This document shows, in pieces, positions 1-64,000 of a stretch of DNA of 64,000 bases. This DNA is from Firmicutes bacterium HGW-Firmicutes-7 (GTDB lineage: Bacteria; Bacillota; Clostridia; Lachnospirales; Vallitaleaceae). The stretch covers positions 124,001 to 188,000 of the forward strand of contig PGZO01000004.1 of NCBI GenBank assembly GCA_002841375.1. Reading direction: 5' to 3'. Every line of letters starts with the position of its first letter. Positions within the stretch are counted from its first letter, which is position 1. The notes under the pieces were generated by a model. That model ran no database searches, was not told where the DNA came from, and saw only the letters and a list, made by a program, of their open reading frames with translations. The translations under genes were made by a program, and so were the position numbers.

Positions 1-1
1 T

Positions 2-271
2 TTTGAAGAAGGGGCAGATGTTCTCATGGTAAAGCCAGCTATGCCGTACTTAGATGTTATAAAAGCAGCAAAAGATACTTTTTTAGTACCAATAGCGGCT
101 TATCAAGTCAGCGGGGAATATGCCATGCTAAGGACGACAATTGATGCAGGTCTTATTGATGAAAAAGCAATTTATGAAAGCTTGTTAAGTATTAGAAGAG
201 CTGGAGCGGACATGATTATTACCTATTTTGCAAAAGAATTAAAACGATTAATAAATGAGGTTAAATTATGA
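2..271 (+). CDS. hemB: Delta-aminolevulinic acid dehydratase (porphobilinogen synthase), 3' part
   Basis: HemB condenses two 5-aminolevulinate molecules to porphobilinogen in the tetrapyrrole pathway. The frame is already open at base 2, so only about the last 89 of the usual 320 or so residues are present. The visible sequence begins [19 protein letters not shown] and continues with an [11 protein letters not shown] stretch; both are typical of the C-terminal part of HemB, with the MVKPA-PYLD and YQVSGEY signatures conserved. The stop codon overlaps the hemL start in an ATGA arrangement, so the two are translationally coupled. The 5' part and any promoter lie outside the window. Confidence 0.95.
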
Positions 272-1560
272 GACATATACAATCAGAAGCATATTTTGAA
301 AAAGCTAAGCGTTTGCTACCAGGAGGCGTAAATAGTCCAGTTAGAGCCTTTCAATCTGTCAATGCTACACCACTTTTTATTGAAAGTGGGAAGGGATCTA
401 AGCTTGTTGATATAGATGGGAATGTGTATATTGACTATATTTGCTCTTGGGGACCACTACTACTAGGCCATGCTTCCGAGGTGGTGTATGAAGGGGTAAA
501 TGAGTACTTGTTAAAGGGGACGACTTATGGCGTGCCAACCACGATTGAAGTTGAGATGGCACACTTAATTCATGAAGCCTATCCATCAATGGAAATGTTA
601 CGCCTTGTAAGTTCAGGAACAGAAGCGACCATGAGTGCAATTAGAGCAGCAAGAGGTTATACAGGCCGAGATAAAATCCTAAAGTTTGAAGGTTGCTATC
701 ATGGACATAGCGATAGTCTGCTAGTGAAGTCGGGTTCAGGTACACTTACTTATGGTGTGCCAACCAGTGCAGGTGTTACCAAAGGAACGGCACAAGATAC
801 ACTTGTAGGGAGCTTTAATGATTCACATATGCTAAAACAAATATTAGATGCCAATAAGGGGACCATCGCAGCAGTTATTGTAGAACCAATTCCTGGCAAT
901 ATGGGACTTGTACCACCTAATGCCACGTTTCTTAAATTATTGAGAAGATTAACAAAAGAGCAAGGAATTGTATTGATTTTTGATGAAGTGATTACTGGAT
1001 TTAGAGTAGGTTATTCGGGTGCGCAAGCGCTATATGGCATTGAACCTGATATGACTTGCCTTGGAAAGATTATTGGTGGCGGTTTACCAGTCGGTGCATA
1101 TGGTGGATCAAAAGCCATTATGGAATGTATTGCACCACTTGGACCTGTATATCAAGCGGGAACCTTATCAGGAAATCCCTTGGCGATGAAAATGGGGTTG
1201 AATCTTATTACCCATCTGAAAAAGAACCCGCAAATCTATGAAGAATTAGATGAAAAAGGAAAATTTCTAGAGGAAGGCTTCAATAAGAATATTAAAAAAA
1301 TGGGTATTTGTGCAAGTGTCAATCGTGTAAAAGGCATGATATGCTTGTTTTTTACAGAGAGAAAAGTTGACTGCTACGAGACAGTAATGTGTTCGGATAC
1401 TGACCAATATGCAACCTACTTCAAGGGGATGTTAGACCGAGGCATATTATTACCCCCTGCACAATTTGAGTGTTTGTTTTTATCTGACGCCCATACGTAT
1501 GAAGATCTTGAACATACTATTAAAATGCAACTAGAAGTCTTCGAACAAATGTGTAACTAA
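268..1560 (+). CDS. hemL: Glutamate-1-semialdehyde 2,1-aminomutase
   Basis: This PLP enzyme converts glutamate-1-semialdehyde to 5-aminolevulinate, the first committed tetrapyrrole precursor, in the cytoplasm. At 430 residues it has the usual length of the family. The N-terminus carries the [11 protein letters not shown] motif, the [16 protein letters not shown] region binds the cofactor phosphate, and [11 protein letters not shown] is followed by [17 protein letters not shown], which contains the PLP-binding lysine. The ATG overlaps the hemB stop by four bases. The order hemB-hemL followed by cobalamin genes is common in anaerobic Firmicutes, where most of the tetrapyrrole goes to corrinoids. 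Confidence 0.96.
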
Positions 1561-1571
1561 AGGGGAACCCT

Positions 1572-2630
1572 ATGAGATTAGCTATAATAACACTTACTTC
1601 GGGTGGCGTATTTACCGCAAAAAGATTGAAAAGAATCATGCCAGATGCCACATTGTATACCCTTAACAAACATGTAGAAGACGGTTTTTTAGAAATACAA
1701 CCTTCGTTACATGAATTGGTAGGGAAGTTGTTTAAAACCTATGAAGGCATCGTTTTTATTATGGCTACAGGAATTGTAGTCAGAACCATAGCCCCGTTTA
1801 TTCAACATAAAACCGTTGATCCAGCCATTATGGTAATGGATGAAAAAGGTGCGTTTGTTATTAGCTTGTTATCAGGGCATATTGGAAGAGCAAATGAGTG
1901 GACAATTGAAATCGCCAGCCAATTGAGAGCAATGCCCGTTATTACAACGGCATCAGATGTCAATGGAAAAATGGCAGTTGATACTTTGGCAGAGCTTCTT
2001 GGTTGCTCTATCCAAAATATGGAGCAAGCAAAGCGAATAACTGCTCGCATTATTGAGAATGAAAAAATCGGCGTGCTTTCAGATCTACCGCTAGTTACCA
2101 GTTTATATACGCAATTTACAATGCTAGAAGGTGATGTAAATCAGGAAAGATTAGATGGTGAAGAAATAAAAGGCCTTATTATTATATCAAAGGAAAACCC
2201 AAAGACATTCAACATACCACAAGTATGGTTAACGCCAAAGGACCTCGTTGTCGGAATAGGATGTAAAAGAGGTAAAACAAAAGAAGAATTGATGGAAGCT
2301 TTATATGGTGCATTTAAAACCTGTGGCGTTTCGATGAAGCGATTAAATAAGTTGGTTACGGTAGATATTAAAAAAGATGAAATCGGATTACTTGAATTAG
2401 TGAAAGAATTAAAAGTCCCTTTAGAGTGTGTGCCAAGGCAAGCAATTAGAGCTATTGAGGAGCAATTTGAAGGTTCGGAATTTGTGGAAAAGACACTAGG
2501 AATTAAATCAGTCAGTGAACCTTGTGGTTATATTGGTTCAGGACAAGGAAAGTGCTTGTTGCCTAAACAAAAGTTGGCTGGCATCACCATTTCTATTTGG
2601 GAAAAGTGCGTTCAACAGGAGGAAATATAA
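1572..2630 (+). CDS. cbiG: Cobalt-precorrin-5A hydrolase
   Basis: CbiG opens the delta-lactone of cobalt-precorrin-5A and releases acetaldehyde in the anaerobic (early cobalt insertion) cobalamin pathway. The 352-residue protein has the usual CbiG layout: an N-terminal domain with GIVFIMATGIVVRTIAPF and the VISLLSGHIGRANEWT stretch, a central linker, and a C-terminal domain beginning VVGIGCKRGKTKEEL. It starts 11 bases after hemL, preceded by AGGGGA. The other anaerobic ring-contraction and methylation genes (cbiEFHJLT) are not in the window and probably lie upstream. Confidence 0.93.
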   Translation: MRLAIITLTSGGVFTAKRLKRIMPDATLYTLNKHVEDGFLEIQPSLHELVGKLFKTYEGIVFIMATGIVVRTIAPFIQHKTVDPAIMVMDEKGAFVISLLSGHIGRANEWTIEIASQLRAMPVITTASDVNGKMAVDTLAELLGCSIQNMEQAKRITARIIENEKIGVLSDLPLVTSLYTQFTMLEGDVNQERLDGEEIKGLIIISKENPKTFNIPQVWLTPKDLVVGIGCKRGKTKEELMEALYGAFKTCGVSMKRLNKLVTVDIKKDEIGLLELVKELKVPLECVPRQAIRAIEEQFEGSEFVEKTLGIKSVSEPCGYIGSGQGKCLLPKQKLAGITISIWEKCVQQEEI

Positions 2631-2631
2631 C

Positions 2632-4014
2632 ATGAAATTTCCAAAGTTAATGATTGCTGGCATGAGTAGTGGCGTTGGAAAGACAACGCTTACGATGGGC
2701 ATTTTATCTGCACTATCAGAAAAAATGGTTGTTCAGTCTTATAAGGTTGGTCCAGATTATATTGATCCTGCGTATCATACGTTGATAACAGGTAGAAAGT
2801 GCAGGAACTTAGATAATTATTTGTTATCTAATGAAACGGTTGAGCAGCTATTTTATAAAAATAGTAAAGATGCTCAAATTGGAATAATAGAAGGTGTGAT
2901 GGGTTTATATGATGGCGCACAGGTAAATAGTGATATAGGAAGTTCAGCGAGTATTGCAAAGGTGTTGAAATGCCCAGTTGTCTTAGTTGTTGATGGCAGT
3001 GGTATTGCAAAAAGTGTTGCAGCCATTGTTAAAGGCTTTATAGAATTTGATCCAGCGGTGAAGCTGTCTGGTGTCATACTGAATAAAGTCAATTCTATAA
3101 AGCATTATTGTTTGTTAAAGGAAGCAATAGAGCAATTCACAACCGCAAAATGTTATGGCTATCTTCCTAAAAATGAAATAGGCACGTTGAAATCGAGACA
3201 TCTTGGTTTGATACCAAGCTGTGAAATAGAAGATCTGAAATTAAAGCTTGAATGTGTCAGTAAGGCAGTAGAGGAAACGGTTGATTTGGAAGGTCTCCTT
3301 CAATTAGCCTATCGAGAGGCAGAGGAAGTGACAATAGAGATACCTATTTATCAAACGCTATTTAAAGATTTACATATTGGTGTAGCCTATGATGAAGCCT
3401 TTAATTTTTATTATGAAGACAACCTGGATTTGTTCAAGGAATTAGGTGCTACGATTCAATTTTTTAGCCCTATACGAGATTCAAGACTTCCAGAAAATAT
3501 ACATTTTCTTTACTTTGGTGGAGGATTTCCGGAAATGTTTGCCCAGGAACTGTCAGATAATCATTTGATGAAGAAGGATATTAAAGAAAAATTGGAAATG
3601 GGCATGCCTTATTTAGCAGAGTGTGGTGGACTCATGTATTTAACCAAGCAGTTAATCGATTTTGATGAAAAAATATATCGTATGGTCGGTTGGCTAGACG
3701 GTACGTGTAGCATGACAAAGCGCTTGCAAAGATTTGGTTATAAAACCTTAACCTTAAAAGAAAACTGTATTTTGGGAGAAAAAGATGAGGTTATTCCTAT
3801 TCATGAGTTTCATCATTCCAAGACAGAGGTCTTAGAGACGAATACCGTTTTCGGTTTGAAGAAAATGAAGGAGGATAAAGTGATCGCAGCTTATGAATGT
3901 GGTTATTTGAAAGGGAAGGGGGTTGCAGGATATCCACACTTTCACTTTCATGGCAATCCCTCAATGGCTATTAACCTTCTTCAAGCAGCCCAAACGTATG
4001 CAAATAACAAATAA
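2632..4014 (+). CDS. cbiA: Cobyrinate a,c-diamide synthase
   Basis: CbiA (CobB type) amidates the a and c side chains of cobyrinate using glutamine and ATP. I place the start at the ATG at 2632, preceded by AGGAGGAAATATAAC, giving 460 residues; an upstream in-frame start would overlap cbiG by over 100 bases and is unlikely. The N-terminus has the deviant Walker A of the dethiobiotin synthetase fold (GMSSGVGKTTLTMG) followed by KVGPDYIDPAYH. The C-terminal glutaminase domain carries LAECGGLMYL with the catalytic cysteine, and a late FHFHGNP histidine region. It sits directly downstream of cbiG. Confidence 0.95.
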   Translation: MKFPKLMIAGMSSGVGKTTLTMGILSALSEKMVVQSYKVGPDYIDPAYHTLITGRKCRNLDNYLLSNETVEQLFYKNSKDAQIGIIEGVMGLYDGAQVNSDIGSSASIAKVLKCPVVLVVDGSGIAKSVAAIVKGFIEFDPAVKLSGVILNKVNSIKHYCLLKEAIEQFTTAKCYGYLPKNEIGTLKSRHLGLIPSCEIEDLKLKLECVSKAVEETVDLEGLLQLAYREAEEVTIEIPIYQTLFKDLHIGVAYDEAFNFYYEDNLDLFKELGATIQFFSPIRDSRLPENIHFLYFGGGFPEMFAQELSDNHLMKKDIKEKLEMGMPYLAECGGLMYLTKQLIDFDEKIYRMVGWLDGTCSMTKRLQRFGYKTLTLKENCILGEKDEVIPIHEFHHSKTEVLETNTVFGLKKMKEDKVIAAYECGYLKGKGVAGYPHFHFHGNPSMAINLLQAAQTYANNK

Positions 4015-4071
4015 TTGTTGAGTATAGTAAATAAAGGAATCGAGGTTTAGCGCTTCGATAAAGGTGATAAA

Positions 4072-5556
4072 ATGGCGAAAAATTTAATGATCTTAGGAAC
4101 AGCCTCTACAGTTGGTAAAAGTATTCTAACAGCAGCGTTTTGTCGCATCTTTAAACAAGAGGGTTATCAAACAGCACCTTTTAAATCGCAAAATATGGCG
4201 CTGAATTCTTATGTAACAAAAGATGGTAAAGAAATGGGGCGAGCTCAAGTTGTTCAAGCAGAAGCTTCGGGGTTAGAGCCGATGGTTGAAATGAACCCAA
4301 TCCTTTTAAAACCAACCAGTGATGTAGGTAGTCAAGTAATATTGAATGGAAAAGTGTTTAAGAATATGACCGCAACAGAGTACTTTGCGATGAAGAATAG
4401 TTTGAAACCAGAAATTTTAAAAGCCTATAAGACCTTGGAAGAACAGTTTGACATGATTATATTAGAAGGAGCTGGAAGTCCTGCCGAAATTAACTTAAAA
4501 GAAGACGATATCGTGAACATGGGAATGGCAGAAATGGTAGATGCGCCAGTAATTCTTGTAGGAGACATTGATAAAGGAGGGGTTTTTGCCTCGCTTTATG
4601 GGACCATTATGCTCTTAGAGCCAGAAGAAAGAGCACGAATAAAAGGATATATTATTAATAAATTTCGAGGAGATGAAACCATTCTACAACCAGGAATTGA
4701 CTTGTTCTATGAAAAGCTTCCACTACCTTGTTTAGGTGTAATACCGTATATGAAAATGAATATTGATGATGAAGACAGCGTAACGACTCGTTTTGATAGG
4801 AAGCAAGAAGGGGCGATCATCATTGGTATTATACGATTGCCTTATATGTCTAATTTTACTGATTTTACGGTTTTTGATTTAGAAACAGATGTATCGGTTA
4901 GATATATTCATGATGATTCTTCAGAGGAAGTTGATTTGATTGTTATACCAGGTAGTAAAAACACGTTAAAGGATATGGAATTTTTACATGAATCTGGTCT
5001 TGCAGCGTATATTTACAGAGCACATAGAGGTGGTATACCAATTATTGGGGTTTGTGGAGGCTATCAGATGTTAGGAAGAACCATCTCAGATCCTTTTAAC
5101 GTAGAAACGACCCAGCTTACAGTAAACGGACTTGGTCTGCTCGCTGCTCGGACCTCTATGTCCCAAGATAAAAAAACTGTTCGAATCAAAGGCGCATTTG
5201 AAACAGATCTAACCTTTGCAGAAGCTACAAAAGACATGACAATTGAAGGTTATGAAATCCATATGGGTATCACCGATTTATTTGAGGATACAAGGGCAGC
5301 AATACGTCTTGAAGATGGTAGGGAAGATGGGGCAGTTAATCCCGAAGGAAATGTTTTTGGGACGTACCTTCATGGTATTTTTGACAATGATAATTTTAGA
5401 AATACGTTGTTGAATAACATTAGAACGATAAAAGGCATAGAAGCGACGAAAGAAATTGATTACAAAAGCTTAAAGGAAGCGGAATACAATAAGCTAGCAG
5501 ATATTGTAAGAAATCATGTAAATTTAGATGAGATCAAGAAAATCATAGGGGTGTAA
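4072..5556 (+). CDS. cbiP: Cobyric acid synthase
   Basis: CbiP (CobQ) performs the four remaining side-chain amidations that give adenosylcobyric acid. The 494-residue protein has an N-terminal synthetase domain (GTASTVGKSILTAAF near residues 8-22, then PFKSQNMALNSYVT) and a C-terminal class I glutaminase with IIGVCGGYQMLG, whose Cys is the nucleophile, and GTYLHGIFDN, which supplies the histidine. It starts 57 bases after cbiA and is preceded by AAAGGTGATAAA. Length and motifs match the family and nothing is missing. Confidence 0.96.
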   Translation: MAKNLMILGTASTVGKSILTAAFCRIFKQEGYQTAPFKSQNMALNSYVTKDGKEMGRAQVVQAEASGLEPMVEMNPILLKPTSDVGSQVILNGKVFKNMTATEYFAMKNSLKPEILKAYKTLEEQFDMIILEGAGSPAEINLKEDDIVNMGMAEMVDAPVILVGDIDKGGVFASLYGTIMLLEPEERARIKGYIINKFRGDETILQPGIDLFYEKLPLPCLGVIPYMKMNIDDEDSVTTRFDRKQEGAIIIGIIRLPYMSNFTDFTVFDLETDVSVRYIHDDSSEEVDLIVIPGSKNTLKDMEFLHESGLAAYIYRAHRGGIPIIGVCGGYQMLGRTISDPFNVETTQLTVNGLGLLAARTSMSQDKKTVRIKGAFETDLTFAEATKDMTIEGYEIHMGITDLFEDTRAAIRLEDGREDGAVNPEGNVFGTYLHGIFDNDNFRNTLLNNIRTIKGIEATKEIDYKSLKEAEYNKLADIVRNHVNLDEIKKIIGV

Positions 5557-5558
5557 GA

Positions 5559-6521
5559 ATGAAAAGCATCATTATTTTAATCCTTGCTGTTTTATTAGAT
5601 TTTATATTCGGTGATCCATATTGTATCCCCCATCCGATAACTTACATAGGTAAGCTAATACGTTTACTAGAGAAGGGCATAAGAAAGAGCAAGCTACCAC
5701 TAAGGTTGGGCGGATTTTTCTTGCTCCTATTATCCATAGGTACGGTATGGCTTGCGATCACTGGATTATTATACTTGGCAAACCAAATACATCCAATCGC
5801 AAAAGATCTCATAGTAATATATTTGCTCTATACTTCTCTAGCTGCAAAATGCTTGAAAAATGAAGTTGTTAAGGTGTACGAAGCGCTTAAAAACAATCAA
5901 TTACTAGAGGCTAGGAAATATATTTCCTATTTAGTAGGCAGAGATACAAGTAGATTAGACGGGGATGAGGTAACAAGAGCGGCGGTAGAGACAGCAGCTG
6001 AAAATACGGTAGATGGCGTTTTAGCTCCTTTGCTTTACATTATTTTGGGAATGGTTTTCCAGTTACCTGTGCAATTCGTATTTGCTTATAAAACTGTGAA
6101 TACCTTGGATTCTATGGTGGGTTATATGCAGGAGCCTTATAAGGAAATTGGATTTTTTTCTGCAAAAACAGATGATTTGCTGAACTACGTTCCTGCAAGG
6201 ATTGGGAGCATCTTCATGCTTCTTGGCGGGACTTTATTAGGTTATAACCTAAAGAATGGTGTAAAGGTTTTGATGAGAGATAGAAGAAATCATAAGAGCC
6301 CTAATTGTGCTTATCCAGAGGCAGTAGTGGCTGGTCTGCTAGAGGTGCAAATTGGGGGTACGAATCAGTATTTTAATGAAACTGTTGTGAAGCCAACAAT
6401 AGGAGATGGGACGCAGATATTAGTTTATAAGCATATTTTAGATACCGTTAAAATTATGTATGCAGCTGAAATTATTCTGATCTGTACAAGTATTTTAATG
6501 ATGGCGTATTTACTCGATTAA
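5559..6521 (+). CDS. cbiB: Adenosylcobinamide-phosphate synthase, CbiB
   Basis: This integral membrane protein attaches (R)-1-amino-2-propanol phosphate to adenosylcobyric acid. The 320 residues begin with a hydrophobic segment and the family signature FGDPYCIPHPITYIGKLI. They continue with SYLVGRDTSRLDGDEVTRAAVE and ENTVDGVLAPL, both typical of CbiB, and several further hydrophobic helices. It begins two bases after the cbiP stop and is therefore coupled to it. The next gene, cobD, makes its aminopropanol phosphate substrate. Confidence 0.95.
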   Translation: MKSIIILILAVLLDFIFGDPYCIPHPITYIGKLIRLLEKGIRKSKLPLRLGGFFLLLLSIGTVWLAITGLLYLANQIHPIAKDLIVIYLLYTSLAAKCLKNEVVKVYEALKNNQLLEARKYISYLVGRDTSRLDGDEVTRAAVETAAENTVDGVLAPLLYIILGMVFQLPVQFVFAYKTVNTLDSMVGYMQEPYKEIGFFSAKTDDLLNYVPARIGSIFMLLGGTLLGYNLKNGVKVLMRDRRNHKSPNCAYPEAVVAGLLEVQIGGTNQYFNETVVKPTIGDGTQILVYKHILDTVKIMYAAEIILICTSILMMAYLLD

Positions 6522-6533
6522 AGGGGGATAAAC

Positions 6534-7601
6534 ATGAATATTCATGGCGGTTATTTTGGGAAGAACAGGAAAAAAATATTGGATTTTAGCGTCAATTTAA
6601 ATCCCTTAGGTGTTCCAGAATCGGTAAAAGATTATATTGTCAATCATTTAGATGCACTAGATACCTACCCAGAAATAGAAGCAAAAACTGCGAGGGAACA
6701 GCTTGCTGTTGAATATGACCTTGAAGCCAGTAATATCATAATGGGAAATGGTGCTGTAGAGCTAATCTATTTATTAGCAAGAACGATAAAACCAAAGAAG
6801 GTGTTGCTGCTACAGCCTACCTTTAATGAATATGAAAGAGCCTTTGTTCAAAGCGATTCAGAATGTATTAATTATTCTTTAAATAGTGAAAAAGCGTTCG
6901 CATTAGAGCTAGAAGGAATATTGGATATGATTGTTACCAACAAGCCTGAAGTAATGATTGTCTGTAATCCTAATAACCCAACTGGAACGTATATTGGAAA
7001 CAATATATTGGAGAAAATTATAAAAACGCTAAAATTGCATGGTGGTATTTTAATGGTTGATGAATCCTTTTCAGCTTTCGAGAATTTGCCAACAGCGGTC
7101 TCTTTATTGCATCATGGCAATGTATTTCTATTAAGATCCATGACAAAGTATTATGCAATTGCAGGGATACGATTAGGTTATGGTATGGGGGCAGAAACGA
7201 TTATTGAGAAAATGAAATTGCATAAGGAGCCTTGGACCTTGAATGCGATCGCTTGTAACATTGTGGACGTATTATTAAAGGATAAAGAGTATCAATTCAA
7301 AACGAAAGAATGGTATAAAGAAGAAAAAGCATACTTCTTAGAAAACCTTAAAAAAGTACCTTTCTTACATGCTTTCGAGAGCAAAGCAAATTTCTTCTTG
7401 TGTCGTTGTGCGCTGGACAGTTCAGAACTTAAAAATAGATTGTTAGAAAAGGGGATATATATTAGAACCTGTAATGATTTTGTTAACTTAGAGGAAAAAT
7501 ATATCCGTTTAGCAATTAGACAAAGAGTGGAAAATAAGCAACTATTTCAGATGTTATTTGATATTGCTGATGAGATAGGTGAAATAGAAAAGGTTCAATA
7601 A
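6534..7601 (+). CDS. cobD: L-threonine-O-3-phosphate decarboxylase
   Basis: This is a class I/II PLP aminotransferase-fold enzyme that decarboxylates threonine phosphate to aminopropanol phosphate for CbiB. The 355-residue chain starts MNIHGGYFG and DFSVNLNPLG, the usual opening of this subfamily. It has CNPNNPTGTYI at the cofactor aspartate region and LRSMTKYYAIAGIRLGYG, which contains the Schiff-base lysine. It resembles histidinol-phosphate aminotransferase, but the N-terminal signature and the position between cbiB and cobT support the cobalamin role. RBS AAAGGGGG precedes the ATG. Confidence 0.92.
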   Translation: MNIHGGYFGKNRKKILDFSVNLNPLGVPESVKDYIVNHLDALDTYPEIEAKTAREQLAVEYDLEASNIIMGNGAVELIYLLARTIKPKKVLLLQPTFNEYERAFVQSDSECINYSLNSEKAFALELEGILDMIVTNKPEVMIVCNPNNPTGTYIGNNILEKIIKTLKLHGGILMVDESFSAFENLPTAVSLLHHGNVFLLRSMTKYYAIAGIRLGYGMGAETIIEKMKLHKEPWTLNAIACNIVDVLLKDKEYQFKTKEWYKEEKAYFLENLKKVPFLHAFESKANFFLCRCALDSSELKNRLLEKGIYIRTCNDFVNLEEKYIRLAIRQRVENKQLFQMLFDIADEIGEIEKVQ

Positions 7602-7629
7602 CATTAAAAAACTTAAAGGAGATTCTATT

Positions 7630-8697
7630 ATGGATTTGTTAAAAAGAACTTCAAATGGCATTATGGGGTTAAATCAGGACATGATAAACCAAGGACAAGC
7701 TAGAATGGATGCACTTGCTAAACCGTTAGGGAGCTTAGGTAGATTAGAACAAATAGCAATTCAAATTTCAGGTATAACAGGGCAGCTACATAATCAAATT
7801 CATAAAAAGTGTACGATTGTTATGGCCGCAGATCATGGTATTTGTGAAGAAGGTGTCAGCTGTGCACCACAAGAAGTTACAGCCATTCAAACATTAAATA
7901 TGTTAAAAGGGTTAACGGGGATCTGTGCAATTAGTAAAGCGAATAATGCAGAAATACGCGTAGTGGATATTGGGATTATGAGAGATATTGACTATCCTAA
8001 TCTTATTCATCGGAAAATTCGTTATGGCACTGACAATTTTCTGAAGGGACCTGCAATGGAACGTGAAGAGGCCATTAAAGCTATTGAAATTGGCATTGAA
8101 ATGGTGAAGGACCTAGTAGATCAAGGACATAATTTGATCGGAACTGGGGAAATGGGTATTGGCAATACCAGCTGTAGCAGTGCGGTATTTATGGCTTTTA
8201 CAGGTTGCAGTGCTGAGCTGTCAGTAGGAAAAGGTGGTGGCATCACAGAGGAAGCGTTTGAGAATAAAAAACGTGTCATTGAAGAAGCTATTCAGTTCAA
8301 CAAGCCAAATGCTAACGATCCTATTGATGTATTAACGAAGGTGGGTGGTTTAGATCTTAATGGGATGGTGGGATGCTTTTTAGGTGCAGCCTATTATCGA
8401 ATACCAATTGTAATAGACGGGTTTATATCCGCTGCGGCGGCTTTAGCTGCATATAGGATTAATCCTTTAGCGAAAGACTTTATGATTCCATCTCATTGTT
8501 CCAAAGAACCAGGTTATGTATGTATTATGGAAGAAATGGGTCTATCCCCTATGCTATACTTAGAAATGCGACTTGGAGAAGGTACAGGTTGCCCTATAGC
8601 GTTTACGGTAATTGAAACAGCGCTATCCGTTATGAATAACATGGCAACCTTTGAAGAAGCAACAATTATAAATGATTACTTAGTAGATATTCGATAA
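7630..8697 (+). CDS. cobT: Nicotinate-nucleotide--dimethylbenzimidazole phosphoribosyltransferase
   Basis: CobT activates the lower-ligand base as its alpha-riboside phosphate for nucleotide-loop assembly. The 355 residues carry the N-terminal LAKPLGSLGRLEQIA motif, the VMAADHGICEEGVS segment, the GTGEMGIGNTSCSSA nucleotide-binding loop and a C-terminal EMRLGEGTGCPIAF with the catalytic glutamate. It is preceded by AAGGAGATTCTATT. No lower-ligand biosynthesis gene (bzaAB or bluB) is visible nearby, so the identity of the base is not shown by this window. Confidence 0.96.
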   Translation: MDLLKRTSNGIMGLNQDMINQGQARMDALAKPLGSLGRLEQIAIQISGITGQLHNQIHKKCTIVMAADHGICEEGVSCAPQEVTAIQTLNMLKGLTGICAISKANNAEIRVVDIGIMRDIDYPNLIHRKIRYGTDNFLKGPAMEREEAIKAIEIGIEMVKDLVDQGHNLIGTGEMGIGNTSCSSAVFMAFTGCSAELSVGKGGGITEEAFENKKRVIEEAIQFNKPNANDPIDVLTKVGGLDLNGMVGCFLGAAYYRIPIVIDGFISAAAALAAYRINPLAKDFMIPSHCSKEPGYVCIMEEMGLSPMLYLEMRLGEGTGCPIAFTVIETALSVMNNMATFEEATIINDYLVDIR

Positions 8698-8708
8698 AAG
8701 GAGGCAAC

Positions 8709-9272
8709 ATGGCGCATATTATTTTAGTGACGGGTGGATCAAGAAGTGGAAAAAGTAGTTTTGCAGAAAAATACTTGAAAGAGATAGACGGAAAAACACT
8801 TTATATAGCTACAGCAATTGCTTTTGATGAAGAAATGAAAGATAGAGTTCTTAAGCATCAAAGTATGCGACCGGAAACTTGGGATACCTATGAAGGGTAT
8901 AAGCAGTTAGATCAAGTGATTGCAGACGATGGAGCGCAATATGCATGTCTTTTATTAGATTGTGTTACGCTCTGGGTGACCAATCTCATGTTTGAATATT
9001 TGGAAACAAATGATTATGATACACTCACGCAAGCGGAGATTGGTGGGGTAGAGAAAAAAATTATTTATGAAGTAGAGAGAATGATTGAACAGCTCAGGAG
9101 GAGTAACCTACACGTCGTTTTGGTGACGAATGAAGTTGGCTCTTCGCTTGTGCCAGAAAACAAGCTGGGTAGAATCTTCCGAGACATTCAAGGTAGGATT
9201 AATCAGTTATTAGGCAACGCAAGCGATGAGGTATATTTTGTTGTATGTGGGCAATCGATGAAGATTAAGTAA
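8709..9272 (+). CDS. cobU: Adenosylcobinamide kinase / adenosylcobinamide-phosphate guanylyltransferase
   Basis: CobU phosphorylates adenosylcobinamide and transfers GMP, giving the GDP-activated intermediate used by CobS. The 187-residue protein opens with the Walker A motif VTGGSRSGKSSFAE, then has IATAIAFDEEMKDRV, HQSMRPETWDTYE and LLLDCVTLWVTNLM, and later VTNEVGSSLVPEN, all diagnostic of the family. The RBS AAAGGAGGC is seven bases upstream. It is the last gene of the rightward operon; the partner genes cobS and cobC are at 25.4-26.8 kb on the other strand. Confidence 0.96.
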   Translation: MAHIILVTGGSRSGKSSFAEKYLKEIDGKTLYIATAIAFDEEMKDRVLKHQSMRPETWDTYEGYKQLDQVIADDGAQYACLLLDCVTLWVTNLMFEYLETNDYDTLTQAEIGGVEKKIIYEVERMIEQLRRSNLHVVLVTNEVGSSLVPENKLGRIFRDIQGRINQLLGNASDEVYFVVCGQSMKIK

Positions 9273-9361
9273 GCCATCATAAATCTTTTCTTTTATATTG
9301 TTGCAATTTAACGTATAATAATAAATGTGGCATTAATCTTAATTAATTTCTGGAGGCTTAT

Positions 9362-9928
9362 ATGAGTAATGATTTATATGAAATATTAGAAAATAGTCCA
9401 ATTATAGCTGGAATAAAAGATGATAAAGGTTTAAATACAGTATTAACATCTGATTGTGAAATCGTTTTTATCCTATATGGCAACGTATTAAATATCAGTG
9501 ACATTGTGCAAAAACTAAAAGATCATGGGAAAATAACATTTATTGATGTTGATCTTATTGACGGCTTTTCAAATAAAGAAATCGTTATTCAATACTTAAA
9601 AGAACGAACTCAAGCGGATGGGATTTTAAGTGCAAAAGCATCTATGATTAAGGCGGCAAAAGTACATGGATTTTTAACTGTGCATAGATTCTTCTTGATA
9701 GACTCATTTTCATTTCATAATCTTGATAAGCAAATACAAATTTCACAACCAGATTGTATAGAAATACTACCAGGCGCTATGCCAAAGGTAATTTCATGGG
9801 TTATCGAGAAAGTTAAATTGCCAGTTATTGCTGGAGGATTAGTTTGTGAGAAAGACGATGTTGTTGCAGCACTGAAAGCAGGAGCTACGGCTATTTCTTC
9901 AACAAATATTGAGGTATGGTCTTTGTAA
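9362..9928 (+). CDS. ygcP: GlpP-family antiterminator, YgcP-like
   Basis: GlpP proteins are TIM-barrel-like RNA-acting regulators that, in Bacillus, bind glycerol-3-phosphate and let RNA polymerase read through a leader terminator. The 188 residues show the family signatures: SPIIAGIKDDKGL at the N-terminus, ITFIDVDLIDGFSNKE, DGILSAKASMIKAAK, TVHRFFLIDS, CIEILPGAMPKVI and PVIAGGLV near the C-terminus. No glycerol genes are nearby. Its neighbours are the relatives of E. coli ygcU, ygcW and ygcE, and the E. coli cluster contains the GlpP-like gene ygcP, so I read it as the cluster's own regulator. The ligand is unknown; the phosphorylated product of the YgcE-type kinase is an inference. It follows cobU by 89 bases with a TATAAT at 9314 and RBS TGGAGG. 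Confidence 0.85.
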   Translation: MSNDLYEILENSPIIAGIKDDKGLNTVLTSDCEIVFILYGNVLNISDIVQKLKDHGKITFIDVDLIDGFSNKEIVIQYLKERTQADGILSAKASMIKAAKVHGFLTVHRFFLIDSFSFHNLDKQIQISQPDCIEILPGAMPKVISWVIEKVKLPVIAGGLVCEKDDVVAALKAGATAISSTNIEVWSL

Positions 9929-9965
9929 ATGATTTTGATAAATATTGTCAGGTTTATGATATGAC

Positions 9966-10008
9966 CGGGGCTGCTTCAAATAGAAGTTCATTCTATGAGG
10001 CAGCCCCG
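9966..10008. terminator. Bidirectional intrinsic terminator between ygcP and BCCT gene
   Basis: A nine-base GC-rich inverted repeat, CGGGGCTGC and GCAGCCCCG, is extended by TTC/GAG pairs around a 20-base loop. It lies between the convergent ygcP and bcct1 genes. The downstream T tract on the plus strand is weak (ATTGTTATT). Confidence 0.8.
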
Positions 10009-10026
10009 ATTGTTATTAGAAAAAGT

Positions 10027-11580
10027 TTATGCCTTTCTGTCAGACTGTGAATATGCATCAAACTTTTTAGGTTTACCCATAATATAGATCAAAGATATAA
10101 GGCTCAAAATGCCTAGGAACAGAGCGGGAAATCCTCCTAAATAGGAAAGCATTCTAATTCCATCTATTCCAAGGGTAGAGATGAAAATTAATGCAACAGC
10201 ACCAACAATAATGCCCCAAGTAACTTTGATATATAGCGGTGCTTCTTGCCCACCGTCAGTAATACCAGTTGTACAAATACTCGCCATCGCATTTGTAGTT
10301 GAATCTGTTGCAGTAATAAATGAAATAAGCACAGCAAGTAAATAAATTCCAATTAATATTCCCGAAAATGGAAGGCTACCTAGAACGGCATATCCAGCAG
10401 CAGCAGAGCCTTGTTCATTCATAATTGTAAGGATATCTACTTTTCCAGTCATCTGTAAATGAATTGCTGTGCCACCAAGAACTGCCATCCATACGGCACT
10501 AAAAGCACTAGGAACTAGAAAGTTCATTGTAATGATTTCTTTTACTGTGTAGCCATACGCGATTCTAGCCAGAAACACCGCGGATACAGGTGCCCAAGCC
10601 ATCCAATTAGACCAATAGAAAGTCGTCCAACCTGATGCCCAGCCATCATTTGATGCGGCACCTGTAAATAAGGCTTTGTTAAAAATCCCTGATAAAAATC
10701 CTCCAAAGGATTCAGTACCTAAGCTAAACATGTATACGGTAGGTCCAAGAAGAATAAGCGCTGCAATAATAATATAGTACAGATATACATTTAAATCTGA
10801 TAATATTCTGATTCCTTTGAATAATCCTGTACCAGAAGAGATAATAAAAGCAATGGTTCCACATATGGTGATGATAATCCATAAGCTTTTATTGTTATCA
10901 ATGCCAAATAAGGCATTAATTCCACCGCCCATATTCATAACAGCAGTACCAAAGGATGCTGAAATAGCTGCGGCTACTGCGAATAAAATTATTGCATCTA
11001 CGATAACATCAAACTTATGTTGATTGCGGTTACCGATAATAGGTGATATCTGAGAACCAACACTAAAGGGCCTTTTCATATTATAATAAGCAAATGCAAA
11101 AACAATTGTGGGCACTGCGTAAAATGCATAGGGTATAAATGTCCAGTGGAGGAATAAGGTTTCCATAGCAAACTTGGCTGCAGCGGGAGACATGGGTTCA
11201 ATTCCTAAAGACGTTGGGGGATACGCAAGATGCCAGATTGGCTCAGCCGTTCCCCAGAATAAAATTCCTGCAGCAATGGTTGTACAGAGTGTTACTGCAA
11301 ACCATGATGATTTTTTTAACAATGGTTTAGCATTTGGACCACCTATTCTTACGTTACCCAGTGGTGAAAAATATGTTGCTGTAATGACTAGTAAGCAAGC
11401 GACCCCTGCCAAACTAAACATCCAACCACATTGTAAAGTCATAAAATCCTTAGCTAAAGTTGTGATTTTAAGAAAAGATTCATAGTTAATAAAGTTTAGA
11501 ATAATTGCGATGATCAGCAATATAAATGCCGGAAAAAAGACAATGGGTTTAATTCGATTCACTCCAGATTTTGATTTCAT
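10027..11580 (-). CDS. BCCT-family transporter (first copy), altered substrate site
   Basis: This is a 517-residue polytopic carrier of the betaine/carnitine/choline (BCCT) family. The start is the ATG at 11580 behind GGGAGGAAATT. The family's TM8 tryptophan region is present as FYWSNWMAW (residues 321-329) followed by PVSAVFLARI, and TM4 has HWTFIPYAFY (145-154). Compared from memory with BetP, one Trp of the usual AWW pair is Asn (N325), the second TM4 Trp is Tyr (Y151), and the glycine-rich GxGxG stretch reads TIAAG (101-105). The substrate is therefore probably not ordinary glycine betaine. It is divergent from ygcU, shares its leader architecture, and is closely similar to the carrier at 19176-20747. 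Confidence 0.9.
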   Translation of the reverse strand: MKSKSGVNRIKPIVFFPAFILLIIAIILNFINYESFLKITTLAKDFMTLQCGWMFSLAGVACLLVITATYFSPLGNVRIGGPNAKPLLKKSSWFAVTLCTTIAAGILFWGTAEPIWHLAYPPTSLGIEPMSPAAAKFAMETLFLHWTFIPYAFYAVPTIVFAFAYYNMKRPFSVGSQISPIIGNRNQHKFDVIVDAIILFAVAAAISASFGTAVMNMGGGINALFGIDNNKSLWIIITICGTIAFIISSGTGLFKGIRILSDLNVYLYYIIIAALILLGPTVYMFSLGTESFGGFLSGIFNKALFTGAASNDGWASGWTTFYWSNWMAWAPVSAVFLARIAYGYTVKEIITMNFLVPSAFSAVWMAVLGGTAIHLQMTGKVDILTIMNEQGSAAAGYAVLGSLPFSGILIGIYLLAVLISFITATDSTTNAMASICTTGITDGGQEAPLYIKVTWGIIVGAVALIFISTLGIDGIRMLSYLGGFPALFLGILSLISLIYIMGKPKKFDAYSQSDRKA

Positions 11581-11701
11581 AATTTCCTCCCAAGTATGTA
11601 ATTTAAATAACAATAACAAGAAAATCGGCTGCGCCGAGTTAAAATCCTCGTTACACATCTGCCGCTTTTCTAATTACTTATGCAGAACTTTCCTAGTAAA
11701 C

Positions 11702-11747
11702 AAAAAAGAAGAAAAAAGCAGACTCCACTCGTGGAGTCGCTTTTCTC
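11702..11747 (-). terminator. Leader terminator (attenuator) of the first BCCT gene
   Basis: On the minus strand a GACTCCAC / GTGGAGTC stem with a two-base loop is extended by AGAAAAGC and GCTTTTTTCT arms, then followed by T tracts (TTTTTTCTTCTTTTTT on the transcript). It lies between the promoter at 11773-11801 and the start codon at 11580, so it acts before the gene. Its 5' arm begins GCAGAAGAGAAAAG, almost the same as in the divergent ygcU leader. Confidence 0.82.
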
Positions 11748-11772
11748 TTCTGCTCTGTTAGCAACTAGACTA

Positions 11773-11801
11773 AGTTTAGTGTACAAAAGGGATAAAGTCA
11801 A
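11773..11801 (-). promoter_or_regulatory. Promoter of the first BCCT gene
   Basis: On the minus strand TTGACT and TAAACT are separated by 17 bases. The predicted transcript start is about 25 bases upstream of the attenuator stem, leaving almost no room for another leader structure. Confidence 0.6.
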
Positions 11802-11960
11802 TGGGCAATAACCATAAATAATAAAACAAGAACTAGTAAAATCTACTAAGAGTGTGAAAAAATACAGTGTTAGTAAGAGGAAGGTTATATAGAAAATACA
11901 TATAATCATCTCATATATTATCTGAAACATATATAAAATTGCAGCATCGAAAAAAAACTA

Positions 11961-11989
11961 TTGACATTTAGTAAAACTCTTTATATAAT
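11961..11989 (+). promoter_or_regulatory. Promoter of the ygcU operon
   Basis: A consensus TTGACA and TATAAT are separated by exactly 17 bases. Transcription would begin near 11996, only about 12 bases before the leader terminator. Between this promoter and that of the divergent transporter (11802-11960) I see only AT-rich sequence without a clear operator. Confidence 0.85.
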
Positions 11990-12007
11990 GTACGTAATTA
12001 CTAGTGC

Positions 12008-12068
12008 AGAGAGAAAAGTAATTTCCTACGGGGATTTCCTGTAGAAATTTACTTTTCTCTCTTTTTTT
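12008..12068 (+). terminator. Leader terminator (attenuator) of the ygcU operon
   Basis: A 22-base stem with two mismatches (AGAGAGAAAAGTAA on the 5' side, TTACTTTTCTCTCT on the 3' side) closes an 11-base loop and is followed by seven Ts. It lies directly after the promoter and about 105 bases before the ygcU start, so most transcripts should stop here unless an antiterminator acts. The rest of the leader, 12069-12173, shows no further clear structure apart from the RBS AAGGAG. Confidence 0.87.
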
Positions 12069-12173
12069 GTGCAGGTAATTTTTTTATATGCTCATTTATT
12101 AAATGGGTACATAACCTAGAACCTAGTAATGGGTTCAATCAATATCGTATTAAATTAAGGAGTATCATTAATT

Positions 12174-13619
12174 ATGAAAATTACAAGAGAACAAATCGTA
12201 GAAAACCTAATGAATATTGTTGGAGAAGATAGTGTTATTACAGATGAACAAGTTTTAAAAACAAGCAGTCATGATCGTTTTAGAAAATATGAGGATATTA
12301 ATGGCGTATATACTCAACCTATTCCAGCTGCGGTAGTTAAGGTCAAAAGCACAGACGAGGTGGCGCAAGTATTAAAATTTATGAACGAAAACCAACTAAA
12401 TGTAGTTCCAAGAACTGGCGCTTCTGCTACGGAAGGTGGTCTAGAAACAGCATTAGAAAATTCAGTTGTAGTTGATGGATCTGATATGAATAAAATCATC
12501 AAAATTGATGTATATAACATGTTAGTCACAGCTCAATGTGGTGTTTCTTTAGAGGTACTTGAAGATAAATTGCGTGAGCAAGGATATACAACAGGTCATT
12601 CGCCACAATCAAAACCGCTTGCTCAAATGGGTGGCTTGGTAGCTACAAGAAGTATCGGTCAGTTTTCAACGCTATATGGAGGAATTGAAGACATGCTTGT
12701 TGGGGTTGAAGCTGTTTTTCCAAATGGGAATATAACTAGAATTAAGAATGTTCCAAGACGTGCGGCGGGGCCAGATATTAGACATGTCATCATAGGAAGT
12801 GAAGGTGCCCTATGTTTTATAACAGAAGTAACAGTCAAAATTTTTAAATATATGCCAGAAAACAATTTACTATATGGATATACACTAGATAATATGAAGA
12901 CAGGTTTTGAAATTCTTCGTGAAGTTATGATTAATGGCTATAAACCATCAGTTGCACGGTTATATGATCCAGAAGATGGAGATTATCATTTTTCTCATTT
13001 TGCAGAAGGTAAATGTGTACTTATATTTATGGCTGAGGGACCAAAAGCCATTGCTGATGCAACTGGAAAAGCCATTGAAGAAATAGTAGCAAAGTATAAA
13101 GAGTGTAAGAAAGTAGATGAAAAGTTTATTCAAGTATGGTTTGATAACTTGAATTGGGATCCAGCTAAGGTTGCTGAAGAGCGGGTTGAAATTGTGGAGA
13201 CACATAATCTTGGTTTTACAACAGAAGTATCAGGTAATTGGGATATTATTAACGAAATCTACGAAGTGTGTATCGAACGAATACGGAATGAAATACCTGA
13301 CATAACATTAATTGGGGGACATTCATCTCATAGCTATTTGAATGGAACAAATATGTACTTTGTCTATTATTATAATTTAGTAAATATTAAGCCAGAAGAA
13401 GAGATTGATAAATATCATAATCCAATTCAAGATATTATTGTTGAGGAAACGATTAGGGCTGGTGGCTCTATGTGCCATCATCATGGTGTAGGGAAACATA
13501 GAACGCATTTTATACAAGAGGAGTATCAATCATCGTATTATATCCTTGAAACTTTAAAAAAATCCTTTGACCCGAATGGAATTATGAATGCTGGAACCAT
13601 CATTCCATTAAACAAATAA
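12174..13619 (+). CDS. ygcU: FAD-binding oxidoreductase, YgcU ortholog
   Basis: This is a 481-residue member of the type 4 FAD-binding oxidoreductase/transferase family (FAD_binding_4 plus C-terminal cap). The PRTGASATEGGLE and KPLAQMGGLVATRSIGQFS segments are the FAD-binding parts. The C-terminal GGSMCHHHGVGKHR (His435-437) is the motif I know from alkyl-dihydroxyacetonephosphate synthase, and FDPNGIMNAGTI ends the fold. It matches my recollection of E. coli YgcU along its whole length, including VPRRAAGPDIRH and GGHSSHSYLNGTNMYFVY. Function is unknown in E. coli. Here it heads an operon with its own ETF pair, which suggests a dehydrogenase that passes electrons to ETF. Confidence 0.9.
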   Translation: MKITREQIVENLMNIVGEDSVITDEQVLKTSSHDRFRKYEDINGVYTQPIPAAVVKVKSTDEVAQVLKFMNENQLNVVPRTGASATEGGLETALENSVVVDGSDMNKIIKIDVYNMLVTAQCGVSLEVLEDKLREQGYTTGHSPQSKPLAQMGGLVATRSIGQFSTLYGGIEDMLVGVEAVFPNGNITRIKNVPRRAAGPDIRHVIIGSEGALCFITEVTVKIFKYMPENNLLYGYTLDNMKTGFEILREVMINGYKPSVARLYDPEDGDYHFSHFAEGKCVLIFMAEGPKAIADATGKAIEEIVAKYKECKKVDEKFIQVWFDNLNWDPAKVAEERVEIVETHNLGFTTEVSGNWDIINEIYEVCIERIRNEIPDITLIGGHSSHSYLNGTNMYFVYYYNLVNIKPEEEIDKYHNPIQDIIVEETIRAGGSMCHHHGVGKHRTHFIQEEYQSSYYILETLKKSFDPNGIMNAGTIIPLNK

Positions 13620-13620
13620 T

Positions 13621-14433
13621 ATGAATATACTCGTATGTTTTAAAAATGTTCCTGATTTAGATGCATTATCAGTAAATGATTGGTTGATCGAAGATCATTT
13701 CCAGGTAGATACAAGTTATGTCAGAACAATGTTAAATCCCTATGATGAAAGCGCGCTTGAACTAACACTAAAATTGGGGGACGCTGAAAAGAATGATGAT
13801 TTTAAATTAACAGCTTTAACAGTTGGAACAAGTCATTTAGATAAAGTATTAAAAACCTTATATGCATTGAAATATGACTTAGGCGTAAGACTAGATTGTA
13901 AATCGGATATTAGATTTAACCCTTGTTTTGTTTCACGAATGATTTGCAATTATGTTAAGAATATAAAAAATCATCAGGTCATTATTTTAGGAAGTCAAAG
14001 TAACGTAGGTGACAATGCAAAAACACCATTATTAGTAGCCGAAGGGCTAGGAATTCCTTGCATTACTTCAGTTATTGGAATCAAGTTAGCAGAACAAAAA
14101 GATTGTCTAAGTATTACGTCTAAAATCGATGATTTGATCATTGAACAAATCGTTAAAGCACCGTTTGTTTTAGCGGTGGGAGATGTCCCAACTTCGTACA
14201 TTAGAGTGCCAACGCTTAAGGATAGAATTCAATACAAGGAAAAAGAGATTAAGGTTTTTACCCTTGAGGATTTAGAAATAAAAGAAAATGATGTTGAAGA
14301 AGAAAACGATACGCAGCTAATTGAATTATCTTATGAAAAGAATGGGAGAAATTGTGTATTTATTCAAGGACATCATTCTTCGGAAAAAGCAAATGTGTTA
14401 TACAAAGAATACTTAATGGAGAGGATAAAATAA
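13621..14433 (+). CDS. ygcR: Electron transfer flavoprotein beta-like subunit, YgcR-like
   Basis: This 270-residue protein has the ETF beta opening MNILVCFKNVPD, followed by MLNPYDESALE and a nucleotide-binding-like ILGSQSNVGDNAKTPLLVAE stretch. It resembles E. coli YgcR as I remember it (the DIRFNPCFVSRMI and TPLLVAEGLGIPC regions). It begins one base after the ygcU stop with no good Shine-Dalgarno sequence, so it is probably translated by coupling. The next gene is the matching alpha-like subunit. The family transfers electrons as an FAD/AMP heterodimer; whether this one binds FAD or AMP at each site cannot be told here. Confidence 0.85.
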   Translation: MNILVCFKNVPDLDALSVNDWLIEDHFQVDTSYVRTMLNPYDESALELTLKLGDAEKNDDFKLTALTVGTSHLDKVLKTLYALKYDLGVRLDCKSDIRFNPCFVSRMICNYVKNIKNHQVIILGSQSNVGDNAKTPLLVAEGLGIPCITSVIGIKLAEQKDCLSITSKIDDLIIEQIVKAPFVLAVGDVPTSYIRVPTLKDRIQYKEKEIKVFTLEDLEIKENDVEEENDTQLIELSYEKNGRNCVFIQGHHSSEKANVLYKEYLMERIK

Positions 14434-15419
14434 TGAAAACTGTAATGATACTTAATGGGTCGGTAAATGCCATATTAAAACAAGCAGAAGAATTAAATAA
14501 TTATTCTATTAAAAATTTTTCGAAAAATTCTTTAATTGAAGCATGGATTTTAACTGACCAGGATGTTAATTTCAATACGATTTCATTTTCTCCTCATATT
14601 AATTGCATTAAATTAGTAAAAGTTAGGACAAAACATGTTGCTGAGGAATATATTAAGGCGATTATCATGTTATATGAAAAATGCAAGCCCGAAATCATGA
14701 TATTTGGTAGTGAAGCGTTTGTTTCGGGTTTGGCTGTTAGAGTAGCTTGCCGTTTAAAGGGGAGTTCTTGTGTAGGTGTAAAAAGGAACCAGTATTTAGA
14801 AAAACATTTTATTGTTGAAAAGATGGTTTATTCAAATAATCTAACTGCTAAATTCATAATGAAAAATATGCCATATTGTATTTCTATTGCAAAAGGATTT
14901 AACCATATGACTGAGCAGTCTTCTATAACGGATGATAGTGAAGCGTATCAGAAACTACCTAATGTTGAAACAGTAACCTTTAAGACTGAGGTAGACACTG
15001 AATGGATTCGATCATTTACATTTGAATTAATAAATACTGAGGAGGGACTAAATACTTCCAAGGTAGTTGTTGCAATAGGAAAAGGTATTGGTAGTAAAGA
15101 AAAAGTAGTTTTGTACGAAAAGTTGGCGGCCCTTATGGAAGGTAAACTAGGGGCTAGTCGTCCAGTAGTGATGAATGCGTGGATGCCTATGGAACGCTTA
15201 ATTGGTGCATCGGGTTTAATTATTGCACCAGAACTATGTGTTGCCATAGGTGTGTCAGGAGCTGCTGCATTTACAGTTGGTATAGAAAAGAGTAAATTTA
15301 TCATTGCAATTAACAAGGATCAAGAAGCACCTATTTTTAAAATAGCAAATGTAGCAATTTGCGCTGATTGTGAAGAGGTTGCACAGGCGCTTATTAATAA
15401 ATTAAATGGAAGAATTTAG
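14433..15419 (+). CDS. ygcQ: Electron transfer flavoprotein alpha-like subunit, YgcQ-like
   Basis: I place the start at the ATG at 14433, which shares a base with the ygcR stop (TAATG), giving 328 residues. The N-terminal domain is divergent. The C-terminal FAD domain is typical: VVVAIGKGIGSKEKV, LGASRPVVMNAWMP, LIIAPELCVAIGVSGAAAFTVG and FIIAINKDQEAPIF. There is no ferredoxin domain, in contrast to the second alpha subunit at 17757. With ygcR it forms the electron acceptor of the YgcU-type flavoprotein. The function of the E. coli counterpart is not known. Confidence 0.87.
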   Translation: MKTVMILNGSVNAILKQAEELNNYSIKNFSKNSLIEAWILTDQDVNFNTISFSPHINCIKLVKVRTKHVAEEYIKAIIMLYEKCKPEIMIFGSEAFVSGLAVRVACRLKGSSCVGVKRNQYLEKHFIVEKMVYSNNLTAKFIMKNMPYCISIAKGFNHMTEQSSITDDSEAYQKLPNVETVTFKTEVDTEWIRSFTFELINTEEGLNTSKVVVAIGKGIGSKEKVVLYEKLAALMEGKLGASRPVVMNAWMPMERLIGASGLIIAPELCVAIGVSGAAAFTVGIEKSKFIIAINKDQEAPIFKIANVAICADCEEVAQALINKLNGRI

Positions 15420-15429
15420 AGGTGAAACA

Positions 15430-16908
15430 ATGGTATCAGAACTAATCAAACCATTTGATACAAGATATGAGGAATATTTAAGAGATGAATCCAAAATGGA
15501 TGGAAAGGCTAGTGGGATTTCATTTCCTCGGACAAAAGAGGAGGTTGTAACAATTGTCAACCAGATGATTAACACTTCAACTTCAATCACCGTCCAAGGG
15601 GGTAAAACTGGTATTTGTGGTGGTGCAGTACCGTCAGAAGGACATATTTTGAATTTATCGTATCTAAATAAAGTGATCGACTCATTTGAAACAGAAAATG
15701 GACGTTTCGTTAAAGTGGAAGCTGGATTGATGTTATCAGAATTACATAAATATCTTAATAAAGTGGATAAAACATATTTTTGGCCTCCAGACCCAACGGA
15801 GGATTCAGCTACAATTGGTGGTATTTTAGCTACAAACGCACAAGGCATATGCAGATATTTTTATGGAGATACAAAACAATATGTTGAGGAAATAAAATTA
15901 ATTGACGGTTATGGAAAAGAAAGAATTATACGTAGAGGTGAACGTATAGTAAATGAGCATAAATGTTTATTAGAAAGTGGAGGAACACTTGTCGTGGATA
16001 CAGCGCTTTTGAAACTGCCTCAAGATATTGATTTGATTGATATTTATTTAGGAAGTGAAGGGATGTATGGCATTATTGTTGAGGCTACGCTTAAATTGAT
16101 TGCAAGGCCTAAAGAAGTTTGGGGTATAAGCTTTTTCTTTGAAGAGCAAGAAAATATTTTTGGTTTTGTAGAGGCATTCATGCATACTTCCTATAATGAA
16201 GATGAAGCAGTAGTGGCTGCAGTGGAATATCTTGATAAAAGCACGCTAAAACACATTCATGTATTAAAGAAAGATGTTACCAAATTAAGAGAACTTCCGG
16301 ATGTAGATGAGAAATTTGTTGGTATGGTATATATAGAATTACATGGCAACCAGGAAGAACATATTGAAATAATAGCAGAAAAGATTATGGAATTAGCGAG
16401 CCATTTTCAAGAGGATGATACTTCAACCTGGGCCTTATCAGGGTTTGAAGAAATAGAAAAACTTAGAGCTTTTAGACATGCAGCACCTGAATCTATGAAT
16501 AGGGCCCTTGATCAAGTTAAATTACTTGATTCTCGTATCATAAAGCTTGCAACAGATATTGCGATGGAAAATATGACGTTTAAAGAACTGGTTACGAAGT
16601 ATCAACAGACGGCGTTGGAAAAAGGTATAAATATTGCTATTCATGGTCACGTAGCAGGGAATCAGTTGCACGTTGATTTACTGCCTGAAAATTATGAAGA
16701 ATATATAACGGGAAAAAAGCTTGTTAAAGATTGGGTGATTTGTGCTGTTAAAAGAGGCGGACAGGCTTTTAGCGAGTATGGTGTTGGAAAAATTAAAAAA
16801 GCGTTATATCAGTTATCATTAAGTGAGGAAGAACTAGGAAATATGCGTCATATCAAAAAAGTCTTTGATACGAATGGTATTTTGAATCCTGGAAATATGT
16901 TGGATTAA
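15430..16908 (+). CDS. FAD-linked oxidase, GlcD/D-lactate dehydrogenase type
   Basis: This 492-residue flavoprotein oxidises 2-hydroxy acids in known relatives (D-lactate, glycolate, D-2-hydroxyglutarate). I chose the ATG at 15430 behind GAGGTGAAACA; an in-frame ATG at 15406 lies inside the previous gene. VQGGKTGICGGAVPS and PPDPTEDSATIGGILATNAQG bind FAD. The usual metal and substrate motifs are changed: HGHVAGNQLHVD replaces the common HGHxGDGNLH, and SEYGVGKIKK has Tyr where relatives have the His of the EHGIG motif. With the next two genes it matches the LctD-LctB-LctC arrangement of electron-bifurcating lactate dehydrogenase. The altered residues argue for a different substrate. Confidence 0.86.
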   Translation: MVSELIKPFDTRYEEYLRDESKMDGKASGISFPRTKEEVVTIVNQMINTSTSITVQGGKTGICGGAVPSEGHILNLSYLNKVIDSFETENGRFVKVEAGLMLSELHKYLNKVDKTYFWPPDPTEDSATIGGILATNAQGICRYFYGDTKQYVEEIKLIDGYGKERIIRRGERIVNEHKCLLESGGTLVVDTALLKLPQDIDLIDIYLGSEGMYGIIVEATLKLIARPKEVWGISFFFEEQENIFGFVEAFMHTSYNEDEAVVAAVEYLDKSTLKHIHVLKKDVTKLRELPDVDEKFVGMVYIELHGNQEEHIEIIAEKIMELASHFQEDDTSTWALSGFEEIEKLRAFRHAAPESMNRALDQVKLLDSRIIKLATDIAMENMTFKELVTKYQQTALEKGINIAIHGHVAGNQLHVDLLPENYEEYITGKKLVKDWVICAVKRGGQAFSEYGVGKIKKALYQLSLSEEELGNMRHIKKVFDTNGILNPGNMLD

Positions 16909-16930
16909 TAAGGATAAAAGAGGTGCTACA

Positions 16931-17722
16931 TTGAAGATTGCAATATGTATCAAACAAGTTCCAGGAAGTAATGAATTAACAATGGATCAGGAGAAAGGCA
17001 TTTTGCAAAGAGAAGATGGGCGTGTAAAGATGAACCCATATGATCTTGTTGCGATTGAAACCGCTTTGCAAATAAAAGAAAAATATAAAGAGGTTGTTAT
17101 TACTTCGTTCTCAATGGGACCTAAGCGTGCTAGGGAGGTTATATTATCAAGTTATGCCATGGGCGTAGATCAAGGTGTACTGATTACAGATCCGAAATTT
17201 ATAGGATCAGATGTATATGCAACCGCATTGACCTTATCAAAAGGAATCTCATTAAATGAGGAATTTGATATCGTTATTTGCGGAAGGCAGACAACTGACG
17301 GTGATACAGGTCAAGTTGGACCTGCAATAGCAGAACATTTGGGAATTCCTCATATTTATGGCGTAATAGCGATTGATAAAATAGAAGAAAAACATATTTT
17401 TCTGTCACAGCAAATAGAAAATAAAAAAATATCACTTAGAGTAAAGATGCCTTGTGTACTTGTAATTTCGAAAGAAGCATATATTCCACGGCTTCCATCT
17501 TTGAAATTGAAACTTGAGGCGAAAAAGAAGAAAATAAAAATCATGTCCTTTGAAGATTTAAATGACTCGGATATAAGAAAATTTGGGCTAGAAGGTTCGC
17601 CAACCCAAGTGGAAAAAATATACTTTCCTAATAAATCTAAAAAAGAAACACTACTATCTGGAAACGCTAATGTTATTGTAGATGCAATCATAGAACGATT
17701 AAAAGGTGAGAAACTTATATAG
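16931..17722 (+). CDS. Electron transfer flavoprotein beta subunit, bifurcating-type (LctB-like)
   Basis: This 263-residue protein starts at a TTG behind AGAGGTGCTACA. It has the classical ETF beta sequence: MKIAICIKQVPGS, KMNPYDLVAIETAL, VICGRQTTDGDTGQVGPAIAEHLGIP and a C-terminal PRLPSLKLKLEAKKK. The TDGDTGQVGP loop binds the second nucleotide, which is FAD in bifurcating ETFs. It is clearly a different subfamily from the YgcR-like protein at 13621, so the operon encodes two distinct ETFs. Confidence 0.9.
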   Translation: MKIAICIKQVPGSNELTMDQEKGILQREDGRVKMNPYDLVAIETALQIKEKYKEVVITSFSMGPKRAREVILSSYAMGVDQGVLITDPKFIGSDVYATALTLSKGISLNEEFDIVICGRQTTDGDTGQVGPAIAEHLGIPHIYGVIAIDKIEEKHIFLSQQIENKKISLRVKMPCVLVISKEAYIPRLPSLKLKLEAKKKKIKIMSFEDLNDSDIRKFGLEGSPTQVEKIYFPNKSKKETLLSGNANVIVDAIIERLKGEKLI

Positions 17723-17756
17723 AGTTGTGCGAATTATAAATAAACGAGGTGATTAC

Positions 17757-18962
17757 TTGTCAGAACTTCAGATTAACGATGAAAAATGTGTTTTATGTAG
17801 GGCGTGCATTAGCGCTTGTCCATTTGGTGCACTTGAAGTAGTTGATAAAAAGTTAGTTGTGGAGGATAACTGTAGCTTATGTGGCGTATGTCTAAACACT
17901 TGCCAGTTTAATGCACTTTGTATTGAAAAGCAAGAGAATGGGTTACTAGATAAAAATAAATGGTCAGATATTTTAGTATTTGTTGAACACAATGAAGGTA
18001 AAATTCAGCCCGTTACATATGAATTAATAGGAAAAGCGCTTAAGTTAATAGAAGGAACTTCATATAAGGTTTACTGCTTGATTGTGGGATATAAAATAAC
18101 AGAACTTGCGAAAGAATTATCCTATTATAATGTTGAGAAAAATTTTATTTATGACCATAAAGCATTTAAGAATTATAGAGAGGATATATTTTGTAACGTT
18201 TTTCAAGACTGCATAAATGTATTAATGCCTGCTATTGTTTTAATAGGTGGGACAGATGTTGGTAAATCAATCGCACCTGCTGTTGCAACAAGTTTTCACT
18301 CGGGGCTCACTGCAGATTGTACAGAACTAATCTTAAATGAAAAATTAGAGCTCGTACAAATAAGACCTGCTTTTGGGGGAAATGTAATGGCTCAAATTGT
18401 AACGCCAAATCATAGGCCTCAATTTGCAACAGTAAGACCCAGTATTATGGAAGAAGCTAATAGAATTAAATCACCAAGAAATAATATTGTGAATTGCAAG
18501 TTAGATGAAAAAAAGCTGGTTTCACAAATAGAGGTACTTAAAGAAAAGCAGATGGAAACGAAAGAAGGTATTCAAGACGCAAAGATTTTGATTGTTGCAG
18601 GACAAGGATTCAAGCGTAAAGAAGATTTGTGGATGGTCGAGGAGCTTGCAATGCTTCTTAATGGTCAAGTAGCTTCGTCAAGAGCCTTAGTTGAGAAAGG
18701 GTGGATGCCTTATGAGAGACAGATTGGGCTATCAGGAAAAACTGTAAAGCCTGAAGCCATAATAACTTGTGGTGTGTCAGGATCAGTACAATTTATGACG
18801 GGAATGAAAACGAGTAAGACGATTATTGCAATAAATATTGATAGTGATTCTCCGATTTTCTCTATTGCCCACCAATCGATTGCGGGAGATATTTATGAAA
18901 TTCTTCCAAAGTTAATTCATCAATTAAAAGAAATAGATAAGCTTGCTAATAACAAGAATTAG
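17757..18962 (+). CDS. Electron transfer flavoprotein alpha subunit with 2[4Fe-4S] ferredoxin domain (LctC-like)
   Basis: I place the start at the TTG at 17757, eight bases after GAGGTG, giving 401 residues; an in-frame GTG at 17706 inside the upstream gene is less likely. Cys11, 14, 17 and 21 and Cys39, 42, 45 and 49 form two ferredoxin-type CxxCxxCxxxC motifs. The rest is a full ETF alpha: VLIGGTDVGKSIAPAVA, LVQIRPAFGGNVMAQI, ASSRALVEKGWMPYERQIG and IIAINIDSDSPIF. Ferredoxin-fused EtfA is the form seen in LctC of the bifurcating lactate dehydrogenase and CarE of caffeyl-CoA reductase. The gene closes the second oxidase/ETF module. Confidence 0.9.
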   Translation: MSELQINDEKCVLCRACISACPFGALEVVDKKLVVEDNCSLCGVCLNTCQFNALCIEKQENGLLDKNKWSDILVFVEHNEGKIQPVTYELIGKALKLIEGTSYKVYCLIVGYKITELAKELSYYNVEKNFIYDHKAFKNYREDIFCNVFQDCINVLMPAIVLIGGTDVGKSIAPAVATSFHSGLTADCTELILNEKLELVQIRPAFGGNVMAQIVTPNHRPQFATVRPSIMEEANRIKSPRNNIVNCKLDEKKLVSQIEVLKEKQMETKEGIQDAKILIVAGQGFKRKEDLWMVEELAMLLNGQVASSRALVEKGWMPYERQIGLSGKTVKPEAIITCGVSGSVQFMTGMKTSKTIIAINIDSDSPIFSIAHQSIAGDIYEILPKLIHQLKEIDKLANNKN

Positions 18963-19110
18963 TTTTTTAAGCCCATTCACGTACAAATAGTTTAGCGTTA
19001 AAACAAAATGATTTTGCCTCTCGTTATGTTTTATACAAAGATTATAGAAAGCATCTTAAAGATTGTAAAAATTGTAAGGATGTATGTAGTGGGCTTTTAA
19101 ATAAATTAAC

Positions 19111-19140
19111 ATATAGTCTTCTTACAAAATAAGACTATAT
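19111..19140. promoter_or_regulatory. Perfect inverted repeat upstream of the second BCCT gene
   Basis: Arms ATATAGTCTT and AAGACTATAT (10 bases each) flank a 10-base spacer. It lies 36 bases before the transporter start. There is no T tract after it, so it is more likely an operator or an mRNA-processing or stabilising stem than a terminator. The rest of the 213-base gap shows no convincing promoter. Confidence 0.5.
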
Positions 19141-19175
19141 TGGCTACTAACTAACTATATTTGGGAGGTTATAAA

Positions 19176-20747
19176 ATGAGTACAAAAACAAAAAGCAATA
19201 TTAGGCCATTTGTATTTTTTCCTGCATTTATTTTATTGCTCGTAACAATCATTTTGAACTTTGTAAATCCTGAGGCCTTTTTGACAGTTACTACAGCTGC
19301 AAAAGACTTTATGACAGTTCAATGTGGATGGATGTTTAGTTTAGCGGGGGTTGCATGCTTAATTGTAGTCATCTTAGCTTATTTTTCTCCATTAGGTGAG
19401 ATAAGGGTAGGTGGCGCTAATGCAAAACCATTACTAAAAAAAGGATCATGGTTTGCAATTACCTTAACGACAACTATTGCAGCTGGAATTATGTTTTGGG
19501 GAACGGCTGAACCACTTTGGCATCTTGCTTATCCCCCGATAGGTATTGAACCAATGTCTCCAGCAGCAGCTAAGTTCGCGATGGAAACCTTATTCCTTCA
19601 CTGGACATTTGTTCCTTATGCATTCTATACGGTTCCGACAATTGTATTTGCTTTTGCATACTATAATATGAAAAAGCCTTTCAGTGTAGGTTCACAGATT
19701 TCTCCTGTTCTTGGAAATCGTAATCAAAAGAAAATTGATATTTGGGTAGATGCAATTATCCTATTTGCTATAGGTACTGGAATAGCATCATCCTTTGCAA
19801 CTGCAGTGATGAATATGGGTGGTGGGATCAATGCATTAACAGGCATCAATAGCGATAAGACTTTATATATTATTATTACAATTGCGGCAACAGCATTGTT
19901 TACCTTTGCTTCCGGCTCTGGTTTATTTAAAGGAATCAAATTCCTAGCGAAGTTTAATGTATATTTATATTATATCATTATAGCAGCGTTAGTAATTTTA
20001 GGCCCTACAGTCTATATGTTTAGCTTGGGTACAGAATCCTTTGGTGGTTTCTTATCAGGTATATTTAGTAAGGCCTTGTTTACGGGTGCGGCTGCGTCAG
20101 ATTCATGGGCGTCTGGTTGGACAACCTTTTATTGGACAAACTGGATGGCATGGGCACCAGTTACGGCAGTATTTTTAGCGAGAATTTCATATGGATATAA
20201 AATTAAAGAAATTATTACGATGAACTTTTTAATTCCATCAGCTTTTGGTGCTGTTTGGATGACAATTGTAGGTGGAACTGCAATTAATTTCCAAATGACT
20301 GGAAGAGTTGACCTGATAGCAATAATGAATGAACAAGGCTCTGGAGCAGCGGGATATGCTATCCTTAATGAGTTGCCACTAGCTGGGGTATTAATGGTGA
20401 TTTATCTTATTGCAGTAATTGTATCGTTTGCGACTGCGACAGATTCAACAACCAATGCGATGGCAAGTATTTGTACAACTGGAATTACAGAAGCAGATCA
20501 AGAAGCACCTTTATATCTCAAGGTTTTATGGGGAGCTATTATTGGCTTAATCGCTGTTGTATTCTTAGCAACCTTTGGAGTAGATGGGATCAAGATGTTG
20601 TCCTACCTCGGCGGCTTCCCTGCACTTATTTTAGGTGTTTTAAGTCTGATTTCACTAGTATTCATTATGAATAAGCCAAAGAAATATGATATTGTTGACA
20701 ATGGGGAGATTGTTTCCCAAGAGGAAAGTGAAAGTACTGTTCTTTAA
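19176..20747 (+). CDS. BCCT-family transporter (second copy), altered substrate site
   Basis: This 523-residue carrier starts at the ATG behind GGGAGGTTATAAA. It is closely similar to the transporter at 10027-11580 throughout, with the same variant motifs: TTIAAGIMFWGTAEP, HWTFVPYAFY and FYWTNWMAWAPVTAVFLARI. The two copies presumably carry the same or closely related compounds, perhaps as an exchanger pair or with different affinities; this is inference. In the E. coli ygc cluster the equivalent positions hold MFS carriers (YgcS, YqcE). Downstream come ygcW and ygcE on the same strand. Confidence 0.92.
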   Translation: MSTKTKSNIRPFVFFPAFILLLVTIILNFVNPEAFLTVTTAAKDFMTVQCGWMFSLAGVACLIVVILAYFSPLGEIRVGGANAKPLLKKGSWFAITLTTTIAAGIMFWGTAEPLWHLAYPPIGIEPMSPAAAKFAMETLFLHWTFVPYAFYTVPTIVFAFAYYNMKKPFSVGSQISPVLGNRNQKKIDIWVDAIILFAIGTGIASSFATAVMNMGGGINALTGINSDKTLYIIITIAATALFTFASGSGLFKGIKFLAKFNVYLYYIIIAALVILGPTVYMFSLGTESFGGFLSGIFSKALFTGAAASDSWASGWTTFYWTNWMAWAPVTAVFLARISYGYKIKEIITMNFLIPSAFGAVWMTIVGGTAINFQMTGRVDLIAIMNEQGSGAAGYAILNELPLAGVLMVIYLIAVIVSFATATDSTTNAMASICTTGITEADQEAPLYLKVLWGAIIGLIAVVFLATFGVDGIKMLSYLGGFPALILGVLSLISLVFIMNKPKKYDIVDNGEIVSQEESESTVL

Positions 20748-20785
20748 AAATATAAAAAATATAAAAATAAAAGGAGATATTAACA

Positions 20786-21562
20786 ATGAATATAGTAGAT
20801 TTTTCAATGGATTTCTTTTCTTTAAAAGGGTTAAATGCTATTGTAACTGGAGGTAATACCGGATTAGGACAAGCATTTGCATTAGCTTTAGCAAAAGGAG
20901 GTGCAAATCTGTTTATTCCAAGTATTATGGAAGATGATGGCACAACAAAAACACTAATAGAAAATGAAGGCGTTAAAATGGCGTTTATGAAAATTGATAT
21001 AACTGAAGAAGGTGCAGCAAAAAAGGTTATTGATGGTTGCGTTGATGCTTTTGGTTCTGTTGATATTTTAGTAAATAGTGCAGGTATTTGTAAGATTGCA
21101 TCGGTGCAAGAATTTGGAAGAGCAGAATGGGATCCAATGATCAGCATCAATCTTACTGCAGCCTTTGAATTAAGCTACCAGGCAGCACAAAAAATGATTC
21201 CACAAAGAAGTGGAAAAATAATTAACATATGTTCTATGTTTTCATTTTTAGGAGGTCAATGGTCACCAGCCTATGCTGCAACCAAGCATGGTTTAGCAGG
21301 GTTTACAAAAGCATATTGTGATGAGCTGGCTCAATATAATATCCAAGTAAATGGTATTGCACCAGGGTATTATGCAACTGAAATTACAACAAAAACAAGA
21401 AGTAATCCTGAAACAAATAAAAAGGTACTTGACCATATTCCTGCAAACCGCTGGGGAGAAACGCAAGATTTAATGGGTACAACCGTTTTCTTAGCAAGTA
21501 GAGCTTCTGATTATGTAAATGGTCATATATTAGCTGTAGATGGCGGCTATTTAGTAAGGTAA
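20786..21562 (+). CDS. ygcW: Short-chain dehydrogenase/reductase, YgcW ortholog
   Basis: This 258-residue classical SDR has VTGGNTGLGQAFA as the NAD(P)-binding glycine motif, LVNSAGIC in place of NNAG, the catalytic Ser in ICSMFSFLGG, and YAATKHGLAGFTKAYCDEL with the YxxxK pair. VNGIAPGYYATEITT and the ASDYVNGHILAVDGGYLVR end are as in KduD and its relative YgcW. It agrees with remembered E. coli YgcW nearly throughout, including the N-terminal FSMDFFSLKG. KduD oxidises or reduces a sugar-acid ketone, so the substrate may be a small polyol acid; that is inference. RBS AAAAGGAGATA. Confidence 0.92.
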   Translation: MNIVDFSMDFFSLKGLNAIVTGGNTGLGQAFALALAKGGANLFIPSIMEDDGTTKTLIENEGVKMAFMKIDITEEGAAKKVIDGCVDAFGSVDILVNSAGICKIASVQEFGRAEWDPMISINLTAAFELSYQAAQKMIPQRSGKIINICSMFSFLGGQWSPAYAATKHGLAGFTKAYCDELAQYNIQVNGIAPGYYATEITTKTRSNPETNKKVLDHIPANRWGETQDLMGTTVFLASRASDYVNGHILAVDGGYLVR

Positions 21563-21577
21563 TTTACGTTTTACTTT

Positions 21578-21613
21578 CTATATGCGTTTATTCAATGGAA
21601 TAAATGCATATAG
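21578..21613. other. Strong hairpin between ygcW and ygcE
   Basis: Two 16-base arms (CTATATGCGTTTATTC and GAATAAATGCATATAG) pair fully as RNA, with one G-U, around a four-base loop. No T tract follows, so this may be a processing or stability element that separates the dehydrogenase from the kinase message. Confidence 0.55.
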
Positions 21614-21695
21614 ATTAACTTACTGATAAATAGAGTCATCACTTAAAATTTACGCTGAAAGGCATAACTATAAAAGAAAGGTATTGGTGGTTGTA

Positions 21696-23129
21696 ATGAG
21701 TAAAAAATATATTATAGGTGTTGATGGTGGGTCTCAGAGTTCAAAGGTTGTAATATTTGATCTTGAAGGGAATATTGTTTGTGAAGGTAAGGAAGATTTG
21801 CAACCTATGAGCTTACCTGAGCCAGGAATTGTAGAACATCCTAATGATGATCTTTGGGATTCTATCGTAATAGCCAGTAAAAAAGCCATGGAACGCTTTT
21901 CAGGAAATGTGGAAGATATTATTGGATTAGGCTTATGTACCATACGTTTTTGTAGAGCCTTATTAAAGGAAGATGGTACTTTAGCATCACCTGTTATGAG
22001 CTGGATGGATACAAGAGTATCTAAACCTTATGAGCACTTGAATCCTTCGGTAAAGTATGTTACGACTACTTCGGGTTATATTGCCCATAGATTTACAGGT
22101 AATTTTAACGATACTGCAGCAAATTATCAAGGTCAATGGCCTATAGATACCGATTCATGGCAATGGAGTGAAGATCCAGCAGTACAAAAGGATTTTAATA
22201 TTCCTCTAGAGATGTTATTTAACTTGCAAATGCCAGGAACGGTTTTAGGTGAGGTTACAGAAGCAGCATGTAAAGCAACCGGTATACCTATGGGTATTCC
22301 TGTAGTTGCAACAGCGAATGATAAGGCAGTTGAAGCTTTAGGTGCTGGATCATTATCTCAAAACACTGCGCTTGTTTCTTTAGGAACTTATATTGCAGCG
22401 ATGGTACACGGACATGAAAATCCAAAAAATACAACAAATTTTTGGACAAACTTTGCTTCTATTCCTGATAATTATTTGTATGAGAGCTATGGAATTCGAA
22501 GAGGTATGTGGACAGTTAGCTGGATTAAAAATCTTTTGGGAGATGAGATTGCTCTAAAAGCTGAAGCTTTAGGTATTCCAGCTGAGGAATATTTGAACAG
22601 AGAGGCAGAAAAGGTTCCAGCAGGTAGTAATGGGTTAATGACTGTTTTAGATTGGCTTGCTCCAGCACATTTACCCTTTAAAAAAGGCTTAATGATTGGC
22701 TTTGATGGCCGTCATACTGGAGCGCATATATATAGGTCTATATTAGAGGCAATTGCTTTAACGATGAAAAATCATGCAGATGCAATGTGCGCTGAATTAG
22801 ATATAGAGCTAGAAAATATTATTATTTCAGGAGGAGGCTCTAATAGTGCATTGTTTATGCAAATATTCGCTGATGTGTTTGGCGTTTCAGCTTCAAGAAA
22901 TGAGGTCAATGGTTCTGCGAGTTTAGGTTCAGCAATCTGTGCCGCAGTTGCAGTAGGAGCGTACGATAATTATGAAATTGCTATAGAAAAAATGGTACGA
23001 ATTAGAGACACCTTCAGCCCAATCAAAGAGAACACAGACTTATATAAAAGAATGAATAATGAAGTTTTTAAAGATATTACTGTCTATACAGATGAAGTCT
23101 TAAAAAAGTCATATCCAATTTTCGGTTAA
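21696..23129 (+). CDS. ygcE: FGGY-family carbohydrate kinase, YgcE ortholog
   Basis: This is a 477-residue kinase of the xylulokinase/glycerol kinase superfamily. The ATG at 21696 follows GGTGG; an upstream TTG is less likely. YIIGVDGGSQSSKVVIFDLEGN is the phosphate-binding opening, VSLGTYIAAMVHG and IIISGGGSNSALFMQIFADVF complete the ATP site. It matches remembered E. coli YgcE, including LQPM, SWMDTRVSKPYEH, YQGQWPID and YGIRRGMWTVSW. YgcE has no assigned substrate to my knowledge. As the last metabolic gene of the operon it probably phosphorylates the imported compound or its oxidised or reduced form, and the product may be the ligand of the GlpP-type regulator. Confidence 0.9.
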   Translation: MSKKYIIGVDGGSQSSKVVIFDLEGNIVCEGKEDLQPMSLPEPGIVEHPNDDLWDSIVIASKKAMERFSGNVEDIIGLGLCTIRFCRALLKEDGTLASPVMSWMDTRVSKPYEHLNPSVKYVTTTSGYIAHRFTGNFNDTAANYQGQWPIDTDSWQWSEDPAVQKDFNIPLEMLFNLQMPGTVLGEVTEAACKATGIPMGIPVVATANDKAVEALGAGSLSQNTALVSLGTYIAAMVHGHENPKNTTNFWTNFASIPDNYLYESYGIRRGMWTVSWIKNLLGDEIALKAEALGIPAEEYLNREAEKVPAGSNGLMTVLDWLAPAHLPFKKGLMIGFDGRHTGAHIYRSILEAIALTMKNHADAMCAELDIELENIIISGGGSNSALFMQIFADVFGVSASRNEVNGSASLGSAICAAVAVGAYDNYEIAIEKMVRIRDTFSPIKENTDLYKRMNNEVFKDITVYTDEVLKKSYPIFG

Positions 23130-23189
23130 TTAAAAATAAAGAATTCTGCAACTTCTTTATTCAATTTGCACGAATTGGGGAGGATTAAA

Positions 23190-25292
23190 ATGAAAACATC
23201 TATTCGATTTAGATTAATCAGTTATTTTATCTTGGTTATATTAATGACATCAATACCTATAGGTGTTATTGCGTATACGAGCACCTATAACTCTATTAAA
23301 ACAAGTATGTATGACTCTGCAAATAAAGAAATGATTCAGGTTGACAATGGAATTTCTTACATATTTAAGAATATTACTGAAAACAATAAATATCTTGCAT
23401 CAAATAGCCAAATTAAAGAAATTGATGAAAGCATCGTAGCACTTTTTAACCTTGATCATATAAAGATACCAAAATTGTTTTCAAAAGAATTACCTGGATT
23501 GCACGGGAAGATTTATGATGAATTGGAGAGATATGCTGATTCACACCCTGATTCGGCTTATGTTTATTTAGGCACAAAATGGGGTGGCTATATTCAGTGG
23601 CCAGATGGACTAGAGGTCAACGATTATGACCCAAGAACAAGACAGTGGTACGAGCAAGCTGCGAATCATTCAGATGAAGTGATAATTTCTGATCCATATA
23701 TGGCAAGTGATGCTTCCCAGTCTATTATCGTAAGCACTACAAGTAGCATTAAAAACGCAAAAGGAGAAGTTGTGGGCGTATTAGGGCTTGATGTTAGCTT
23801 AACGACACTATCACAGATAATTAAAGAAATTAAAATTGGTAATACCGGATATGTATTCTTATATACAAAAGATGGAACGATTATAGCACATCATAATCCA
23901 GATGTTGTATTTAAGAATATCAACGATCTATCAAATAATGGTGTAAACGATGAAGAAAACAATCAATTAATTCAATATGTTATAAAGGATTATGCGAAAC
24001 TCCTTAGTGATGAAAACGCATCTTTTGAAACAATCGTGGATGGCGTTCCCTGTTTAGTATCCGTAATCACTTCCCCCTCAACTGGATGGAAGATGGCTTC
24101 AATTGTAACCAAAAATGAATTATTAGAAAAATCTAATCAAGTAGGATTGGTGATTATATTGATTACTATAGCTATTCTGATTTTAGCTTTAGTAATCGTT
24201 TGGTTTGTAACAAAGGTGATCACAACACCATTATTAAAAATAAAACAATTTGCTCAGAGATTGGAAAACTATGATTTTAGTAATCCTATATCAATCTCTA
24301 GAAAAGATGAATTTGGGCAAACAGGTGATGCCTTAAACATAGCCCAGAATAATGTGAGACAATTAATAACTTCAATCATAAGTGATTCATCTGAAATAAG
24401 TGCTTCAAGTCAAGAGCTAGCTGCTTCTACTGAAGAGGTAACCTCACAATTTGAGACCATCAATTCATCAACAAAAGAAATAAGTTCTGGCGTTACACAA
24501 ACAAGTGAAATGGCAAAGGATATTTCAAATTCTGCTCAAAAAGTGAATCTAAGTTGTAATGTCCTTTCAGAAAAAGCAATTGATGGTACATCTGAATCGG
24601 TAAAGATTCAAGATAGAGCTTTAGATATCCAAAGGAAAAGTAAGGCAGCGTTAGAAGAAACTAAAAAGGTGTACTTAGATCGAGAAAATAAAATTATTAA
24701 ATCAATAGAAGCAGGGAAAGTTGTTAACGAAATTAAGGTTATGGCAGATACAATTGCAAGCATTGCAGCCCAAACAAATCTATTAGCTCTTAATGCTGCA
24801 ATTGAGGCGGCAAGGGCAGGAGAACAAGGAAAGGGTTTTGCTGTTGTAGCTGATGAAGTAAAAACACTTGCGGAACAAGCCTCACAAGCGGTGGATAAGG
24901 TTAAGTATACAATAGTAAAAGTACAAGATGTATTTAAGAGTTTGTCAGATAATAGTAATGAGTTATTGAAGTTTATGAATGAAAACGTTACGTTGCAATT
25001 TGAAGCATTTAGTGAAGTGGGACAACAATATCAAATAGATGCAGAATTTGTTAATACCATGTCTGAAGAACTAGCTAGGATGGCGAATGAAATCACTAAA
25101 ACAATCAATGAAGTTAGTAATTCAGCTCAAAGTATGGCGAATATGTCACAGAATTCATCAGAGCGTACGAATGAAATCCAAGTGAGCGTTGATGAATCCA
25201 CTCAGGCAATGGAACAAGTAGCAAAAACGGCACAATTTCAGGCGGAACTGGCCCAAGCCCTAAGTGCACAAATTCAAAAATTCAAACTATAG
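23190..25292 (+). CDS. Methyl-accepting chemotaxis protein with dCache sensor domain
   Basis: This 700-residue chemoreceptor starts at the ATG behind GGGGAGGATTAAA. TM1 is near residues 10-30, an extracellular double Cache domain spans about 40-305, TM2 is near 315-340, HAMP follows, and the signalling tip is [34 protein letters not shown]. The Cache pocket has [12 protein letters not shown] and GLDVS, which resemble the amino-acid/amine recognition motif of dCache_1 domains. DPYMASDA lacks the acidic residue usually found two positions after that Tyr. It follows ygcE by 60 bases and is probably co-transcribed, so it may detect the compound that the operon consumes. Confidence 0.9.
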
Positions 25293-25295
25293 CTT

Positions 25296-25420
25296 AGCAT
25301 TAGCCGATAGGGATGGGTGACTGCTGACCCAGGCTTGCACATCAATGGAGGCTTGAACCCCCACTGATGTTGGAGTTAGTACCCCCGCTTATCGACGCGG
25401 GGGACTTCTTCCATTAGGTT
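25296..25420. other. GC-rich multi-hairpin segment after the chemoreceptor gene
   Basis: Three palindromes follow one another: GGGTGACTGCTGACCC (25315-25330), an imperfect CATCAATGG.../CCCACTGATG stem (about 25340-25369), and CCCCCGC / GCGGGGG (25382-25403). The last could end the ygc/MCP transcript, although the following sequence is not T-rich. Composition is unlike the surrounding DNA. The layered hairpins recall the ends or guide-RNA regions of IS200/IS605-type elements, but no transposase is present, so this is only a possibility. Confidence 0.5.
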
Positions 25421-25458
25421 AAATTAAGTGAAGTGAATGCTAAAATAAAAATCAATAA

Positions 25459-26058
25459 TCATGTTTGCAGGATATGCGATATTTTCCACTGACCCTCCTG
25501 CAGATTCATTTCCACGATACAGCCTGGATGGATAGGATAATTCCATACTTCACCTGGAATAAGGTTAAGTAAATGGGTGATTATTTCTCTGATGACACCA
25601 CCATGCGTGACATAGACAAAGGTTTCATCTTTTTTTGGCAATGCTTTTTGTAGAAAGGAAAGAACTCTGCTTTGAAACTCAGCGTAGCATTCGCCATTAG
25701 GTATACGATAGGTTTCATATTGGGACATAAAGAGATTGTACTCTTGATTGTATTTGAGTAATACCACCTCTTTTGTTTGGCCTTCGAAAATGCCATAATT
25801 CATTTCTTTTATCCTGTGTTCTTCTATGTAATTTTGATCAGATATTTCGTTCTTGTTTTTTTTGATTTGTTCGGCGATATATTTGGCTCTTGATAGAGGG
25901 CTAGTATAGATTCTGTGTACAAACTCATCTTGCAAATGGGCTATAATTTTATCGATCTGCTGTAAACCTTTATCTGTAAGGGGGTGGTCGGTCCAACCAT
26001 ATATTTCTTGATTACGGTTGCCTTCGCTTTCTCCGTGTCTAATTAAAATAAGCTTCAT
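25459..26058 (-). CDS. cobC: Alpha-ribazole phosphatase-like histidine phosphatase
   Basis: CobC removes the phosphate left on the lower ligand at the end of cobalamin assembly. The 199-residue protein has the phosphoglycerate-mutase fold signatures: LILIRHGESEGNRNQEIYG with the catalytic His, TDHPLTDKGLQQ, YTSPLSRAKYIAE and FVYVTHGGVIREI with the second His. It lies 26 bases downstream of cobS on the same strand, which supports the cobalamin role over a general phosphatase. Confidence 0.85.
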   Translation of the reverse strand: MKLILIRHGESEGNRNQEIYGWTDHPLTDKGLQQIDKIIAHLQDEFVHRIYTSPLSRAKYIAEQIKKNKNEISDQNYIEEHRIKEMNYGIFEGQTKEVVLLKYNQEYNLFMSQYETYRIPNGECYAEFQSRVLSFLQKALPKKDETFVYVTHGGVIREIITHLLNLIPGEVWNYPIHPGCIVEMNLQEGQWKISHILQT

Positions 26059-26084
26059 AATTCACCTTTTTAGGCCTTTCTTTA

Positions 26085-26804
26085 TTATATTAAAAATGTG
26101 ACGAGTAAAAAGAGACATTGAGAAACCTCAACAGTCATCCCCATAATATCGCCAGTGATGCCGGATAGTTTTTTGCTAATAACTTTGGTCATAAGAAAAA
26201 CCAATGCATAAGTAATACTAATAGGAATTAAACTTTTAATATCCAGTGCAGCGCCAATTGCGAAAGATAGAACAATGGAATAGATTACATGCTTGACACC
26301 TGCGGCGTCCACAATGATTTTTCCCATTCCTTTTTCTTTGGCGTAGGATGAAACGCCTGCAGCGAGCAAAATGGAGCATCTACCTACTAAAGGAAATAGT
26401 AGAATATAGATCCAATTCACATGTTGGAATAAAATAATAAGGGTAATGAAATATAGAATAAGTCCAATAACGCCAAAAGAACCGATTCGGCTGTCTTGCA
26501 TAATTTCAAAAATCCTGACTTTATCTCTACCACTAAATAGTCCATCAAAAGAATCAGCTAAACCGTCCAGATGGAGACCACCGCTTAAGAATATATAGCT
26601 TATTACCAAGACTAAAGCTAAAACATCAGTCTCTTTTGTCAAGGATAAAAAGCCCCAATGAACTGCGGATAAAATACCACCTATGATCAACCCAATAATC
26701 GGGTAAAACCAAATGCTACCAGCAAAGTCATTTTCATCCACTTTATAGCGATTGGGTATGTAGAGCCTTGTCAAAAATGTGAGTGCCAAAATAAATTGTT
26801 TCAC
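26085..26804 (-). CDS. cobS: Adenosylcobinamide-GDP ribazoletransferase (cobalamin synthase)
   Basis: CobS is the membrane enzyme that joins adenosylcobinamide-GDP and alpha-ribazole phosphate. I place the start at the GTG at 26804, six bases after AAAGGAGC, giving 239 residues beginning MKQFILALTFLTRLYIPN; an ATG farther upstream would add 27 residues with no RBS. GGLHLDGLADSFDGLFSG with its conserved aspartates, DSRIGSFGVIGLIL and repeated hydrophobic helices fit the family. Its substrate donors CobT and CobU are encoded 17 kb away. It forms a two-gene unit with cobC. Confidence 0.92.
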   Translation of the reverse strand: MKQFILALTFLTRLYIPNRYKVDENDFAGSIWFYPIIGLIIGGILSAVHWGFLSLTKETDVLALVLVISYIFLSGGLHLDGLADSFDGLFSGRDKVRIFEIMQDSRIGSFGVIGLILYFITLIILFQHVNWIYILLFPLVGRCSILLAAGVSSYAKEKGMGKIIVDAAGVKHVIYSIVLSFAIGAALDIKSLIPISITYALVFLMTKVISKKLSGITGDIMGMTVEVSQCLFLLVTFLI

Positions 26805-26856
26805 TGTAAGCTCCTTTTTTGTTTCAAGGTGTTTTTGTAAGGAATTGTTTAATACT

Positions 26857-26885
26857 ATTATATAGTCTAACATCTGTTTCGGCAA
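26857..26885 (-). promoter_or_regulatory. Promoter of cobS-cobC
   Basis: On the minus strand TTGCCG and TATAAT are separated by 17 bases, about 50 bases before the cobS start codon. There is no room for a cobalamin riboswitch between this promoter and the gene. Confidence 0.65.
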
Positions 26886-26890
26886 GGTTA

Positions 26891-26924
26891 AATAAAAGCA
26901 CCTAATCGTTTGATTAGATGCTTT
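26891..26924 (-). terminator. Terminator after lsrR-lsrK-cupin
   Basis: On the minus strand AAAGCATCTAATC and GATTAGGTGCTTT pair around a four-base loop, followed by TTTATT. It separates the cupin gene from the cobS promoter. Confidence 0.85.
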
Positions 26925-26936
26925 GGCTTTAGAATA

Positions 26937-27278
26937 TTATTCATGAACATCGATTTTGTCAACTTCTACATAGGGACCTAGTGTAGAGATCATCTTTACA
27001 ACCGCGTTTGAGTTATTGATTACATAATGTGTTTCTTTTGGTTCGATATGGATGAGCTGACCTTCTTTTAAAGTATGTTTGACACCGTCAACATAGATAT
27101 CTACTTCACCTTCGATAATATAAAAGTTTTCTTCCATAATTTCATGATAATGACCTTGAAAATCTTGACCTGCTTGAAACTGAACAATTGCGAAATTCGT
27201 ACGAGGACCTTTCATCAAATATTTTGGGCCACTATCACCAAAACGAAATTCCTTATCTTTTTCATCAACAATAAACAT
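26937..27278 (-). CDS. Small cupin-domain protein next to lsrK
   Basis: This is a 113-residue single-domain cupin. GHYHEIMEENFYIIEGEVDIYVDG carries motif 1 (two His, a Glu and the G near the turn) and HIEPKETHYVIN carries motif 2 with its His, so a metal site looks complete. It starts 27 bases downstream of lsrK behind AAAAGGAGGCGAAT and ends at a terminator, so it belongs to the lsrR-lsrK transcript. Cupins of this size include sugar and keto-acid isomerases. Since lsrG is missing, it may process phosphorylated AI-2; this is an inference from position only. Confidence 0.85.
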   Translation of the reverse strand: MFIVDEKDKEFRFGDSGPKYLMKGPRTNFAIVQFQAGQDFQGHYHEIMEENFYIIEGEVDIYVDGVKHTLKEGQLIHIEPKETHYVINNSNAVVKMISTLGPYVEVDKIDVHE

Positions 27279-27305
27279 AAATTCGCCTCCTTTTTTAATT
27301 ATGTA

Positions 27306-28874
27306 TTAGATTCCCGGAGCAATCCACATATTTTTGGTTAATTTCTTGTCACTAAGTTTAAGTTGTGCAGCGTAAACTTCTCTCCAAGGTTGATACATTT
27401 CATTATATAAAGCGTGATTTTCGCTATTAGGGTAATAGGTTTCTTCCCATTGCACAATTCTTTTCACAGCATTATCTATGTTATCAAATATGCCTACCCC
27501 AATTCCTGCAAGAATGGCAGCACCTAGCGCTGTAGCTTCTTTTACTTTTGGAACATGTACAGGCAATCCTAAAACATCTGCCAATATTTGACACCAGAGA
27601 GGGCTCTTAGAAGCGCCTGATGCAAAAACGACCTCAGTGGGTTTGCTATTAGTAACTGAAGTAATGAGCTCCATATTTCCTTTTGTAACCAATGCAGCGT
27701 TTTCCATAATGGCTCTATAGAATGTAAAGCGGTTATACTTATTTGGATCTAATGAGAAATTTGTAAAGGTTGGGGCTGCATGTTTCCAACTAATATAATT
27801 CATAACATCTGAGAAAGTACACATCATTCCATAGCTGCCTGCTGGAATCTTCTCGGCTTCTATATTCATGTAGTAGTAAGGGTCTTTTCCGCTTTCTTCT
27901 GCTTTTTGTTTTTCGAGTTGACAAAAGGCATCTCTATACCAACGCATAACTAGACCTGGGAAAAAAGCGATTGCTTCGTATTGCCATATGTCTGGTAGTG
28001 CATGGCAATTTATACGGACGCGACATGCTGCATCCGTTTTTACTTCTCCAGTATTAAATTCATATTGCCAAAAGCTTCCACCAAATACTGCCGCTTGGGA
28101 AGGTGAGACGATACCAACTCCGATACTACCAAGTTGTGCGTCTCCACCACCAGCAACGACGGGCGTTCCTTCTGATAAACCAGTAGCGTTTGCCCCTTTT
28201 TGGCTTACAGGGGCTACCACAGTGCCGCTTTCAAAAACTGGCGGAAAAATATCTGACTTAATTTCACACTTTTCTGTTATGGTGGGATCCCAATTTCTTT
28301 TTTCTAAATTAAAAATACCTGTTGTACATCCATTGCTTGGCTCAGTTGACATAACCCCTGTTAACTTATAAATTAACCAATCATTAAACATGCTAATGGT
28401 TGCTGTATTTTCATAAATTTCAGGCATTTTATTTTTTACCCATAGTAACCGAGGGAGTGCCCCGAGGGCATATGTCTGCCCCGAGATGTCGTAAATCTCT
28501 TTTTCAAGATTTGAAGAACGACTGATTAATTCTGACACTTCGTCGTTAGCTCTTGCATCAACATTGGCACAAGCCCATATTTCATCGCCATTATCATCGT
28601 ATAAAACAATTCCTTCTCTCATGCAGGTGGTTGAAATACCTACGATGTCTCTTGGATCTATACAGGCATCGTTTAATACCTGATTAACACAGTTTGCAGC
28701 AAGGGACCAATTATACACCCAATCAAAATCCATAGAACCAGGAAAACGAGGGTCTTCTTTGTGCGTCCATTCTTGTTGAGAAACAGAGATCTGATTGCCA
28801 TCGGTGTCAAATAGTACAGCTCTTACACTACCAGTTCCTGCATCTAAAGCCATTAAGTATTTTTTCTTTTTCAT
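27306..28874 (-). CDS. lsrK: Autoinducer-2 kinase
   Basis: LsrK phosphorylates imported AI-2 (DPD), trapping it and creating the ligand of LsrR. The 522-residue FGGY kinase starts at the ATG behind GGAGGTAATTGTA. YLMALDAGTGSVRAVLFD, CMREGIVLYDDNGDEIWACANVDARA, VVAGGGDAQLGSIGVGIV and the C-terminal WIAPGI match remembered E. coli LsrK along the whole chain. FASGASKSPLWCQILADVLG is the late ATP-site motif. It lies 36 bases downstream of lsrR. It is clearly distinct from the YgcE-type kinase at 21696. Confidence 0.95.
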   Translation of the reverse strand: MKKKKYLMALDAGTGSVRAVLFDTDGNQISVSQQEWTHKEDPRFPGSMDFDWVYNWSLAANCVNQVLNDACIDPRDIVGISTTCMREGIVLYDDNGDEIWACANVDARANDEVSELISRSSNLEKEIYDISGQTYALGALPRLLWVKNKMPEIYENTATISMFNDWLIYKLTGVMSTEPSNGCTTGIFNLEKRNWDPTITEKCEIKSDIFPPVFESGTVVAPVSQKGANATGLSEGTPVVAGGGDAQLGSIGVGIVSPSQAAVFGGSFWQYEFNTGEVKTDAACRVRINCHALPDIWQYEAIAFFPGLVMRWYRDAFCQLEKQKAEESGKDPYYYMNIEAEKIPAGSYGMMCTFSDVMNYISWKHAAPTFTNFSLDPNKYNRFTFYRAIMENAALVTKGNMELITSVTNSKPTEVVFASGASKSPLWCQILADVLGLPVHVPKVKEATALGAAILAGIGVGIFDNIDNAVKRIVQWEETYYPNSENHALYNEMYQPWREVYAAQLKLSDKKLTKNMWIAPGI

Positions 28875-28910
28875 TACAATTACCTCCAATCACATCAACT
28901 TTGTGGAATA

Positions 28911-29840
28911 CTATTCAAACTCAATCAGTTGCTGAGCAGTATTTTCATCTGTAATTAGAACATCAAGATAAGATCCCATTAAAGCAGCTCTTATAGCAGA
29001 GACTTTACTGTTTCCAGCGGCTATACCAATGACATTATCTAACGCTTTGATCGCGGAAAGAGGCGTACTAATAAGACGAGCGTCAATTTCGCTATCAATA
29101 AGCGTACCGTTCTTATCAATAAAATGACATAAGATATCCCCGACTGCCCCTTGCATACTCAATAGTAAAAAGTCATTATGATTTAGAATGGATGATTTGA
29201 TGATCGTTGCATCATTATTCATCGCACCTATTCCTATGATTGTCATGCTTGCTAGTTTGGTCATGTTTTCAATTTCTTGAATTGAACTTTCGTTTTTCAT
29301 TGCGGTTGCCATCTCTTGTGAAGAAGCGATTAGTGGAGCTGGCATTAAATATAATTTTGTATTAAAGATATTTGATTGTGTGTTTGGTAAATAGTAACTA
29401 ACGCCTCCTGTTAATGAAACATAAGAAATTGTAGAATCAACATTATTAGCAAGATGATTCAATGTACGTGAGGGTGTATCTCCGTAGCCAAAATTAATGA
29501 AACAATCGCCTGTAATACGATTTCCTATATACATAGAAGCAGCCTTTGCGATCGTCTCGTTAACATCTTCACTGTTTGGATTGGTAGGGACAATATATGC
29601 ATCCTTTAAATTGTACTTTTGGATTAAGGCTTGTTCTAATTCCATTCTCTTGTTAAGGATAGAGCGAATCTGAAATTGTACAATACCTGTTTGTCTTGCC
29701 TTTTCTAACAATTTAATAACTCTCATTCTGGAAAGGCCTAAATGTTCTGATATCTCTTGCTGCGTCATATTTTCTAGATAGTAATACCATGCGGCTTTAA
29801 CCATTAAGCTTTCTTCGAATTCTTTTTCGGGTTTTTGCAT
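28911..29840 (-). CDS. lsrR: SorC-family transcriptional repressor of the lsr locus
   Basis: LsrR represses lsr genes until phospho-AI-2 binds. The 309-residue protein has an N-terminal helix-turn-helix (AWYYYLENMTQQEISEHLGLSRMRVIKLLEKARQTG, residues about 15-50, quoted in part by its signature QQEISEHLGLSR) and a C-terminal sugar-binding domain with INFGYGDTPSRTL, VSLTGGVSYYLP, IIGIGAMNNDATI and IGIAAGNSKVSAI. It resembles remembered E. coli LsrR throughout. It is divergent from lsrA across a 407-base gap. RBS AAAGGAGTGA lies 13 bases before the ATG. Confidence 0.93.
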   Translation of the reverse strand: MQKPEKEFEESLMVKAAWYYYLENMTQQEISEHLGLSRMRVIKLLEKARQTGIVQFQIRSILNKRMELEQALIQKYNLKDAYIVPTNPNSEDVNETIAKAASMYIGNRITGDCFINFGYGDTPSRTLNHLANNVDSTISYVSLTGGVSYYLPNTQSNIFNTKLYLMPAPLIASSQEMATAMKNESSIQEIENMTKLASMTIIGIGAMNNDATIIKSSILNHNDFLLLSMQGAVGDILCHFIDKNGTLIDSEIDARLISTPLSAIKALDNVIGIAAGNSKVSAIRAALMGSYLDVLITDENTAQQLIEFE

Positions 29841-30247
29841 AATTTTGTAGTCACTCCTTTGTGCATAATAGTCATTTGAAATATTGTATTATCCTAAACC
29901 GTACACTCTAGTAACAAATGTAACGTGTCAAAACATATGATTTTCTTCTTGAATAGTATATCAGTTATTTTTAGAGATGTCAATAATAAGAAAGAAGCAA
30001 AAAATGTGCCAATAAAAAGCACAGAATGAGCAAATTTAACCACAGGATTTACTTAAAAATTGCATAAGCTTTGCAGTAAATTGTAAGGTTTAACTATAAA
30101 AAAACGCTACACAAACAATATCTTTACTAAAATATCATTTTACCTGTTGACAAAAGCCGAAAAATAAACTATCATTTAGTCAGAAAAGCATAACAAATAT
30201 TTGACACTGAAACATATGTGCAAGCAAATAGTATAGGAGGAAGAAAA
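29841..30247. promoter_or_regulatory. lsrR-lsrA divergent control region
   Basis: This 407-base gap holds no gene. Leftward, a TTGTTA-18-GATAAT pair (near 29886-29915 on the minus strand) may serve lsrR. Rightward, the strong pair at 30147-30175 serves lsrA. Two ACATATG words (29933-29939 and 30210-30216) occur near the two ends and could belong to LsrR operators, but I cannot define a convincing palindrome. Confidence 0.5.
30147..30175 (+). promoter_or_regulatory. Promoter of lsrACDBF
   Basis: TTGACA and TATCAT are separated by 17 bases. The predicted start is about 65 bases before the lsrA ATG, leaving room for an operator in the leader. Confidence 0.75.
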
Positions 30248-31765
30248 ATGCAAGTAGTTGAAGCGCCACCTATTATGGATACAATGATATCCGTCCGAGG
30301 CATTTGTAAATGCTTTGCATCCAACTTAGTTTTGAAGGGAATTGATCTTGATGTCAGGTCAGGAGAGGTAGTGGCATTGATTGGTGGAAATGGTGCGGGG
30401 AAGAGTACCTTGATGAAGATTATTATGGGAATTTATCAACAAGATAAAGGAGATATTTTTCTAAGTGGGGAAAAGGTTAATTTGACAAAACCTGCATTAG
30501 CACTTGCTCACGGCATATATTTAGTTCCTCAAGAGCCTATGTTATTTCCGAATATGTCTGTTGAAGAAAATATTACACTTGGATTTAAAGATAAAAAAAA
30601 CGAATTACATACAAAAATATTATCTATTATGGAACAGTTGGGATGGAAGCTCAAGCTAGACCGAAAAGCAGATACACTTTCAATTGCGGAACAACAGCTT
30701 GTAGAAATTTTAAGAGGGCTATTAAGAAATGCAAAGATTCTAATTTTAGATGAACCTACTTCATCACTAACCTTTAATGAAGTTGAATCTTTATTTACAC
30801 TTATAGAAGATTTAAAGAATAAAGGAATTAGTATTTTCTATATTACACACCGTTTAACAGAAGTTTTTGAAATTGCTACCCATGTTGCAATTATGAGAGA
30901 TGGTGTAATTACGCTTAAAGGTCCAGTTGGTGAGTTTACAAAAGACGATCTTATTAAAGGCTTGTTGCCTCCTAATACAAATCTTAAAACGACTCAAAAA
31001 TCAGAGGTGCTTGATTATACGAAGCTAAAACCAATATTGGAACTCAAGAATTTTACTGGATATGGTTTTAAAGATATTAACTTAGAGGTTTGTTCAGGGG
31101 AAGTTTTAGGAGTAGCTGGTGTTGTTGGTGCCGGACGTACAGAATTTGCAACGACCATTTTTGGCATGGACGAGTTTATATCAGGTCAAGTGATTTTAGA
31201 TGGAGAAGAGATCACAGGCTTATCAACACGAACTGTTTTAGACAAAGGATTGAATTACTTGCCTGAAGATCGACACTTAAATGGTATTTTTAAAATTGGT
31301 GATGCAGCTTCAAACATTTCATCTGCACACTTAAGAAATTTAAGTAAGTTCTTCTTAAATAAGAAGGCCGAGGTTGCATTAGGTGAAAAATACATAAAAG
31401 ATTTTAGAATTAAGGTAACAGGGCAAAATCAGATCATGGGCTCTCTTTCGGGAGGCAACCAACAGAAAATTGCCATTGCTAGAGTATTATCTACGTCTCC
31501 GAAAGTGGTCATACTTGATGAACCAACACGAGGCGTTGATGCAGGAGCTAGAGGTGATGTATATGCCATTATTAGCCAACTAAAGAAACAAGGTGTTGCT
31601 GTCTTGCTTATTTCATCTGATTTTGAGGAAATAGTAGAATTAAGTGATCGAGTTGTTACCATGTATCAAGGAAGAATTAACCATAGATTTTCTAAAAATC
31701 AAATTGACTTAGACAATTTAACGGCAGCTTCATTTGGTGTATATGAGGAGGAAAATGTCCAATGA
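30248..31765 (+). CDS. lsrA: AI-2 ABC transporter ATP-binding protein
   Basis: This 505-residue protein has two fused ABC domains, as in all sugar-type importers of this class. The start is the ATG behind AGGAGGAAGAAAA. The first domain has LIGGNGAGKSTLMKII as Walker A and LILDEPTSSLTFNE as Walker B. In the second, Walker A is degenerate (GVVGAGRTEFA) while LSGGNQQKIAIARVL and VVILDEPTRGVDAGARG are intact, which is normal for the family. It powers uptake through LsrC and LsrD and overlaps lsrC by four bases. Confidence 0.93.
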   Translation: MQVVEAPPIMDTMISVRGICKCFASNLVLKGIDLDVRSGEVVALIGGNGAGKSTLMKIIMGIYQQDKGDIFLSGEKVNLTKPALALAHGIYLVPQEPMLFPNMSVEENITLGFKDKKNELHTKILSIMEQLGWKLKLDRKADTLSIAEQQLVEILRGLLRNAKILILDEPTSSLTFNEVESLFTLIEDLKNKGISIFYITHRLTEVFEIATHVAIMRDGVITLKGPVGEFTKDDLIKGLLPPNTNLKTTQKSEVLDYTKLKPILELKNFTGYGFKDINLEVCSGEVLGVAGVVGAGRTEFATTIFGMDEFISGQVILDGEEITGLSTRTVLDKGLNYLPEDRHLNGIFKIGDAASNISSAHLRNLSKFFLNKKAEVALGEKYIKDFRIKVTGQNQIMGSLSGGNQQKIAIARVLSTSPKVVILDEPTRGVDAGARGDVYAIISQLKKQGVAVLLISSDFEEIVELSDRVVTMYQGRINHRFSKNQIDLDNLTAASFGVYEEENVQ

Positions 31766-32775
31766 AAACTTTAAAAAATGCATTAAAGGCAAGGGAAATA
31801 TCCTCTTTAATCTTTTTAATAACGATTTTCCTACTGGTAGGAGCAATTAATCCAAATTTTTTACAAATCAAAAATTTATTTCTTATTTTTAACGGAAGCA
31901 TAGTGTATGTATTATTAGCTGTTGGTATTGCTTTTGTTATTATAAGTGGAGAGATTGATGTTTCTATAGGGGCAACCCTTGGGCTATCGGCAGCGGTATC
32001 AGCCACATTGCTGAGGGATGGAAATTCATGGATTGTGGCGGTTATTGCAGCATTGATTGTTGGTGCCACTGTAGGACTTATTAATGGTATTGGTGTTACC
32101 ATATTGAAGGTGCCCTCCATTATTATGACGTTAGGTATTAATGGTGTAGTTAGAGGATTGTCGTATGTATATACCAATGGCAAGTGGGTTGAAAATGTAC
32201 CATATGCTTTTAAATCAATTTCCCAGGCTACCATGTTAAATAGTTTAACTTATTTCTTTTCTGGTGCACTAGTTGTGGTGTTTATTGTACATATGCTATT
32301 AAATAAAACAGGTCGGGGACGATATTTTGCAGCAGTTGGAGACAATCAATGTGGTGCACAATTAATAGGAATCCCAGTAGATAGTACAAAAATTAAAGCA
32401 TTTATTATATGTGGAATTTTTGCAGCAATAGCAGGCGTAATTTATGTAAGTCGTGTTGGATTTGTTACACCTATGGCAGGTAATGGGTATGAAATGAAAG
32501 CCATTGCAGCTTGCGTTTTAGGCGGAATTAGCTTAACGGGTGGTCTTGGTACTGTTGTTGGAGCAGCTATTGGTGCTGTAATAATGTCATCTATTAGTAG
32601 AGTATTAGTATTCTTACAATTTTCATCAGATTATGATAATACCATAACAGGTATCTTGCTTATCATCATTGTTGTTGCAGACGCCTTAATTCAAAGACGT
32701 GTAACTGAAAATGCTCGAAGAGAGAGATTATCAGCGAGAACGTTATCTGATAAAGGAGGGTATAACAATGCATAA
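31762..32775 (+). CDS. lsrC: AI-2 ABC transporter permease
   Basis: This is a 337-residue membrane protein with about nine or ten hydrophobic helices and the permease signature IAFVIISGEIDVSIGATLGLSA near residue 55-75 and IAACVLGGISLTGGLGTVVGAAIGA near 250. It belongs to the ribose-type permease family. Start overlaps lsrA (ATGA) and the end overlaps lsrD by eight bases, so the transporter genes are tightly coupled. Its assignment as LsrC rather than a sugar permease rests on the neighbours lsrK, lsrR, lsrB and lsrF. Confidence 0.9.
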   Translation: MKTLKNALKAREISSLIFLITIFLLVGAINPNFLQIKNLFLIFNGSIVYVLLAVGIAFVIISGEIDVSIGATLGLSAAVSATLLRDGNSWIVAVIAALIVGATVGLINGIGVTILKVPSIIMTLGINGVVRGLSYVYTNGKWVENVPYAFKSISQATMLNSLTYFFSGALVVVFIVHMLLNKTGRGRYFAAVGDNQCGAQLIGIPVDSTKIKAFIICGIFAAIAGVIYVSRVGFVTPMAGNGYEMKAIAACVLGGISLTGGLGTVVGAAIGAVIMSSISRVLVFLQFSSDYDNTITGILLIIIVVADALIQRRVTENARRERLSARTLSDKGGYNNA

Positions 32776-33778
32776 GCTGTTATTGAAACATAAGTTATTA
32801 CGCTGGGAAAGTGGTTTGATTGCAATTTTGCTTTCCGAGATTGTTATATTTGGGATTTTGAACCCAAAATTTTTGCAAACAAGGGTATTAATGGGTAGTA
32901 TTAATGATTTTATCTCAATTTGTATTATATCCTTATTTGTAACTTTCGTATTGATCACAGGTGGGATGGATATTCAAGCAGGTTCTATTGTAGGATTGAC
33001 ATCGATTTCTCTTGGTGTATTATGGCAAGATGCAGGCTTGAATATTTGGACAGCTGTAGTTGTAGCAATTTTGATTGGTGCATTATGTGGTGCAATTAGT
33101 GGATTCTTCGTTGCATTTACTGGTGTGCAGGCCATGGTTGTCACACTAGGTGGGCAGTTCCTCTATTCCGGGTTGGCCTTGGCAGTCGTTAATCTATCTT
33201 CATCTACAGCGTTTGAAGGCATAAGCGGATATCCTAAATCATTTATCATGATTGGATCAGGAACATTTCTTGGCATACCGAACCAAGTGGTCATTTTTGG
33301 AGTGCTCATTATACTTGGCTATGTCTTGCTACATAAGACCAATTATGGAAGATATGTCTTTCTCTGTGGGATAAATAAAAAGGCAGCAGAGTATTCTGGT
33401 ATTAGAACAAAGTGGATTATTATGAGTACTTATATGCTTTCAGGTATGAGTGCATCCGTAGCAGGGATTATCTTGACAAGTTATTTAGGTTCTGCGAGAG
33501 CTGACCTTGGAAAAGAACTTACTTTGCCAATTATAACAGCCGTTGTACTCGGTGGTACTTCTAACTTAGGTGGAAAAGGTGGCGTTATTGGAACTGCATT
33601 AGCAGCAATTGTAATTGGCATTATGCGATTCGGATTAGTTATGGCCGGGCTATCAACCCAATACTTAGATATTCCAATTGGTGTATTGCTAGTCGTTGCA
33701 GTTGCTACGAGAACTGTAGGAAGCAATACCAAATTAATGAAAGCAATAAGTAAAAGATTTAAGTTTAAAAATGCTTAG
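32768..33778 (+). CDS. lsrD: AI-2 ABC transporter permease, second subunit
   Basis: The start is the ATG at 32768 behind AAAGGAGGGTATAAC, giving 336 residues; an upstream in-frame start lies deep within lsrC. VTFVLITGGMDIQAGSIVGLTS and ITAVVLGGTSNLGGKGGVIGTALA are the paired permease signatures. It is a typical multi-span membrane protein that would pair with LsrC to form the channel. The 83-base gap to lsrB contains only a short A/T-rich palindromic stretch (TAATTTTATTTATAATAATAAAAT-like). Confidence 0.9.
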   Translation: MHKLLLKHKLLRWESGLIAILLSEIVIFGILNPKFLQTRVLMGSINDFISICIISLFVTFVLITGGMDIQAGSIVGLTSISLGVLWQDAGLNIWTAVVVAILIGALCGAISGFFVAFTGVQAMVVTLGGQFLYSGLALAVVNLSSSTAFEGISGYPKSFIMIGSGTFLGIPNQVVIFGVLIILGYVLLHKTNYGRYVFLCGINKKAAEYSGIRTKWIIMSTYMLSGMSASVAGIILTSYLGSARADLGKELTLPIITAVVLGGTSNLGGKGGVIGTALAAIVIGIMRFGLVMAGLSTQYLDIPIGVLLVVAVATRTVGSNTKLMKAISKRFKFKNA

Positions 33779-33861
33779 TACAGGAAGTGTAATGGATTAT
33801 TATAATTTTATTTATAATAATAAAATTTGCAATATCTCAAATGGTTAAAGGAGGAAATGGT

Positions 33862-34980
33862 ATGAAGATGAAACTTTTAGGCATAGTATTATGCTTAGCC
33901 ATGGCGATGATTATGGCAACAGGGTGTGGAACACAAACTACACCAGCAACAACAGAACCAGACACTACTGAAAATGAAGGAACTGATGTAAAGGATGTTG
34001 AAGACAAGGACATTACGGTTACTTTTGTTCCAAAATTATCAGGCAATGCATTCTTTGAATCAGCAAATGTTGGTGCACAAGAATATGCAGCAAAAGTAGG
34101 GGGATATGTAGTTAACTATGATGGTAACCCAGAAGCATCCGTGGCAAATCAAGTAGCAATTATTAATAACGCTATTTCTCAAGGTGCTAACGCAATCAGT
34201 GTATCTTCAGTAGATGCTGCAGGATTAGATGAAGCTATGAAGAAAGCTTTAGCGGCTGGACTTGCTGTAACTACTTGGGATTCTGATGTAGGAAATGATG
34301 CTAGATCACTTATGGTATCTCAAGGAACACCAAAACAACTTGGTGAAATGTTAGTTGATATGGCTGCAGAGGGAATGGAAGATCCAAGTGCTAGCGATGT
34401 TACATATGCTTGGCATTATTCACAAGCAACAGTTGCTGATCAAAATTCATGGCAAGTTGCTGGCGAAGCTTATATTAAAGAAAAATATCCAAACTGGACG
34501 AATGTTGCACCTAAAAATTACTATAGTGAGCAAGATGCGGAGAAAGCAATTTCAGTTGGAGAATCTATTTTAACAGCTCATCCAGATATTACAGCAATTA
34601 TATGTAATGACTCTACTGCTTTACCAGGTCAAGCACAAGCTGCTCAAAATCTTGGTTTAACATCTAAAGATGTTGTTATTACGGGATTTGCTGCACCTAA
34701 CTCCATGAAAGATTATTGTCGTGCAGGAATTCTTGAAAGATGGGGCTTATGGGATTGTAAAGTTCAAGGTGCAATGGGAACTTATTTAGCTTATTGGTTG
34801 GCTGCAGGTAATACTTTTAAAGTTGGAGATATGATTGAAATTCCAGATATTGGTACGGTAGAAGTTATGCCAAATACAATTTTAGATCCAAATGCGTATA
34901 CAGCAGATGATTCAGGTGTTGTATTACTTCCTGAAAGAACAGTATTCGACATTAACAATATGGATAACTTTGATTTCTAA
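33862..34980 (+). CDS. lsrB: AI-2-binding lipoprotein
   Basis: The 372-residue precursor starts at the ATG behind GGAGGAAATGGT. It has a lipoprotein signal with lipobox MATGC near residues 18-22 and an acidic Thr-rich linker. The mature domain follows remembered E. coli LsrB: VPKLSGNAFF (AI-2-contacting Lys), TWDSDV (Asp), VADQNSW (Asp and Gln) and STALPGQAQ (Pro), ending VVLLPERTVFDINN. Of the six E. coli AI-2 contacts, the Ala two positions after the Pro is Gln here. Clostridial LsrB receptors with variant pockets are known to bind AI-2, so function is likely kept. Confidence 0.92.
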   Translation: MKMKLLGIVLCLAMAMIMATGCGTQTTPATTEPDTTENEGTDVKDVEDKDITVTFVPKLSGNAFFESANVGAQEYAAKVGGYVVNYDGNPEASVANQVAIINNAISQGANAISVSSVDAAGLDEAMKKALAAGLAVTTWDSDVGNDARSLMVSQGTPKQLGEMLVDMAAEGMEDPSASDVTYAWHYSQATVADQNSWQVAGEAYIKEKYPNWTNVAPKNYYSEQDAEKAISVGESILTAHPDITAIICNDSTALPGQAQAAQNLGLTSKDVVITGFAAPNSMKDYCRAGILERWGLWDCKVQGAMGTYLAYWLAAGNTFKVGDMIEIPDIGTVEVMPNTILDPNAYTADDSGVVLLPERTVFDINNMDNFDF

Positions 34981-35016
34981 ACAAAATTAAGGAGGCTGTT
35001 TCAGCCGACAGTAGTA

Positions 35017-35055
35017 AATTGCTCCCCCACTGCAGCTTGTGGTGGGGAAGCAATT
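35017..35055. other. Hairpin between lsrB and lsrF
   Basis: AATTGCT-CCCCAC pairs with GTGGGG-AGCAATT with one mismatch, around an 11-base loop. It sits in the 206-base gap between lsrB and lsrF and lacks a T tract, so it may stabilise the upstream message or set the ratio between transporter and aldolase. The ATTAAGTGAAG next to it is repeated after the GC-rich hairpins at 25.4 kb. Confidence 0.6.
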
Positions 35056-35186
35056 AAGTGAAGGACGATGATACATTAAAATTGCACAATCTCTAAACAG
35101 ACTAGCCAATAAGGATGTTTAGTTTTTATAAATCAAGTCAGAGGTGGAATTTTTCGTTCTACCGAGTTTAAAAGGAGGATAATAAA

Positions 35187-36068
35187 ATGGCAGATAAGGA
35201 TGGTTTTAAAGTTGCAAAGAATTATCATATTGATAAACCTTTTGCAAAACAAGGTGGTTTTTATGTAAAAGGAATGCAAGACGTTGACTGGGGTATGAAA
35301 ACGCGGTTATCTAGCATTTTCCAACCAGGTAGCGGACATACGGTTATGTTGGCATTTGACCATGGTTATTTTATGGGATCAACTTCCGGGTTAGAAAGAT
35401 TGGATGTAGTTATACCGCCAGTAATAGACTATATTGATGTATTAATGGCTACACGTGGCGGACTTCGCACCTGTATATCGCCTAGTTCGGGTAAAGCAGT
35501 TGCGTTACGAGTCAGTTGTGGATCATCTATGTTAGATGAAGACTTAAGTCATGAAGTTATTGGCGTGAGTATAGAAGATGCAGTGAGAATGAATGCTAGC
35601 TGTATGGCTGTTCAAACCTTTATAGGTGCGGATGGTGAGAAAGATAGTTTAGATAATTTATGTAAAACAGTAGACGCTGGTTTGAAATATGGTATTCCAA
35701 CGATGGGTGTTGTTGCAGTAGGAAAACAAATGGAACGGACAAGTCATTTCTTTAAGTTAGCAACACGTATTTTGCCAGAATTAGGTGCACATATTGTTAA
35801 GACCTATTATTGTGATAAATTTGAAGAAATTACTGCTGCGTGTCCAGTGCCTATCGTTGTTGCAGGAGGCAAGAAATTGCCAGAAGATGAAGCTTTAACC
35901 ATGTGTTATCGTGCAATGGCGGAAGGTGCAGCCGGTGTTGATATGGGCCGCAATATTTTCCAAAGTCTTGATCCTGTTGCTATGGTGCAAGCAGTTAATA
36001 TGATTGTCCATAAAAATGCAACGGATAAAGAAGCTTATGAATTTTTCTTACATTTGAAAAATAAATAA
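35187..36068 (+). CDS. lsrF: 3-hydroxy-5-phosphonooxypentane-2,4-dione thiolase
   Basis: LsrF cleaves the isomerised phospho-AI-2 with CoA to give DHAP and acetyl-CoA. The 293-residue class I aldolase-fold protein has DVDWGMKTRLSSIF, VMLAFDHGYFMGST, HIVKTYYCDKFEEI with the Schiff-base lysine, PIVVAGGKKLPEDEAL and GVDMGRNIFQS. These match remembered E. coli LsrF. Start is the ATG behind AAAAGGAGGATAATAAA. lsrG, which makes its substrate in enteric bacteria, is not next to it. Confidence 0.94.
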   Translation: MADKDGFKVAKNYHIDKPFAKQGGFYVKGMQDVDWGMKTRLSSIFQPGSGHTVMLAFDHGYFMGSTSGLERLDVVIPPVIDYIDVLMATRGGLRTCISPSSGKAVALRVSCGSSMLDEDLSHEVIGVSIEDAVRMNASCMAVQTFIGADGEKDSLDNLCKTVDAGLKYGIPTMGVVAVGKQMERTSHFFKLATRILPELGAHIVKTYYCDKFEEITAACPVPIVVAGGKKLPEDEALTMCYRAMAEGAAGVDMGRNIFQSLDPVAMVQAVNMIVHKNATDKEAYEFFLHLKNK

Positions 36069-36081
36069 TATCCCCCCTCCC

Positions 36082-36117
36082 AAAAGGCTAATTACATGAA
36101 AATGTGGTTAGCCTTTT
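36082..36117 (+). terminator. Terminator of the lsr operon
   Basis: AAAAGGCTAATTAC pairs with GTGGTTAGCCTTTT (one G-T mismatch) around an eight-base loop and ends in TTTT, 13 bases after lsrF. Confidence 0.85.
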
Positions 36118-36227
36118 GTAGTTAAGGACTTTTTGAGAAAAAATTCCTGGCCACTTGTATAATACTTGATAAATAAACCAAGAATAAAAATACTAAGGAT
36201 TAGATTGGTTTAAAAAGGAGAATTATT

Positions 36228-36827
36228 ATGGAAGAGGTTGTTTTAGAAGCAATAGATAGAGTTAAACAAACTGGAAAGTTCAGAGAAGTAGGTTTTGTAC
36301 CTGGTGTATTATATGGAGATATTGCCAATGCAACCTCTGTAAAATTTGACGCTTCAGCTATTAGAAAAGTCATTACCCACCATGGTTCTAATGCAAAAGT
36401 ATGGATTAAGTACAAGGATAGCAAAAAGTATGGATTTATTAAAGAAGTACAACTCAATCCGCTATCAAAAACTCTTACACATATAGATGTGCAGATCGTC
36501 TCAAAGGATCATGAGATAAAACTACAGATTCCTATTGTTTTTAATGGAGAGGACGAATTAAGACATAAAGAACTTCACCTACATGCTTATCGGTCAGATA
36601 TTACTGTAATTGGTAAGATGGCGATTATGCCTGATATAGTAACGGTAGATGTATCAGAAATGGCGTTAGGTGATACCATTACTTTTGAAATGTTTCATTT
36701 AGACGAGCACTTAAGTGTTGAAAAAGAGGATGAAATCTATGGCGCCATCGTACATTTGAAAAAACAAGTTGTAGATGAAGGTGATGAAACTGACACAGAA
36801 GTTGAAACTGAAAAGAGTAATGATTAA
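36228..36827 (+). CDS. ctc: Ribosomal protein bL25, CTC/TL5 type (general stress protein)
   Basis: The protein binds 5S rRNA in the large subunit. The 199 residues contain an N-terminal L25 beta-barrel (VPGVLYGDIANATSVKFD, IKEVQLNPLSKTLTHIDVQIV) and the C-terminal TL5 domain (IPIVFNGEDELRHKELHLHAY, ALGDTITFEMFHLDEHLSVE), then an acidic tail. It stands alone between terminators, not next to pth as is frequent. A TATAAT at 36159 with an upstream TTGAGA at an unusual 19-base spacing may be its promoter. RBS AAAAGGAGAATTATT. Confidence 0.88.
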   Translation: MEEVVLEAIDRVKQTGKFREVGFVPGVLYGDIANATSVKFDASAIRKVITHHGSNAKVWIKYKDSKKYGFIKEVQLNPLSKTLTHIDVQIVSKDHEIKLQIPIVFNGEDELRHKELHLHAYRSDITVIGKMAIMPDIVTVDVSEMALGDTITFEMFHLDEHLSVEKEDEIYGAIVHLKKQVVDEGDETDTEVETEKSND

Positions 36828-36895
36828 GGTGTAAGAAAGAATAACTATTGATAACTCGGATATTGTCAGAATGATCAATCAATGACGATAGTCAA

Positions 36896-36934
36896 AAAAG
36901 TGGCTTCATATTTTAAAATGCTGAAGCCACTTTT
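36896..36934. terminator. Bidirectional terminator between ctc and ltaA
   Basis: AAAAGTGGCTTCA and TGAAGCCACTTTT pair over 13 bases around a 13-base loop, with A and T tracts on both sides, so it can end both ctc and the convergent ltaA. Confidence 0.9.
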
Positions 36935-37021
36935 ATAATTGTATAGTTATGTATTACAGGTCGATCTTTTTTAGATCATGCATAGACTTTTATTCTGTGC
37001 ATTAGAGAAGCTATTTGATTT

Positions 37022-38041
37022 CTATAGAATAGCGTTTGTTAGTATATCAATGACACGTAAAATATCCTCTTCGTTGACATCATTATGGGTGACGAAGCGC
37101 CATATTCCATTTTCAGGACCATTGATTTTTATATGATTTTCAAGAAATAGTGCGACCAACTCATCAGGGTTGATATTTGTTGGAAGCTTGAAAAAGACCA
37201 TGTTGATATGTATATCTTCAAGAAATACTTCAATGCCTTTTATTTTATCCAATGCTTCGCCAAGCTTTAAGGCTAAAGCATGATCTTCGTATAGCCTAGG
37301 GATCATTCTGTCTAAAGCTACAATACCTGGTGCAGCCAGTACGCCTACTTGTCTTAAACCACCACCCATGATTTTTCTGTTTTTTCTTGCTCTTTCTATG
37401 AAAGTCTTCGTTCCAGCCAAAATTGAACCGACAGGCGCACATAGACCTTTTGAAAGACAAAACATAATAGAATCACAGAACTGGGTGATTTCTTTTGGTT
37501 CAACATCAAGAAAAGTAGCGGCATTGAATACTCGAGCGCCATCTAAATGTACATGTACAAGATGTTTTTCTGCCATTTCATAGATATCTTTCATATAGGA
37601 AAGGGGGAGGACTCTTCCACTGGAGTAAGCATTCTCTAAGCATATTAAAGCTGTTTTAGGAAAGTGAATATTTTCTTCCTTTCGAATTTTAGCATCTATT
37701 TCATTTAAAACCATATAGCCTTTTATTGTGTTGAGGGTTCTTAATTGAACGCCAGCAATAATTGCTGCTGCGCCAGTTTCATGGCATACGATATGGGAAT
37801 CGTCTCCGACAATCACCTCATCACCTCTATTACAATGGGTGAGGAGCGCAAGTTGGTTGCCAAAGGTACCACTAGGGACAAAGAGAGCGGCTTCTTTGCC
37901 AACGAGCTCAGCTGCTTTCCTTTCAAGTTCCTTAACGGTAGGATCGTCTTCGTAAATATCATCGCCTACTTCTGCTTCATACATGCTAACACGCATTTCC
38001 CAGGTAGGCTTTGTTACCGTATCACTTCTTAAATCTAGCAT
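37022..38041 (-). CDS. ltaA: L-threonine (allo-threonine) aldolase
   Basis: This fold-type I PLP enzyme cleaves threonine or allo-threonine to glycine and acetaldehyde. The 339-residue sequence opens LDLRSDTVTKPTWEMR and AEVGDDIYEDDPTVKELE, classic for the family, with VGDDSHIVCHETGAAA, VHLDGARVFNAATFL and IMFCLSKGLCAPVGSIL, in which the lysine binds PLP. MGGGLRQVGVLAAPG follows. It is a single-gene unit. RBS AAGGAGAATACTACTT on the minus strand. Confidence 0.92.
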   Translation of the reverse strand: MLDLRSDTVTKPTWEMRVSMYEAEVGDDIYEDDPTVKELERKAAELVGKEAALFVPSGTFGNQLALLTHCNRGDEVIVGDDSHIVCHETGAAAIIAGVQLRTLNTIKGYMVLNEIDAKIRKEENIHFPKTALICLENAYSSGRVLPLSYMKDIYEMAEKHLVHVHLDGARVFNAATFLDVEPKEITQFCDSIMFCLSKGLCAPVGSILAGTKTFIERARKNRKIMGGGLRQVGVLAAPGIVALDRMIPRLYEDHALALKLGEALDKIKGIEVFLEDIHINMVFFKLPTNINPDELVALFLENHIKINGPENGIWRFVTHNDVNEEDILRVIDILTNAIL

Positions 38042-38227
38042 AAGTAGTATTCTCCTTAATATTAATCTAAATTAAGTATACTTATCTAAGGGTGATTATA
38101 CAAGTGAAATTCTTGGTTTTTTTGAGGGAGTTTTATTTGTAAAAATCTAAGACATTCCTCTACCACAATACTATAATATATGGTAGGATTATATTATTAA
38201 ATATTTAGTAAGTAAGGAGAAAGAACA

Positions 38228-39415
38228 ATGAACTTAAATCCAACAAAACAAGAATTAGAAAATAGAATTTCGAAGCTTTTCAATACGCTAAGTAAATCAG
38301 AATATAATTTTGATACAGCAATCATTGTAAGTAAGGTAAACCAATATTACTTTACTGGCACGATGCAAGATGGCATTCTTATTATTAGAAGAGATGGAAA
38401 AGTTACCTATTTTGCAAGAAAAAGTTATGAGAGAGCAAAACTAGAATGTCCACTTGATATTATCTATAAAATGTCTACATATAAAGATATGTTAGAGGTC
38501 ATTCCCACATATTTAGGCAATACCTTTATCGAAACGGAAATCGTACCAATTTCAATGCTAGAAAGAATAAAAAAATATTTTAGCATGGAGAAAATAAACT
38601 CAATTGATAGAATCATATTAAGTCTTAGGGCTATAAAAAGTGAATATGAATTGGGTATTTTAACTGAATCTGGAAAGCAACATCAGTATTTACTAGAAAA
38701 TATTGTGCCAGGTATATTAAAAGAAGGGATGAGTGAGCCAGATTTTCTTACTGAACTATATAGTAGGATGGTCAAACTAGGGCATCATGGTGTTTCAAGG
38801 TTTTCGATGTTCCAAATTGAATTAATTGTCGGACAAGTAGGATTCGGTGAAAGCTCAATTTATCCTACAAATTTTGATGGCCCTGGAGGCATGCAAGGAA
38901 TGAGCCCTGCTGTACCGATTATTGGCAATCGAAAGCGGTATTTAAAAAAGGGTGATCTTGTTTTTGTTGATGTTGGATATGGTATTAGAGGATACCATAG
39001 TGATAAAACGCAAGTTTATTCTTATGGAACAAATCCAGATGAAGAAGTCGTAAAAGTTCATAAAGCTTGCATAGATGTGTTAACAGAGATTACAAGTTTA
39101 ATTAAGATTAATAAGATACCATCTGATATTTACAATAAAATTATGCGCGATCTTCCAGATCGCTTATCACAAAACTTTATGGGATATAGAGAGAGTGTTA
39201 AGTTTTTGGGGCATGGCGTAGGTCTTCATATTGATGAGATGCCAGTTATTGCAAATGGCTTTAAATTACCACTTGAAGAGAATATGGTCATTGCATTAGA
39301 GCCAAAGTGTGGTATGAAAGGTGTTGGAACGGTTGGTGTTGAGGAAACCTATGTCGTTAAAGCTGAGGGTGCTATTTGTTTGACTGGTGGGCCAAGGGAA
39401 ATAATCGTTGTATAG
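38228..39415 (+). CDS. M24-family metallopeptidase (Xaa-Pro aminopeptidase-like)
   Basis: The 395-residue protein has an N-terminal creatinase-like domain (about 1-150) and a C-terminal pita-bread M24 domain. Metal ligands are visible as the two Asp in DVGYGIRGYHSDKTQVY, the His in FLGHGVGLHIDEMP, and the Glu residues in VIALEPKCGM and VGVEETYVV. It may trim proline-containing peptides or act as a related C-N hydrolase. It has no signal peptide and stands alone, with a TATAAT-like box near 38171 and RBS AAGGAGAAAGAAC. Confidence 0.85.
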   Translation: MNLNPTKQELENRISKLFNTLSKSEYNFDTAIIVSKVNQYYFTGTMQDGILIIRRDGKVTYFARKSYERAKLECPLDIIYKMSTYKDMLEVIPTYLGNTFIETEIVPISMLERIKKYFSMEKINSIDRIILSLRAIKSEYELGILTESGKQHQYLLENIVPGILKEGMSEPDFLTELYSRMVKLGHHGVSRFSMFQIELIVGQVGFGESSIYPTNFDGPGGMQGMSPAVPIIGNRKRYLKKGDLVFVDVGYGIRGYHSDKTQVYSYGTNPDEEVVKVHKACIDVLTEITSLIKINKIPSDIYNKIMRDLPDRLSQNFMGYRESVKFLGHGVGLHIDEMPVIANGFKLPLEENMVIALEPKCGMKGVGTVGVEETYVVKAEGAICLTGGPREIIVV

Positions 39416-39489
39416 AGCAGAATATATGTAAAAAAGCATAGGTTCTATGTATAGATAGAGAATAAATCGATTAATAGGGAGGATAAAAC

Positions 39490-40443
39490 ATGTTTAACCA
39501 AGATAAACTAAGTGAATTAAATGAAGCGATTCAAGAAACCATTAACAATATACAAGAGGGTCAGATTTATAACAGTCAAATTAAAAGTTCAGAATTTTCC
39601 TTGTCTTCACTTCGTGCAAAACTTAAGAATCTGAAAGAGCAACTAAAAAAGGAAGAAAAGGATGTTGAAAAGCTTCAATCCATCTCCTTTGAAAATCTTT
39701 TTCATAGTTTAATGAATAACAAATCAGAGAAGCTAACGAAGGAAGAAGAAGAGGTCCTCGCTGTAAAAGCAGAAATTGATAGCCTACAATATGAGATTAC
39801 TGCTACGCAAGATCGTATTCAATCGCTTCAACAAAAAGTTGCAATCGTAACAGATGCAAAGAAAAGGTATGAAGAATTGTTTCAACAAAAGAAAGCCTAT
39901 ATTGAAGCTGAATTGCCGGATAAATGGAATCAAATTGAAGGCCTTACCCAGCAGACACAGGACCTGATGCTTAGCCAGAAGGAAATTAAGGAGGCGTTAA
40001 CTGCTGGAGATAAAGTCATACATTGTATTCATGGTATTCAAAAATCTTTAGATTCTGCAGCTGGTTGGGGAACTTATGATATAATAGGAGGCGGCATGAT
40101 CGCCACAATGATTAAAAGAGACCATATGAATCAAGCTCAAAATGAAATTCATGAACTTAAATTTAAACTTACAACATTTAACCAAGAACTTAAAGATGTT
40201 GGAGCATCTATTGATATTAATTTGGGTATCAATGATTTTCTAGGATTTGCAGATTGGTTCTTTGATGGATTCTTTGTTGATTTAGCTGTACAATCTAAGA
40301 TTAATCAAGCGAGAGAACAAATAATGAGTTTAGCAAATAAAGTTGAAAACATCATCGGAAGCATTAAAAATGAAGCTAGATTGGTGGAGACAAAAACTAC
40401 AACGATTCATAATGAAATAAATGAACTCATAAACGGAATTTAG
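39490..40443 (+). CDS. Coiled-coil protein of unknown function
   Basis: I do not recognise a characterised family. The 317 residues are largely alpha-helical: residues about 1-175 form long charged heptad stretches (SLSSLRAKLKNLKEQLKKEE and similar), then a glycine-rich segment with GWGTYDIIGGGMIATMIKRDHM (near 192-213) and an aromatic segment (FADWFFDGFFVDL) before a final helix. There is no signal peptide, so it is probably cytosolic, perhaps membrane-associated through the short hydrophobic part. RBS AGGGAGGATAAAAC. It is 30 bases upstream of the helicase gene and may be co-transcribed with it. Confidence 0.75.
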   Translation: MFNQDKLSELNEAIQETINNIQEGQIYNSQIKSSEFSLSSLRAKLKNLKEQLKKEEKDVEKLQSISFENLFHSLMNNKSEKLTKEEEEVLAVKAEIDSLQYEITATQDRIQSLQQKVAIVTDAKKRYEELFQQKKAYIEAELPDKWNQIEGLTQQTQDLMLSQKEIKEALTAGDKVIHCIHGIQKSLDSAAGWGTYDIIGGGMIATMIKRDHMNQAQNEIHELKFKLTTFNQELKDVGASIDINLGINDFLGFADWFFDGFFVDLAVQSKINQAREQIMSLANKVENIIGSIKNEARLVETKTTTIHNEINELINGI

Positions 40444-40473
40444 CAATCAACAGCCAGGAAGGTAAAGGATAAC

Positions 40474-41916
40474 ATGACAGACAAGATTGACAATGAATTT
40501 AGTAAAGCCTACGGTATAGGAGAAGATATTGGCAAGGCGCTAGTAGCCTTGGGCTATAACAACCCTATGCCCGTTCAAGATAGAGTTATTCGACACGTAT
40601 TAGAAGGGAGGGATTTGATTGTACAATCCCAGACAGGAAGCGGAAAAACAGCAGCCTTTGGGATTCCAATTGCAGAAAAGCTAGAGATCGACGAAAATCT
40701 ACCTCAGGTACTTGTTTTAACACCAACGAGGGAACTAGCTGTTCAGGTATGTGAAGAAATTGCTAGCATTGGAAAGTATAAGAAAATACGTTGTCTGCCC
40801 ATTTATGGGAAACAACCCATTCATATTCAACTGAGGCAACTCAAGCAGAGGATTCATGTGGCAGTGGGTACGCCAGGACGTGTTGGTGATTTAATAAAAA
40901 GAAAAAATCTTTTATTAGAACAAATTAAGTACTTGGTTATAGATGAGGCAGATGAACTGTTAAAAAGAGGGTTTTTAGAGGAAGTTGTAGGGATTATTCA
41001 GCGACTGCCAAAAGAGCGAACGACTCTTCTTTTTTCTGCTACAATGCCACCTCAAATTGAAGCAATTTGTTCAGCCTATATGATCAATCCTCTACGGGTA
41101 GAGGTGGAGTCGACACAAGCACCGATAGATCAAATCAAACAAATCTGGTATGAAGTTGCAGATGACTGGAAGTTCATGCTTTTAACGAAATTAATGGATG
41201 AATTGAAACCTAGAAGTTGTATGATTTTTTGCAATACACGAAATAAGGCTGACCAAGTGGTTCAAAAACTTATTATTGGAAAATATGATTGTATGGCGCT
41301 TCATGGCGGAATGGCACAAAAAGATCGGCTAAGAGCTATTTCAGCTTTTAAAAATGGTGAAGTAACCTATTTGGTTGCAACGGATTTGGCAGCGAGGGGC
41401 ATCCATGTGGATAGTCTTGACCTCGTGGTAAATTACAATATCCCTAACGATAATGAGAATTATGTTCATAGAATTGGTCGAACTGGACGAGTTGGTGAAG
41501 AGGGACGAGCAATTTCCTTTGTTTCTGTTCATGATCAAAATAAATGGCTCGAAGTGCAAGAATTCATTGGCTACCAAGTTCCAATGGGCGATTCAGCGAC
41601 ATTAAGTAAGCGAGAAGCTTCTACGCAAACTAGAACGAAGAGCAAGCCAAAACCAGTTCGAGAAAAGCAAGAGAAGCTTCATAAAGATATTACAAGGCTA
41701 CGTATTAATGCAGGGAAAAATAAAAAGATGCGTGCAGGGGATGTACTAGGTGCTATCAGTAATCTTCAAGGCATTGGATCAGAAGATATCGGAATAATTG
41801 ACATTCAAAATACTTGCACCTATGTAGAAATCTTTAATAAAAAGGGACCAATGGTATTAAATGGATTGGGTAAGGTGAAAGTGAAAGGTAAGGATGTAAC
41901 AATTAAGAAAGTGTAA
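40474..41916 (+). CDS. dbpA: DEAD-box ATP-dependent RNA helicase, DbpA/YxiN type
   Basis: The 480-residue enzyme has all core motifs: Q motif region, QSQTGSGKTAAFGIP (Walker A), LTPTRELAVQV, GTPGRVGDL, VIDEADELL, LLFSATMPP, ATDLAARGIHVD and YVHRIGRTGRVGEEG. After a basic linker (about 380-405), the last 70 residues (LRINAGKNKKMRAGDVLGAI to the end) form a DbpA-type RNA-binding domain, which in known members recognises hairpin 92 of 23S rRNA. It probably acts in large-subunit assembly. RBS GGAAGGTAAAGGATAAC. Confidence 0.92.
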   Translation: MTDKIDNEFSKAYGIGEDIGKALVALGYNNPMPVQDRVIRHVLEGRDLIVQSQTGSGKTAAFGIPIAEKLEIDENLPQVLVLTPTRELAVQVCEEIASIGKYKKIRCLPIYGKQPIHIQLRQLKQRIHVAVGTPGRVGDLIKRKNLLLEQIKYLVIDEADELLKRGFLEEVVGIIQRLPKERTTLLFSATMPPQIEAICSAYMINPLRVEVESTQAPIDQIKQIWYEVADDWKFMLLTKLMDELKPRSCMIFCNTRNKADQVVQKLIIGKYDCMALHGGMAQKDRLRAISAFKNGEVTYLVATDLAARGIHVDSLDLVVNYNIPNDNENYVHRIGRTGRVGEEGRAISFVSVHDQNKWLEVQEFIGYQVPMGDSATLSKREASTQTRTKSKPKPVREKQEKLHKDITRLRINAGKNKKMRAGDVLGAISNLQGIGSEDIGIIDIQNTCTYVEIFNKKGPMVLNGLGKVKVKGKDVTIKKV

Positions 41917-41940
41917 TTTCTATTATTACTTTAAATTTAA

Positions 41941-41990
41941 ATGTACCCTATAGAGTTGACATTATTTTCCATGCCATCCAAAGGGTACAT
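41941..41990. terminator. Possible terminator between dbpA and the convergent gene
   Basis: ATGTACCCT and AGGGTACAT pair perfectly over nine bases but with a 32-base loop and no T tract. It lies between convergent genes, which suggests a transcript end. Confidence 0.4.
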
Positions 41991-42008
41991 ATATATCAAC
42001 ATTGGTTT

Positions 42009-42488
42009 TTATAAAGTATTTAATAAGGTATCAAGGATCTGATTATATCGGGTGAGTTGATTAATACGGATGTTCTGGATCTTGATGATTTGCCTGTAAA
42101 GTATTAATAAAGTATCAAAATCTTTCGCTTGTCTAGCTGCCAATATATCATTATTATAGGCGTTTATTTGCCCCATGGTAGTTTTCATAGCTTCTTGAGT
42201 TTCTTTTATTAGAACTATAGAGTTCTTTAGAATCTTTAACTGTTCTGTAGATAGTTCGTCTTTACGTTCTAGTAGAACTTTAATTCTTTGCTTGGATAGG
42301 TTGGTCTTAACTCGAACTTCATCTGCTAACGTTTTAATAGTAGTTCTATTCTCTGTAACTATAGTTGCTGTTGAAAATGCAGCTGTTCTTTTTTGTCTTC
42401 CTTCTCTATCTGCTCTTTCTTGTGCATAGGAGGTAGAAGAGATGATCATAATAAACAGTAATAAAAATAGGATTAACTTTTTCATCAT
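42009..42488 (-). CDS. Small exported helical protein of unknown function
   Basis: I do not recognise a family. The 159 residues begin with a signal peptide (MMKKLILFLLLFIMIISSTS, then YAQ, a likely cleavage site), followed by a basic, helical mature part rich in Lys, Arg, Thr and Gln without cysteines. The start overlaps the stop of the upstream lipoprotein gene by four bases (ATGA), so the two are translated together, and both follow the histidine kinase gene. A helical extracytoplasmic stress-sensing or accessory protein is possible but not shown. Confidence 0.75.
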   Translation of the reverse strand: MMKKLILFLLLFIMIISSTSYAQERADREGRQKRTAAFSTATIVTENRTTIKTLADEVRVKTNLSKQRIKVLLERKDELSTEQLKILKNSIVLIKETQEAMKTTMGQINAYNNDILAARQAKDFDTLLILYRQIIKIQNIRINQLTRYNQILDTLLNTL

Positions 42489-42967
42489 TCTATGCCTCCT
42501 TCTTCGACGATGTTGTCGTCGGATAATGTATCTTCTTCTAATTTTTCAAGACTACTTAAGGTGGTATCTAATAGATCATCTATTTCATTAAGAATTAAAG
42601 TTCTTTCATTTATATCCTCTAAATCTTCTGATTTTGCTATGATAATAGGTTTTTGCAAGTTTGAACTATTGCTGTATTCTTCTTCATCAGGTTGCGGTTT
42701 TACATCATCAAATGAGGTATTAGGAGTGCCATTAGTAACTTCTGATGAAGCTTTAGCATTTTCACTAGAAGTTGTTCCATCAACATCGCGGCTTGACTCA
42801 TTTATATTTTGAGTCGTGTTTTCTAATATTGATTCACTGACATCGCTTTCTTGACTTTTATAATCAATTGAATTTTGATCAACCTCTACTAATTTTGTGA
42901 CCTTTCTGTCCTGGCATCCGGCAAGAAGTAATATAAAAAGTGCGCAAATGATAAGCCGTTTTTGCAT
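42485..42967 (-). CDS. Acidic lipoprotein of unknown function
   Basis: This is a 160-residue lipoprotein: MQKRLIICALFILLLAGCQD has a basic N-terminus, a hydrophobic core and a clear LLAGC lipobox with Cys18. The mature part is low in complexity, rich in Ser, Asn, Glu and Asp, and probably extended. It lies 12 bases downstream of the histidine kinase and overlaps the next gene, so the three form one leftward operon. RBS AAAGGAGGCAAAAT. No known domain is visible. Confidence 0.78.
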   Translation of the reverse strand: MQKRLIICALFILLLAGCQDRKVTKLVEVDQNSIDYKSQESDVSESILENTTQNINESSRDVDGTTSSENAKASSEVTNGTPNTSFDDVKPQPDEEEYSNSSNLQKPIIIAKSEDLEDINERTLILNEIDDLLDTTLSSLEKLEEDTLSDDNIVEEGGIE

Positions 42968-42979
42968 ATTTTGCCTCCT

Positions 42980-44386
42980 TTATAAGGGGAACCACATCGT
43001 TACTATCGTTCCTTTTTTAAACTCACTTGAGATTTGAATTGTTCCTTTATGTAGCTCGATTAGCTTCTTCACTATACTTAAACCGAGCCCACTACCTTCA
43101 CACGTATCAGAGATATTTTTGACTCTGTAATACTTTTTAAAAACTTTTTCAAGATCACCTTTCCTAATCCCAAATCCATTATCTTCAACTTGCAAACAGA
43201 GATAGTCATTTTTTACAAAACAAGAAATAGCAATGTTTACAGTGTGATTAGAATACTTAATGGAGTTACTGATCAAGTTAGAAAGCACTTGTCTAATTTT
43301 GTTTTCATCAGCATAAATGGTTATGTTTTCTCCACAACTAAGTGTAAATTGAATGTTTTTTTTGTTATTGACCTTTGATAGCTTTATAGTGTCTTCAAGT
43401 AAAGGTTTGATCTTGAAAATTGTGGGCTCAAGGTAGAACTCTAAATCTTGATTACTAGTCTTCGTCACGATTTCCTTTGTGAGCTTAGTAAGTCGATTTG
43501 TTTCTTTATAAATAATATCAAGGGACTCTTTGACCTCATTACCGTCTAAGACACCATCATGAATGGCTTCTAAATAGCCAGATATAACTGTCAGAGGTGT
43601 TTTTACCTCATGAGAGATCATACTTATGAAGGCTTTTTTTTCATCCTCAATACGGATAAGCTCAGATTTCATATAGTTAAAGGCATCGATGAGCTCGTTA
43701 AGTTCAGAGTAACTGAACTTATTAATATCTTCAATTGTATCACCATTAGCTATTTTTAGGGCAGAATCCCTAACTAATTTAATCGGTTTCGTGATTTTTT
43801 TAGCACTGACAAAAAGTATGATTCCAACGATGATTATAGAAAATAGGGAAATGCTTAATATAATGGTCACCATAACGCGTATGTTTTGGGTAACAGAACT
43901 AATGGGTGAAAAGATAATAATTGCCCCTTTTATTTGGTCGTCTTCTATAATAGGCCTACCATAAAAAATCATCCTCGTATCAAAGGTCTCAGTGTATTGG
44001 CTATTTCTAAATACTTCGTTTCCATTTAAAATATCCTTCAAGTCCTGATACAAATAATTATCAAGATCTTCATTTGCTAGGTCAAGATCCTTTAAGTTTT
44101 TTATATTGTTGTCGTTGATATTCAATATGTATAGCTTCGACTTAGATACATAAGCCATAGCATTCATATAATCTTGTAGCGTAGCTTTTTCAATCAGCCC
44201 TTTTTGTCTGTTAGAATAAAGGCTTTCAGTTTTCACAGCAATGCCTGCTAAGCGTTCTCTTTCTAACTGGTACATGCGGTTGGAATAAAAGAATGAAAGA
44301 GCAAGGGATAGCACTACAATTAAACCTAACAAGATGGATGAATTGGTTATGAGTAATCTGGAAAAAATGCTTTTATTCAATTGCAC
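42980..44386 (-). CDS. Membrane sensor histidine kinase
   Basis: The 468-residue kinase has TM1 near residues 10-30, an extracellular domain of about 135 residues, TM2 near 168-190, a HAMP linker, a HisKA domain with FISMISHEVKTPLTVISGY (phosphorylated His in SHEVKTP), and a HATPase domain with VLSNLISNSIKYSNH, VEDNGFGIRKGDLEKVF and GSGLGLSIVKKLIELHKG. The lack of an adjacent same-strand regulator gene is unusual. The OmpR-type regulator at 45541 is the likely partner, since both promoters carry the same spaced repeats. It heads an operon with two exported proteins of unknown function. Confidence 0.9.
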   Translation of the reverse strand: MQLNKSIFSRLLITNSSILLGLIVVLSLALSFFYSNRMYQLERERLAGIAVKTESLYSNRQKGLIEKATLQDYMNAMAYVSKSKLYILNINDNNIKNLKDLDLANEDLDNYLYQDLKDILNGNEVFRNSQYTETFDTRMIFYGRPIIEDDQIKGAIIIFSPISSVTQNIRVMVTIILSISLFSIIIVGIILFVSAKKITKPIKLVRDSALKIANGDTIEDINKFSYSELNELIDAFNYMKSELIRIEDEKKAFISMISHEVKTPLTVISGYLEAIHDGVLDGNEVKESLDIIYKETNRLTKLTKEIVTKTSNQDLEFYLEPTIFKIKPLLEDTIKLSKVNNKKNIQFTLSCGENITIYADENKIRQVLSNLISNSIKYSNHTVNIAISCFVKNDYLCLQVEDNGFGIRKGDLEKVFKKYYRVKNISDTCEGSGLGLSIVKKLIELHKGTIQISSEFKKGTIVTMWFPL

Positions 44387-44439
44387 GCCCCCTTATGCAT
44401 AAGGTCTGAATTTCATGCTTTCATTATACCAAATAAATG

Positions 44440-44457
44440 TAAGAAAAGTATGTGAAA
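44440..44457. promoter_or_regulatory. Direct-repeat regulator site upstream of the histidine kinase operon
   Basis: TAAGAAA (44440) and TGTGAAA (44451) are 11 bases apart, start to start. They lie at the -35 region of a minus-strand TATAAT (forward ATTATA at 44423-44428). OmpR-family regulators bind 11-bp-spaced direct repeats overlapping -35. A better copy is present at 45429-45446. Confidence 0.6.
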
Positions 44458-44513
44458 TTCAATATTTTTACCGACAAGCACTTTGATGAAGAACGTCCAA
44501 GAATTGGGCTAGT

Positions 44514-44610
44514 GAAAAAAATTAGCTCAAGGGCTTCAAAATGACATCGAAGAAAGAATCTCTATCTGATTGTATACGTTCAATCAGTGATGTCATAATG
44601 AGCCTGAGCT
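44514..44610 (-). terminator. Long compound hairpin with T tract, terminator of the 44667 gene
   Basis: Three nested stems are seen: an outer AGCTCA...TGAGCT-type arm with bulges, a middle ATGACATC / GATGTCAT (44541-44548 and 44589-44596), and an inner CTGATTG / CAATCAG (44566-44572 and 44581-44587). On the minus strand seven Ts follow at 44514-44520. It is much longer than an ordinary terminator. Confidence 0.65.
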
Positions 44611-44666
44611 TGTTGGAAAATTTAACCATATAAAAGAAGTCTTTTAGCTAAAATAAACTAATGGTG

Positions 44667-45356
44667 CTAGAAAATGGCGTTCATGGTATCTAACTTAAAT
44701 TGATCAAATTCAATATGTTGTAATAAGTAATCATATAGCTCATCAATGATAGCAGATGCTGAGTCAGTGTCTTCAGCTTCAATAGCTGCCCTTAGCTCTT
44801 GGTGAAGAGCTTTGATTTCAACAACTTTAGCTTCCCACTCGGAGTTTTCATCTAAGATAGCAGCTTTATAAGCATCTGTAAGGGTAGTAAAGGCAGTTTT
44901 GCTATCTTTTAGGAAAGTTTTCAAGCTTTCTCGAGCTTCTTTCCATGTAATTTCACCTGCTGTAGCTTGGGCAAAAAGATCTGATTTTAACACTTCAAGT
45001 GCAGCCTTTGTTTCGTCACTATAAGTTGTTCTTATTCTAGTTCTTGTGGTGAATAATTCTGCATGAAGTGCATCGTGAGTATCAAAGGCTGCTTCATAAG
45101 AGCTTAATAAATCAGGCGAAAATTGTGCAACAATTTCTAAGTACTTATCATTTCTTGTTTGTCTTTCAGTTTGACGTCTAGTCCATTTTGTTTGAGCTTC
45201 ATCAAAACGTGCATCTTGTTTTTCTTCTAATTCCGATAGAAAGCCGTTTGACCTATCCTCTGGTGTTGGGTTAGGTGTTGTCCTTTCGGCTGCATTAATC
45301 ACCATTGTAGAAGAAAACATTAAAACCATTGCTAAAACTATTAATAATTTTTTCAT
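44667..45356 (-). CDS. Exported helical protein of unknown function
   Basis: I do not recognise a family. The 229-residue precursor has a signal peptide (MKKLLIVLAMVLMFSSTMVI, then NAA, a likely cleavage site). The mature protein is highly charged and helical, with an Arg/Gln/Thr-rich stretch (TKWTRRQTERQTRNDKYLEI), no cysteines and no membrane segment. Layout and composition recall the exported protein at 42009. It is divergent from the OmpR-type regulator with paired direct repeats between them, and a TATAAT (forward 45390-45395) and RBS GAGGAGTGATTTAA precede it. It may be the output or an extracellular modulator of the two-component system. Confidence 0.8.
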   Translation of the reverse strand: MKKLLIVLAMVLMFSSTMVINAAERTTPNPTPEDRSNGFLSELEEKQDARFDEAQTKWTRRQTERQTRNDKYLEIVAQFSPDLLSSYEAAFDTHDALHAELFTTRTRIRTTYSDETKAALEVLKSDLFAQATAGEITWKEARESLKTFLKDSKTAFTTLTDAYKAAILDENSEWEAKVVEIKALHQELRAAIEAEDTDSASAIIDELYDYLLQHIEFDQFKLDTMNAIF

Positions 45357-45428
45357 TTAAATCACTCCTCTGTTTTATTTGATAAGCTTATTATAATCTC
45401 CGAATTAAGGAAAAAATGGGTATACATG

Positions 45429-45446
45429 TATGAAAAGTGTATGAAA
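45429..45446. promoter_or_regulatory. Direct-repeat regulator site between the exported protein and the response regulator genes
   Basis: TATGAAA is repeated exactly at 45429 and 45440, 11 bases apart. It lies upstream of the minus-strand promoter for the exported protein and about 24 bases upstream of the plus-strand promoter for the regulator. The spacing fits OmpR/PhoB-type dimers. Confidence 0.7.
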
Positions 45447-45469
45447 TGATCATACGTAATCCTTAGACC

Positions 45470-45498
45470 TTGTGAATTTCAATAAAAGTATATATAAT
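45470..45498 (+). promoter_or_regulatory. Promoter of the OmpR-type response regulator
   Basis: TTGTGA and TATAAT are separated by 17 bases, about 43 bases before the GTG start codon. Confidence 0.7.
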
Positions 45499-45540
45499 GA
45501 AAAGACAAAGCAATCCTAAGAAATAAGGAGGCTAATAAAA

Positions 45541-46239
45541 GTGAAACATATTTTTGTTGTTGATGACGATAAAGAAATTCGATTTCTCATAAAGAAGTAC
45601 CTTGAAAAAGAGAACTTTAAGGTCACAGATTTTTCTGACGCTACGTTGGTTTATTCCGAGATAAAAAGACTGTTACCTGATCTGATCATATTAGATATTA
45701 TGATGCCAAGTATTGATGGCATTGAACTCTGCAAAAAGATAAGGAAGGATTATGACTTGCCTATTATTTTTGTTTCTGCTAGAGGAGAAGAAGTAGACCG
45801 CATTATTGGTCTAGAAGTGGGAGGGGATGATTATCTTGCAAAACCTTTTAGTCCCAGAGAGTTACTGGCAAGAATAAAAAACATTTTCCGAAGATTGGAT
45901 AAGGCGAGTGATAATCGTGGGGAATTAGAAAAATCCGTTAAGATCAGCAATACAACGCTTTCTTTCTCTACAAGACTTGTAGAGATCAATGGTTCGGAAA
46001 TTAGCCTTACGGTAAAAGAATTTGATATATTAAAGCTTATGATGGAGAATCAAAACAATGCTTTCAATCGAGATCAGCTCCTTGAAAAAGTTTGGGGTTA
46101 CGATTTTGCTGGAGAAGGTCGAGTTGTTGATGATGTGATAAAGAGGATTAGAAAGAAACTGAATGATTCAGGAAGTGAGATGGAGATTTTGACAGTTTGG
46201 GGTTATGGCTATAAAATTGAAAGCTTAAAAAGTTACTAA
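45541..46239 (+). CDS. OmpR-family response regulator
   Basis: The 232-residue protein starts at GTG behind AAGGAGGCTAATAAAA. The receiver domain (1-120) has VVDDDKEI, the phosphorylated Asp in LIILDIMMPSIDG, FVSARGEE with the switch residue and LAKPFSPRELLARI with the Lys. The C-terminal winged helix has LTVKEFDILKLMMENQN and VDDVIKRIRKKL. The partner kinase is probably the one at 42980. It is followed by an unrelated LytS/LytTR pair on the same strand. Confidence 0.92.
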   Translation: MKHIFVVDDDKEIRFLIKKYLEKENFKVTDFSDATLVYSEIKRLLPDLIILDIMMPSIDGIELCKKIRKDYDLPIIFVSARGEEVDRIIGLEVGGDDYLAKPFSPRELLARIKNIFRRLDKASDNRGELEKSVKISNTTLSFSTRLVEINGSEISLTVKEFDILKLMMENQNNAFNRDQLLEKVWGYDFAGEGRVVDDVIKRIRKKLNDSGSEMEILTVWGYGYKIESLKSY

Positions 46240-46276
46240 AGAAAGAATAATCACTGAATAGGATGTGAAAGATATT

Positions 46277-47962
46277 ATGCTTATCGAGTTAACACATAGT
46301 CTAATAAACAAGCTAGGTATTATCGTCTTATCTGCTTTTATGTTATCAAAATCAAAGTTATTTAAACGTTATATATTAAAAGAGAAACTAACCCTAAGGG
46401 ACAAAATCATTTTCTCCCTTTTATTTGGTATGGTAGGAATAATAGGCACATATTCTGGAATTCCCATTGATGATGCCATTGCAAATTCTCGTTCTATTGG
46501 CGTTATTGTTGCAGGACTTTTTGGCGGACCAGCAGTTGGAATTGGAGCAGGTTTAATTGCAGGCATACACCGAATGGTAATACCGTTAGGAAGATTTACT
46601 GCAATCGCCTGTGGTATTTCGACCATTTTAGGTGGTGTGATCGCAGGATATCTCAAAAAGTATGTGGATACTAAACCCAAAAAGTGGATGTGGGGTTTCT
46701 TAATAGCTGCAGTCATTGAGTCGGTACAAATGATCATTATATTAATTATCGCTAGACCTTTTGACCAGGCGCTTAGCTTGGTTCAACTCATATTTTTACC
46801 CATGACTTTTATCAACGCTGCTGGTACAGCCGCCTTTATACTTTTAATACAGCAAATACACGAAGAAAATGAGCGTGCAGGTGCTGTGAAAGCCCAGCTA
46901 GCACTTAGTATAGCTACGCAAACATTACCTATTTTAAGAAATGGTCTAAGTCAAAAATCGAGTCAAGCTGCTGCTAAAATAATCTATGAAGCTACTGGTG
47001 TAGATGCAGTTTCTTTCACCAATACCCAGTCTATTTTAGCACATATAGGTGTCGGTACTGATCACCATAAAGTAGGTGATTTGATTCATACAAATATTAC
47101 TAAGAAGGCCATACTTTTAAAGCAGTGTATGATTGGACAGGACAAAACGGACATTGAATGCCACAAGACTTCCTGCAAATTAAAAGCCTGTATCGTTGTT
47201 CCTTTATATATAAAAGATACGATCATAGGTACTTTAAAACTCTATAAGACGATCGAAAACAGTATTACATCCTTAGATATTGAGTTAGCCAAGGGATTAG
47301 CACATCTTTTTTCTACCCAACTTGAGTTGAGTGAAATCTACTATCAAAAAGAACTATTAAACAAAGCTGAGATTAAAGCTTTGCAGGCACAAATTCAACC
47401 ACACTTTCTCTTCAACGCGTTAAACACGATTGTATCTTTTTGCAGAACAGATGCGCTTAAAGCAAGGGATTTACTCATGCAACTCAGTTTTTATTTAAGA
47501 AACAGTTTTAAAACAACAGGAGATTTAATTCCGTTAGCCCAAGAATTAAAGCATATTGAAAGCTACTTAAGTATAGAACAAGCTCGGTTTTCTGAAAGGC
47601 TTGAGGTAAAATATAATGTAGATCCTAGTATAGATTGCCTTATTCCACCATTAATTTTACAGCCAATTGTTGAAAATGCGCTCAAGCACGGTTTAATGTC
47701 AACCAAGCAGGGCGGAAAACTAGAAATTAATGCTTATAAAAACGAGGTTGGTGTATACGTACAAATTAAGGATAATGGAATCGGAATGACCCCGCAAAAA
47801 ATAAAAGCAATCTTAGAAGGTACTGACTTAACGGCGGGTATCGGTATTCAAAATGTTAATAACCGGCTTAAGAGTATTTATGGGACTACTCTGCAAATTG
47901 AAAGTCTGGTAAATCAAGGCACTTCAATTCAATTAATTTTTTCTCAAGGAGGCGAAGATTAA
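46277..47962 (+). CDS. LytS/BtsS-type sensor histidine kinase
   Basis: I take the ATG at 46277 as start (561 residues), with AGGATGTGA as RBS; a GTG at 46265 is the alternative. The N-terminal 200 residues form a 5TM-5TMR_LYT membrane domain (GTYSGIPIDDAIANSRSIG, GGPAVGIGAGLIAGIHR). A GAF-like domain follows with a cysteine-rich ECHKTSCKLKAC. The kinase core has IQPHFLFNALNTIVSFCR with the phosphorylated His and IVENALKHG, DNGIGM. Kinases of this type sense pyruvate (BtsS, YpdA) or cell-envelope changes. The LytTR partner and a CstA-family carrier follow directly, which favours a nutrient role. Confidence 0.9.
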   Translation: MLIELTHSLINKLGIIVLSAFMLSKSKLFKRYILKEKLTLRDKIIFSLLFGMVGIIGTYSGIPIDDAIANSRSIGVIVAGLFGGPAVGIGAGLIAGIHRMVIPLGRFTAIACGISTILGGVIAGYLKKYVDTKPKKWMWGFLIAAVIESVQMIIILIIARPFDQALSLVQLIFLPMTFINAAGTAAFILLIQQIHEENERAGAVKAQLALSIATQTLPILRNGLSQKSSQAAAKIIYEATGVDAVSFTNTQSILAHIGVGTDHHKVGDLIHTNITKKAILLKQCMIGQDKTDIECHKTSCKLKACIVVPLYIKDTIIGTLKLYKTIENSITSLDIELAKGLAHLFSTQLELSEIYYQKELLNKAEIKALQAQIQPHFLFNALNTIVSFCRTDALKARDLLMQLSFYLRNSFKTTGDLIPLAQELKHIESYLSIEQARFSERLEVKYNVDPSIDCLIPPLILQPIVENALKHGLMSTKQGGKLEINAYKNEVGVYVQIKDNGIGMTPQKIKAILEGTDLTAGIGIQNVNNRLKSIYGTTLQIESLVNQGTSIQLIFSQGGED

Positions 47963-48720
47963 TGATTAAGATCGTATTAGTAGATGATGAAAGACCTGCG
48001 TTAGAGGAATTAACTTATTTGCTTAATGAGTATGATTTTATTCATATTGTTGGTGCCTATACAGATCCAAAGGTTGCACTAGAAGTACTTCATAATACGA
48101 AGGTAGATGCAGCCTTTATTGATATATCTATGCCTGAAATGGATGGCTTTATGTTGGCAGGAGCCTTAATGAAATTTCCATCTCCACCACTTATTGTATT
48201 TGCAACTGCGTTTGACGATTTTGCAATACAAGCCTTTGAGATTCACGCAGTAGATTATATATTAAAACCGTTAAGTGAAGAGCGTTTAGATCGTACAATC
48301 CAACATATTGAAGAACAACTGAAACATAAAGGCAATCATTTAGCGCCAATTAAGGAATTAATATCTACTAATCAAAATCCCGAAAAATATGAGAAATTAC
48401 CTGTTTGGAAAAATGACCGTATTTATTTGATTAATAAGGCAGATATTCTCTATTGTACAACGAATGGCAGTGAAACTATTATTGTTACAAAAAAAGAACG
48501 TTATATTGTATTAGATACTTTGAGTGCACTGGAAGCACAGTTAGATGATCAGGCATTCTTTCGATGTCATAGAAGCTATATTATAAGATTAGATGCCATT
48601 GAAGAAGTCATTCCTTGGTTTAACAACACCTTTGAAGTCAGATTTTTACAGTGTGAGGAGAATGTGCCAATTAGTCGGCGAAATACGAAGACTTTTAAAG
48701 CCTTAATTAATATGAAGTGA
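47962..48720 (+). CDS. LytTR-family response regulator
   Basis: The 252-residue regulator overlaps the kinase stop by one base. The receiver domain has IVLVDDERPALEEL, DAAFIDISMPEMDGF with the phosphorylated Asp, FATAFDDFAIQAFEIHAVDYILKP, and the C-terminal LytTR DNA-binding domain has NDRIYLINKADILYCTT, FFRCHRSYIIRLDAIEEV and NVPISRRNTKTFK. It is the BtsR-like partner of the preceding kinase. A CCGTTTA word at 48763-48769 before cstA resembles a half-site of LytTR operators. Confidence 0.92.
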   Translation: MIKIVLVDDERPALEELTYLLNEYDFIHIVGAYTDPKVALEVLHNTKVDAAFIDISMPEMDGFMLAGALMKFPSPPLIVFATAFDDFAIQAFEIHAVDYILKPLSEERLDRTIQHIEEQLKHKGNHLAPIKELISTNQNPEKYEKLPVWKNDRIYLINKADILYCTTNGSETIIVTKKERYIVLDTLSALEAQLDDQAFFRCHRSYIIRLDAIEEVIPWFNNTFEVRFLQCEENVPISRRNTKTFKALINMK

Positions 48721-48777
48721 AGTACCTGTACATTATTAACAATTAAATCTAATTATATCAATACCGTTTAGCAACTA

Positions 48778-48804
48778 ATCACAACCACTTAGGTTGTGAT
48801 TTTT
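48778..48804 (+). terminator. Terminator between the LytTR gene and cstA
   Basis: ATCACAACC and GGTTGTGAT pair perfectly around a five-base loop and run into TTTTT. cstA must therefore have its own promoter, for which the AT-rich 48805-48870 stretch with a TATAAT at 48841 is a candidate. Confidence 0.88.
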
Positions 48805-48883
48805 GACTTTGGGCGTAAATATCTCTAAATATAACTACTTTATAATATAATCATTCTACAAACCAATTCTAAGGAGGATTACT

Positions 48884-50302
48884 ATGATTTCTTTTTTGCT
48901 ATCCGTAATAGCTTTAATATTAGGGTATGTTTTTTATGGTAAGTTTGTTGAAAAAATATTTGGAGCAGATGCGAATAAGCCTACGCCAGCTGTTTCAATG
49001 GCTGACGGAGTGGATTACGTTCCAATTGATACGAAGAAGGCATTTTTGATTCAATTTCTTAACATTGCAGGCCTTGGCCCAATTTTTGGTGCCGTTGCTG
49101 GTGCGTATTGGGGACCTTCTGCATTTTTATGGATCGTTCTTGGCTCAATTTTTGCAGGTGCAACACATGACTATTTCGCTGGTATGCTTTCAGTGCGACA
49201 CAATGGAGAGACTTTCGCTGAAATCGTAGGACATTATTTAGGCACCTCAGCTAAAAATGCTATGCGTATATTTTCTGTTGTACTACTCATCTTAGTTGGG
49301 GTTGTTTTCGTTAATGGACCAGCTGGGTTACTTGAAAATCTAACGGGGATCCCTAGATTAGCATGGGTAGGATTTATTATCGTGTATTACTTATTAGCTA
49401 CAGTTTTACCTATTGACAAAATTATCGGTAGAATTTATCCAATATTTGGTGCTACGCTACTAATTATGGGTATTGGCATTATCTTAGGTATTTTTCTTAA
49501 AGGGTATACCATTCCTGAAATACAATTTAATAACTTACATCCTACTGGAAAAGCAATATTTCCATATCTATTTATAACGATTGCATGTGGTGCAATTAGT
49601 GGTTTCCATGCAACGCAATCACCGATTATGGCACGTTGTATTTCGAATGAAGACCAGGGGCGTAAAATCTTTTATGGCGCGATGATTACAGAAGGGATCA
49701 TTGCATTAATTTGGGCAGCAGCTGCTATGACTTTCTTTGGTAGCACGGCGACGCTAGCTGAGGCTGGTGCTGCAGCAGTTGTTGTTAATACCATTTCAGT
49801 TTCCTTATTGGGTACCTTTGGTGGTGCTTTAGCAATTATTGGTGTTGTAGCATGTCCAATCACCTCTGGGGATACAGCGTTTAGAAGTGCACGTTTAGCA
49901 ATTGCAGATGCAATCAAATTCAAACAAATAAAATTACGCAATCGTTTTATCATTGCGGTTCCCCTCTTTGCAATAGGTGTTGAGCTATGCTTTATTGATT
50001 TTGCAATCATTTGGCGCTATTTTGCTTGGGCGAACCAAACTTTAGCCATGGTTATGTTATGGGCTGCTGGAAGTTATTTGGTACAAAATAAGAAATTTCA
50101 TTACATATGTTCCATTCCTGCAGCTTTTATGACTGCGGTTACGGTTACTTATATCCTTATTGCGCCAGAGGGCTTGAAATTATCACCAAGTATTGGCTAT
50201 CCTGTGGGAATACTAACTGCAGTAGTGGCTTTAATCTTCTTCTTGTTCAAAGCCTCTAAGCGATCAAAAAGTGGCTATGATGAAGCAGTTCAAACGGTTT
50301 AA
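48884..50302 (+). CDS. cstA: CstA-family carbon starvation/pyruvate transporter
   Basis: The 472-residue multi-span membrane protein has the CstA signatures NIAGLGPIFGAVAGAYWGPSA, VLGSIFAGATHDYFAGMLSVRHNG, CGAISGFHATQSPIMAR and ACPITSGDTAFRSARL. It is the short form of the family, without the long C-terminal part of E. coli CstA. Family members CstA and BtsT (YjiY) import pyruvate and peptides; BtsT is controlled by the LytS-type BtsSR system. The LytS/LytTR genes just upstream suggest the same logic here. RBS AAGGAGGATTACT. Confidence 0.9.
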   Translation: MISFLLSVIALILGYVFYGKFVEKIFGADANKPTPAVSMADGVDYVPIDTKKAFLIQFLNIAGLGPIFGAVAGAYWGPSAFLWIVLGSIFAGATHDYFAGMLSVRHNGETFAEIVGHYLGTSAKNAMRIFSVVLLILVGVVFVNGPAGLLENLTGIPRLAWVGFIIVYYLLATVLPIDKIIGRIYPIFGATLLIMGIGIILGIFLKGYTIPEIQFNNLHPTGKAIFPYLFITIACGAISGFHATQSPIMARCISNEDQGRKIFYGAMITEGIIALIWAAAAMTFFGSTATLAEAGAAAVVVNTISVSLLGTFGGALAIIGVVACPITSGDTAFRSARLAIADAIKFKQIKLRNRFIIAVPLFAIGVELCFIDFAIIWRYFAWANQTLAMVMLWAAGSYLVQNKKFHYICSIPAAFMTAVTVTYILIAPEGLKLSPSIGYPVGILTAVVALIFFLFKASKRSKSGYDEAVQTV

Positions 50303-50948
50303 CAAACAATATCTTCGTTCTAAATTAAGTACAGGAGCAAGCTACACTGAGATTTATATTTCAATATTAATTCTAATTGGCATTATTATTCTCTCAGTAA
50401 AAGTATTTCATGATCTGTATGAAATGGTTATAACCATATCACAGGGTACTTTCAGTATATCTATAGAATATTTTTTATCTACTGCATTAGAATTGATTAT
50501 CGGAATAGAGTTCGTTAAGATGCTAGCAAAGCACACGCCTTCAAGTGTTATAGAAGTATTACTCTTTGCTATAGCTCGGAAACTTATTACACATCATGGT
50601 ACCATGCTTGAATCTTTAATAGGGGTTATTGCAATACTTTTACTTTTTGCCATAAAAAAATATTTGATTCAACCTATTAGCGTATCCACCTCAGATGCAA
50701 TTATTGTTAATGGTGCACTAAGTACCGAAGAACTGAATACAGCCTACGGTACAGAAATAGATGTCAAATATGGCAATACTATAGCAGGTATTATTTCAAA
50801 TATGGCTAATTTAAATAATCAGTGTATTCAACCCGGACTAAAGGTTGTTCTTGGAAATAACAAGTTTGAAGTGTATACAATGGATGCTAAATTAATTAAA
50901 CAGGTTAAGATGTCTCTATTAACCAATGAAAATGATAAGCTCGCCTAA
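50280..50948 (+). CDS. PsiE-like membrane protein with C-terminal CorC/HlyC-like domain
   Basis: The start is uncertain: adjacent ATGs at 50277 and 50280 (222-223 residues) overlap the cstA end, without a strong RBS, so translation is probably coupled. The first 140 residues hold about four membrane helices with a PsiE-like core (TALELIIGIEFVKMLAKHTP, SVIEVLLFAIARKLITHH, IAILLLFAIKKYL). The last 75 residues (DAIIVNGALSTEELNTAYG, DVKYGNTIAGIISN, KFEVYTMDAKLIKQVKM) resemble the transporter-associated CorC_HlyC domain. The gene may encode an accessory subunit of the CstA carrier. Function is unknown. Confidence 0.75.
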   Translation: MKQFKRFNKQYLRSKLSTGASYTEIYISILILIGIIILSVKVFHDLYEMVITISQGTFSISIEYFLSTALELIIGIEFVKMLAKHTPSSVIEVLLFAIARKLITHHGTMLESLIGVIAILLLFAIKKYLIQPISVSTSDAIIVNGALSTEELNTAYGTEIDVKYGNTIAGIISNMANLNNQCIQPGLKVVLGNNKFEVYTMDAKLIKQVKMSLLTNENDKLA

Positions 50949-50965
50949 GATTAGGTGAGCTTATC
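50934..50965. terminator. Terminator overlapping the end of the PsiE-like gene
   Basis: GATAAGCTCGCCTAA pairs with TTAGGTGAGCTTATC with one mismatch around a two-base loop. The stop codon at 50946-50948 lies inside the stem. It separates convergent genes. Confidence 0.8.
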
Positions 50966-51009
50966 GCTATATTGTGATTAAGTACCCAATAAGGAGATGA
51001 TTTTTCAAA

Positions 51010-52233
51010 CTACTTTGCTTCAAAGACAGGAACTTTGCTATATTGATAGCCTATTGAACTCAATCCAGTTACAATCACCAAGAATATCCATGAAATGACA
51101 GAAGAAAAGAAGAGTAGTGAGCCCAACATCAGCATTAATAAAACAATTACACCTTTCATCAAAATGCTTTTCATATAACGAAAGCTAGCGAAAAGGCCAA
51201 GAAGTGCATTGCTGATAAAAAACATATTTGCAATCCCAACGATCCATTCAAGGTTAATCCAACTCATTGCCACACAACCTAAAATAAGTATATGCACCAA
51301 AGTCAATGTAACTAAAGAAGCATGAGGTTTTGTGAAGAATTGAGGTAACTGACCGATTTTCGCACGTGAAGTCATTTGTCTTTCTACAGCGCCTACAAAC
51401 ATGAGGATTGTGCACACACATAAGCAGGCAGCAAGTACTGAGAAAATAATGTTAGACCAAGAACCGAAAAAGGGTACAAGTAAAACCTGAAGTTGAATAT
51501 CCGCCGAAGCATCTAAATAATAGTTTTGTAAAGCAAAGGTTGTAACCAAATAAACCAATATGATTGCCACGAGACTTACCTTCATGGCACGCAGGATTGT
51601 TTTAGTGGGATTTTTAACGTCCTCTATGTAATTACCAATAATTTCCCAACCTATGATCGACCAGAAAACAAGTAAAAGTGTATAGCCAAGCTCCCGAAGG
51701 GGTGGCCGACCAACAGGCAGTTGAATATGATCCACACTTGTAAGAATACCTATCCCCCCACTGACGAGAAGTAGCGCGGTTACAGTGGAAAGGATTAAGA
51801 CGAGACGTCCTACTGATGAAATACCCATAGCAATAATAAGTGCACAGAGAAGGAGCAGTACAAAAGCAATTATAAGCTCATTTGCAATCCAAGGTGCCAA
51901 GAAGCCTTTTAGAAAGCTTGCAGCTGTAAGAATAACTGCAATGGGTCCAAAGCATACGGCTGCTGTCAAATAATTGGAAGCTAATTCACGAAAACGATCT
52001 CCTAAAACTTGACCAATAACAAGACTCATGCCCTCGTTACTGGTGGTTAGTAAGGTCATTTTAACAAATATATAAGCAAAGATACTACCAATTATCATGA
52101 TAATAACCCAAGCCCATATTGCATAGTGCCCTAAGGCGTTAAAGGCAAGGGGCGGGAGAAAAATAATTCCAGAACCTAGAATTGGCCCGATCATAAGACC
52201 GCTTAAGGTCCAGGTGTTTAATTGTTTTTTCAT
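51010..52233 (-). CDS. APC-superfamily amino acid permease
   Basis: The 407-residue protein has about 12 hydrophobic segments. The N-terminal LSGLMIGPILGSGIIFLPP is the TM1 glycine motif of the amino acid-polyamine-organocation family, and LVFWSIIGWEIIGNYIEDVKNPTKTILRA is the usual TM6 region. It resembles the YjeH branch, whose E. coli member exports methionine and branched-chain amino acids, so export is possible. It is divergent from a LysR gene with a perfect inverted repeat between them, so LysR control is likely. RBS GAGGAGGTAAATCTT... on the minus strand. Confidence 0.85.
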   Translation of the reverse strand: MKKQLNTWTLSGLMIGPILGSGIIFLPPLAFNALGHYAIWAWVIIMIIGSIFAYIFVKMTLLTTSNEGMSLVIGQVLGDRFRELASNYLTAAVCFGPIAVILTAASFLKGFLAPWIANELIIAFVLLLLCALIIAMGISSVGRLVLILSTVTALLLVSGGIGILTSVDHIQLPVGRPPLRELGYTLLLVFWSIIGWEIIGNYIEDVKNPTKTILRAMKVSLVAIILVYLVTTFALQNYYLDASADIQLQVLLVPFFGSWSNIIFSVLAACLCVCTILMFVGAVERQMTSRAKIGQLPQFFTKPHASLVTLTLVHILILGCVAMSWINLEWIVGIANMFFISNALLGLFASFRYMKSILMKGVIVLLMLMLGSLLFFSSVISWIFLVIVTGLSSIGYQYSKVPVFEAK

Positions 52234-52287
52234 AAGATTTACCTCCTCAATGATTATTTATTATACGACGCTACAATCTATTTGTAA

Positions 52288-52317
52288 AATTGAAATAATG
52301 AATTGGGTATTTCAATT
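52288..52317. promoter_or_regulatory. Operator-like inverted repeat between permease and LysR genes
   Basis: AATTGAAATA and TATTTCAATT are perfect 10-base arms around a 10-base spacer. It sits between the two divergent start codons and is the expected type of LysR recognition site. Confidence 0.75.
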
Positions 52318-52370
52318 ATTTCGATAACAGAGTATAATGAAGTTATCACATAATTGGGAGGATAATGACG

Positions 52371-53243
52371 ATGGAAATTAAAAACTTTAGAACCTTTAAA
52401 AAAATAGCCGAACTCGGTAACTTCACCAAAGCAGCGCAAGATCTTGGTTATGCTCAGTCAACCTTAACTTTTCAGATTCAAGCCATTGAAAGCTATTATC
52501 AGAAGCCACTATTTGAGCGAGTAGGTAAGAGGATGGAGCTAACCCAATTTGGACAGCAATTATTGGAGCAGGTTGACTTACTATTAAGTAATTATCAAAA
52601 ACTTGAACAACTTGGGTTGCAGGAAACTAATCCTGAAGGTGTGCTACGAATAGGAGCGCCAGAATCCCTTATGATCTATAGACTTTATCCGATTATCAAA
52701 CAGTACAAACAATTATATCCTAAGGTTGAAATCATTTTTATGGATGGACAATGTAAATTTCTAAGACAACGATTAAATTCAGGTGATTTTGATATAACCT
52801 TTCTCTTACAACCAGAATATAGCTATGGAAATATTAAGACTATTTTACTCAAAAAAGAAACTATGTGTTTAGTGGGGCCATCTGATTTAGTAGGAGAGGA
52901 TTTCCTGCCAGACGCTTCTCAGATGGTACTCTTTACTGAAAAGGAATGTACCTATCGTGAGGTATTCAGTGACTATATGCGGAGCCTTAATTTTTTTCCA
53001 ACGAATATTCTCGAAACAGAAAGTGTCGAAGCTATAAAAAAGTATGTAATCAACGGTCTTGGCATTTCTTATTTACCACTGTATGCTGTTGAGGAGGAAC
53101 TTGCGAACGAGAGAATGCGCATCAAACAGTATGATTCAGGTATTCAACTTTATTCACAAATAGCTTACCATAAAAATAAGTGGCTAAATCCTGCTTTAAC
53201 TGCTTTGATTGAATTAAGTATTGAGCATAGCAAGGGCTGGTGA
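52371..53243 (+). CDS. LysR-family transcriptional regulator
   Basis: The ATG at 52371 lies nine bases after GGGAGG and is preferred over the one at 52365, which is too close; this gives 290 residues. The N-terminal helix-turn-helix reads MEIKNFRTFKKIAELGNFTKAAQDLGYAQSTLTFQI in outline, with NFTKAAQDLGYAQSTLT as the DNA-contacting part. The C-terminal effector domain is type 2 periplasmic-like (LRIGAPESLMIYRLYPIIKQY). It probably controls the divergent permease gene and itself. The ligand is unknown, perhaps an amino acid. Confidence 0.92.
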   Translation: MEIKNFRTFKKIAELGNFTKAAQDLGYAQSTLTFQIQAIESYYQKPLFERVGKRMELTQFGQQLLEQVDLLLSNYQKLEQLGLQETNPEGVLRIGAPESLMIYRLYPIIKQYKQLYPKVEIIFMDGQCKFLRQRLNSGDFDITFLLQPEYSYGNIKTILLKKETMCLVGPSDLVGEDFLPDASQMVLFTEKECTYREVFSDYMRSLNFFPTNILETESVEAIKKYVINGLGISYLPLYAVEEELANERMRIKQYDSGIQLYSQIAYHKNKWLNPALTALIELSIEHSKGW

Positions 53244-53371
53244 TTTGCTAGGATCAACACTAAAGGATTTTTTTAATAGCTTAACACATTTTTTTGTAGT
53301 GTTATTGTACAAGGGAATAATAAATATGATAGAATATAGAAAAAATGAATCTAATGAAGGATGGTGTTAAC

Positions 53372-53863
53372 ATGTTAAATGAGGAGCTCGCTACTATTAA
53401 ACAGGCTATTGTAAATGAAGTGGAAGGTTATGAATTTTACCGTATGGCTGCTGATCAAGCGAAGAGCAGTGGCAGTAAAGAAGCATTTTTGATGCTTGCT
53501 GAAGAAGAATTAAAACATGCTGAATATTTAAAGCTCTTATTTGAAAAAGTAAAGGATGGAATATCAGATGATATTAAACTTGCATTTTTATCAGATCCAC
53601 CTTCACCTAATATATACAATTGGAACAAAGTTGATAAAGACTTCCTTGGTCTAGCTATGTCAGTCTTCGGTGTTGGCATGCAAATGGAAAGAGATGCTAT
53701 TGCGTTTTATGAAAATGCAAGAGACAATTCCACGTTAGAAGAAGCACAAAGGTTATACAACCTCCTCATTGGTTGGGAGAAGTTACACTTAGAGCAATTT
53801 TCTCAGCAATATCAGATCTATAAAACTGATTGGTGGTTAAAACAGGGATTTAGCCCATTTTAG
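53372..53863 (+). CDS. Ferritin-like (rubrerythrin-type) diiron protein
   Basis: I choose the ATG at 53372 behind GAAGGATGG, giving 163 residues; upstream in-frame ATGs at 53345 and 53354 are possible. The four-helix bundle diiron ligands are visible: NEVEGYEFYRMAA, AEEELKHAEYLKLL, GMQMERDAIAFYENA and WEKLHLEQF. No C-terminal rubredoxin domain is present, so it is a rubrerythrin-like ferritin-fold protein rather than full rubrerythrin. Such proteins act in peroxide or iron handling in anaerobes. It stands alone. Confidence 0.85.
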   Translation: MLNEELATIKQAIVNEVEGYEFYRMAADQAKSSGSKEAFLMLAEEELKHAEYLKLLFEKVKDGISDDIKLAFLSDPPSPNIYNWNKVDKDFLGLAMSVFGVGMQMERDAIAFYENARDNSTLEEAQRLYNLLIGWEKLHLEQFSQQYQIYKTDWWLKQGFSPF

Positions 53864-53919
53864 AAGGAAAGCGTAGACAGATATTAATAAGTTTTATTTT
53901 TGGTGACATGGTTATAATC

Positions 53920-53975
53920 TTGACAAAGTATAACCTTTGCGATATTATATGACTATAAAATGAAAAACGTCATAT
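53920..53975 (+). promoter_or_regulatory. Promoter and TetR-type operator upstream of the hydrolase gene
   Basis: TTGACA (53920) and TATTAT (53943) are separated by 17 bases. ATATGAC (53947-53953) and GTCATAT (53969-53975) form a perfect inverted repeat with a 15-base spacer over the -10 and start region. This is where a repressor such as the TetR encoded two genes downstream could bind. Confidence 0.72.
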
Positions 53976-53995
53976 AAATTGGAGAGGTGAAGTTT

Positions 53996-54859
53996 ATGGC
54001 AATAGAAAATACGTGGAAAGAAATTTATATACCTAATAAGAAAGGTACTAATCTATTTTGTAATCATTATTATAATGACAAAGACGCGCCTAATATTATA
54101 TATATTCAGACACCTATTGGATCTGTGAAGTCATTTTTGAAGAAAGCGTATGAGCCACTTGCTCAATATGGGTTTAACATATTTGCAGTGGATTTTTCTG
54201 GAATTGGTAAGAGCATGGGTAATATTACAGACTTTTCACGCCAAGGTACTGTTGATGATTTGGATTGTTGCGTAGAGTATATTTGCGAAAGGTTTACAGG
54301 AGATATTCATTTATATGCAGGTACTGGTACTGGTGGTATTTTCGGAGAATATTATGCAAGTACTACAGATAAAATCAGAAGCTTTGCTCAATATGGTGTT
54401 GGTATTTATGGAGACGTATCAATAATAAGGTACCCTAAGTGGATTACAAAAATGTTCTATATTTTACTAAAAGGTATAGCGAAGGTCATGCCTAGATTGA
54501 GAATATTTTTTCCGCTTCCAAAGTATAGCGGTTATCATGCAGAGTTAGATAATACTTTTTATGAAATGGCATTACAAGAATATCCAGATCTCTTTAAACA
54601 AGATATTCATTTAATGATTGCTTTGTTGGGTATGTTTTTAGACAAAGAAAGTGCTTTAAAATTGTTGCCTCAATGTCCCACTTTAGTTTTTGAGACTTTG
54701 CATGACAGATATTTTTCAAAAGAATATTTCAGGAAATATTATGACATACTTACTTGTGAAAAGAAGCTTTATTCAATTAATGATATACATAATAGTTATT
54801 ATTTTCATTCAGATGAAATTTGTAAAGAGGTTGCAAAATGGTTTATCGCACACGCATAA
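53996..54859 (+). CDS. Alpha/beta-hydrolase-fold protein lacking the nucleophile serine
   Basis: The ATG at 53996 follows GGAGAGGTGAAGTTT; the 287-residue protein resembles serine aminopeptidase/lysophospholipase-type hydrolases (FNIFAVDFSGIGKSMGNITDF early, CPTLVFETLHDRYFSKEY and DIHNSYYFHSDEI late, giving the Asp and His positions). The nucleophile elbow, normally GxSxG, reads AGTGTGGIFG, so the catalytic Ser is replaced by Gly or shifted to a Thr. It may be a non-catalytic ligand-binding protein or use another mechanism. The next gene is TetR, 22 bases downstream, and both are probably co-transcribed. Confidence 0.8.
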   Translation: MAIENTWKEIYIPNKKGTNLFCNHYYNDKDAPNIIYIQTPIGSVKSFLKKAYEPLAQYGFNIFAVDFSGIGKSMGNITDFSRQGTVDDLDCCVEYICERFTGDIHLYAGTGTGGIFGEYYASTTDKIRSFAQYGVGIYGDVSIIRYPKWITKMFYILLKGIAKVMPRLRIFFPLPKYSGYHAELDNTFYEMALQEYPDLFKQDIHLMIALLGMFLDKESALKLLPQCPTLVFETLHDRYFSKEYFRKYYDILTCEKKLYSINDIHNSYYFHSDEICKEVAKWFIAHA

Positions 54860-54881
54860 ACGATAAGAAGAGAGGTCGAAC

Positions 54882-55463
54882 ATGCCGAAATTCAATGATA
54901 AAGAAAAAGAAATAATTCACCACAAGCTCCGTATGGAAGGTGAAAGACTTTTTATGGCATATGGATTAAAGAAAGTAACCGTAAATGATCTTGTTCAAGC
55001 GGTGGGAATTTCTCACGGTGCATTTTATGCTTTTTATGAAAATAAGGAACATCTTTTCATGGAGATTAATGTGGATCATCAAATTAAGATTTTCGATCAA
55101 ATAGAAAATATATTACTAGAAAATAAGCCATTGCCTCCACGAGCACTTACAAGATTGGTAATCAAACATCTATTAGATGCTTTTCTAGAAAATCCGATTA
55201 TATCATTGATTAACGCAGAAACTTGGGAAAGCATGGAACGAAAGCTACCTCAAAGCATTGTTGAGAAAAATAATATGTATGACAGGATTGCACTTGAAAA
55301 GCTGATAGCGTATGGTGTTCAACTAAAATGTCCTGTTTCTGTTGCTGTCAAGGTGGTACAGGTTCTCTTCGTAAGTGCTTCTAGGTTTGTTATGGATGAA
55401 GAAGGAACTATTGTTATAGGTATTTTGCTTGAGGGTATCATTGATCAGATTATTCAAGAATAG
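54882..55463 (+). CDS. TetR-family transcriptional regulator
   Basis: The 193-residue protein has an N-terminal TetR helix-turn-helix (GERLFMAYGLKKVTVNDLVQ and VGISHGAFYAFYENKEHLF, residues about 17-57) and a diverse ligand domain of about 130 residues. RBS AAGAGAGGTCGAAC. It probably represses its own transcript together with the hydrolase-fold gene through the repeat at 53947-53975. The ligand is unknown. Confidence 0.9.
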   Translation: MPKFNDKEKEIIHHKLRMEGERLFMAYGLKKVTVNDLVQAVGISHGAFYAFYENKEHLFMEINVDHQIKIFDQIENILLENKPLPPRALTRLVIKHLLDAFLENPIISLINAETWESMERKLPQSIVEKNNMYDRIALEKLIAYGVQLKCPVSVAVKVVQVLFVSASRFVMDEEGTIVIGILLEGIIDQIIQE

Positions 55464-55534
55464 AGAAGAAGTACAGGTCATGTTAATTTTTGGAGTTTAA
55501 GATAAAGAAATAGGTGTAAATAAAGGAGAAAACG

Positions 55535-56485
55535 ATGGGAATTAAAAAGGTAACTTTAATCGGATTAGGAGCAATGGGTGTATTTTTCGCACCAAAGCTC
55601 GAAGCATATCTAGGGAAAGGAAATTTCAGAGTGCTTGCCGAAGGTGAACGCAAGGAAAGATTGCAGTCGAAAGGCGTTACTATTAATAACGTTAAATATC
55701 AATTTGCTGTCATCACGCCAGAAGCCGAAGGTGATCCGGCCGACCTGATCATCATGGCGGTTAAAGATACGGGGCTTACACAAGCTATCCACGATATCCG
55801 AAATCAGATTGGACAGGATACCCAGATCATTTGCGTCATGAATGGAATTGACAGTGAGGAACGCATAGCAGCGGTCTATGGTTGGGAACACGTCCTGTAT
55901 TCCTATATGAGAGTTTCTATTGCCATGAATGACGGGGTGGCAAACTTTGATCCTGAGTGGGGGAAAGTACACTTTGGAGAGGTAAAGAATGAAGATTTAT
56001 CCGAAAGAGTTAGGTCTATCAAGGAGTTGTTTGACACCTGTAATATAAAATACAACATTGATCCAAATATGATCAAAGGTATGTGGTTTAAATTCATGTG
56101 CAATATCGGAGAGAATCTAACCTGTGCACTTTTAGGTGTGCCCTTTGGTGCATTTCATGTAAGCGAACATGCCAATGAGATTCGTCGTAATGCCATGTTG
56201 GAAGTAGTTGAAATTGCACAACGTATTGGGATAGATTTAGGACAGGCAGATATAGAACGACAGGAGAATACGGTTAAGTCCATACCTTTTCCTAACAAAC
56301 CTTCCACACTGCAGGATTTGGAAAACGGTCGCATAACGGAGATTGATATGTTTGCGGGTAAAGTGGTAAAGCTGGGTAAAGAACTGGGTATTGAAACACC
56401 TATGAATAGAATGTTCTACCACGGGATTAAGGTTTATGAGGAAAAGAATGCGGGAAGGTTTGAGTACAAGGTCATTCAGCAATAG
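55535..56485 (+). CDS. 2-dehydropantoate 2-reductase family protein
   Basis: The 316-residue protein has the Rossmann motif LIGLGAMGVFFAPKL and VKDTGLTQAI with the conserved Lys-type region, then IMCVMNGID-like sequence (IICVMNGIDSEE) and C-terminal helical domain with GMWFKFMCNIGENLTCALL. It belongs to the ApbA/PanE family, which reduces ketopantoate with NADPH, but family members with other 2-keto acid substrates are common and no pan genes are adjacent. Base composition is a little richer in G and C than the neighbours, a weak hint of different origin. RBS AAAGGAGAAAAC. Confidence 0.82.
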   Translation: MGIKKVTLIGLGAMGVFFAPKLEAYLGKGNFRVLAEGERKERLQSKGVTINNVKYQFAVITPEAEGDPADLIIMAVKDTGLTQAIHDIRNQIGQDTQIICVMNGIDSEERIAAVYGWEHVLYSYMRVSIAMNDGVANFDPEWGKVHFGEVKNEDLSERVRSIKELFDTCNIKYNIDPNMIKGMWFKFMCNIGENLTCALLGVPFGAFHVSEHANEIRRNAMLEVVEIAQRIGIDLGQADIERQENTVKSIPFPNKPSTLQDLENGRITEIDMFAGKVVKLGKELGIETPMNRMFYHGIKVYEEKNAGRFEYKVIQQ

Positions 56486-56510
56486 TATTAAATAAGTAGG
56501 TGGTGAAGTT

Positions 56511-57227
56511 ATGAAAAAAGCGATCGTAATCGGAGCAAGTAGCGGTATAGGAAGAGAGCTAGCTATAAGACTCAGTAAAGGGGGCTATCTTGTTGGTGTA
56601 ACAGGACGACGGGTAGAATTATTGGAAGAAATTAAAGAAATGTTTCCACAACAAATCCTCGTTAAAAAAATGGATGTTACAAATACAGAGGAAGCAATGA
56701 AAAATTTTGAGGATCTTATTGGTGATTTAGGAGGACTGGATTTAATCATTATTAACGCAGGATTTGGTCATATAAATAAAGAACTGAATTGGGAGCCGGA
56801 GAAACATACAATCGAGGTTAATGCACTTGGATTCACAGCGATGGTCAATGTGGCTTATAGATATTTTCGTGAAGAAAAAAAGGGGTGTATTGTAGGTATC
56901 TCATCTATTGCAGGTATCAGAGGCAGTTCCTATGCGCCGGCTTATAGTGCGTCTAAAGCGTTTATCTCTAATTATTTGGAGGGTGTCAGATGTTTATCAA
57001 AAAAGGAAAAATCACATATTAAAATCATTGATGTAAAACCTGGATTCGTCGATACAGCTATGGCAAGGGGAGATAAAGTATTTTGGATGGCACCCGTTGA
57101 AAAAGCTGCTAAGCAAATACTAGTGGCCATTGAAAAGGGAAGAGAAAAAGTCATTGTCACAAAGAGGTGGGCGATCATCATGCGTCTAATGAAAATCTTG
57201 CCTGAATGGATTTACAGCAAACTATAA
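56511..57227 (+). CDS. Short-chain dehydrogenase/reductase
   Basis: This 238-residue SDR has VIGASSGIGRELAIRLSKGG as glycine motif, IINAGFG at the NAG position, the catalytic Ser in GISSIAGIRG, and YAPAYSASKAFISNYLEG with YxxxK. VKPGFVDTAMARGDKVFWMAP follows. The last 40 residues are hydrophobic and basic, which may touch the membrane. It is similar to members annotated as DltE- or DHRS7-like, and its substrate is unknown. It starts 25 bases after the PanE-like gene behind AGGTGGTGAAGTT and is likely in its operon. Confidence 0.88.
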   Translation: MKKAIVIGASSGIGRELAIRLSKGGYLVGVTGRRVELLEEIKEMFPQQILVKKMDVTNTEEAMKNFEDLIGDLGGLDLIIINAGFGHINKELNWEPEKHTIEVNALGFTAMVNVAYRYFREEKKGCIVGISSIAGIRGSSYAPAYSASKAFISNYLEGVRCLSKKEKSHIKIIDVKPGFVDTAMARGDKVFWMAPVEKAAKQILVAIEKGREKVIVTKRWAIIMRLMKILPEWIYSKL

Positions 57228-57313
57228 AGCATATAGAAATAAATAAATTTAGAAATCAATAGATAGTAGTAAAAGAAGGATTAGAAGGAAAAACCTGGGA
57301 GGGGAGGAAACAA

Positions 57314-58135
57314 ATGTTTAGAATTGGAGAGTTCTCAAAGTTAACACAGGTTTCGATTCGAATGTTACGTTATTACGATGAAATGGATCTTTTGAAGCCT
57401 GCAAAAATTGATGAATTCACGGGGTATCGACTGTTTTCTGTAGAACAAATTCCGCTTTTGCATAAGATTATCTTTCTAAGGGATACTGGTTTTACTGTTG
57501 CTGAAATTACAGCAGCCGTTAGAAAATGGGACAACGAATTTATAACAAATCAGCTCCAAAATAAGAAACAGGAAATCATATCAGCAATTAAGCATGAGCA
57601 GGAAAGACTTGATAAAATTGATATTGCCTTAAATGATCTTCAGGAAGAGAAAATTGCAATTCATTACAATGTTTCTCTAAAAAGCATACCTTGTTATCAG
57701 GTGATGTCGCTTCGCAAAATAATTCCTAATTATTTTTGTGAAGGGATGCTATGGAAGGAGTTGTCGGACTTTGTTGAAAAGGAAAATATTCATATACTTC
57801 AAAATAGTTTTGACTTTGCAATTTATCATGATGTGGAATACAAGGAAGACAATGTTGATGTAGAAGTATGTATTGTTGTAAATCAAAACGGGAAAGACAG
57901 GAATGGCGTTACTTTTAGGGAAACAGAAAAAATAGACACAATGGCGTGTACAATGGTATATGGGCCATTTGAAAATATCGCTGTTGCATATGAGTCTTTT
58001 GCACATTGGTTGATACAGCAGAGTAAGTATAAAATGACGGGACAAAGCAGGCAGATTTGCCATAGAGGACCGTGGAATGAGAAAGATTCTGAGAAATATC
58101 TTACGGAACTTCAGATTCCAGTTGAGATAAAATGA
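57314..58135 (+). CDS. MerR-family regulator with GyrI-like effector domain
   Basis: The 273-residue regulator has a MerR-type winged helix (FRIGEFSKLTQVSIRMLRYYDEMDLLKPAK opening, shown by RIGEFSKLTQVSIRMLRYYD), a coiled-coil linker (about 75-118) and a C-terminal GyrI/AraC effector-binding-like domain, as in BmrR/BltR-type drug sensors. It starts behind GGGAGGGGAGGAAACAA. A MerR-type promoter with 19-base spacer lies directly downstream in front of trmO, so the protein may control that gene or respond to a hydrophobic ligand. Confidence 0.88.
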   Translation: MFRIGEFSKLTQVSIRMLRYYDEMDLLKPAKIDEFTGYRLFSVEQIPLLHKIIFLRDTGFTVAEITAAVRKWDNEFITNQLQNKKQEIISAIKHEQERLDKIDIALNDLQEEKIAIHYNVSLKSIPCYQVMSLRKIIPNYFCEGMLWKELSDFVEKENIHILQNSFDFAIYHDVEYKEDNVDVEVCIVVNQNGKDRNGVTFRETEKIDTMACTMVYGPFENIAVAYESFAHWLIQQSKYKMTGQSRQICHRGPWNEKDSEKYLTELQIPVEIK

Positions 58136-58159
58136 CTGAAAAAATTGACTATTTTTTTA

Positions 58160-58190
58160 TTGACTCTCACATGGTGGTAGGGTTTAGTAT
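58160..58190 (+). promoter_or_regulatory. MerR-type promoter in front of trmO
   Basis: TTGACT and TAGTAT are separated by 19 bases rather than 17, which is the mark of promoters that MerR-family activators untwist. The spacer holds a loosely symmetric CTCACATGGTGGTAG. It lies between the merR gene and trmO. Confidence 0.7.
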
Positions 58191-58228
58191 GAAATGGAAG
58201 ATAAATAAAAAAAATAGGAGGTTTTATC

Positions 58229-58705
58229 ATGAAAAAATTTGTAGTAAACCCGATTGGGAAAATTAGAATTTGTGAGGATGCAATGTTTGTAGAACTGGAT
58301 GAAAAGTATATTCCTGCCTTAAAGGAGCTGAAGGGATTCAGCCATGTAAATGTCATATGGTGGTTTGATGACTTTGATCATGAAGAAGCGAGAAGCGTTC
58401 TAGAGGTTTCAGCTCCATATAAAAACTCACCCGAAATTATGGGCATATTTTCTACAAGGTCACCCGTAAGACCAAATCCAATAGCCTTGACGGCAGCTCA
58501 GATTATAAATATCGACCTTGAAAAAGGTATCATCCAAATAGCCTTTATTGACGCTAATGATGGCACGCCAGTCATTGATTTAAAACCTTATACGCCAAGT
58601 CTCGATAGAGTGGAAATGCCAGAGGTTCCAAAATGGTGTAGCCATTGGCCTAAAAGTCTTGAAAAATCGGGCGACTTTGATTGGGAAAAGGAAATGAATT
58701 TTTAA
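58229..58705 (+). CDS. trmO: tRNA (t6A37) N6-methyltransferase TrmO (TsaA family)
   Basis: TrmO methylates threonylcarbamoyladenosine at position 37 of tRNAThr to m6t6A using SAM. The 158-residue single-domain protein begins FVVNPIGKIRI and has SHVNVIWWFDDFDHEE, GIFSTRSPVRPNPIALTAAQI and FIDANDGTPVIDLKPYTPSLD, all typical of the family. It lacks the C-terminal extension of the E. coli enzyme, as many Firmicute members do. RBS AATAGGAGGTTTTATC. It follows a MerR-type promoter. Confidence 0.9.
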   Translation: MKKFVVNPIGKIRICEDAMFVELDEKYIPALKELKGFSHVNVIWWFDDFDHEEARSVLEVSAPYKNSPEIMGIFSTRSPVRPNPIALTAAQIINIDLEKGIIQIAFIDANDGTPVIDLKPYTPSLDRVEMPEVPKWCSHWPKSLEKSGDFDWEKEMNF

Positions 58706-58773
58706 CTAACGTAGCAAGCACCCCACTATAAAGAAGATGCTTTTCTATCTTCATTATAAAGAGTATATTTTTA

Positions 58774-58808
58774 AATTAGCCACCTCCTTATCTAGGGGGT
58801 GGCTAATT
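58774..58808. terminator. Bidirectional terminator between trmO and the ABC permease
   Basis: AATTAGCCACC and GGTGGCTAATT pair over 11 bases around a 13-base loop. It lies between convergent genes. Confidence 0.85.
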
Positions 58809-58857
58809 AATTATGAATTGTAACACCAAAGATGATGATACATGTAAATTGTGCGAC

Positions 58858-59649
58858 CTATTCTAGGTTTAATTTTTTCTTTAAAAGTAATTGAGTCAGT
58901 ATAAAACTGCCGATGCCCAAGATTGCTACATTAATGAAGCTGAATAGGAATAGTACCTGTATTTGATAATTGATAGTCATGCTTGAATCTGAAAATTCAA
59001 TAAAATTACCTAGCCCATATCCTAAGAGTGCTATTACAATTTGACATACTATGGTAAGCGCAACATACATACCAAAGGAAGCCAGAAGTTGATGTTTATT
59101 GAAAAGGTGACCAAGTGCAATAGCACTATAAATCAACACGATGTTGGCCGCAAGACCAAGTACTGCCAAAATAGTGAGTTCAAAACTAAATAAATAACCA
59201 TTCATACCAAATTCACGTTCTAGTGTTTCAAAAATTATGGGTATTTCTCCCAGAGGAAGACTTTTATGTGCAATGATGAAGATGGAAGTAGCTGCGATGA
59301 TTCCACTGGAAATGATCCAAAGCATAGCAATCAATAATTTGCTTAAAATATGCTTCCATGTCTGAACAGGCAGCGTAAACATTAGATACCCCTCATCACC
59401 TAGAAGGTTTTTATAAAACCGTTGTATCATGACAACCAGTGTCATAACTAGTATACCTACCATGATTGTAATGTATATGACCATGCTAATAATAGATGTA
59501 ACAGAATAGAGGAAACTAGTGTTAAGTGCCTCACTAGGTATAGAAAATAAGAGGCTATTGATACCAGCAAAAATTAGTAATGCAACGTATAAGGGCAAAA
59601 GCAAACGGGAAGTTGCCCGTATTTCATATTTCAATAGTTTAATTAACAT
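58858..59649 (-). CDS. ABC transporter permease
   Basis: The 263-residue protein has about six hydrophobic segments and no ATPase motifs. LLKYEIRATSRLLLPLYVA at the N-terminus and FTLPVQTWKHILSKLL in the middle are seen in ABC-2/YtrC-D-type permeases. It overlaps the end of the ATPase gene by seven bases, so the pair forms a coupled exporter unit behind the GntR gene. The cargo is unknown; YtrA-controlled transporters respond to cell-wall-active peptides in Bacillus. Confidence 0.83.
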   Translation of the reverse strand: MLIKLLKYEIRATSRLLLPLYVALLIFAGINSLLFSIPSEALNTSFLYSVTSIISMVIYITIMVGILVMTLVVMIQRFYKNLLGDEGYLMFTLPVQTWKHILSKLLIAMLWIISSGIIAATSIFIIAHKSLPLGEIPIIFETLEREFGMNGYLFSFELTILAVLGLAANIVLIYSAIALGHLFNKHQLLASFGMYVALTIVCQIVIALLGYGLGNFIEFSDSSMTINYQIQVLFLFSFINVAILGIGSFILTQLLLKKKLNLE

Positions 59650-60341
59650 TTGAATACCTCCCTAAACAAAGCATCAACAGATTTACCTGTCTCATCTCGA
59701 ATTTCATCCACTGTTTTCGTATAAACCACTTGACCCTCCTTAAGGAAAATAATATCATCAAGTACTTTCTCAATATCTGAGATCAGGTGAGTAGATATGA
59801 TCACAGTCGAATTTTCACTATAGTTACCAATAATTGTGTTTAAGATATAATCTCTGGCTGCGGGGTCTACGCCTCCGATCGGCTCATCTAGTAAATAAAG
59901 CTGAGCCTTGCGGCTCATCACTAGGATTAGCTGAACTTTTTCCTTCGTACCCTTTGATAAGGTCTTCAGCTTGTCGGTTGGATTGATATTGAGCCTTTTG
60001 AGCATGTCATAAGCCTTTTCGAGATCAAAATCAGCATAAAAATCCTTGAAAAGGTAAATGATTTCGGATACCTTCATCCAGTCGTTCAAATAAGTCCTTT
60101 CAGGGAGGTAGGAAACGATCTTTTTGGTTTCAATGCCTGGATTTTTCCCGCCTATAAGAATTTCGCCGCTTGTAGGGGTAAGGAGTTCATTACAAAGCTT
60201 AATTAAAGTACTTTTGCCACTTCCGTTAGGGCCTAAGAGTCCTACAATTTTCCCAGGGGCTATATTAAGGCTTACATTATCAAGGGCTTTCTTTTTGCCA
60301 TAGCTTTTTGTGAGGTTTTTACACTCTAGAATCATATTCAT
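59643..60341 (-). CDS. ABC transporter ATP-binding protein
   Basis: The 232-residue ATPase has VGLLGPNGSGKSTLIKLCNE as Walker A, LSKGTKEKVQLIL as a signature motif (SKGTK in place of the usual SGGQ) and AQLYLLDEPIGGVDPAARD as Walker B with the catalytic Glu, then IISTHLISDIE with the switch His. The start overlaps the upstream gntR end by 23 bases and follows AGGAGATGAGAGAAA. Together with the permease it makes a YtrB/C-like exporter. Confidence 0.92.
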   Translation of the reverse strand: MNMILECKNLTKSYGKKKALDNVSLNIAPGKIVGLLGPNGSGKSTLIKLCNELLTPTSGEILIGGKNPGIETKKIVSYLPERTYLNDWMKVSEIIYLFKDFYADFDLEKAYDMLKRLNINPTDKLKTLSKGTKEKVQLILVMSRKAQLYLLDEPIGGVDPAARDYILNTIIGNYSENSTVIISTHLISDIEKVLDDIIFLKEGQVVYTKTVDEIRDETGKSVDALFREVFKC

Positions 60342-60711
60342 TTTCTCTCATCTCCTCTAATATCTTTGTTATATTGGATAGAATATCCTTCCGCGAAAAC
60401 CCTAAGTTGATCATTTTTTCAAGGAATTCGCGGATTTGTTCTCGAGCTATTTTGTCTTTAATTTGTATAACCATGTTCGCATCCTCTGTAATGAATCGAC
60501 CGCTTGTACGTTGGGTATACAGAAGTCCATCTTCTTCAAGCCTAACCAGGGCTCTTTGCATAGTGTTGGGGTTCACTGCAGCTTCCTCAGCTAAGTCCCG
60601 AACTGAGGGGAGTTTTGAACCAAGAGCATAGACGCCTGAACATATTTTTAACTCAAGTTGTTCTATTAACTGAGCATAGATCGGCCGGTCTGATTTTAAA
60701 TCCCACGACAT
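60319..60711 (-). CDS. GntR-family regulator, YtrA type
   Basis: The 130-residue protein has an N-terminal winged helix (PIYAQLIEQLELKICSGVY, KLPSVRDLAEEAAVNPNTMQRALVRLEEDGLL) and a very short C-terminal helical domain, the mark of the YtrA subfamily. It heads the leftward operon with an ABC ATPase and permease. Its start codon lies nine bases from a 48-base perfect palindrome that covers its promoter, so autorepression is likely. RBS AAGGAGTGATATC on the minus strand. Confidence 0.9.
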   Translation of the reverse strand: MSWDLKSDRPIYAQLIEQLELKICSGVYALGSKLPSVRDLAEEAAVNPNTMQRALVRLEEDGLLYTQRTSGRFITEDANMVIQIKDKIAREQIREFLEKMINLGFSRKDILSNITKILEEMRENEYDSRV

Positions 60712-60719
60712 GATATCAC

Positions 60720-60767
60720 TCCTTCTGTATTATTGTATTAAGTGCTTAATACAATAATACAGAAGGA
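60720..60767. promoter_or_regulatory. 48-bp perfect palindrome, operator of the YtrA-type operon
   Basis: Two 23-base arms are exact reverse complements separated by two bases. They run inward from TCCTTCTGTATTATTG and end at TTAAG next to the centre. The palindrome covers the minus-strand -10 box and start site, and one edge touches the ribosome binding site of gntR. Confidence 0.85.
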
Positions 60768-60782
60768 ATAGCAATATGTCAA
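60754..60782 (-). promoter_or_regulatory. Promoter of the YtrA-type operon
   Basis: On the minus strand TTGACA and TATTAT are separated by 17 bases. The -10 box is inside one arm of the palindrome, and transcription should begin near its centre. Confidence 0.82.
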
Positions 60783-60926
60783 TACTTTTTTTGATCGACC
60801 TAGTTAACATGTAAAAAATGTGATAAAATGTTGTTATAGCGTAAAAATATCTATTTCTTATACTGCAGGAGCACATTCAGCATGATAGATTTATTAAATC
60901 ATTAAATAAATAAGGAGCAACAAAAA

Positions 60927-61745
60927 ATGAAAAAAATTATTTTTATCGATATAGATGGTACTTTATTGGACATTAAAACGGGTATACCGCATTCTTCAGT
61001 TCAAGCTATTCGAAAAGCCAGAAAAAAGGGTCATAAGATCTTTGTTTGTACGGGAAGAGCAAGATCACAAGTTGGGCCTTCCATTTTAAATATTGGATTT
61101 GACGGATGTGTTTATTCAGCAGGAACAGTTGTAGAAGTAGGGGAGCAAAGGGTCTATATGGATAAGCTTGATGCTCAAATGGTGGCTTCTATTGTTAAAG
61201 ATTTGGAGCATATGGGCATTGGATATATATTAGAGGGATATGATTATTGCTATGTCAATCAGATCGCAGCTGATTATTTTTCCGGTATACATAAAGATGC
61301 AGTCACCGATGAAACCGTCTCCTATATAAATGAAAGAAAAATAAAAACAATTCAGGAGTACGAACCAAGGGACATCATAAATAAGCTCTCATTTTTCGCA
61401 CATCATCAAGATGAAATATTAAAAATAAAAGATCTCTATGGCGCAAAATTTGACTTTATGATCCACGAAAGTAAACCGTCTGAAATGATTCCTGCTGAGC
61501 TCACCCTGCCAGGCATTTCGAAGGCATCGGGTATGGATATTGTTCTTGACTGCCTTGCTGCCAGATTAGAACAAACCATCAGCTTTGGCGACAGTCGTAA
61601 CGATATGGAAATGGTTGAACACGCGAACCTGGGCATTTGTATGGGTAATGGGATCAATGCGCTGAAAGAGATCGCCGATCACGTTACGGACACACTTCAA
61701 AATGATGGAATCTATAAGGCATTTGAAATACATGGGCTTTTATAG
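60927..61745 (+). CDS. Cof-type HAD-superfamily phosphatase
   Basis: The 272-residue hydrolase has motif I IFIDIDGTLLD with the nucleophile Asp, motif II FVCTGRAR, a C2 cap domain (about residues 85-180), KASGMDIVLDCL with the Lys of motif III, and ISFGDSRNDMEMVEHANLGICMGN as motif IV. Cof-type members dephosphorylate sugar phosphates, flavin nucleotides or phosphatidyl compounds with wide specificity. RBS AAGGAGCAACAAA. No operon partner is visible. Confidence 0.9.
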   Translation: MKKIIFIDIDGTLLDIKTGIPHSSVQAIRKARKKGHKIFVCTGRARSQVGPSILNIGFDGCVYSAGTVVEVGEQRVYMDKLDAQMVASIVKDLEHMGIGYILEGYDYCYVNQIAADYFSGIHKDAVTDETVSYINERKIKTIQEYEPRDIINKLSFFAHHQDEILKIKDLYGAKFDFMIHESKPSEMIPAELTLPGISKASGMDIVLDCLAARLEQTISFGDSRNDMEMVEHANLGICMGNGINALKEIADHVTDTLQNDGIYKAFEIHGLL

Positions 61746-61814
61746 ATCATAGAAAAAGGACTATTAGATTCTATCCTGGCGATGTAGCTGGGGTAGATTT
61801 TTATTTGTGAATTA

Positions 61815-61964
61815 TTATTTCATTCTTAACCATATGAGCTGCCGCTTAGTTACTGTTACACCATCCTTATTCTCAATATCTTCAACACCTTGTATGAAGA
61901 CTATTCTCACAGTTTCTCTTTCTCGAATATCCATGATGCCGTATAATAGATAATTCTCTATCAT
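61815..61964 (-). CDS. Possible small ORF of 49 residues
   Basis: This open frame (MIENYLLYGIMDIREREtype opening, then VRIVFIQGVEDIE and TKRQLIWLRMK) is the only coding-like stretch in the 374-base gap 61746-62119. It has no clear RBS and I recognise no family, so it may be a gene remnant. The rest of the gap holds no other visible feature. Confidence 0.3.
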   Translation of the reverse strand: MIENYLLYGIMDIRERETVRIVFIQGVEDIENKDGVTVTKRQLIWLRMK

Positions 61965-62119
61965 ATAAATATTATTTACTAGTTAATATATTGAGTTTTT
62001 AAGTTGTTAGAAATTTAATTTATAGGTATAATATAAGCAACTAACTGTAGATGGTAATCATGAAGTAAATTTTAGTTCAATGGGATTCCTACATCAACGG
62101 AAGTATTAATGATAAATGA

Positions 62120-62647
62120 TTGTTAATAGAAAGAGGAAGAAGCTATGTTCGTAACAACGCAGTCTTGGATTTAAAGATATCAAAGGGTATTGTTATGGCG
62201 GTGGTGCTGGGAAGTGGGGCGAAACCCTACGTTGTTAAGATTCAGATAGATACCCTAAGCAGTAAGAAATGGGATCAGGTGACTGAGTTATGCAATCATA
62301 GGATTGATTCCCTAGAACAGTTGATTGAGGGAAAATTTCCCAAGGAATTAGAAGTTTTATTTACGGAGAAAAAATATGGATTATTCCCAGCCCCTAAAGT
62401 AATACATTCCTCCTGTAATTGTCCAGACTACGCAATCATGTGTAAGCATGTAGCGGCAGTATTATATGGGATTGGGACTAGATTAGATGCAAATCCAATG
62501 CTCTTTTTTGAGCTTCGTGATATAAATAGTCAGGAGCTTGTGAAAAAATCAATGGAAAGAAAACTGGAAAATATGCTAAAGAATGCTGGAAAGAAAAGCA
62601 AACGAGAGACTGCTGCCAAGGATGTATTGGATATATTTGGATTGTAA
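62120..62647 (+). pseudogene. SWIM zinc-finger protein gene, 5' truncated
   Basis: The sequence (about 175 residues from a TTG at 62120) corresponds to the middle and C-terminal parts of a SWIM-domain protein family: RGRSYVRNNAVLDLKISKG, KVIHSSCNCPDYAIMCKHVAAVLYG with the CxCx(n)CxH zinc motif, GIGTRLDANPMLFFELR. Full-length relatives have about 80 more residues ahead of the RGRxYVRN motif, including a WGxAWC segment. Here a stop codon (62117-62119) lies just before the first residue, and no RBS or start fits. It looks like the remaining piece of a broken gene. Confidence 0.7.
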
Positions 62648-62706
62648 GATAAAAGGTTCGGTTTCATATACAATAAATGTTATATTTCTAATTGAGGGGA
62701 GAAGGA

Positions 62707-64000
62707 ATGATGACTGATAAAATTGCAAGAATTGATTTGAAAGAAACAAATAGGATTGAGTTTAAAAGAGAGCTTAATGATAAATTGGAAAAAGAAGTTA
62801 TTGGGTTTCTGAACAATAACGAAGGCGGGCATATCTATATTGGAATAGATGATGATGGCTACCTTCATCCCATTGATAATATTGATGCATTGCAATTGAA
62901 AATTAAAGATAGGATAAAACATAATATTTATCCATCAACTATGGGATTGTTTGATGTAAGCCTTGAAAGTTTGGAGGATGAAGCATATATCAAAGTGACA
63001 GTAGCAAGTGGCTCGGAAAAGCCTTATTATATAAAAAGCTTTGGTATGTCGCCAAAAGGCTGCTTTTTAAGAATAGGAAGTGCTACTGAACCTATGACTA
63101 ATAATATGATTGAAGATTTATTTGCCAGAAGGACAAGAAATTCGATTGGGAAGATAAAATCTCCCAAGAAAAGATTGACATTCAATCAACTGAAAATCTA
63201 TTATCAAGAACAAGGATACGAACTAAATGAGCGATTTATAGAAAGTTTAGAGTTAATGATTGATGAGGATTACAATTATGCAGCTTATCTTTTATCAGAT
63301 GACAATGGTGTTTCAATTAAAGTGGGGAAATATGATGGAATAGATCGTTGTGAATTGGTTGAGAATAATGAATACGGATATTGTTCGTTGATTAAAGCTA
63401 CAAATCGAGTTTTGGATAAATTGAAAATTGAGAATACTACGCTCACGAAAATTACTGGAGATGCTCAAAGAATTGAAAAAAAGCTTGTTGATGAAGTGGC
63501 GCTTAGAGAAGCAGTAATTAATGCAATTATTCACAATGACTATTCGAATGAAATCCCGCCAAAATTCGAACTTTTTTCTGACAGAATTGAAATTACATCT
63601 TCAGGTGGCCTTATACAAGGTATGGAAGAAAGCGAATTTTTCAGCGGTATATCCGTTCCAAGAAATAAGGAGCTTATGCGCGTGTTTAAAGACCTCGAAC
63701 TTGTTGAACACTTGGGATCAGGTATTGCAAGAATTTTGAGAAAATATGATAAATCTATATATCAGATATCTAATAATTATATTAGGGTTGTATTTCCGAT
63801 TATTCACAAAGATGACCTATTGCAAGATAATGTCGGTAATTATGTCGGTATAAATGTCGGTAATTATGTCGGTATAAATTCTACTGAAAAGAAAGTATTA
63901 GAACTACTTAGTTCCAATCCAACTACTTCAATAAAGAACATTGCACAAGAAATGGAACTGAGTTCAAGACATGTTGAGAGGATATTTAAAAATCTTAAAG
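62707..64000 (+). CDS. AlbA_2-domain (Schlafen-like) ATP-binding regulator, 5' part
   Basis: The frame is open from the ATG behind GAGGGGAGAAGGA to the end of the window, so the C-terminus is missing. The N-terminal ~110 residues form an AlbA_2/SLFN domain: ESxxLEFKR-like NRIEFKRELND and EVIGFLNNNEGGHIYIGIDDDG. A HATPase_c_4/RecG-like part follows (ALREAVINAIIHNDYSN, HLGSGIARIL). After a repeated NVGNYVGI linker comes a winged-helix-like segment (SIKNIAQEMELSSRHVERIF). These proteins are often annotated as ATP-dependent DNA helicases or regulators; several belong to defence or mobile regions. Function here is unknown. Confidence 0.82.
   Translation, partial: MMTDKIARIDLKETNRIEFKRELNDKLEKEVIGFLNNNEGGHIYIGIDDDGYLHPIDNIDALQLKIKDRIKHNIYPSTMGLFDVSLESLEDEAYIKVTVASGSEKPYYIKSFGMSPKGCFLRIGSATEPMTNNMIEDLFARRTRNSIGKIKSPKKRLTFNQLKIYYQEQGYELNERFIESLELMIDEDYNYAAYLLSDDNGVSIKVGKYDGIDRCELVENNEYGYCSLIKATNRVLDKLKIENTTLTKITGDAQRIEKKLVDEVALREAVINAIIHNDYSNEIPPKFELFSDRIEITSSGGLIQGMEESEFFSGISVPRNKELMRVFKDLELVEHLGSGIARILRKYDKSIYQISNNYIRVVFPIIHKDDLLQDNVGNYVGINVGNYVGINSTEKKVLELLSSNPTTSIKNIAQEMELSSRHVERIFKNLK
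63829..63876 (+). repeat. 24-bp in-frame tandem repeat in the AlbA_2 gene
   Basis: The 24-base unit AATGTCGGTAATTATGTC plus GGTATA occurs twice without change, and itself holds two ATGTCGGTA words. It encodes NVGNYVGI twice, as a flexible linker before the C-terminal winged helix. Length variation by slippage is likely among relatives. Confidence 0.9.

Follow-up and report, generated by a model that had tools for sequence, protein, structure and literature searches.

What the ygc genes do is a long-standing question, since they have remained without an assigned role in the best-studied bacterium; the cluster is carried by most E. coli strains. The window, i.e., the whole 64,000-nucleotide stretch of Firmicutes bacterium HGW-Firmicutes-7 DNA analyzed here, contains a locus that a sequence-only reading had described as a Firmicute form of this cluster, with ygcP-, ygcU-, ygcW-, and ygcE-type genes and a YgcR/YgcQ-like ETF pair. 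All genes of the locus were found at the positions assigned in that reading (Table 1). A search of the open-access literature (subscription papers and preprints were outside its scope) gave nothing relevant on ygc function, on MttB with trimethylhomoserine, or on betaine-lipid catabolism.

Table 1. Features of the ygc-type locus, in window positions
Feature	Position	Strand	Evidence and proposed role
GlpP-family antiterminator, YgcP ortholog	9362..9928	+	PF04309, 214 bits; proposed cluster regulator
BCCT-family transporter 1 (BCCT1)	10027..11658	-	PF02028; true start probably inside the ORF, below 11658
Leader terminator/antiterminator hairpin before BCCT1	11700..11755	-	R1 49 bits, E 8e-8; fold z -6.5
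Main-operon promoter, consensus sigma-70 TTGACA-17-TATAAT	11961..11989	+	12/12 match
Leader terminator/antiterminator hairpin before U, T7 tail	12004..12070	+	R1 65.6 bits; fold z -7.5
YgcU ortholog (U), AGPS-like FAD enzyme	12174..13619	+	Proposed ether-cleaving step
EtfB1, YgcR-like	13621..14433	+	PF01012
EtfA1, YgcQ-like	14433..15419	+	PF00766
Ox2, LctD/GlcD-type 2-hydroxyacid dehydrogenase-like flavoprotein	15406..16908	+	Best PDB match LctD of Ldh-Etf complex, 9e-27
EtfB2, LctB-like	16931..17722	+	PF01012
EtfA2, N-terminal ferredoxin domain, LctC-like	17706..18962	+	Fer4 + ETF + ETF_alpha
BCCT-family transporter 2	19161..20747	+	Best PDB matches DddT, a trimethylamine transporter, BetP; likely start 19173
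YgcW ortholog, SDR	20786..21562	+	Proposed C2 oxidation of phosphorylated glyceryl ether
YgcE ortholog, FGGY kinase	21684..23129	+	Likely start 21696; nearest solved structures LsrK and glycerol kinases; proposed glycerol-moiety phosphorylation
dCache methyl-accepting chemotaxis protein	23166..25292	+	PF02743, PF00015; directly downstream of kinase; possible substrate sensor

Orthology and conserved clustering

BLASTP comparison with the E. coli K-12 proteins encoded in NC_000913 2892657-2903374 gave full-length alignments of the GlpP-family protein with YgcP (55% identity over 184 aa), U with YgcU (70% over 484 aa), the SDR with YgcW (76% over 253 aa), and the kinase with YgcE (57% over 476 aa), bearing out the full-length agreement claimed earlier for the last three. 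Identities to the E. coli paralogs tested were far lower, at 20 to 44% (GlcD 20%, KduD 44%, IdnO 40%, LsrK 25%, GlpK 25%, and XylB 23%), so that in this check, named beforehand, the ygc proteins were the best matches rather than showing general family similarity. The ETF pair was likewise present, with EtfB1 and EtfA1 being 31% identical to YgcR and YgcQ, respectively. The window genome (G000) encoded one U only at E ≤ 1e-100.

The second check named beforehand, gene neighborhood, was made on 86 loci bearing U, where adjacent genes encoded an SDR in 78, a kinase in 75, and a GlpP-family protein in 69. This clustering far exceeds chance and is conserved across many phyla. Judged by the alignments and the clustering, the window locus is the genuine equivalent of the ygc cluster in E. 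coli. A quick U tree lacked the resolution needed to infer directions of transfer. One planctomycete cluster (L077) was rejected as a chimera or contamination because its first 3.5 kb were virtually the same as DNA of E. coli K-12. The moeAB/gsi-type genes adjoining Pantoea/Erwinia clusters were judged by eye to be unrelated chromosomal neighbors.

The E. coli cluster (ygcNOP / ygcQRSUW / yqcE-ygcE) and the window locus have in common the U, W, E, and P orthologs and the same leader hairpins, whereas their ETF pairs are distant. The window genes did not include ygcN, the product of which carries an ETF-QO quinone-binding domain, ygcO, ygcS, or yqcE; the MFS carriers YgcS/YqcE are replaced by BCCT carriers, and Ox2-EtfB2-EtfA2 is found in the window but not in the E. 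coli cluster, the reverse of YgcN/YgcO. The second oxidase that had been noted earlier is present, but as a second YgcU it was rejected, being LctD/GlcD-type and only ~20% identical to YgcU. Together with EtfB2 and EtfA2, Ox2 forms an added, separate set resembling LctBCD, the NAD/ferredoxin lactate dehydrogenase of Acetobacterium. The likeness is one of composition (an LctD-like protein, EtfB, and a ferredoxin-domain EtfA), substrate apart, and the window set, unlike that of Acetobacterium, sits inside a ygc-type operon.

An AGPS-like flavoprotein and a shared leader RNA

In both sequence and predicted fold, U was closest to the ether-lipid enzyme alkyl-DHAP synthase (AGPS/ADPS). A PDB search gave AGPS at 1.2e-58 and the next family at 2.6e-37, and the best 29 Foldseek matches were all AGPS. 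Residues R262, Y395, and HHH435-437 of U, which were invariant in 85 of 85 sequences, align with mammalian AGPS Arg419, Tyr578, and His615-617; the first two columns are those altered in the AGPS mutants R419H and Y578F. The corresponding residues of Dictyostelium AGPS matter for catalysis (PMC3509576). These features, with the HHHGVGK motif, indicate an AGPS-like rather than a GlcD-like protein. On the other hand, U is only ~25% identical to AGPS, has a shorter N-terminus, and belongs to a catabolic operon that also supplies an ETF partner; moreover, R337, considered against Dictyostelium R447, falls in a gap of the alignment. AGPS makes an ether; because its gene context is catabolic, U is proposed, and claimed only, to work like AGPS in reverse, breaking one. 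Since AGPS needs no electron acceptor, the ETF partner would mean that the reaction has changed or that the electrons come from a different step.

A leader (R1) with a conserved terminator and T-tails was found in both Firmicutes and E. coli, preceding U, W, BCCT, and YqcE operons and one mttB operon. In the window it occurs before U and before BCCT1, the former being one of only two strong sites genome-wide. Although the R1 model was built without any E. coli sequence, it matched E. coli before ygcW and yqcE, and the leader region between these two genes was present in 5,018 of 5,426 complete E. coli genomes. An Rfam search of the region returned no match; the leader is therefore covered by no known family.

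GlpP of B. subtilis acts by antitermination at promoter-proximal terminator leaders in the glycerol-3-phosphate system. The window locus has both a GlpP-family protein and leaders of this kind; unlike in Bacillus, the locus lacks glycerol genes, and the genes proposed to be controlled are those for ygc and betaine functions. R1 is presumably the target of YgcP/GlpP, and from family membership and co-occurrence we infer that the protein recognizes and binds this leader, with a glycerol phosphate as its effector.

Transporters, betaine modules, and the candidate substrate

The sequence-only reading had taken the BCCT carriers as a substrate clue and listed hydroxylated betaines among the candidates, both of which agree in direction with the present analysis. 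Added to that reading here are the AGPS likeness of YgcU, the separate LctBCD-like module, the leader RNA, and a named substrate. BCCT1 was 70 to 75% identical to the products of BCCT genes adjoining ygc clusters of other clostridia, and non-enteric clusters neighbored BCCT or Opu quaternary-ammonium transporters, the latter with an OpuAC binding protein. Enterobacteria have MFS carriers instead, so their substrate could differ.

In four lineages, the genes next to ygc encoded MttB demethylases of the corrinoid type together with a racemase and an enzyme resembling opine dehydrogenases, and in many cases PanB as well. Such sets, with or without PanB, adjoin ygc in Sporomusa, Geosporobacter, and Syntrophomonadaceae, and a genome from an independent survey (G107) had ygc, MttB, opine-dehydrogenase-like, and racemase genes in one co-directional array. 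Three unrelated racemase/epimerase-type families recur with these modules (proline racemase, Asp/Glu racemase, and MR_MLE). Opine-type dehydrogenases need an alpha-amine and PanB needs a 2-keto-4-hydroxy acid; the set fits N-trimethylhomoserine. We take 4-hydroxy-2-oxobutanoate to be the putative PanB link in this module; the literature search found no paper on PanB acting on it. As in betaine demethylation of the MtgB/MtpB/MtcB type, MttB, MttC, and MtrH-like genes adjoin ygc in anaerobes. Unlike in that type, ygc-linked MttB comes with the opine-type dehydrogenase, racemase, and PanB. This system is missing from the window genome, which had no PF06253 match for MttB and one PanB, on another contig.

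Near the Cohnella ygc cluster were instead genes for Opu, an aspartase-family lyase, a BADH-like (betaine-aldehyde-type) ALDH, and a Zn-ADH. The lyase/ALDH/ADH triad recurred in nine further loci, one adjoining a 56% YgcS homolog, and is also consistent with trimethylhomoserine via a homoserine-to-aspartate betaine route. Both the opine-dehydrogenase/MttB and the lyase modules occur without ygc too and may therefore act independently on homoserine betaine or another betaine; a query for U in genomes holding them without ygc, run without a positive control, found none.

We consider it probable that the cluster is an operon for the catabolism of glyceryl-N,N,N-trimethylhomoserine (GTS) or of a compound very close to it. 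GTS, the glycerol-ether headgroup left when the betaine lipid DGTS is deacylated, does occur as the product of a lyso-DGTS lipase (PMC11711679). This reading draws on the AGPS-like U, quaternary-ammonium carriers, MttB-type modules, Cohnella triad, and R1 leader. The AGPS-like U, the glycerol-kinase-like YgcE, and the GlpP leader logic require just a glyceryl moiety, however, and with the enteric MFS carriers they leave a possible, though rather unlikely, alternative in which the U/W/E core degrades another glycerol-containing ether or amine by the same logic, such as the DGTA headgroup, another glyceryl-betaine, or, in enterics, a non-quaternary glyceryl ether. Against it, the needs of the opine-type dehydrogenase and PanB are those of a homoserine compound, whereas DGTA has a beta-alanine skeleton that does not fit them, and the Cohnella route matches homoserine to aspartate betaine.

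Existing annotations (deoxygluconate dehydrogenase, sugar kinase, glycolate-oxidase-like flavoprotein) suggest a sugar-acid or polyol pathway; in its favor, the nearest relatives of the SDR were KduD and gluconate dehydrogenases, and the kinase is of the FGGY family. We regard this as improbable given a cluster without aldolase, isomerase, or dehydratase, adjoining quaternary-ammonium carriers and betaine modules, and a U that resembles AGPS rather than GlcD. A carnitine, choline, or glycine-betaine pathway with the kinase and SDR acting on the betaine itself would account for the MttB genes and for carriers of the BCCT and Opu types, but it is very improbable, as known routes have no place for an FGGY kinase, a GlpP/G3P-type regulator, or an AGPS-like enzyme, and PanB and the racemases are left unexplained.

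Proposed pathway and its meaning

In the GTS pathway that we propose, the BCCT carriers would import GTS, the YgcE kinase would phosphorylate its free glycerol CH2OH to a glycerol-3-phosphate-like ester, and the YgcW SDR would oxidize C2, giving an alkyl-DHAP analog. AGPS-like YgcU would then cleave the ether to homoserine betaine and a triose phosphate. Hydrolytic cleavage would yield DHAP; oxidative cleavage would yield phospho-hydroxypyruvaldehyde, and EtfAB1 would take up the electrons. In E. coli, YgcRQ would hand these on to YgcNO and from there to quinone. Regulation would fall to the GlpP-like YgcP, which would sense a glycerol-phosphate-like intermediate and antiterminate the conserved leaders in front of U, W, and the transporter operons. 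The homoserine betaine so released may be exported or, where neighboring modules are present, broken down either to pyruvate and a C1 unit (MttB, racemase, opine-type dehydrogenase, and PanB) or to fumarate and trimethylamine (alcohol dehydrogenase, aldehyde dehydrogenase, and aspartase-like lyase).

With slightly better than even confidence, we view this as a new bacterial pathway in which a kinase, an SDR, and an AGPS-like flavoprotein run ether-lipid chemistry backwards on a betaine-lipid glycerol ether, under a YgcP leader-RNA regulon common to Clostridia, Bacilli, and E. coli. The concrete substrate, reaction order, and RNA switch make it directly testable, and commercial DGTS can serve as the starting material for the headgroup. 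If true, the orphan ygc cluster would gain a function, and there would be a route by which the betaine lipids of algae, fungi, and bacteria are turned into pyruvate or trimethylamine. DGTS, which algae, fungi, and phosphate-starved bacteria have as a membrane lipid free of phosphorus, would gain its missing sink, and the pathway could be one origin of the methylamines of guts and anoxic sediments.

Orthology and distribution of the ygc gene set

The locus proteins aligned with E. coli K-12 at 55% identity for GlpP/YgcP, 70% for U/YgcU, 76% for SDR/YgcW, 57% for the kinase/YgcE and 31% each for EtfB1/YgcR and EtfA1/YgcQ; the E. coli paralogues GlcD, KduD, IdnO, LsrK, GlpK and XylB reached only 20-44% in the same comparison. 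The full-length agreement of flavoprotein, SDR and kinase stated in the sequence-only reading was right, and the clustering it proposed recurred elsewhere: over 86 loci, U was adjoined by SDR in 78, kinase in 75 and GlpP in 69. Unlike U, Ox2 is an LctD/GlcD-type flavoprotein, and with EtfB2/EtfA2 (EtfA2 has a ferredoxin domain) it resembles the LctBCD lactate dehydrogenase complex. A dCache chemotaxis receptor gene follows the FGGY kinase.

Scanning one genome per species returned 79 U loci, distributed over Clostridia, Bacilli, Negativicutes, Actinomycetota, Pseudomonadota and many enteric genera. Within Bacillota the gene set is rare (2 of ~397 genomes drawn, centre genome not counted), and most genomes of the window's own family lack it. 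Where a close form occurs in that family, it is a 58% version accompanied by the same SDR, kinase and ETF genes and by a BCCT that shares 70-75% identity with BCCT1; a YqcE homologue is often present, and GlpP is replaced by an RpiR/SIS-domain regulator. GlpP and the RpiR/SIS type alike suggest that a phosphorylated intermediate may be sensed.

Several variants were also observed. The SurE-carrying Caproiciproducens-type clusters suggest a dephosphorylation step, the L129 set possibly represents a related glycerol or ether pathway, and the FAD_oxidored protein of L034 and L065 may accept electrons from U instead of an ETF. The Planctomycetota contig L077 is contamination or a chimera, and the gene order of a Chryseobacterium record (L078) looks enterobacterial.

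Features of the window and of ygc-type loci (L numbers) from other genomes
Location	Feature	Details
Window 9362-23129	ygc locus	GlpP, BCCT1 (minus strand), U, EtfB1, EtfA1, Ox2, EtfB2, EtfA2, BCCT2, SDR, FGGY kinase
Window 11961-11989	Sigma-70 promoter	Upstream of U; 12/12 consensus match
Window 12004-12070	Strong terminator-type hairpin	Between promoter and U; z -7.5
Window 268-9272, 25459-28911	Cobalamin biosynthesis genes	CobD/CbiB, CobT- and CobU-like, CobS-like, others; both sides of locus
L118 5867-6643; L119 860-1630; L117 6621-7454	SurE-family phosphatase gene	After YgcE kinase; Caproiciproducens-type
L049, L053, L055, L057 (1-4400)	SSADH-like ALDH, aldo-keto reductase	Beside YgcS, as is a formaldehyde-activating-enzyme (Fae) homologue in most; Erwinia/Pantoea-type
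L077 1-3466	Start of Planctomycetota MAG contig	DNA essentially identical to E. coli K-12
L129 7285-17049	Distant U paralogue (43%)	With EtfBA, Ox2 homologue, FAD/NAD oxidoreductase, DUF1667-like small protein, FGGY kinase
L034 6975-8261; L065 11789-13147	FAD_oxidored (PF12831) protein	After W-E-U, in the place of ETF genes; marine Gammaproteobacteria

YgcU as an AGPS-like enzyme and the leader RNA

Alkyl-DHAP synthases (AGPS), which build the glycerol ether of ether lipids, are the closest solved structures to U (family profile E 1.2e-58; next family 2.6e-37). YgcU R262 and Y395 align with the columns changed in the deposited AGPS mutants Arg419His and Tyr578Phe, the HHHGVGK loop aligns with H435-H437, and all these residues are invariant in 85/85 family members; their Dictyostelium AGPS counterparts are important for catalysis (PMC3509576). 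All of the 29 top PDB matches of the predicted U structure (pLDDT 81) were AGPS. By sequence and model, YgcU is AGPS-like.

A leader, GAGAGAAAAGUAAYUUCC...GGAAGUNUGCUUUUCUCUC-U(n), is repeated ahead of ygc operons in other loci. Its covariance model, built on 16 copies including that of L040 and excluding E. coli K-12, had 97.5% of pair cells standard and four pairs with changes on both sides. Matches precede genes for W, U, BCCT and YqcE and, at the L040 copy used in model building, an mttB-PanB-Opu-racemase operon; the only strong sites in the whole window genome are the two at the ygc locus. In E. coli K-12, one leader precedes the annotated ygcW start by 21 nt and another precedes yqcE by 24 nt. 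From this spread, we propose that carriers, enzymes and, in one genome, a demethylation module form one YgcP/GlpP regulon; protein family and co-occurrence point to GlpP as the probable leader-binding protein.

Carriers and neighbouring modules

Outside enterics, the cluster is accompanied either by BCCT carriers or by ABC importers of the Opu type that have OpuAC binding proteins. Among solved structures the BCCTs lie nearest to DddT, a trimethylamine transporter and BetP, and both carrier types are quaternary-ammonium or related onium systems. Because enteric carriers differ, the enteric substrate could differ too.

In module 1, MttB-type demethylases and an octopine-dehydrogenase-family protein (ODH) lie ~9-11 kb from U in Sporomusa, Geosporobacter and Syntrophomonadaceae, variably with a corrinoid protein, an MtrH-like protein, PanB and a racemase of the proline- or Asp/Glu-racemase family. 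The first three MttB-bearing genomes were selected for U and their neighbours inspected afterwards; the independent checks are the E. coli leaders and the genome G107, which came from a separate survey of 299 genomes of that phylum for ODH. ODH was present in 5 and U in 2 of the 299; starting genome aside, the sole U genome, G107, is one of the four other ODH genomes, and it has the co-directional array GlpP-SDR-kinase-U-EtfB1-EtfA1-Ox2-Opu-ODH-MttB-proline racemase-MttC-MtrH. The module would fit the needs of N-trimethylhomoserine breakdown: the betaine would be demethylated, its alpha carbon inverted and the methylated amine oxidatively cleaved off to leave 4-hydroxy-2-oxobutanoate, which PanB would split by retro-hydroxymethylation into pyruvate and a one-carbon unit. 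Sporomusa has PanB in several copies. In the window, GlpP starts 90 bp past the last upstream cobalamin gene, yet a genome-wide look found no MttB.

Module 2 follows the ygc genes in Cohnella as a two-component pair and then an Opu-aspartase-family lyase-BADH-like ALDH-Zn-ADH string. The lyase-ALDH-ADH triad occurs in nine further loci of the same order; in eight of them Opu and an MR_MLE-family protein are also present, and one adjoins a YgcS homologue (56%). Its enzymes would suit conversion of homoserine betaine, via aspartate betaine, to fumarate and trimethylamine. A query for U, run without a positive control, gave no match in the triad-locus genomes and three ODH genomes, so both modules can exist without ygc.

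A candidate substrate and route

The AGPS-like enzyme, glycerol-kinase-like FGGY kinase, SDR and glycerol-phosphate-type regulator, together with quaternary-ammonium carriers and two homoserine-betaine-type modules, point to glyceryl-N,N,N-trimethylhomoserine (GTS), the ether-linked headgroup of DGTS, as the probable common substrate. GTS is known to be formed by a lyso-DGTS lipase (PMC11711679). The kinase would act first, then the SDR and then U. In AGPS, an adduct forms between the flavin and the DHAP carbon, whose oxygen substituent is exchanged (PMC3509576); a reverse AGPS-type reaction, with water replacing the fatty alcohol, would cleave the ether, either purely hydrolytically or oxidatively via EtfAB1. 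The ETF-QO ubiquinone-binding domain of E. coli YgcN is consistent with electron flow from YgcU through YgcRQ and YgcNO to quinone.

CaiT exchanges carnitine for butyrobetaine. With two BCCT carriers and no MttB in the window genome, a reasonable guess is that this organism may, in a CaiT-like manner, swap GTS for homoserine betaine.

Follow-up and report, generated by a model that had tools for sequence, protein, structure and literature searches.

The closest described parallels to the leaders considered here are the antitermination systems of GlpP and LicT. In Bacillus subtilis, GlpP bound to glycerol-3-phosphate (G3P) has been reported to bind the antiterminator (PMC7430163), and each of its three target promoters comes with a GlpP site and a 5'-UTR terminator (PMC9604022). 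GlpP has also been reported to stabilise glpD mRNA (PMC7430163; Glatz 1996, as cited in PMC3997798). The LicT hairpin is recognised via two bulges (PMC7430163). In the ygc locus of Escherichia coli, the ygcW and yqcE promoters are both catalogued as constitutive RpoD promoters (PMC3946193), and the literature searched contained no YgcP target and no report of antitermination for the ygcW/yqcE leaders.

The 64,000-nucleotide stretch of Firmicutes bacterium HGW-Firmicutes-7 DNA analysed here (hereafter the window) carries two divergent leaders that resemble the Bacillus glpD, glpFK, and glpT terminators in having a GlpP-family gene in the genome and a terminator between promoter and gene, and that resemble Bacillus-type glpD leaders in having a 5'-end hairpin that shares a strand with the terminator and a loop of the GAGA-N-GAGAA kind. 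They differ from the Bacillus GlpP leaders in their non-glp targets, their presence as two divergent copies, the separate clade of the associated protein, their longer loop (AGAG-N-GAGAAAA), and their conserved GTTAC/GTAAC-type stem. As with the RAT of LicT/BglG systems, a small and putatively protein-stabilised hairpin overlaps the 5' arm of the terminator; the protein family, however, is another one, the window hairpin has a single large purine-rich loop, and no PRD/CAT-RBD antiterminator gene was found among the cluster genes examined. The likeness to the E. coli ygc locus is closer, in that both ygcW/yqcE leaders are the same element and the window has counterparts of ygcW, ygcU, and ygcE, although the transporters YgcS and YqcE stand in place of its BCCT transporters. 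The present analysis documents mutually exclusive, covarying folds that are positioned at the transcript start, are conserved, and are tied to a GlpP-family gene and, among its products, to a single clade; judged from sequence, both leaders are very probably terminators of the conditional kind, which the YgcP/GlpP-family protein of the window would open (Table 1).

Divergent Leaders of the Window

Table 1. Positions of the leader elements, their target genes, and the proposed regulator gene in the window.
Feature	Positions	Strand	Evidence or remark
GlpP/YgcP-family antiterminator gene (G3P_antiterm), proposed trans-acting partner	9362-9928	+	PF04309, E 1.5e-63
BCCT transporter gene, target of the minus leader	10027-11580	-	PF02028, E 7e-119
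Minus intrinsic terminator, 45-nt hairpin	11751-11707	-	followed by T tract; R1 53.6 bits
Minus antiterminator hairpin, AGTTGC...loop with AGAG and AGAGAAAA...GCGACT	11734-11766	-	from about +1
Minus-transcript promoter, TTGACT-17-TAAACT	11801-11773	-	9/12 consensus match, which is within chance for such promoter scans
Plus-transcript promoter, TTGACA-17-TATAAT	11961-11989	+	12/12 consensus match, sigma-A-type
Plus antiterminator hairpin, AATTACT...loop AGTGCAGAGAGAAA...AGTAATT	11996-12024	+	from about +1
Plus intrinsic terminator, 55-nt hairpin	12008-12062	+	T tract to 12068; R1 62.4 bits
Co-directional gene run behind the plus leader	12174-25292	+	domain searches; last gene by sequence alone

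The original prediction held that a promoter is followed on each strand by an intrinsic terminator ahead of the first gene, and the coordinates, folds, and z-scores all agree with this. Promoter and terminator are separated by about 20 nt on each strand, and both leaders fold at -29.5 kcal/mol, with a z-score of -5.94 for the plus leader and -5.10 for the minus leader (0/200 shuffles as good in each case). The terminator 5' arms, GCAGAGAGAAAAG (+) and GCAGAAGAGAAAAG (-), had also been read correctly, and the T tracts are present.

Missing from that anatomy was a competing hairpin into which either transcript can fold at its 5' end. Each leader carries, where the transcript starts, a 5' arm whose pairing partner is a segment within the 5' arm of the terminator (AATTAC with GTAATT in the plus leader, AGTTGC with GCGACT in the minus leader), the latter stem being a compensatory version relative to GTTAC/GTAAC. 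Because a GTAACT-type strand is common to both folds, the antiterminator hairpin and the terminator are mutually exclusive. The 5' hairpin begins 6 nt past the -10 element in both leaders, at approximately the first transcribed base. Its stability alone is only about -2.3 kcal/mol (plus) or -4.0 kcal/mol (minus), so protein or kinetic help would be needed for it to prevail.

The 5' half of the element consists of an arm (AGTTAC or AATTAC), Y, AGAG, three to five variable bases, and GAGAAAA, and the 3' half of an arm (GTAACT or GTAATT), a variable hairpin top, CTTTTCTC, and the T tract; the GAGAAAA-GTAACT block forms the 5' side of the terminator, and its GTAACT portion also pairs with the 5' arm. 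Searched for letter by letter, the GCAGAnnnnAAAAG arm turned up in the minus leader only, since the plus leader is spaced differently; the conserved block was therefore redefined from related loci. Comparison of the leaders of ygc-type loci, which had been proposed as a check, found the arm kept across three phyla as AGAG-N-GAGAAAAG. The shared arm is accordingly conserved, but its extent had been underestimated: the real block, stem-AGAG-N3-5-GAGAAAA-stem, reaches further 5', and the GCAGA motif earlier taken as the shared arm is merely part of the loop in this genome. Recognition had likewise been assigned to the shared base of the terminator. The shared block is indeed there; the base as such is probably not what is recognised, and the more probable target is the alternative hairpin, with the shared purine block in its loop and a 3' stem strand that is part of the terminator.

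A recent duplication as the origin of the two leaders was considered and rejected, since they are unlike in their stems and in the inner parts of their terminators. The minus strand has, at 11625-11637 between the attenuator and the BCCT gene, another small hairpin that resembles a terminator (TCGGCGCAGCCGA, then TTTTC). On the basis of the sequence and the N-terminus of the second BCCT copy, a BCCT start at 11580 (GGAGG, then ATGAAATCAAAATC) is more likely than the opening of the reading frame at 11658; the 26 extra codons (11580-11658) fall within the leader.

The run of genes behind the plus leader begins with a ygcU-like FAD oxidase, ETF beta/alpha, and a second FAD oxidase, continues with a second ETF beta/alpha with a ferredoxin domain and a second BCCT transporter, and ends with a ygcW-like SDR, a ygcE-like FGGY kinase, and a methyl-accepting-chemotaxis-like protein. 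Two FAD-oxidase/ETF-beta/ETF-alpha sets thus occupy 12174-20747, and the locus also holds two BCCT transporters that are 75% identical, the whole amounting to a nested duplication. A classical glp regulon does not describe this locus, whose targets are BCCT, FAD oxidase, ETF, SDR, and FGGY kinase genes and not glycerol/G3P genes.

Covariation and Distribution of the Element

An alignment of 50 leaders shows 92% pairing and 35 double-change cells in the terminator stem (8.1 in shuffled alignments), and 84% pairing and 28 such cells in the antiterminator stem (8.6 shuffled). As the first leader set had been picked partly by the antiterminator stem, the covariance model R1 was built with the terminator pairs only, the antiterminator pairs being left out. 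A search with R1 placed the element at 119 sites in Firmicutes, Enterobacterales, and Actinobacteria; across these places, among which are most of the 50 leaders used for training, pairing in the antiterminator stem, which R1 does not model, reaches 93%, with 67 double-change cells against 20.7 shuffled, and sliding the stem by one or two columns lowers pairing to 16-47%. Actinobacterial sites outside the training set carry the stems GTTGC/GCGAC, GTCGC/GCGAC, and GTCAC/GTGAC, the latter two at sites that score weakly (E 0.1-0.2). Within the 4.08-Mb genome of the window, R1 matches nothing but the two window leaders, one of which it also hits on the reverse strand. No Rfam family reaches its gathering score for the leaders; the best, SpF43, attains 24.2 bits against a cut-off of 70, and this identity was set aside as chance. 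The RNA family appears to be absent from Rfam and undescribed in the sources searched.

In E. coli K-12, both leaders lie between ygcW and yqcE (R1 76.3 and 63.6 bits), with ygcP a few kilobases from the pair, and a 600-bp stretch that contains both recurs in 5019 of 5426 complete genomes of the species. Some Firmicutes clusters (L062, L068, L005, and L007) hold three or four copies of the element, and an extra copy in L024 (13715-13781, minus strand) is distant from the known cluster genes of its contig. An E. coli-type ygcW leader pair on a contig labelled Planctomycetota (L053) looks like contamination.

A related arrangement is seen at loci of other GlpP-family genes, among them leaders immediately ahead of GlpD-, GlpA-, and glycerol-3-phosphate-oxidase-type genes: the 5' side of the terminator is preceded by a GAGA-N-GAGAA loop, and the short stems that close it are unrelated to those of the ygc type (e.g., TGGTC/GACCA, AAGGT/ACCTT, and TTTAAATGT/ACATTTAAA). 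Because a combined ygc/glp MAFFT alignment was poor, owing to the unrelated stems, arm permutation was used and no pair count was made. The stem match of glp-type leaders with their own arms was 8.05, against 5.96 with arms swapped among leaders (0/2000), in a set picked by eye beside GlpP loci that serves as supporting and not as independent evidence. When permuted alone, six actinobacterial and L105 leaders had 65 of 2000 shuffles as good, a weak result because these arms are near-copies.

Association With the Probable GlpP-Family Regulator

The nearby GlpP-family gene of the original prediction is borne out by its PF04309 match. Its product is 55% identical to E. coli YgcP and 38% identical to the other GlpP of the genome, and has solved relatives in 3kts and 1vkf. 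The second GlpP-family gene lies on another contig (L001 590-1183/L132), with no R1-type leader there. A relative genome, G035 (L089/L147), has two tandem GlpP-family genes and a third elsewhere.

Whether the arm follows the GlpP-family gene was examined in loci and in whole genomes. Eighty loci with a relative of the plus-leader FAD oxidase were sampled from Firmicutes, Enterobacterales, Actinobacteria, and a few other groups, and most have the same neighbours, namely a GlpP-family gene, SDR, FGGY kinase, FAD oxidase, and ETF. The leader is present in 60/63 loci with a GlpP-family gene nearby versus 4/17 without (Fisher 3.6e-9), and, among 149 genomes from the family of E. coli, R1 sites occur in 19/21 with a full PF04309 gene versus 0/128 others, counts to be read with the caveat that co-inherited clusters can co-occur without function and that related genomes are not independent. 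Three of the four leader loci that have no GlpP-family gene in the sampled stretch reach a contig end near the cluster; for the fourth (L015), the gene is on another contig, as indicated by the identical R1 scores of G405. All 19 site-bearing enterobacterial genomes have two main sites, near each other and divergent as in the window, and the two genomes with a PF04309 gene and no element encode a lower-scoring, more distant GlpP-family protein. G288 and G333 (with second copies in G267 and G320) have a distant GlpP-family protein of about 150-170 bits without an R1 site of its own. In an order-level sample of 197 genomes, sites were found in 2/2 with PF04309 versus 1/195 without, that one being marginal (E 0.009). 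One Serratia genome has the GlpP-family gene and the leaders on separate contigs, and the link is therefore not one of adjacency alone.

In a tree of 64 GlpP-family proteins, those linked to leaders form essentially one clade (4 label changes versus about 21.5 when shuffled), with the window protein inside it and the second GlpP of the genome (L001) outside. YgcP/GlpP as the likely regulator is thus supported both by leader conservation and by co-distribution with the GlpP-family gene.

Proposed Mechanism and Alternatives

The proposed mechanism is a variant of GlpP antitermination. The default state would be termination because the 5' hairpin is weak alone: the nascent leader would fold into the long terminator, and RNA polymerase would halt before the first gene. 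The 5' hairpin would form first, ahead of the terminator, and the ligand-loaded YgcP/GlpP-family protein, whose gene is 1.8-2 kb away, would bind it by gripping the AGAG...GAGAAAA loop. The bound hairpin would keep the purine tract and the GTAAY strand from the 3' arm of the terminator, permitting read-through from the minus leader into the BCCT gene and from the plus leader into the FAD-oxidase/ETF/SDR/kinase operon. Direct binding, the ligand, and read-through are the parts of this scheme that we infer. The ligand is probably G3P or a different polyol or sugar in phosphorylated form, of which the FGGY kinase of the cluster may be the source; that it would be phosphorylated is suggested by the glycine-rich C-terminal barrel end, which is kept in the aligned family, together with the cluster-encoded FGGY kinase. 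The glycine-rich C-terminal end of TIM barrels commonly binds phosphate.

Control by a different antiterminator (BglG/LicT, ANTAR, HutP, or PyrR), or by direct action of a small molecule on the RNA, is very unlikely. Attenuation in general has such a two-state layout (PMC7430163) and a purine-rich loop is found in several other systems as well, but the element is present in 0/128 enterobacterial genomes lacking a GlpP-family gene, follows one GlpP-family clade, and matches no Rfam family at cut-off, and its hairpin is on the small and simple side for an RNA that binds a ligand. An effect of the GlpP-family protein through the hairpin mainly on mRNA stability or translation, instead of termination, is less likely still. 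Such a role would have a precedent in the reported stabilisation of glpD mRNA by GlpP (PMC7430163; Glatz 1996, as cited in PMC3997798); the hairpin strand, however, is common to a strong terminator in all classes seen, and termination is therefore the likely conserved output.

Least credible is the reading of the inverted repeats as DNA operators for a transcription factor or as plain terminators of incoming transcripts. The repeats are palindromic and lie between divergent promoters, as operators might, yet they have a strand polarity, with the purine block 5' and the T tract 3', and begin at about +1 of each transcript, and the additional 5' arm, which lies outside the terminator, shows covariation; nor is there a convergent gene in need of termination at this place. 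Conditional termination relieved by the YgcP/GlpP-family protein remains the preferred reading.

Implications and Outlook

The chances are about even that these leaders belong to a widespread RNA family with one code, in which any stem closing GAGA-N-GAGAA takes its 3' strand from the terminator and is recognised by GlpP-superfamily proteins in Firmicutes, Enterobacterales, and Actinobacteria alike, with the YgcP branch responding to a phosphorylated metabolite other than G3P and serving a BCCT/FAD-oxidase/ETF/FGGY-kinase pathway. The element as a probable YgcP target appears undescribed in the sources searched, and the precise, covariation-backed model obtained here for the probable recognition site of the GlpP family has no such record in the RNA family database searched. 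The orphan regulator YgcP of E. coli and its relatives thereby gain two concrete candidate RNA targets, in a species that offers every tool for testing them. The inducer of the switch, once found, would provide a direct route to the substrate of the uncharacterised ygc pathway.

What the first reader, a model, noticed from the sequence alone, without database searches (positions are those of the whole stretch)
12174..18962. Two different flavoprotein/ETF modules in a row, one with ferredoxin-fused EtfA
The operon has a YgcU-YgcR-YgcQ module without iron-sulfur clusters and an LctD-LctB-LctC-like module with two [4Fe-4S] clusters on EtfA. The second arrangement is that of bifurcating lactate dehydrogenase. 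E. coli uses FixC- and FixX-like proteins (YgcN, YgcO) at this point, so the anaerobe may couple the same oxidation to ferredoxin and NADH instead of quinones. Two ETFs beside each other raise the question whether subunits mix or electrons pass between them.
Basis: partly seen in the sequence, partly recalled or inferred. Interest (0 to 1): 0.72.

Follow-up and report, generated by a model that had tools for sequence, protein, structure and literature searches.

The report
Two-ETF electron relay in ygc operon
In an anaerobic bacterium, an operon related to E. coli's unexplained ygc genes carries two different electron-carrier flavoproteins joined by a lactate-dehydrogenase-like protein that has lost a key catalytic residue, which suggests that electrons hop from one carrier to the other before reaching NAD+ and ferredoxin.

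Summary
The genes are as described, one tight + strand block: YgcU (12174-13619), EtfB1/EtfA1, LctD-like, EtfB2/EtfA2 with an N-terminal two-cluster ferredoxin domain. They hold the only ETF-domain genes in the genome. ETF1 is the E. coli YgcR/YgcQ type and lacks the beta-FAD motif. ETF2 is the LctB/LctC type and keeps DGDTGQVGP, SPT and Arg205, but the Arg of the NAD+ motif RxFxG is Pro. YgcU is of the alkyl-DHAP-synthase (AGPS) family. Among 89 further YgcU loci, LctD-like always comes with ETF1 (14 of 14) and never with the quinone-linked YgcN/YgcO, which fills the same slot in enterics. The LctD-like subfamily has lost catalytic residues in 7 of 14 members (at least five independent changes) against 0 of 10 lactate-type LctDs; the window's own copy has Tyr for the catalytic His. 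Best reading: YgcU -> ETF1 -> LctD-like (flavin adaptor) -> ETF2 -> NAD+ with reduced ferredoxin (confurcation). Electron flow is inferred, not shown. New variant of a known kind. In passing: a conserved leader terminator shared from Clostridia to E. coli.

The parts
9362..9928 (+). GlpP/YgcP, glycerol-3-phosphate responsive antiterminator
   Evidence: PF04309 1.5e-63; orthologue E. coli ygcP, PF04309 1.4e-62
11961..11989 (+). sigma-70-like promoter, 12 of 12 consensus bases
   Evidence: consensus match only
11996..12080 (+). leader hairpin/terminator, candidate GlpP (YgcP) antitermination site
   Evidence: -35 kcal/mol, z -7.14; same element in relatives and E. coli
12174..13619 (+). YgcU, AGPS-family FAD protein
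   Evidence: phmmer vs AGPS 4bby 6.3e-44; Foldseek top AGPS 5ae2, TM 0.84
13476..13484 (+). YgcU His435-His437, the HHH motif shared with AGPS
   Evidence: invariant in 14 of 14 YgcU aligned
13621..14433 (+). EtfB1 (YgcR type), no beta-FAD motif
   Evidence: PF01012 2.4e-14; VGDNAKTPL in place of DGDTAQVGP; tree ETF1 100*
14430..15419 (+). EtfA1 (YgcQ type), alpha-FAD domain present
   Evidence: PF00766 9.3e-26; tree ETF1 99*
15406..16908 (+). LctD-like FAD protein, own clade
   Evidence: LctD 7qh2_C 9e-27; AF2 model pLDDT 86.5, Foldseek D-LDH/LctD; clade 99*
16777..16779 (+). Tyr458, at the position of LctD catalytic base His423
   Evidence: role of His423 from PMC9232219, of mLDHD His443 from PMC10589216
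16931..17722 (+). EtfB2 (LctB type), TTG start
   Evidence: LctB 1.5e-72
17192..17206 (+). PKFIG, NAD+ motif RxFxG with Arg replaced by Pro
   Evidence: motif from PMC9232219
17297..17323 (+). DGDTGQVGP, beta-FAD motif
   Evidence: motif from PMC9232219
17706..18962 (+). EtfA2 (LctC type) with N-terminal ferredoxin domain, GTG start
   Evidence: LctC 8.4e-101, CarE 1.3e-86
17769..17936 (+). ferredoxin domain of EtfA2, 2 x CxxCxxCxxxC
   Evidence: Fer4 4.3e-11; Cys positions
10027..11658 (-). BCCT transporter
   Evidence: PF02028 7.2e-119
19161..20747 (+). BCCT transporter
   Evidence: PF02028 1.2e-119
20786..21562 (+). SDR dehydrogenase, YgcW type
   Evidence: PF00106 4.7e-52; in 83 of 89 other YgcU loci
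21684..23129 (+). FGGY kinase, YgcE type
   Evidence: PF02782 6.5e-23; in 87 of 89 other YgcU loci

Best explanation
The five genes behind ygcU are an electron-disposal cassette for the ygc (glyceryl-phosphate-type) catabolic pathway of an anaerobe. YgcU, an AGPS-family flavoenzyme, is reduced by its substrate and passes electrons to ETF1, a one-FAD (non-bifurcating) carrier. ETF1 hands them to the FAD of the LctD-like protein, which in this organism no longer works as a 2-hydroxyacid dehydrogenase but as a docking and relay flavoprotein. ETF2 takes them from there as in the Ldh-EtfAB complex and, together with electrons from reduced ferredoxin through the fused two-cluster domain, reduces NAD+ (confurcation). 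LctD-like + ETF2 thus replaces the quinone-linked YgcN-YgcO of enterics. Shown: gene content, motifs, co-occurrence, absence (by the searches made) of other ETFs and of YgcN-type acceptors in this genome, active-site losses. Inferred: every electron-transfer step, the partners' contacts, the direction, and the kind of substrate.
For: The only ETF-domain genes found in the genome are these four, and no YgcN/ETF-QO-type acceptor is found in it, so ETF1 has only YgcU and LctD-like as visible flavoprotein partners. In 89 other YgcU loci, LctD-like occurs only with ETF1 (14 of 14), YgcN/O only with ETF1 (39 of 39), and the two never together (0 of 89). In G004 (97% complete) the sole EtfA gene found in the genome is EtfA1, lying between YgcU and LctD-like, so it must serve both if both use an ETF. 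The genomes G479, G489, G490, G491 have exactly two EtfA genes, those of the cassette. Four loci put a single ETF2-like ETF in the operon of YgcU without ETF1 or LctD, which ties YgcU to bifurcating-type ETFs. LctD-like has lost catalytic residues in 7 of 14 (0 of 10 lct-type), needing 5 changes on the tree, while Arg328 (14 of 14) and the interflavin Glu139 (12 of 14) are kept. Precedent for a canonical ETF joining an Ldh to another flavoprotein: F. nucleatum Ldh/ETF/Bcd (PMC12630350, passages).
Against: Seven of 14 ygc LctD-like proteins keep all six catalytic positions tested, so they may be active dehydrogenases. Six YgcU loci have ETF1 with neither acceptor module in view. The core enzymes occur without any ETF in view in 26 of 89 loci, and two of those genomes have no ETF_alpha gene at all, so YgcU need not be an ETF donor; AGPS itself is not a net redox enzyme (PMC3509576, passages). 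In L086 the pairs YgcU-ETF1 and LctD-ETF2 are separate blocks, as expected for two parallel modules. The NAD+ motif Arg is Pro in the window's EtfB2. EtfB1 keeps the Gly that is invariant in bifurcating ETFs (PMC12630350), so a second FAD in ETF1 is not excluded. No complex could be modelled.
Confidence: 0.45

Rival explanations
1. Two parallel oxidations: YgcU feeds ETF1, and LctD-like oxidises a second intermediate of the same pathway (a 2-hydroxyacid or similar) and feeds ETF2, as in confurcating lactate dehydrogenase. ETF1 then passes its electrons to an acceptor not seen here.
For: Seven of 14 ygc LctD-like proteins keep all tested catalytic residues; L086 has the two pairs as separate blocks; ETF2-LctD pairing matches Lct.
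Against: Five independent losses at catalytic positions, including the window's own His423Tyr, while SDR, YgcU and kinase stay 57-92% identical to the window's in the loci with ETF1+LctD that have an SDR; no other acceptor for ETF1 in the genome by the searches made; LctD never without ETF1.
Confidence: 0.3
2. YgcU is non-redox, as AGPS: it cleaves or exchanges an ether or ester on a keto-phosphate. The ETF1-LctD-ETF2 block disposes of electrons from another step, present only in some hosts.
For: AGPS fold and motif; core loci without ETF, two of them in genomes with no ETF_alpha gene; AGPS uses oxidised flavin with no net redox change (PMC3509576, passages).
Against: YgcU is the gene directly 5' of EtfB1 (1 bp apart), and single-ETF loci have the ETF in the YgcU operon; the ETF-free hosts named are aerobes or facultative (titles; lifestyle recalled), where O2 could oxidise YgcU.
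Confidence: 0.15
3. The cassette runs as a bifurcating reductase: NADH reduces ferredoxin through ETF2 while the other electron goes via LctD-like/ETF1 to reduce a YgcU-bound substrate.
For: The same parts can run both ways in Ldh-EtfAB (PMC9232219 Table 2).
Against: Kinase, SDR, importer and G3P-type antiterminator point to catabolism; the enteric version ends in a quinone-type acceptor.
Confidence: 0.06
4. ETF subunits mix (EtfA1 with EtfB2 or the reverse), giving hybrid carriers.
For: Both pairs lie in one gene block without internal terminator-like site.
Against: EtfA and EtfB trees separate the same two groups (99* and 100*) with no cross-over.
Confidence: 0.03

Closest known systems
Ldh-EtfAB (LctBCD) of Acetobacterium woodii, confurcating lactate dehydrogenase, PDB 7QH2
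   Same: EtfB2, EtfA2 and LctD-like are best matched by LctB, LctC, LctD; beta-FAD motif, SPT, Arg205 kept; Fd domain on EtfA
   Different: LctD-like in a separate clade, with His423Tyr, Gly138Thr, Gly153Gln; Arg of RxFxG is Pro; two clusters rather than one; a second ETF and YgcU beside it
E. coli ygc cluster (ygcN-O-P, ygcW-U-S-R-Q, yqcE-ygcE)
   Same: YgcU, YgcR/Q, YgcW, YgcE, YgcP homologues and the leader element
   Different: quinone-type YgcN and YgcO in place of LctD-like + ETF2; YgcS/YqcE transporters in place of BCCT
FixABCX / EtfABCX
   Same: an ETF handing electrons to a second flavoprotein
   Different: no FixC/ETF-QO-type protein found in this genome
CarCDE caffeyl-CoA reductase-ETF
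   Same: two-cluster Fd domain fused to EtfA
   Different: no acyl-CoA dehydrogenase partner in the operon
F. nucleatum Ldh/ETF/Bcd
   Same: a canonical-type ETF as bridge between an Ldh and another flavoprotein (PMC12630350, passages)
   Different: there Ldh is active and Bcd is the acceptor; no second ETF in the relay
AGPS (alkyl-DHAP synthase)
   Same: YgcU fold and the Arg/Tyr/HHH residues
   Different: bacterial, in a catabolic operon, next to an ETF

Membership tests
Confurcating lactate dehydrogenase (Ldh-EtfAB) | EtfB beta-FAD motif DGDTAQVGP | tested here: met
   DGDTGQVGP in EtfB2
Confurcating lactate dehydrogenase (Ldh-EtfAB) | EtfB NAD+ motif RxFxG | tested here: not met
   PKFIG: Arg replaced, Phe and Gly kept
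Confurcating lactate dehydrogenase (Ldh-EtfAB) | EtfB SPT anchor and EtfA Arg205 | tested here: met
   GSPTQVE; Arg
Confurcating lactate dehydrogenase (Ldh-EtfAB) | LctD catalytic His423 with metal ligands His377, His384, Glu422 | tested here: not met
   ligands kept, His423 is Tyr
Confurcating lactate dehydrogenase (Ldh-EtfAB) | Fd domain on EtfA | tested here: met
   two clusters here, one in A. woodii
Confurcating lactate dehydrogenase (Ldh-EtfAB) | reduced-ferredoxin-dependent lactate:NAD+ activity | not testable with these tools
   needs enzyme assay
Bifurcating ETF (EtfB2/EtfA2) | two FAD, NAD(H) site, place in the bifurcating clade | tested here: inconclusive
   beta-FAD motif and tree met; NAD motif altered; cofactors not measured
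Canonical (non-bifurcating) ETF (EtfB1/EtfA1) | no beta-FAD motif, alpha-FAD domain present | tested here: met
   5 of the 6 positions changed in the published delta-b-FAD variant differ in EtfB1; PF00766 9.3e-26
Canonical (non-bifurcating) ETF (EtfB1/EtfA1) | bulky residue instead of the Gly invariant in bifurcating EtfB | tested here: not met
   EtfB1 keeps Gly at that column; criterion from PMC12630350
FixABCX / ETF:quinone oxidoreductase | FixC/ETF-QO-type flavoprotein | tested here: not met
   no PF05187, PF21162 or YgcN match in the own genome
AGPS | fold and catalytic Arg419, Tyr578, HHH | tested here: met
   YgcU Arg262, Tyr395, His435-437 aligned, invariant in 14 of 14 YgcU; fold
AGPS | alkyl-DHAP synthesis | not testable with these tools
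   needs assay

The most novel reading that the evidence does not exclude
The LctD-like protein is a pseudo-dehydrogenase: a lactate-dehydrogenase scaffold turned into a flavin adaptor that lets a non-bifurcating ETF discharge into a bifurcating ETF. This would be an ETF-to-ETF relay, a way to plug a flavoenzyme with no NAD/Fd partner of its own (here of the AGPS family) into confurcation without a membrane quinone.
Probability: 0.4. Interest if true: 0.75.

Novelty: new variant of a known kind. Interest (0 to 1): 0.6.

Why it matters
If true, it shows how anaerobes replace a quinone-linked electron exit by a soluble confurcating one through a recycled dehydrogenase, and it makes the unexplained ygc genes of E. 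coli testable: the anaerobic version points to a flavoenzyme-linked oxidation of a glyceryl-phosphate-type compound with a mid-range redox potential. It also offers a natural pair of bifurcating and non-bifurcating ETFs acting on related flavoprotein folds in one cell.

Tried and rejected
Considered and rejected: a lactate dehydrogenase reading (His423Tyr, separate clade). Subunit mixing (trees). ETF1 'lacking' Arg205: my first reading was wrong; the column holds Lys in the window and Arg in E. coli YgcQ, so it does not separate the two ETFs. PF05187 as the test for a quinone acceptor: it did not ring in the E. coli control, so I repeated with PF21162 and with YgcN itself. A betaine-lipid head group as substrate (BCCT and, in L026, a glycine-betaine ABC transporter): one paper search gave nothing useful; left as a guess and not claimed.

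Led nowhere: E. coli ygc gene names in papers: only genome-wide promoter, regulator, binding-site or toxin-expression papers in the listings, none opened. Searches found no report of a two-ETF relay or of a YgcU function in the listings read; the library is open-licence PMC only, so this is not a claim that none exists. Rfam gave no match in the window. The organism of the window was not identified.

Rows dropped: L088 LctD left out of the active-site count because its frame breaks before the C-terminus; L112 and L125 left out of the 89 as the same genomes as L025 and L089; L103, L104, L105 and L126 are the window or repeats of loci counted otherwise. L120, L123, L124 (LctD-like without YgcU in view) were in the tree but not in the counts; L123 is truncated. 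Nine 'lct-type' LctDs are so called by sequence and neighbour, not by experiment; the tenth is A. woodii. The trees are quick trees without bootstraps, and the LctD tree includes the trait columns. Part of the output was cut; counts come.
Full report
What is there. The window lies in a 4.08 Mb genome in 89 contigs, 99% complete. From 12174 to 18962 six genes follow each other on the + strand with at most 22 bp between them: YgcU, EtfB1, EtfA1, LctD-like, EtfB2, EtfA2. A BCCT transporter, a YgcW-type SDR and a YgcE-type FGGY kinase follow at 19161-23129, and GlpP/YgcP and a second BCCT gene lie upstream. A search of the whole genome with the ETF domain finds four matches, all here, so the cell has no other ETF by this test.

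YgcU. Sequence and fold place it in the AGPS family: the best PDB chain is AGPS at 6.3e-44, and the AlphaFold2 model (mean pLDDT 85.3) is best matched by AGPS, TM 0.84. Arg262, Tyr395 and His435-437 align with AGPS Arg419, Tyr578 and the HHH motif (importance of the Dictyostelium Arg and Tyr from PMC3509576, passages; which of its residues correspond, and the numbering of HHH, is recalled) and are invariant in the 14 YgcU aligned. A further Arg (337) sits like AGPS Arg515 by spacing, but is not kept in distant YgcUs.

ETF1. EtfB1 and EtfA1 group with E. coli YgcR and YgcQ (100* and 99*). The beta-FAD stretch DGDTAQVGP, shown by mutagenesis to be needed for the second FAD in Ldh-EtfAB (PMC9232219, section), reads VGDNAKTPL, and the NAD+ and SPT motifs are absent. 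The alpha-FAD domain is there. One sign points the other way: the Gly of the motif, invariant in bifurcating ETFs according to PMC12630350 (passages), is kept.

ETF2. EtfB2 and EtfA2 are closest to LctB (1.5e-72) and LctC (8.4e-101). DGDTGQVGP, SPT and Arg205 are kept; in RxFxG the Arg is Pro. In other ygc loci this position is Arg, Lys, Ser or Pro, and in the four other bifurcating PDB chains printed it is Arg. The ferredoxin domain with two clusters is found in the window and L025 only, 2 of 10 complete EtfA2 of ygc loci; in Ldh-EtfAB its loss abolishes confurcation, so the others would have to take ferredoxin directly.

LctD-like. The model (pLDDT 86.5) is best matched by D-lactate dehydrogenase structures, LctD being seventh. 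It belongs to a clade of its own (99*) apart from lct-type LctDs (100*). The positions Arg328, His377, His384, Glu422 and His423 of LctD bind substrate and metal, and the five residues of mouse LDHD that align with them each abolish activity when changed to Ala (PMC10589216, passages; alignment). Adding Asp346, all six are kept in 10 of 10 lct-type proteins but in only 7 of 14 ygc ones: the window has Tyr for His423; L084 and L085 have Tyr at 384 and 423; L086 Gln at 384 and 423; L118 Thr at 377 and Asn at 423; L028 and L029 Tyr at 346 and Gln at 422. The tree needs five changes. Glu139, which the Ldh-EtfAB abstract places between the flavins (a figure legend numbers it 137), is kept in 12 of 14, and Gly138 and Gly153 at the flavin are replaced in 14 of 14. 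So the flavin surroundings have changed throughout, and the 2-hydroxyacid chemistry is not under steady selection. Mean column identity is 42% in the LctD alignment (A1, which includes three lct-type rows) and 69% for YgcU.

Neighbourhoods. Among 89 other YgcU loci (80 by one scan of named genomes, 9 from unnamed ones): ETF1 with YgcN/YgcO 39; no ETF in view 26; ETF1+LctD+ETF2 10; ETF1 alone 6; ETF1+LctD 4; ETF2-like alone 4. LctD and YgcN/O are exclusive, and both come only with ETF1. YgcN has an ETF-QO ubiquinone-binding domain. In 24 genomes searched, including the window's, only that of Sporomusa malonica has such a domain; YgcN itself finds nothing at 1e-8 in the window's genome. G004 has one EtfA in all, EtfA1, between YgcU and LctD. 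G479, G489, G490 and G491 have two EtfA genes each, those of the cassette. Cryobacterium lactosi and Serratia quinivorans, with YgcU loci lacking ETF, have no ETF_alpha match, so the core reaction can do without one. In two divergent cassettes (L118, L121) an FGGY kinase and GlpA/GlpB-like flavoproteins precede YgcU (the GlpA/GlpB names are my reading of DAO + Fer2_BFD and Pyr_redox_2), which together with GlpP supports glycerol-3-phosphate-like chemistry. Rnf-type genes are present in the genome, so ferredoxin and NAD can be exchanged.

Mechanism. The simplest account of these facts is a relay YgcU -> ETF1 -> LctD-like -> ETF2 -> NAD+ with reduced ferredoxin. Lactate/pyruvate and G3P/DHAP have similar mid-range potentials (recalled), so the energetic problem that confurcation solves for lactate would arise here too. 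Every transfer step is inference. The main rival is that LctD-like still oxidises a second compound; the seven intact members keep it open. A third reading takes YgcU as non-redox, like AGPS.

Verdict. Known kinds of parts in an arrangement I did not find described in the papers searched (listings, with PMC9232219 read in named sections, and PMC12630350, PMC3509576, PMC10589216 as passages). New variant of a known kind; interest 0.6.

In passing. Upstream of YgcU a perfect sigma-70-like promoter is followed by a strong terminator hairpin. The element, including GAGAAAAGTAA and an upstream RTTAC that can pair with GTAAY, recurs before ygc genes from Clostridia to E. coli K-12: 65 of 137 loci hold the exact 11-mer, though many loci are close relatives and some are repeats of the window. 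In the 30 sources looked at, 12 had no match to the motif. It is a candidate target of GlpP/YgcP antitermination; binding is not shown.

Noticed in passing
window 11996-12080; L005 20499-20560; also L023-L027, L030, L035, L042, L046, L053, L080, L091, L113, L122: Conserved leader RNA: terminator hairpin GAGAAAAGTAAY...CTTTTCTC + T run, preceded by RTTAC that can pair with GTAAY as an antiterminator; seen from Clostridia to E. coli K-12 (between ygcW and yqcE). Candidate GlpP/YgcP antitermination target; no Rfam family matched in the window.
   Followed up: partly
L118, L121: Divergent YgcU cassettes preceded by an FGGY kinase, a GlpA-like (DAO + BFD) and a GlpB-like flavoprotein.
   Followed up: partly
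L119: YgcU-type gene followed by an MTHFR-like gene and then EtfB1-EtfA1; the only EtfA found in that genome.
   Followed up: no
L114, L115, L116, L089: YgcU operons with a single ETF2-like ETF and no ETF1 or LctD; L089 has the full beta-FAD motif, the other three DGDTxHVP/DGDTxHIP.
   Followed up: partly
L026 13269-17880: Proline racemase family gene and glycine-betaine-type ABC transporter beside a YgcU-ETF1 locus; with the BCCT genes elsewhere this hints at a quaternary-ammonium substrate.
   Followed up: no
window 7630-9272 and 25459-26885: The ygc operon lies between cobT/cobU and a histidine-phosphatase/cobS pair, that is inside a cobalamin cluster.
   Followed up: no
window 27306-29840 (-), 30218-32775 (+): A second FGGY kinase with a sugar-binding transcription regulator next to an ABC transporter.
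   Followed up: no
L113 / G224:C73:16259-16495: Partial Rnf-Nqr match at the contig end next to the ygc cassette.
   Followed up: no
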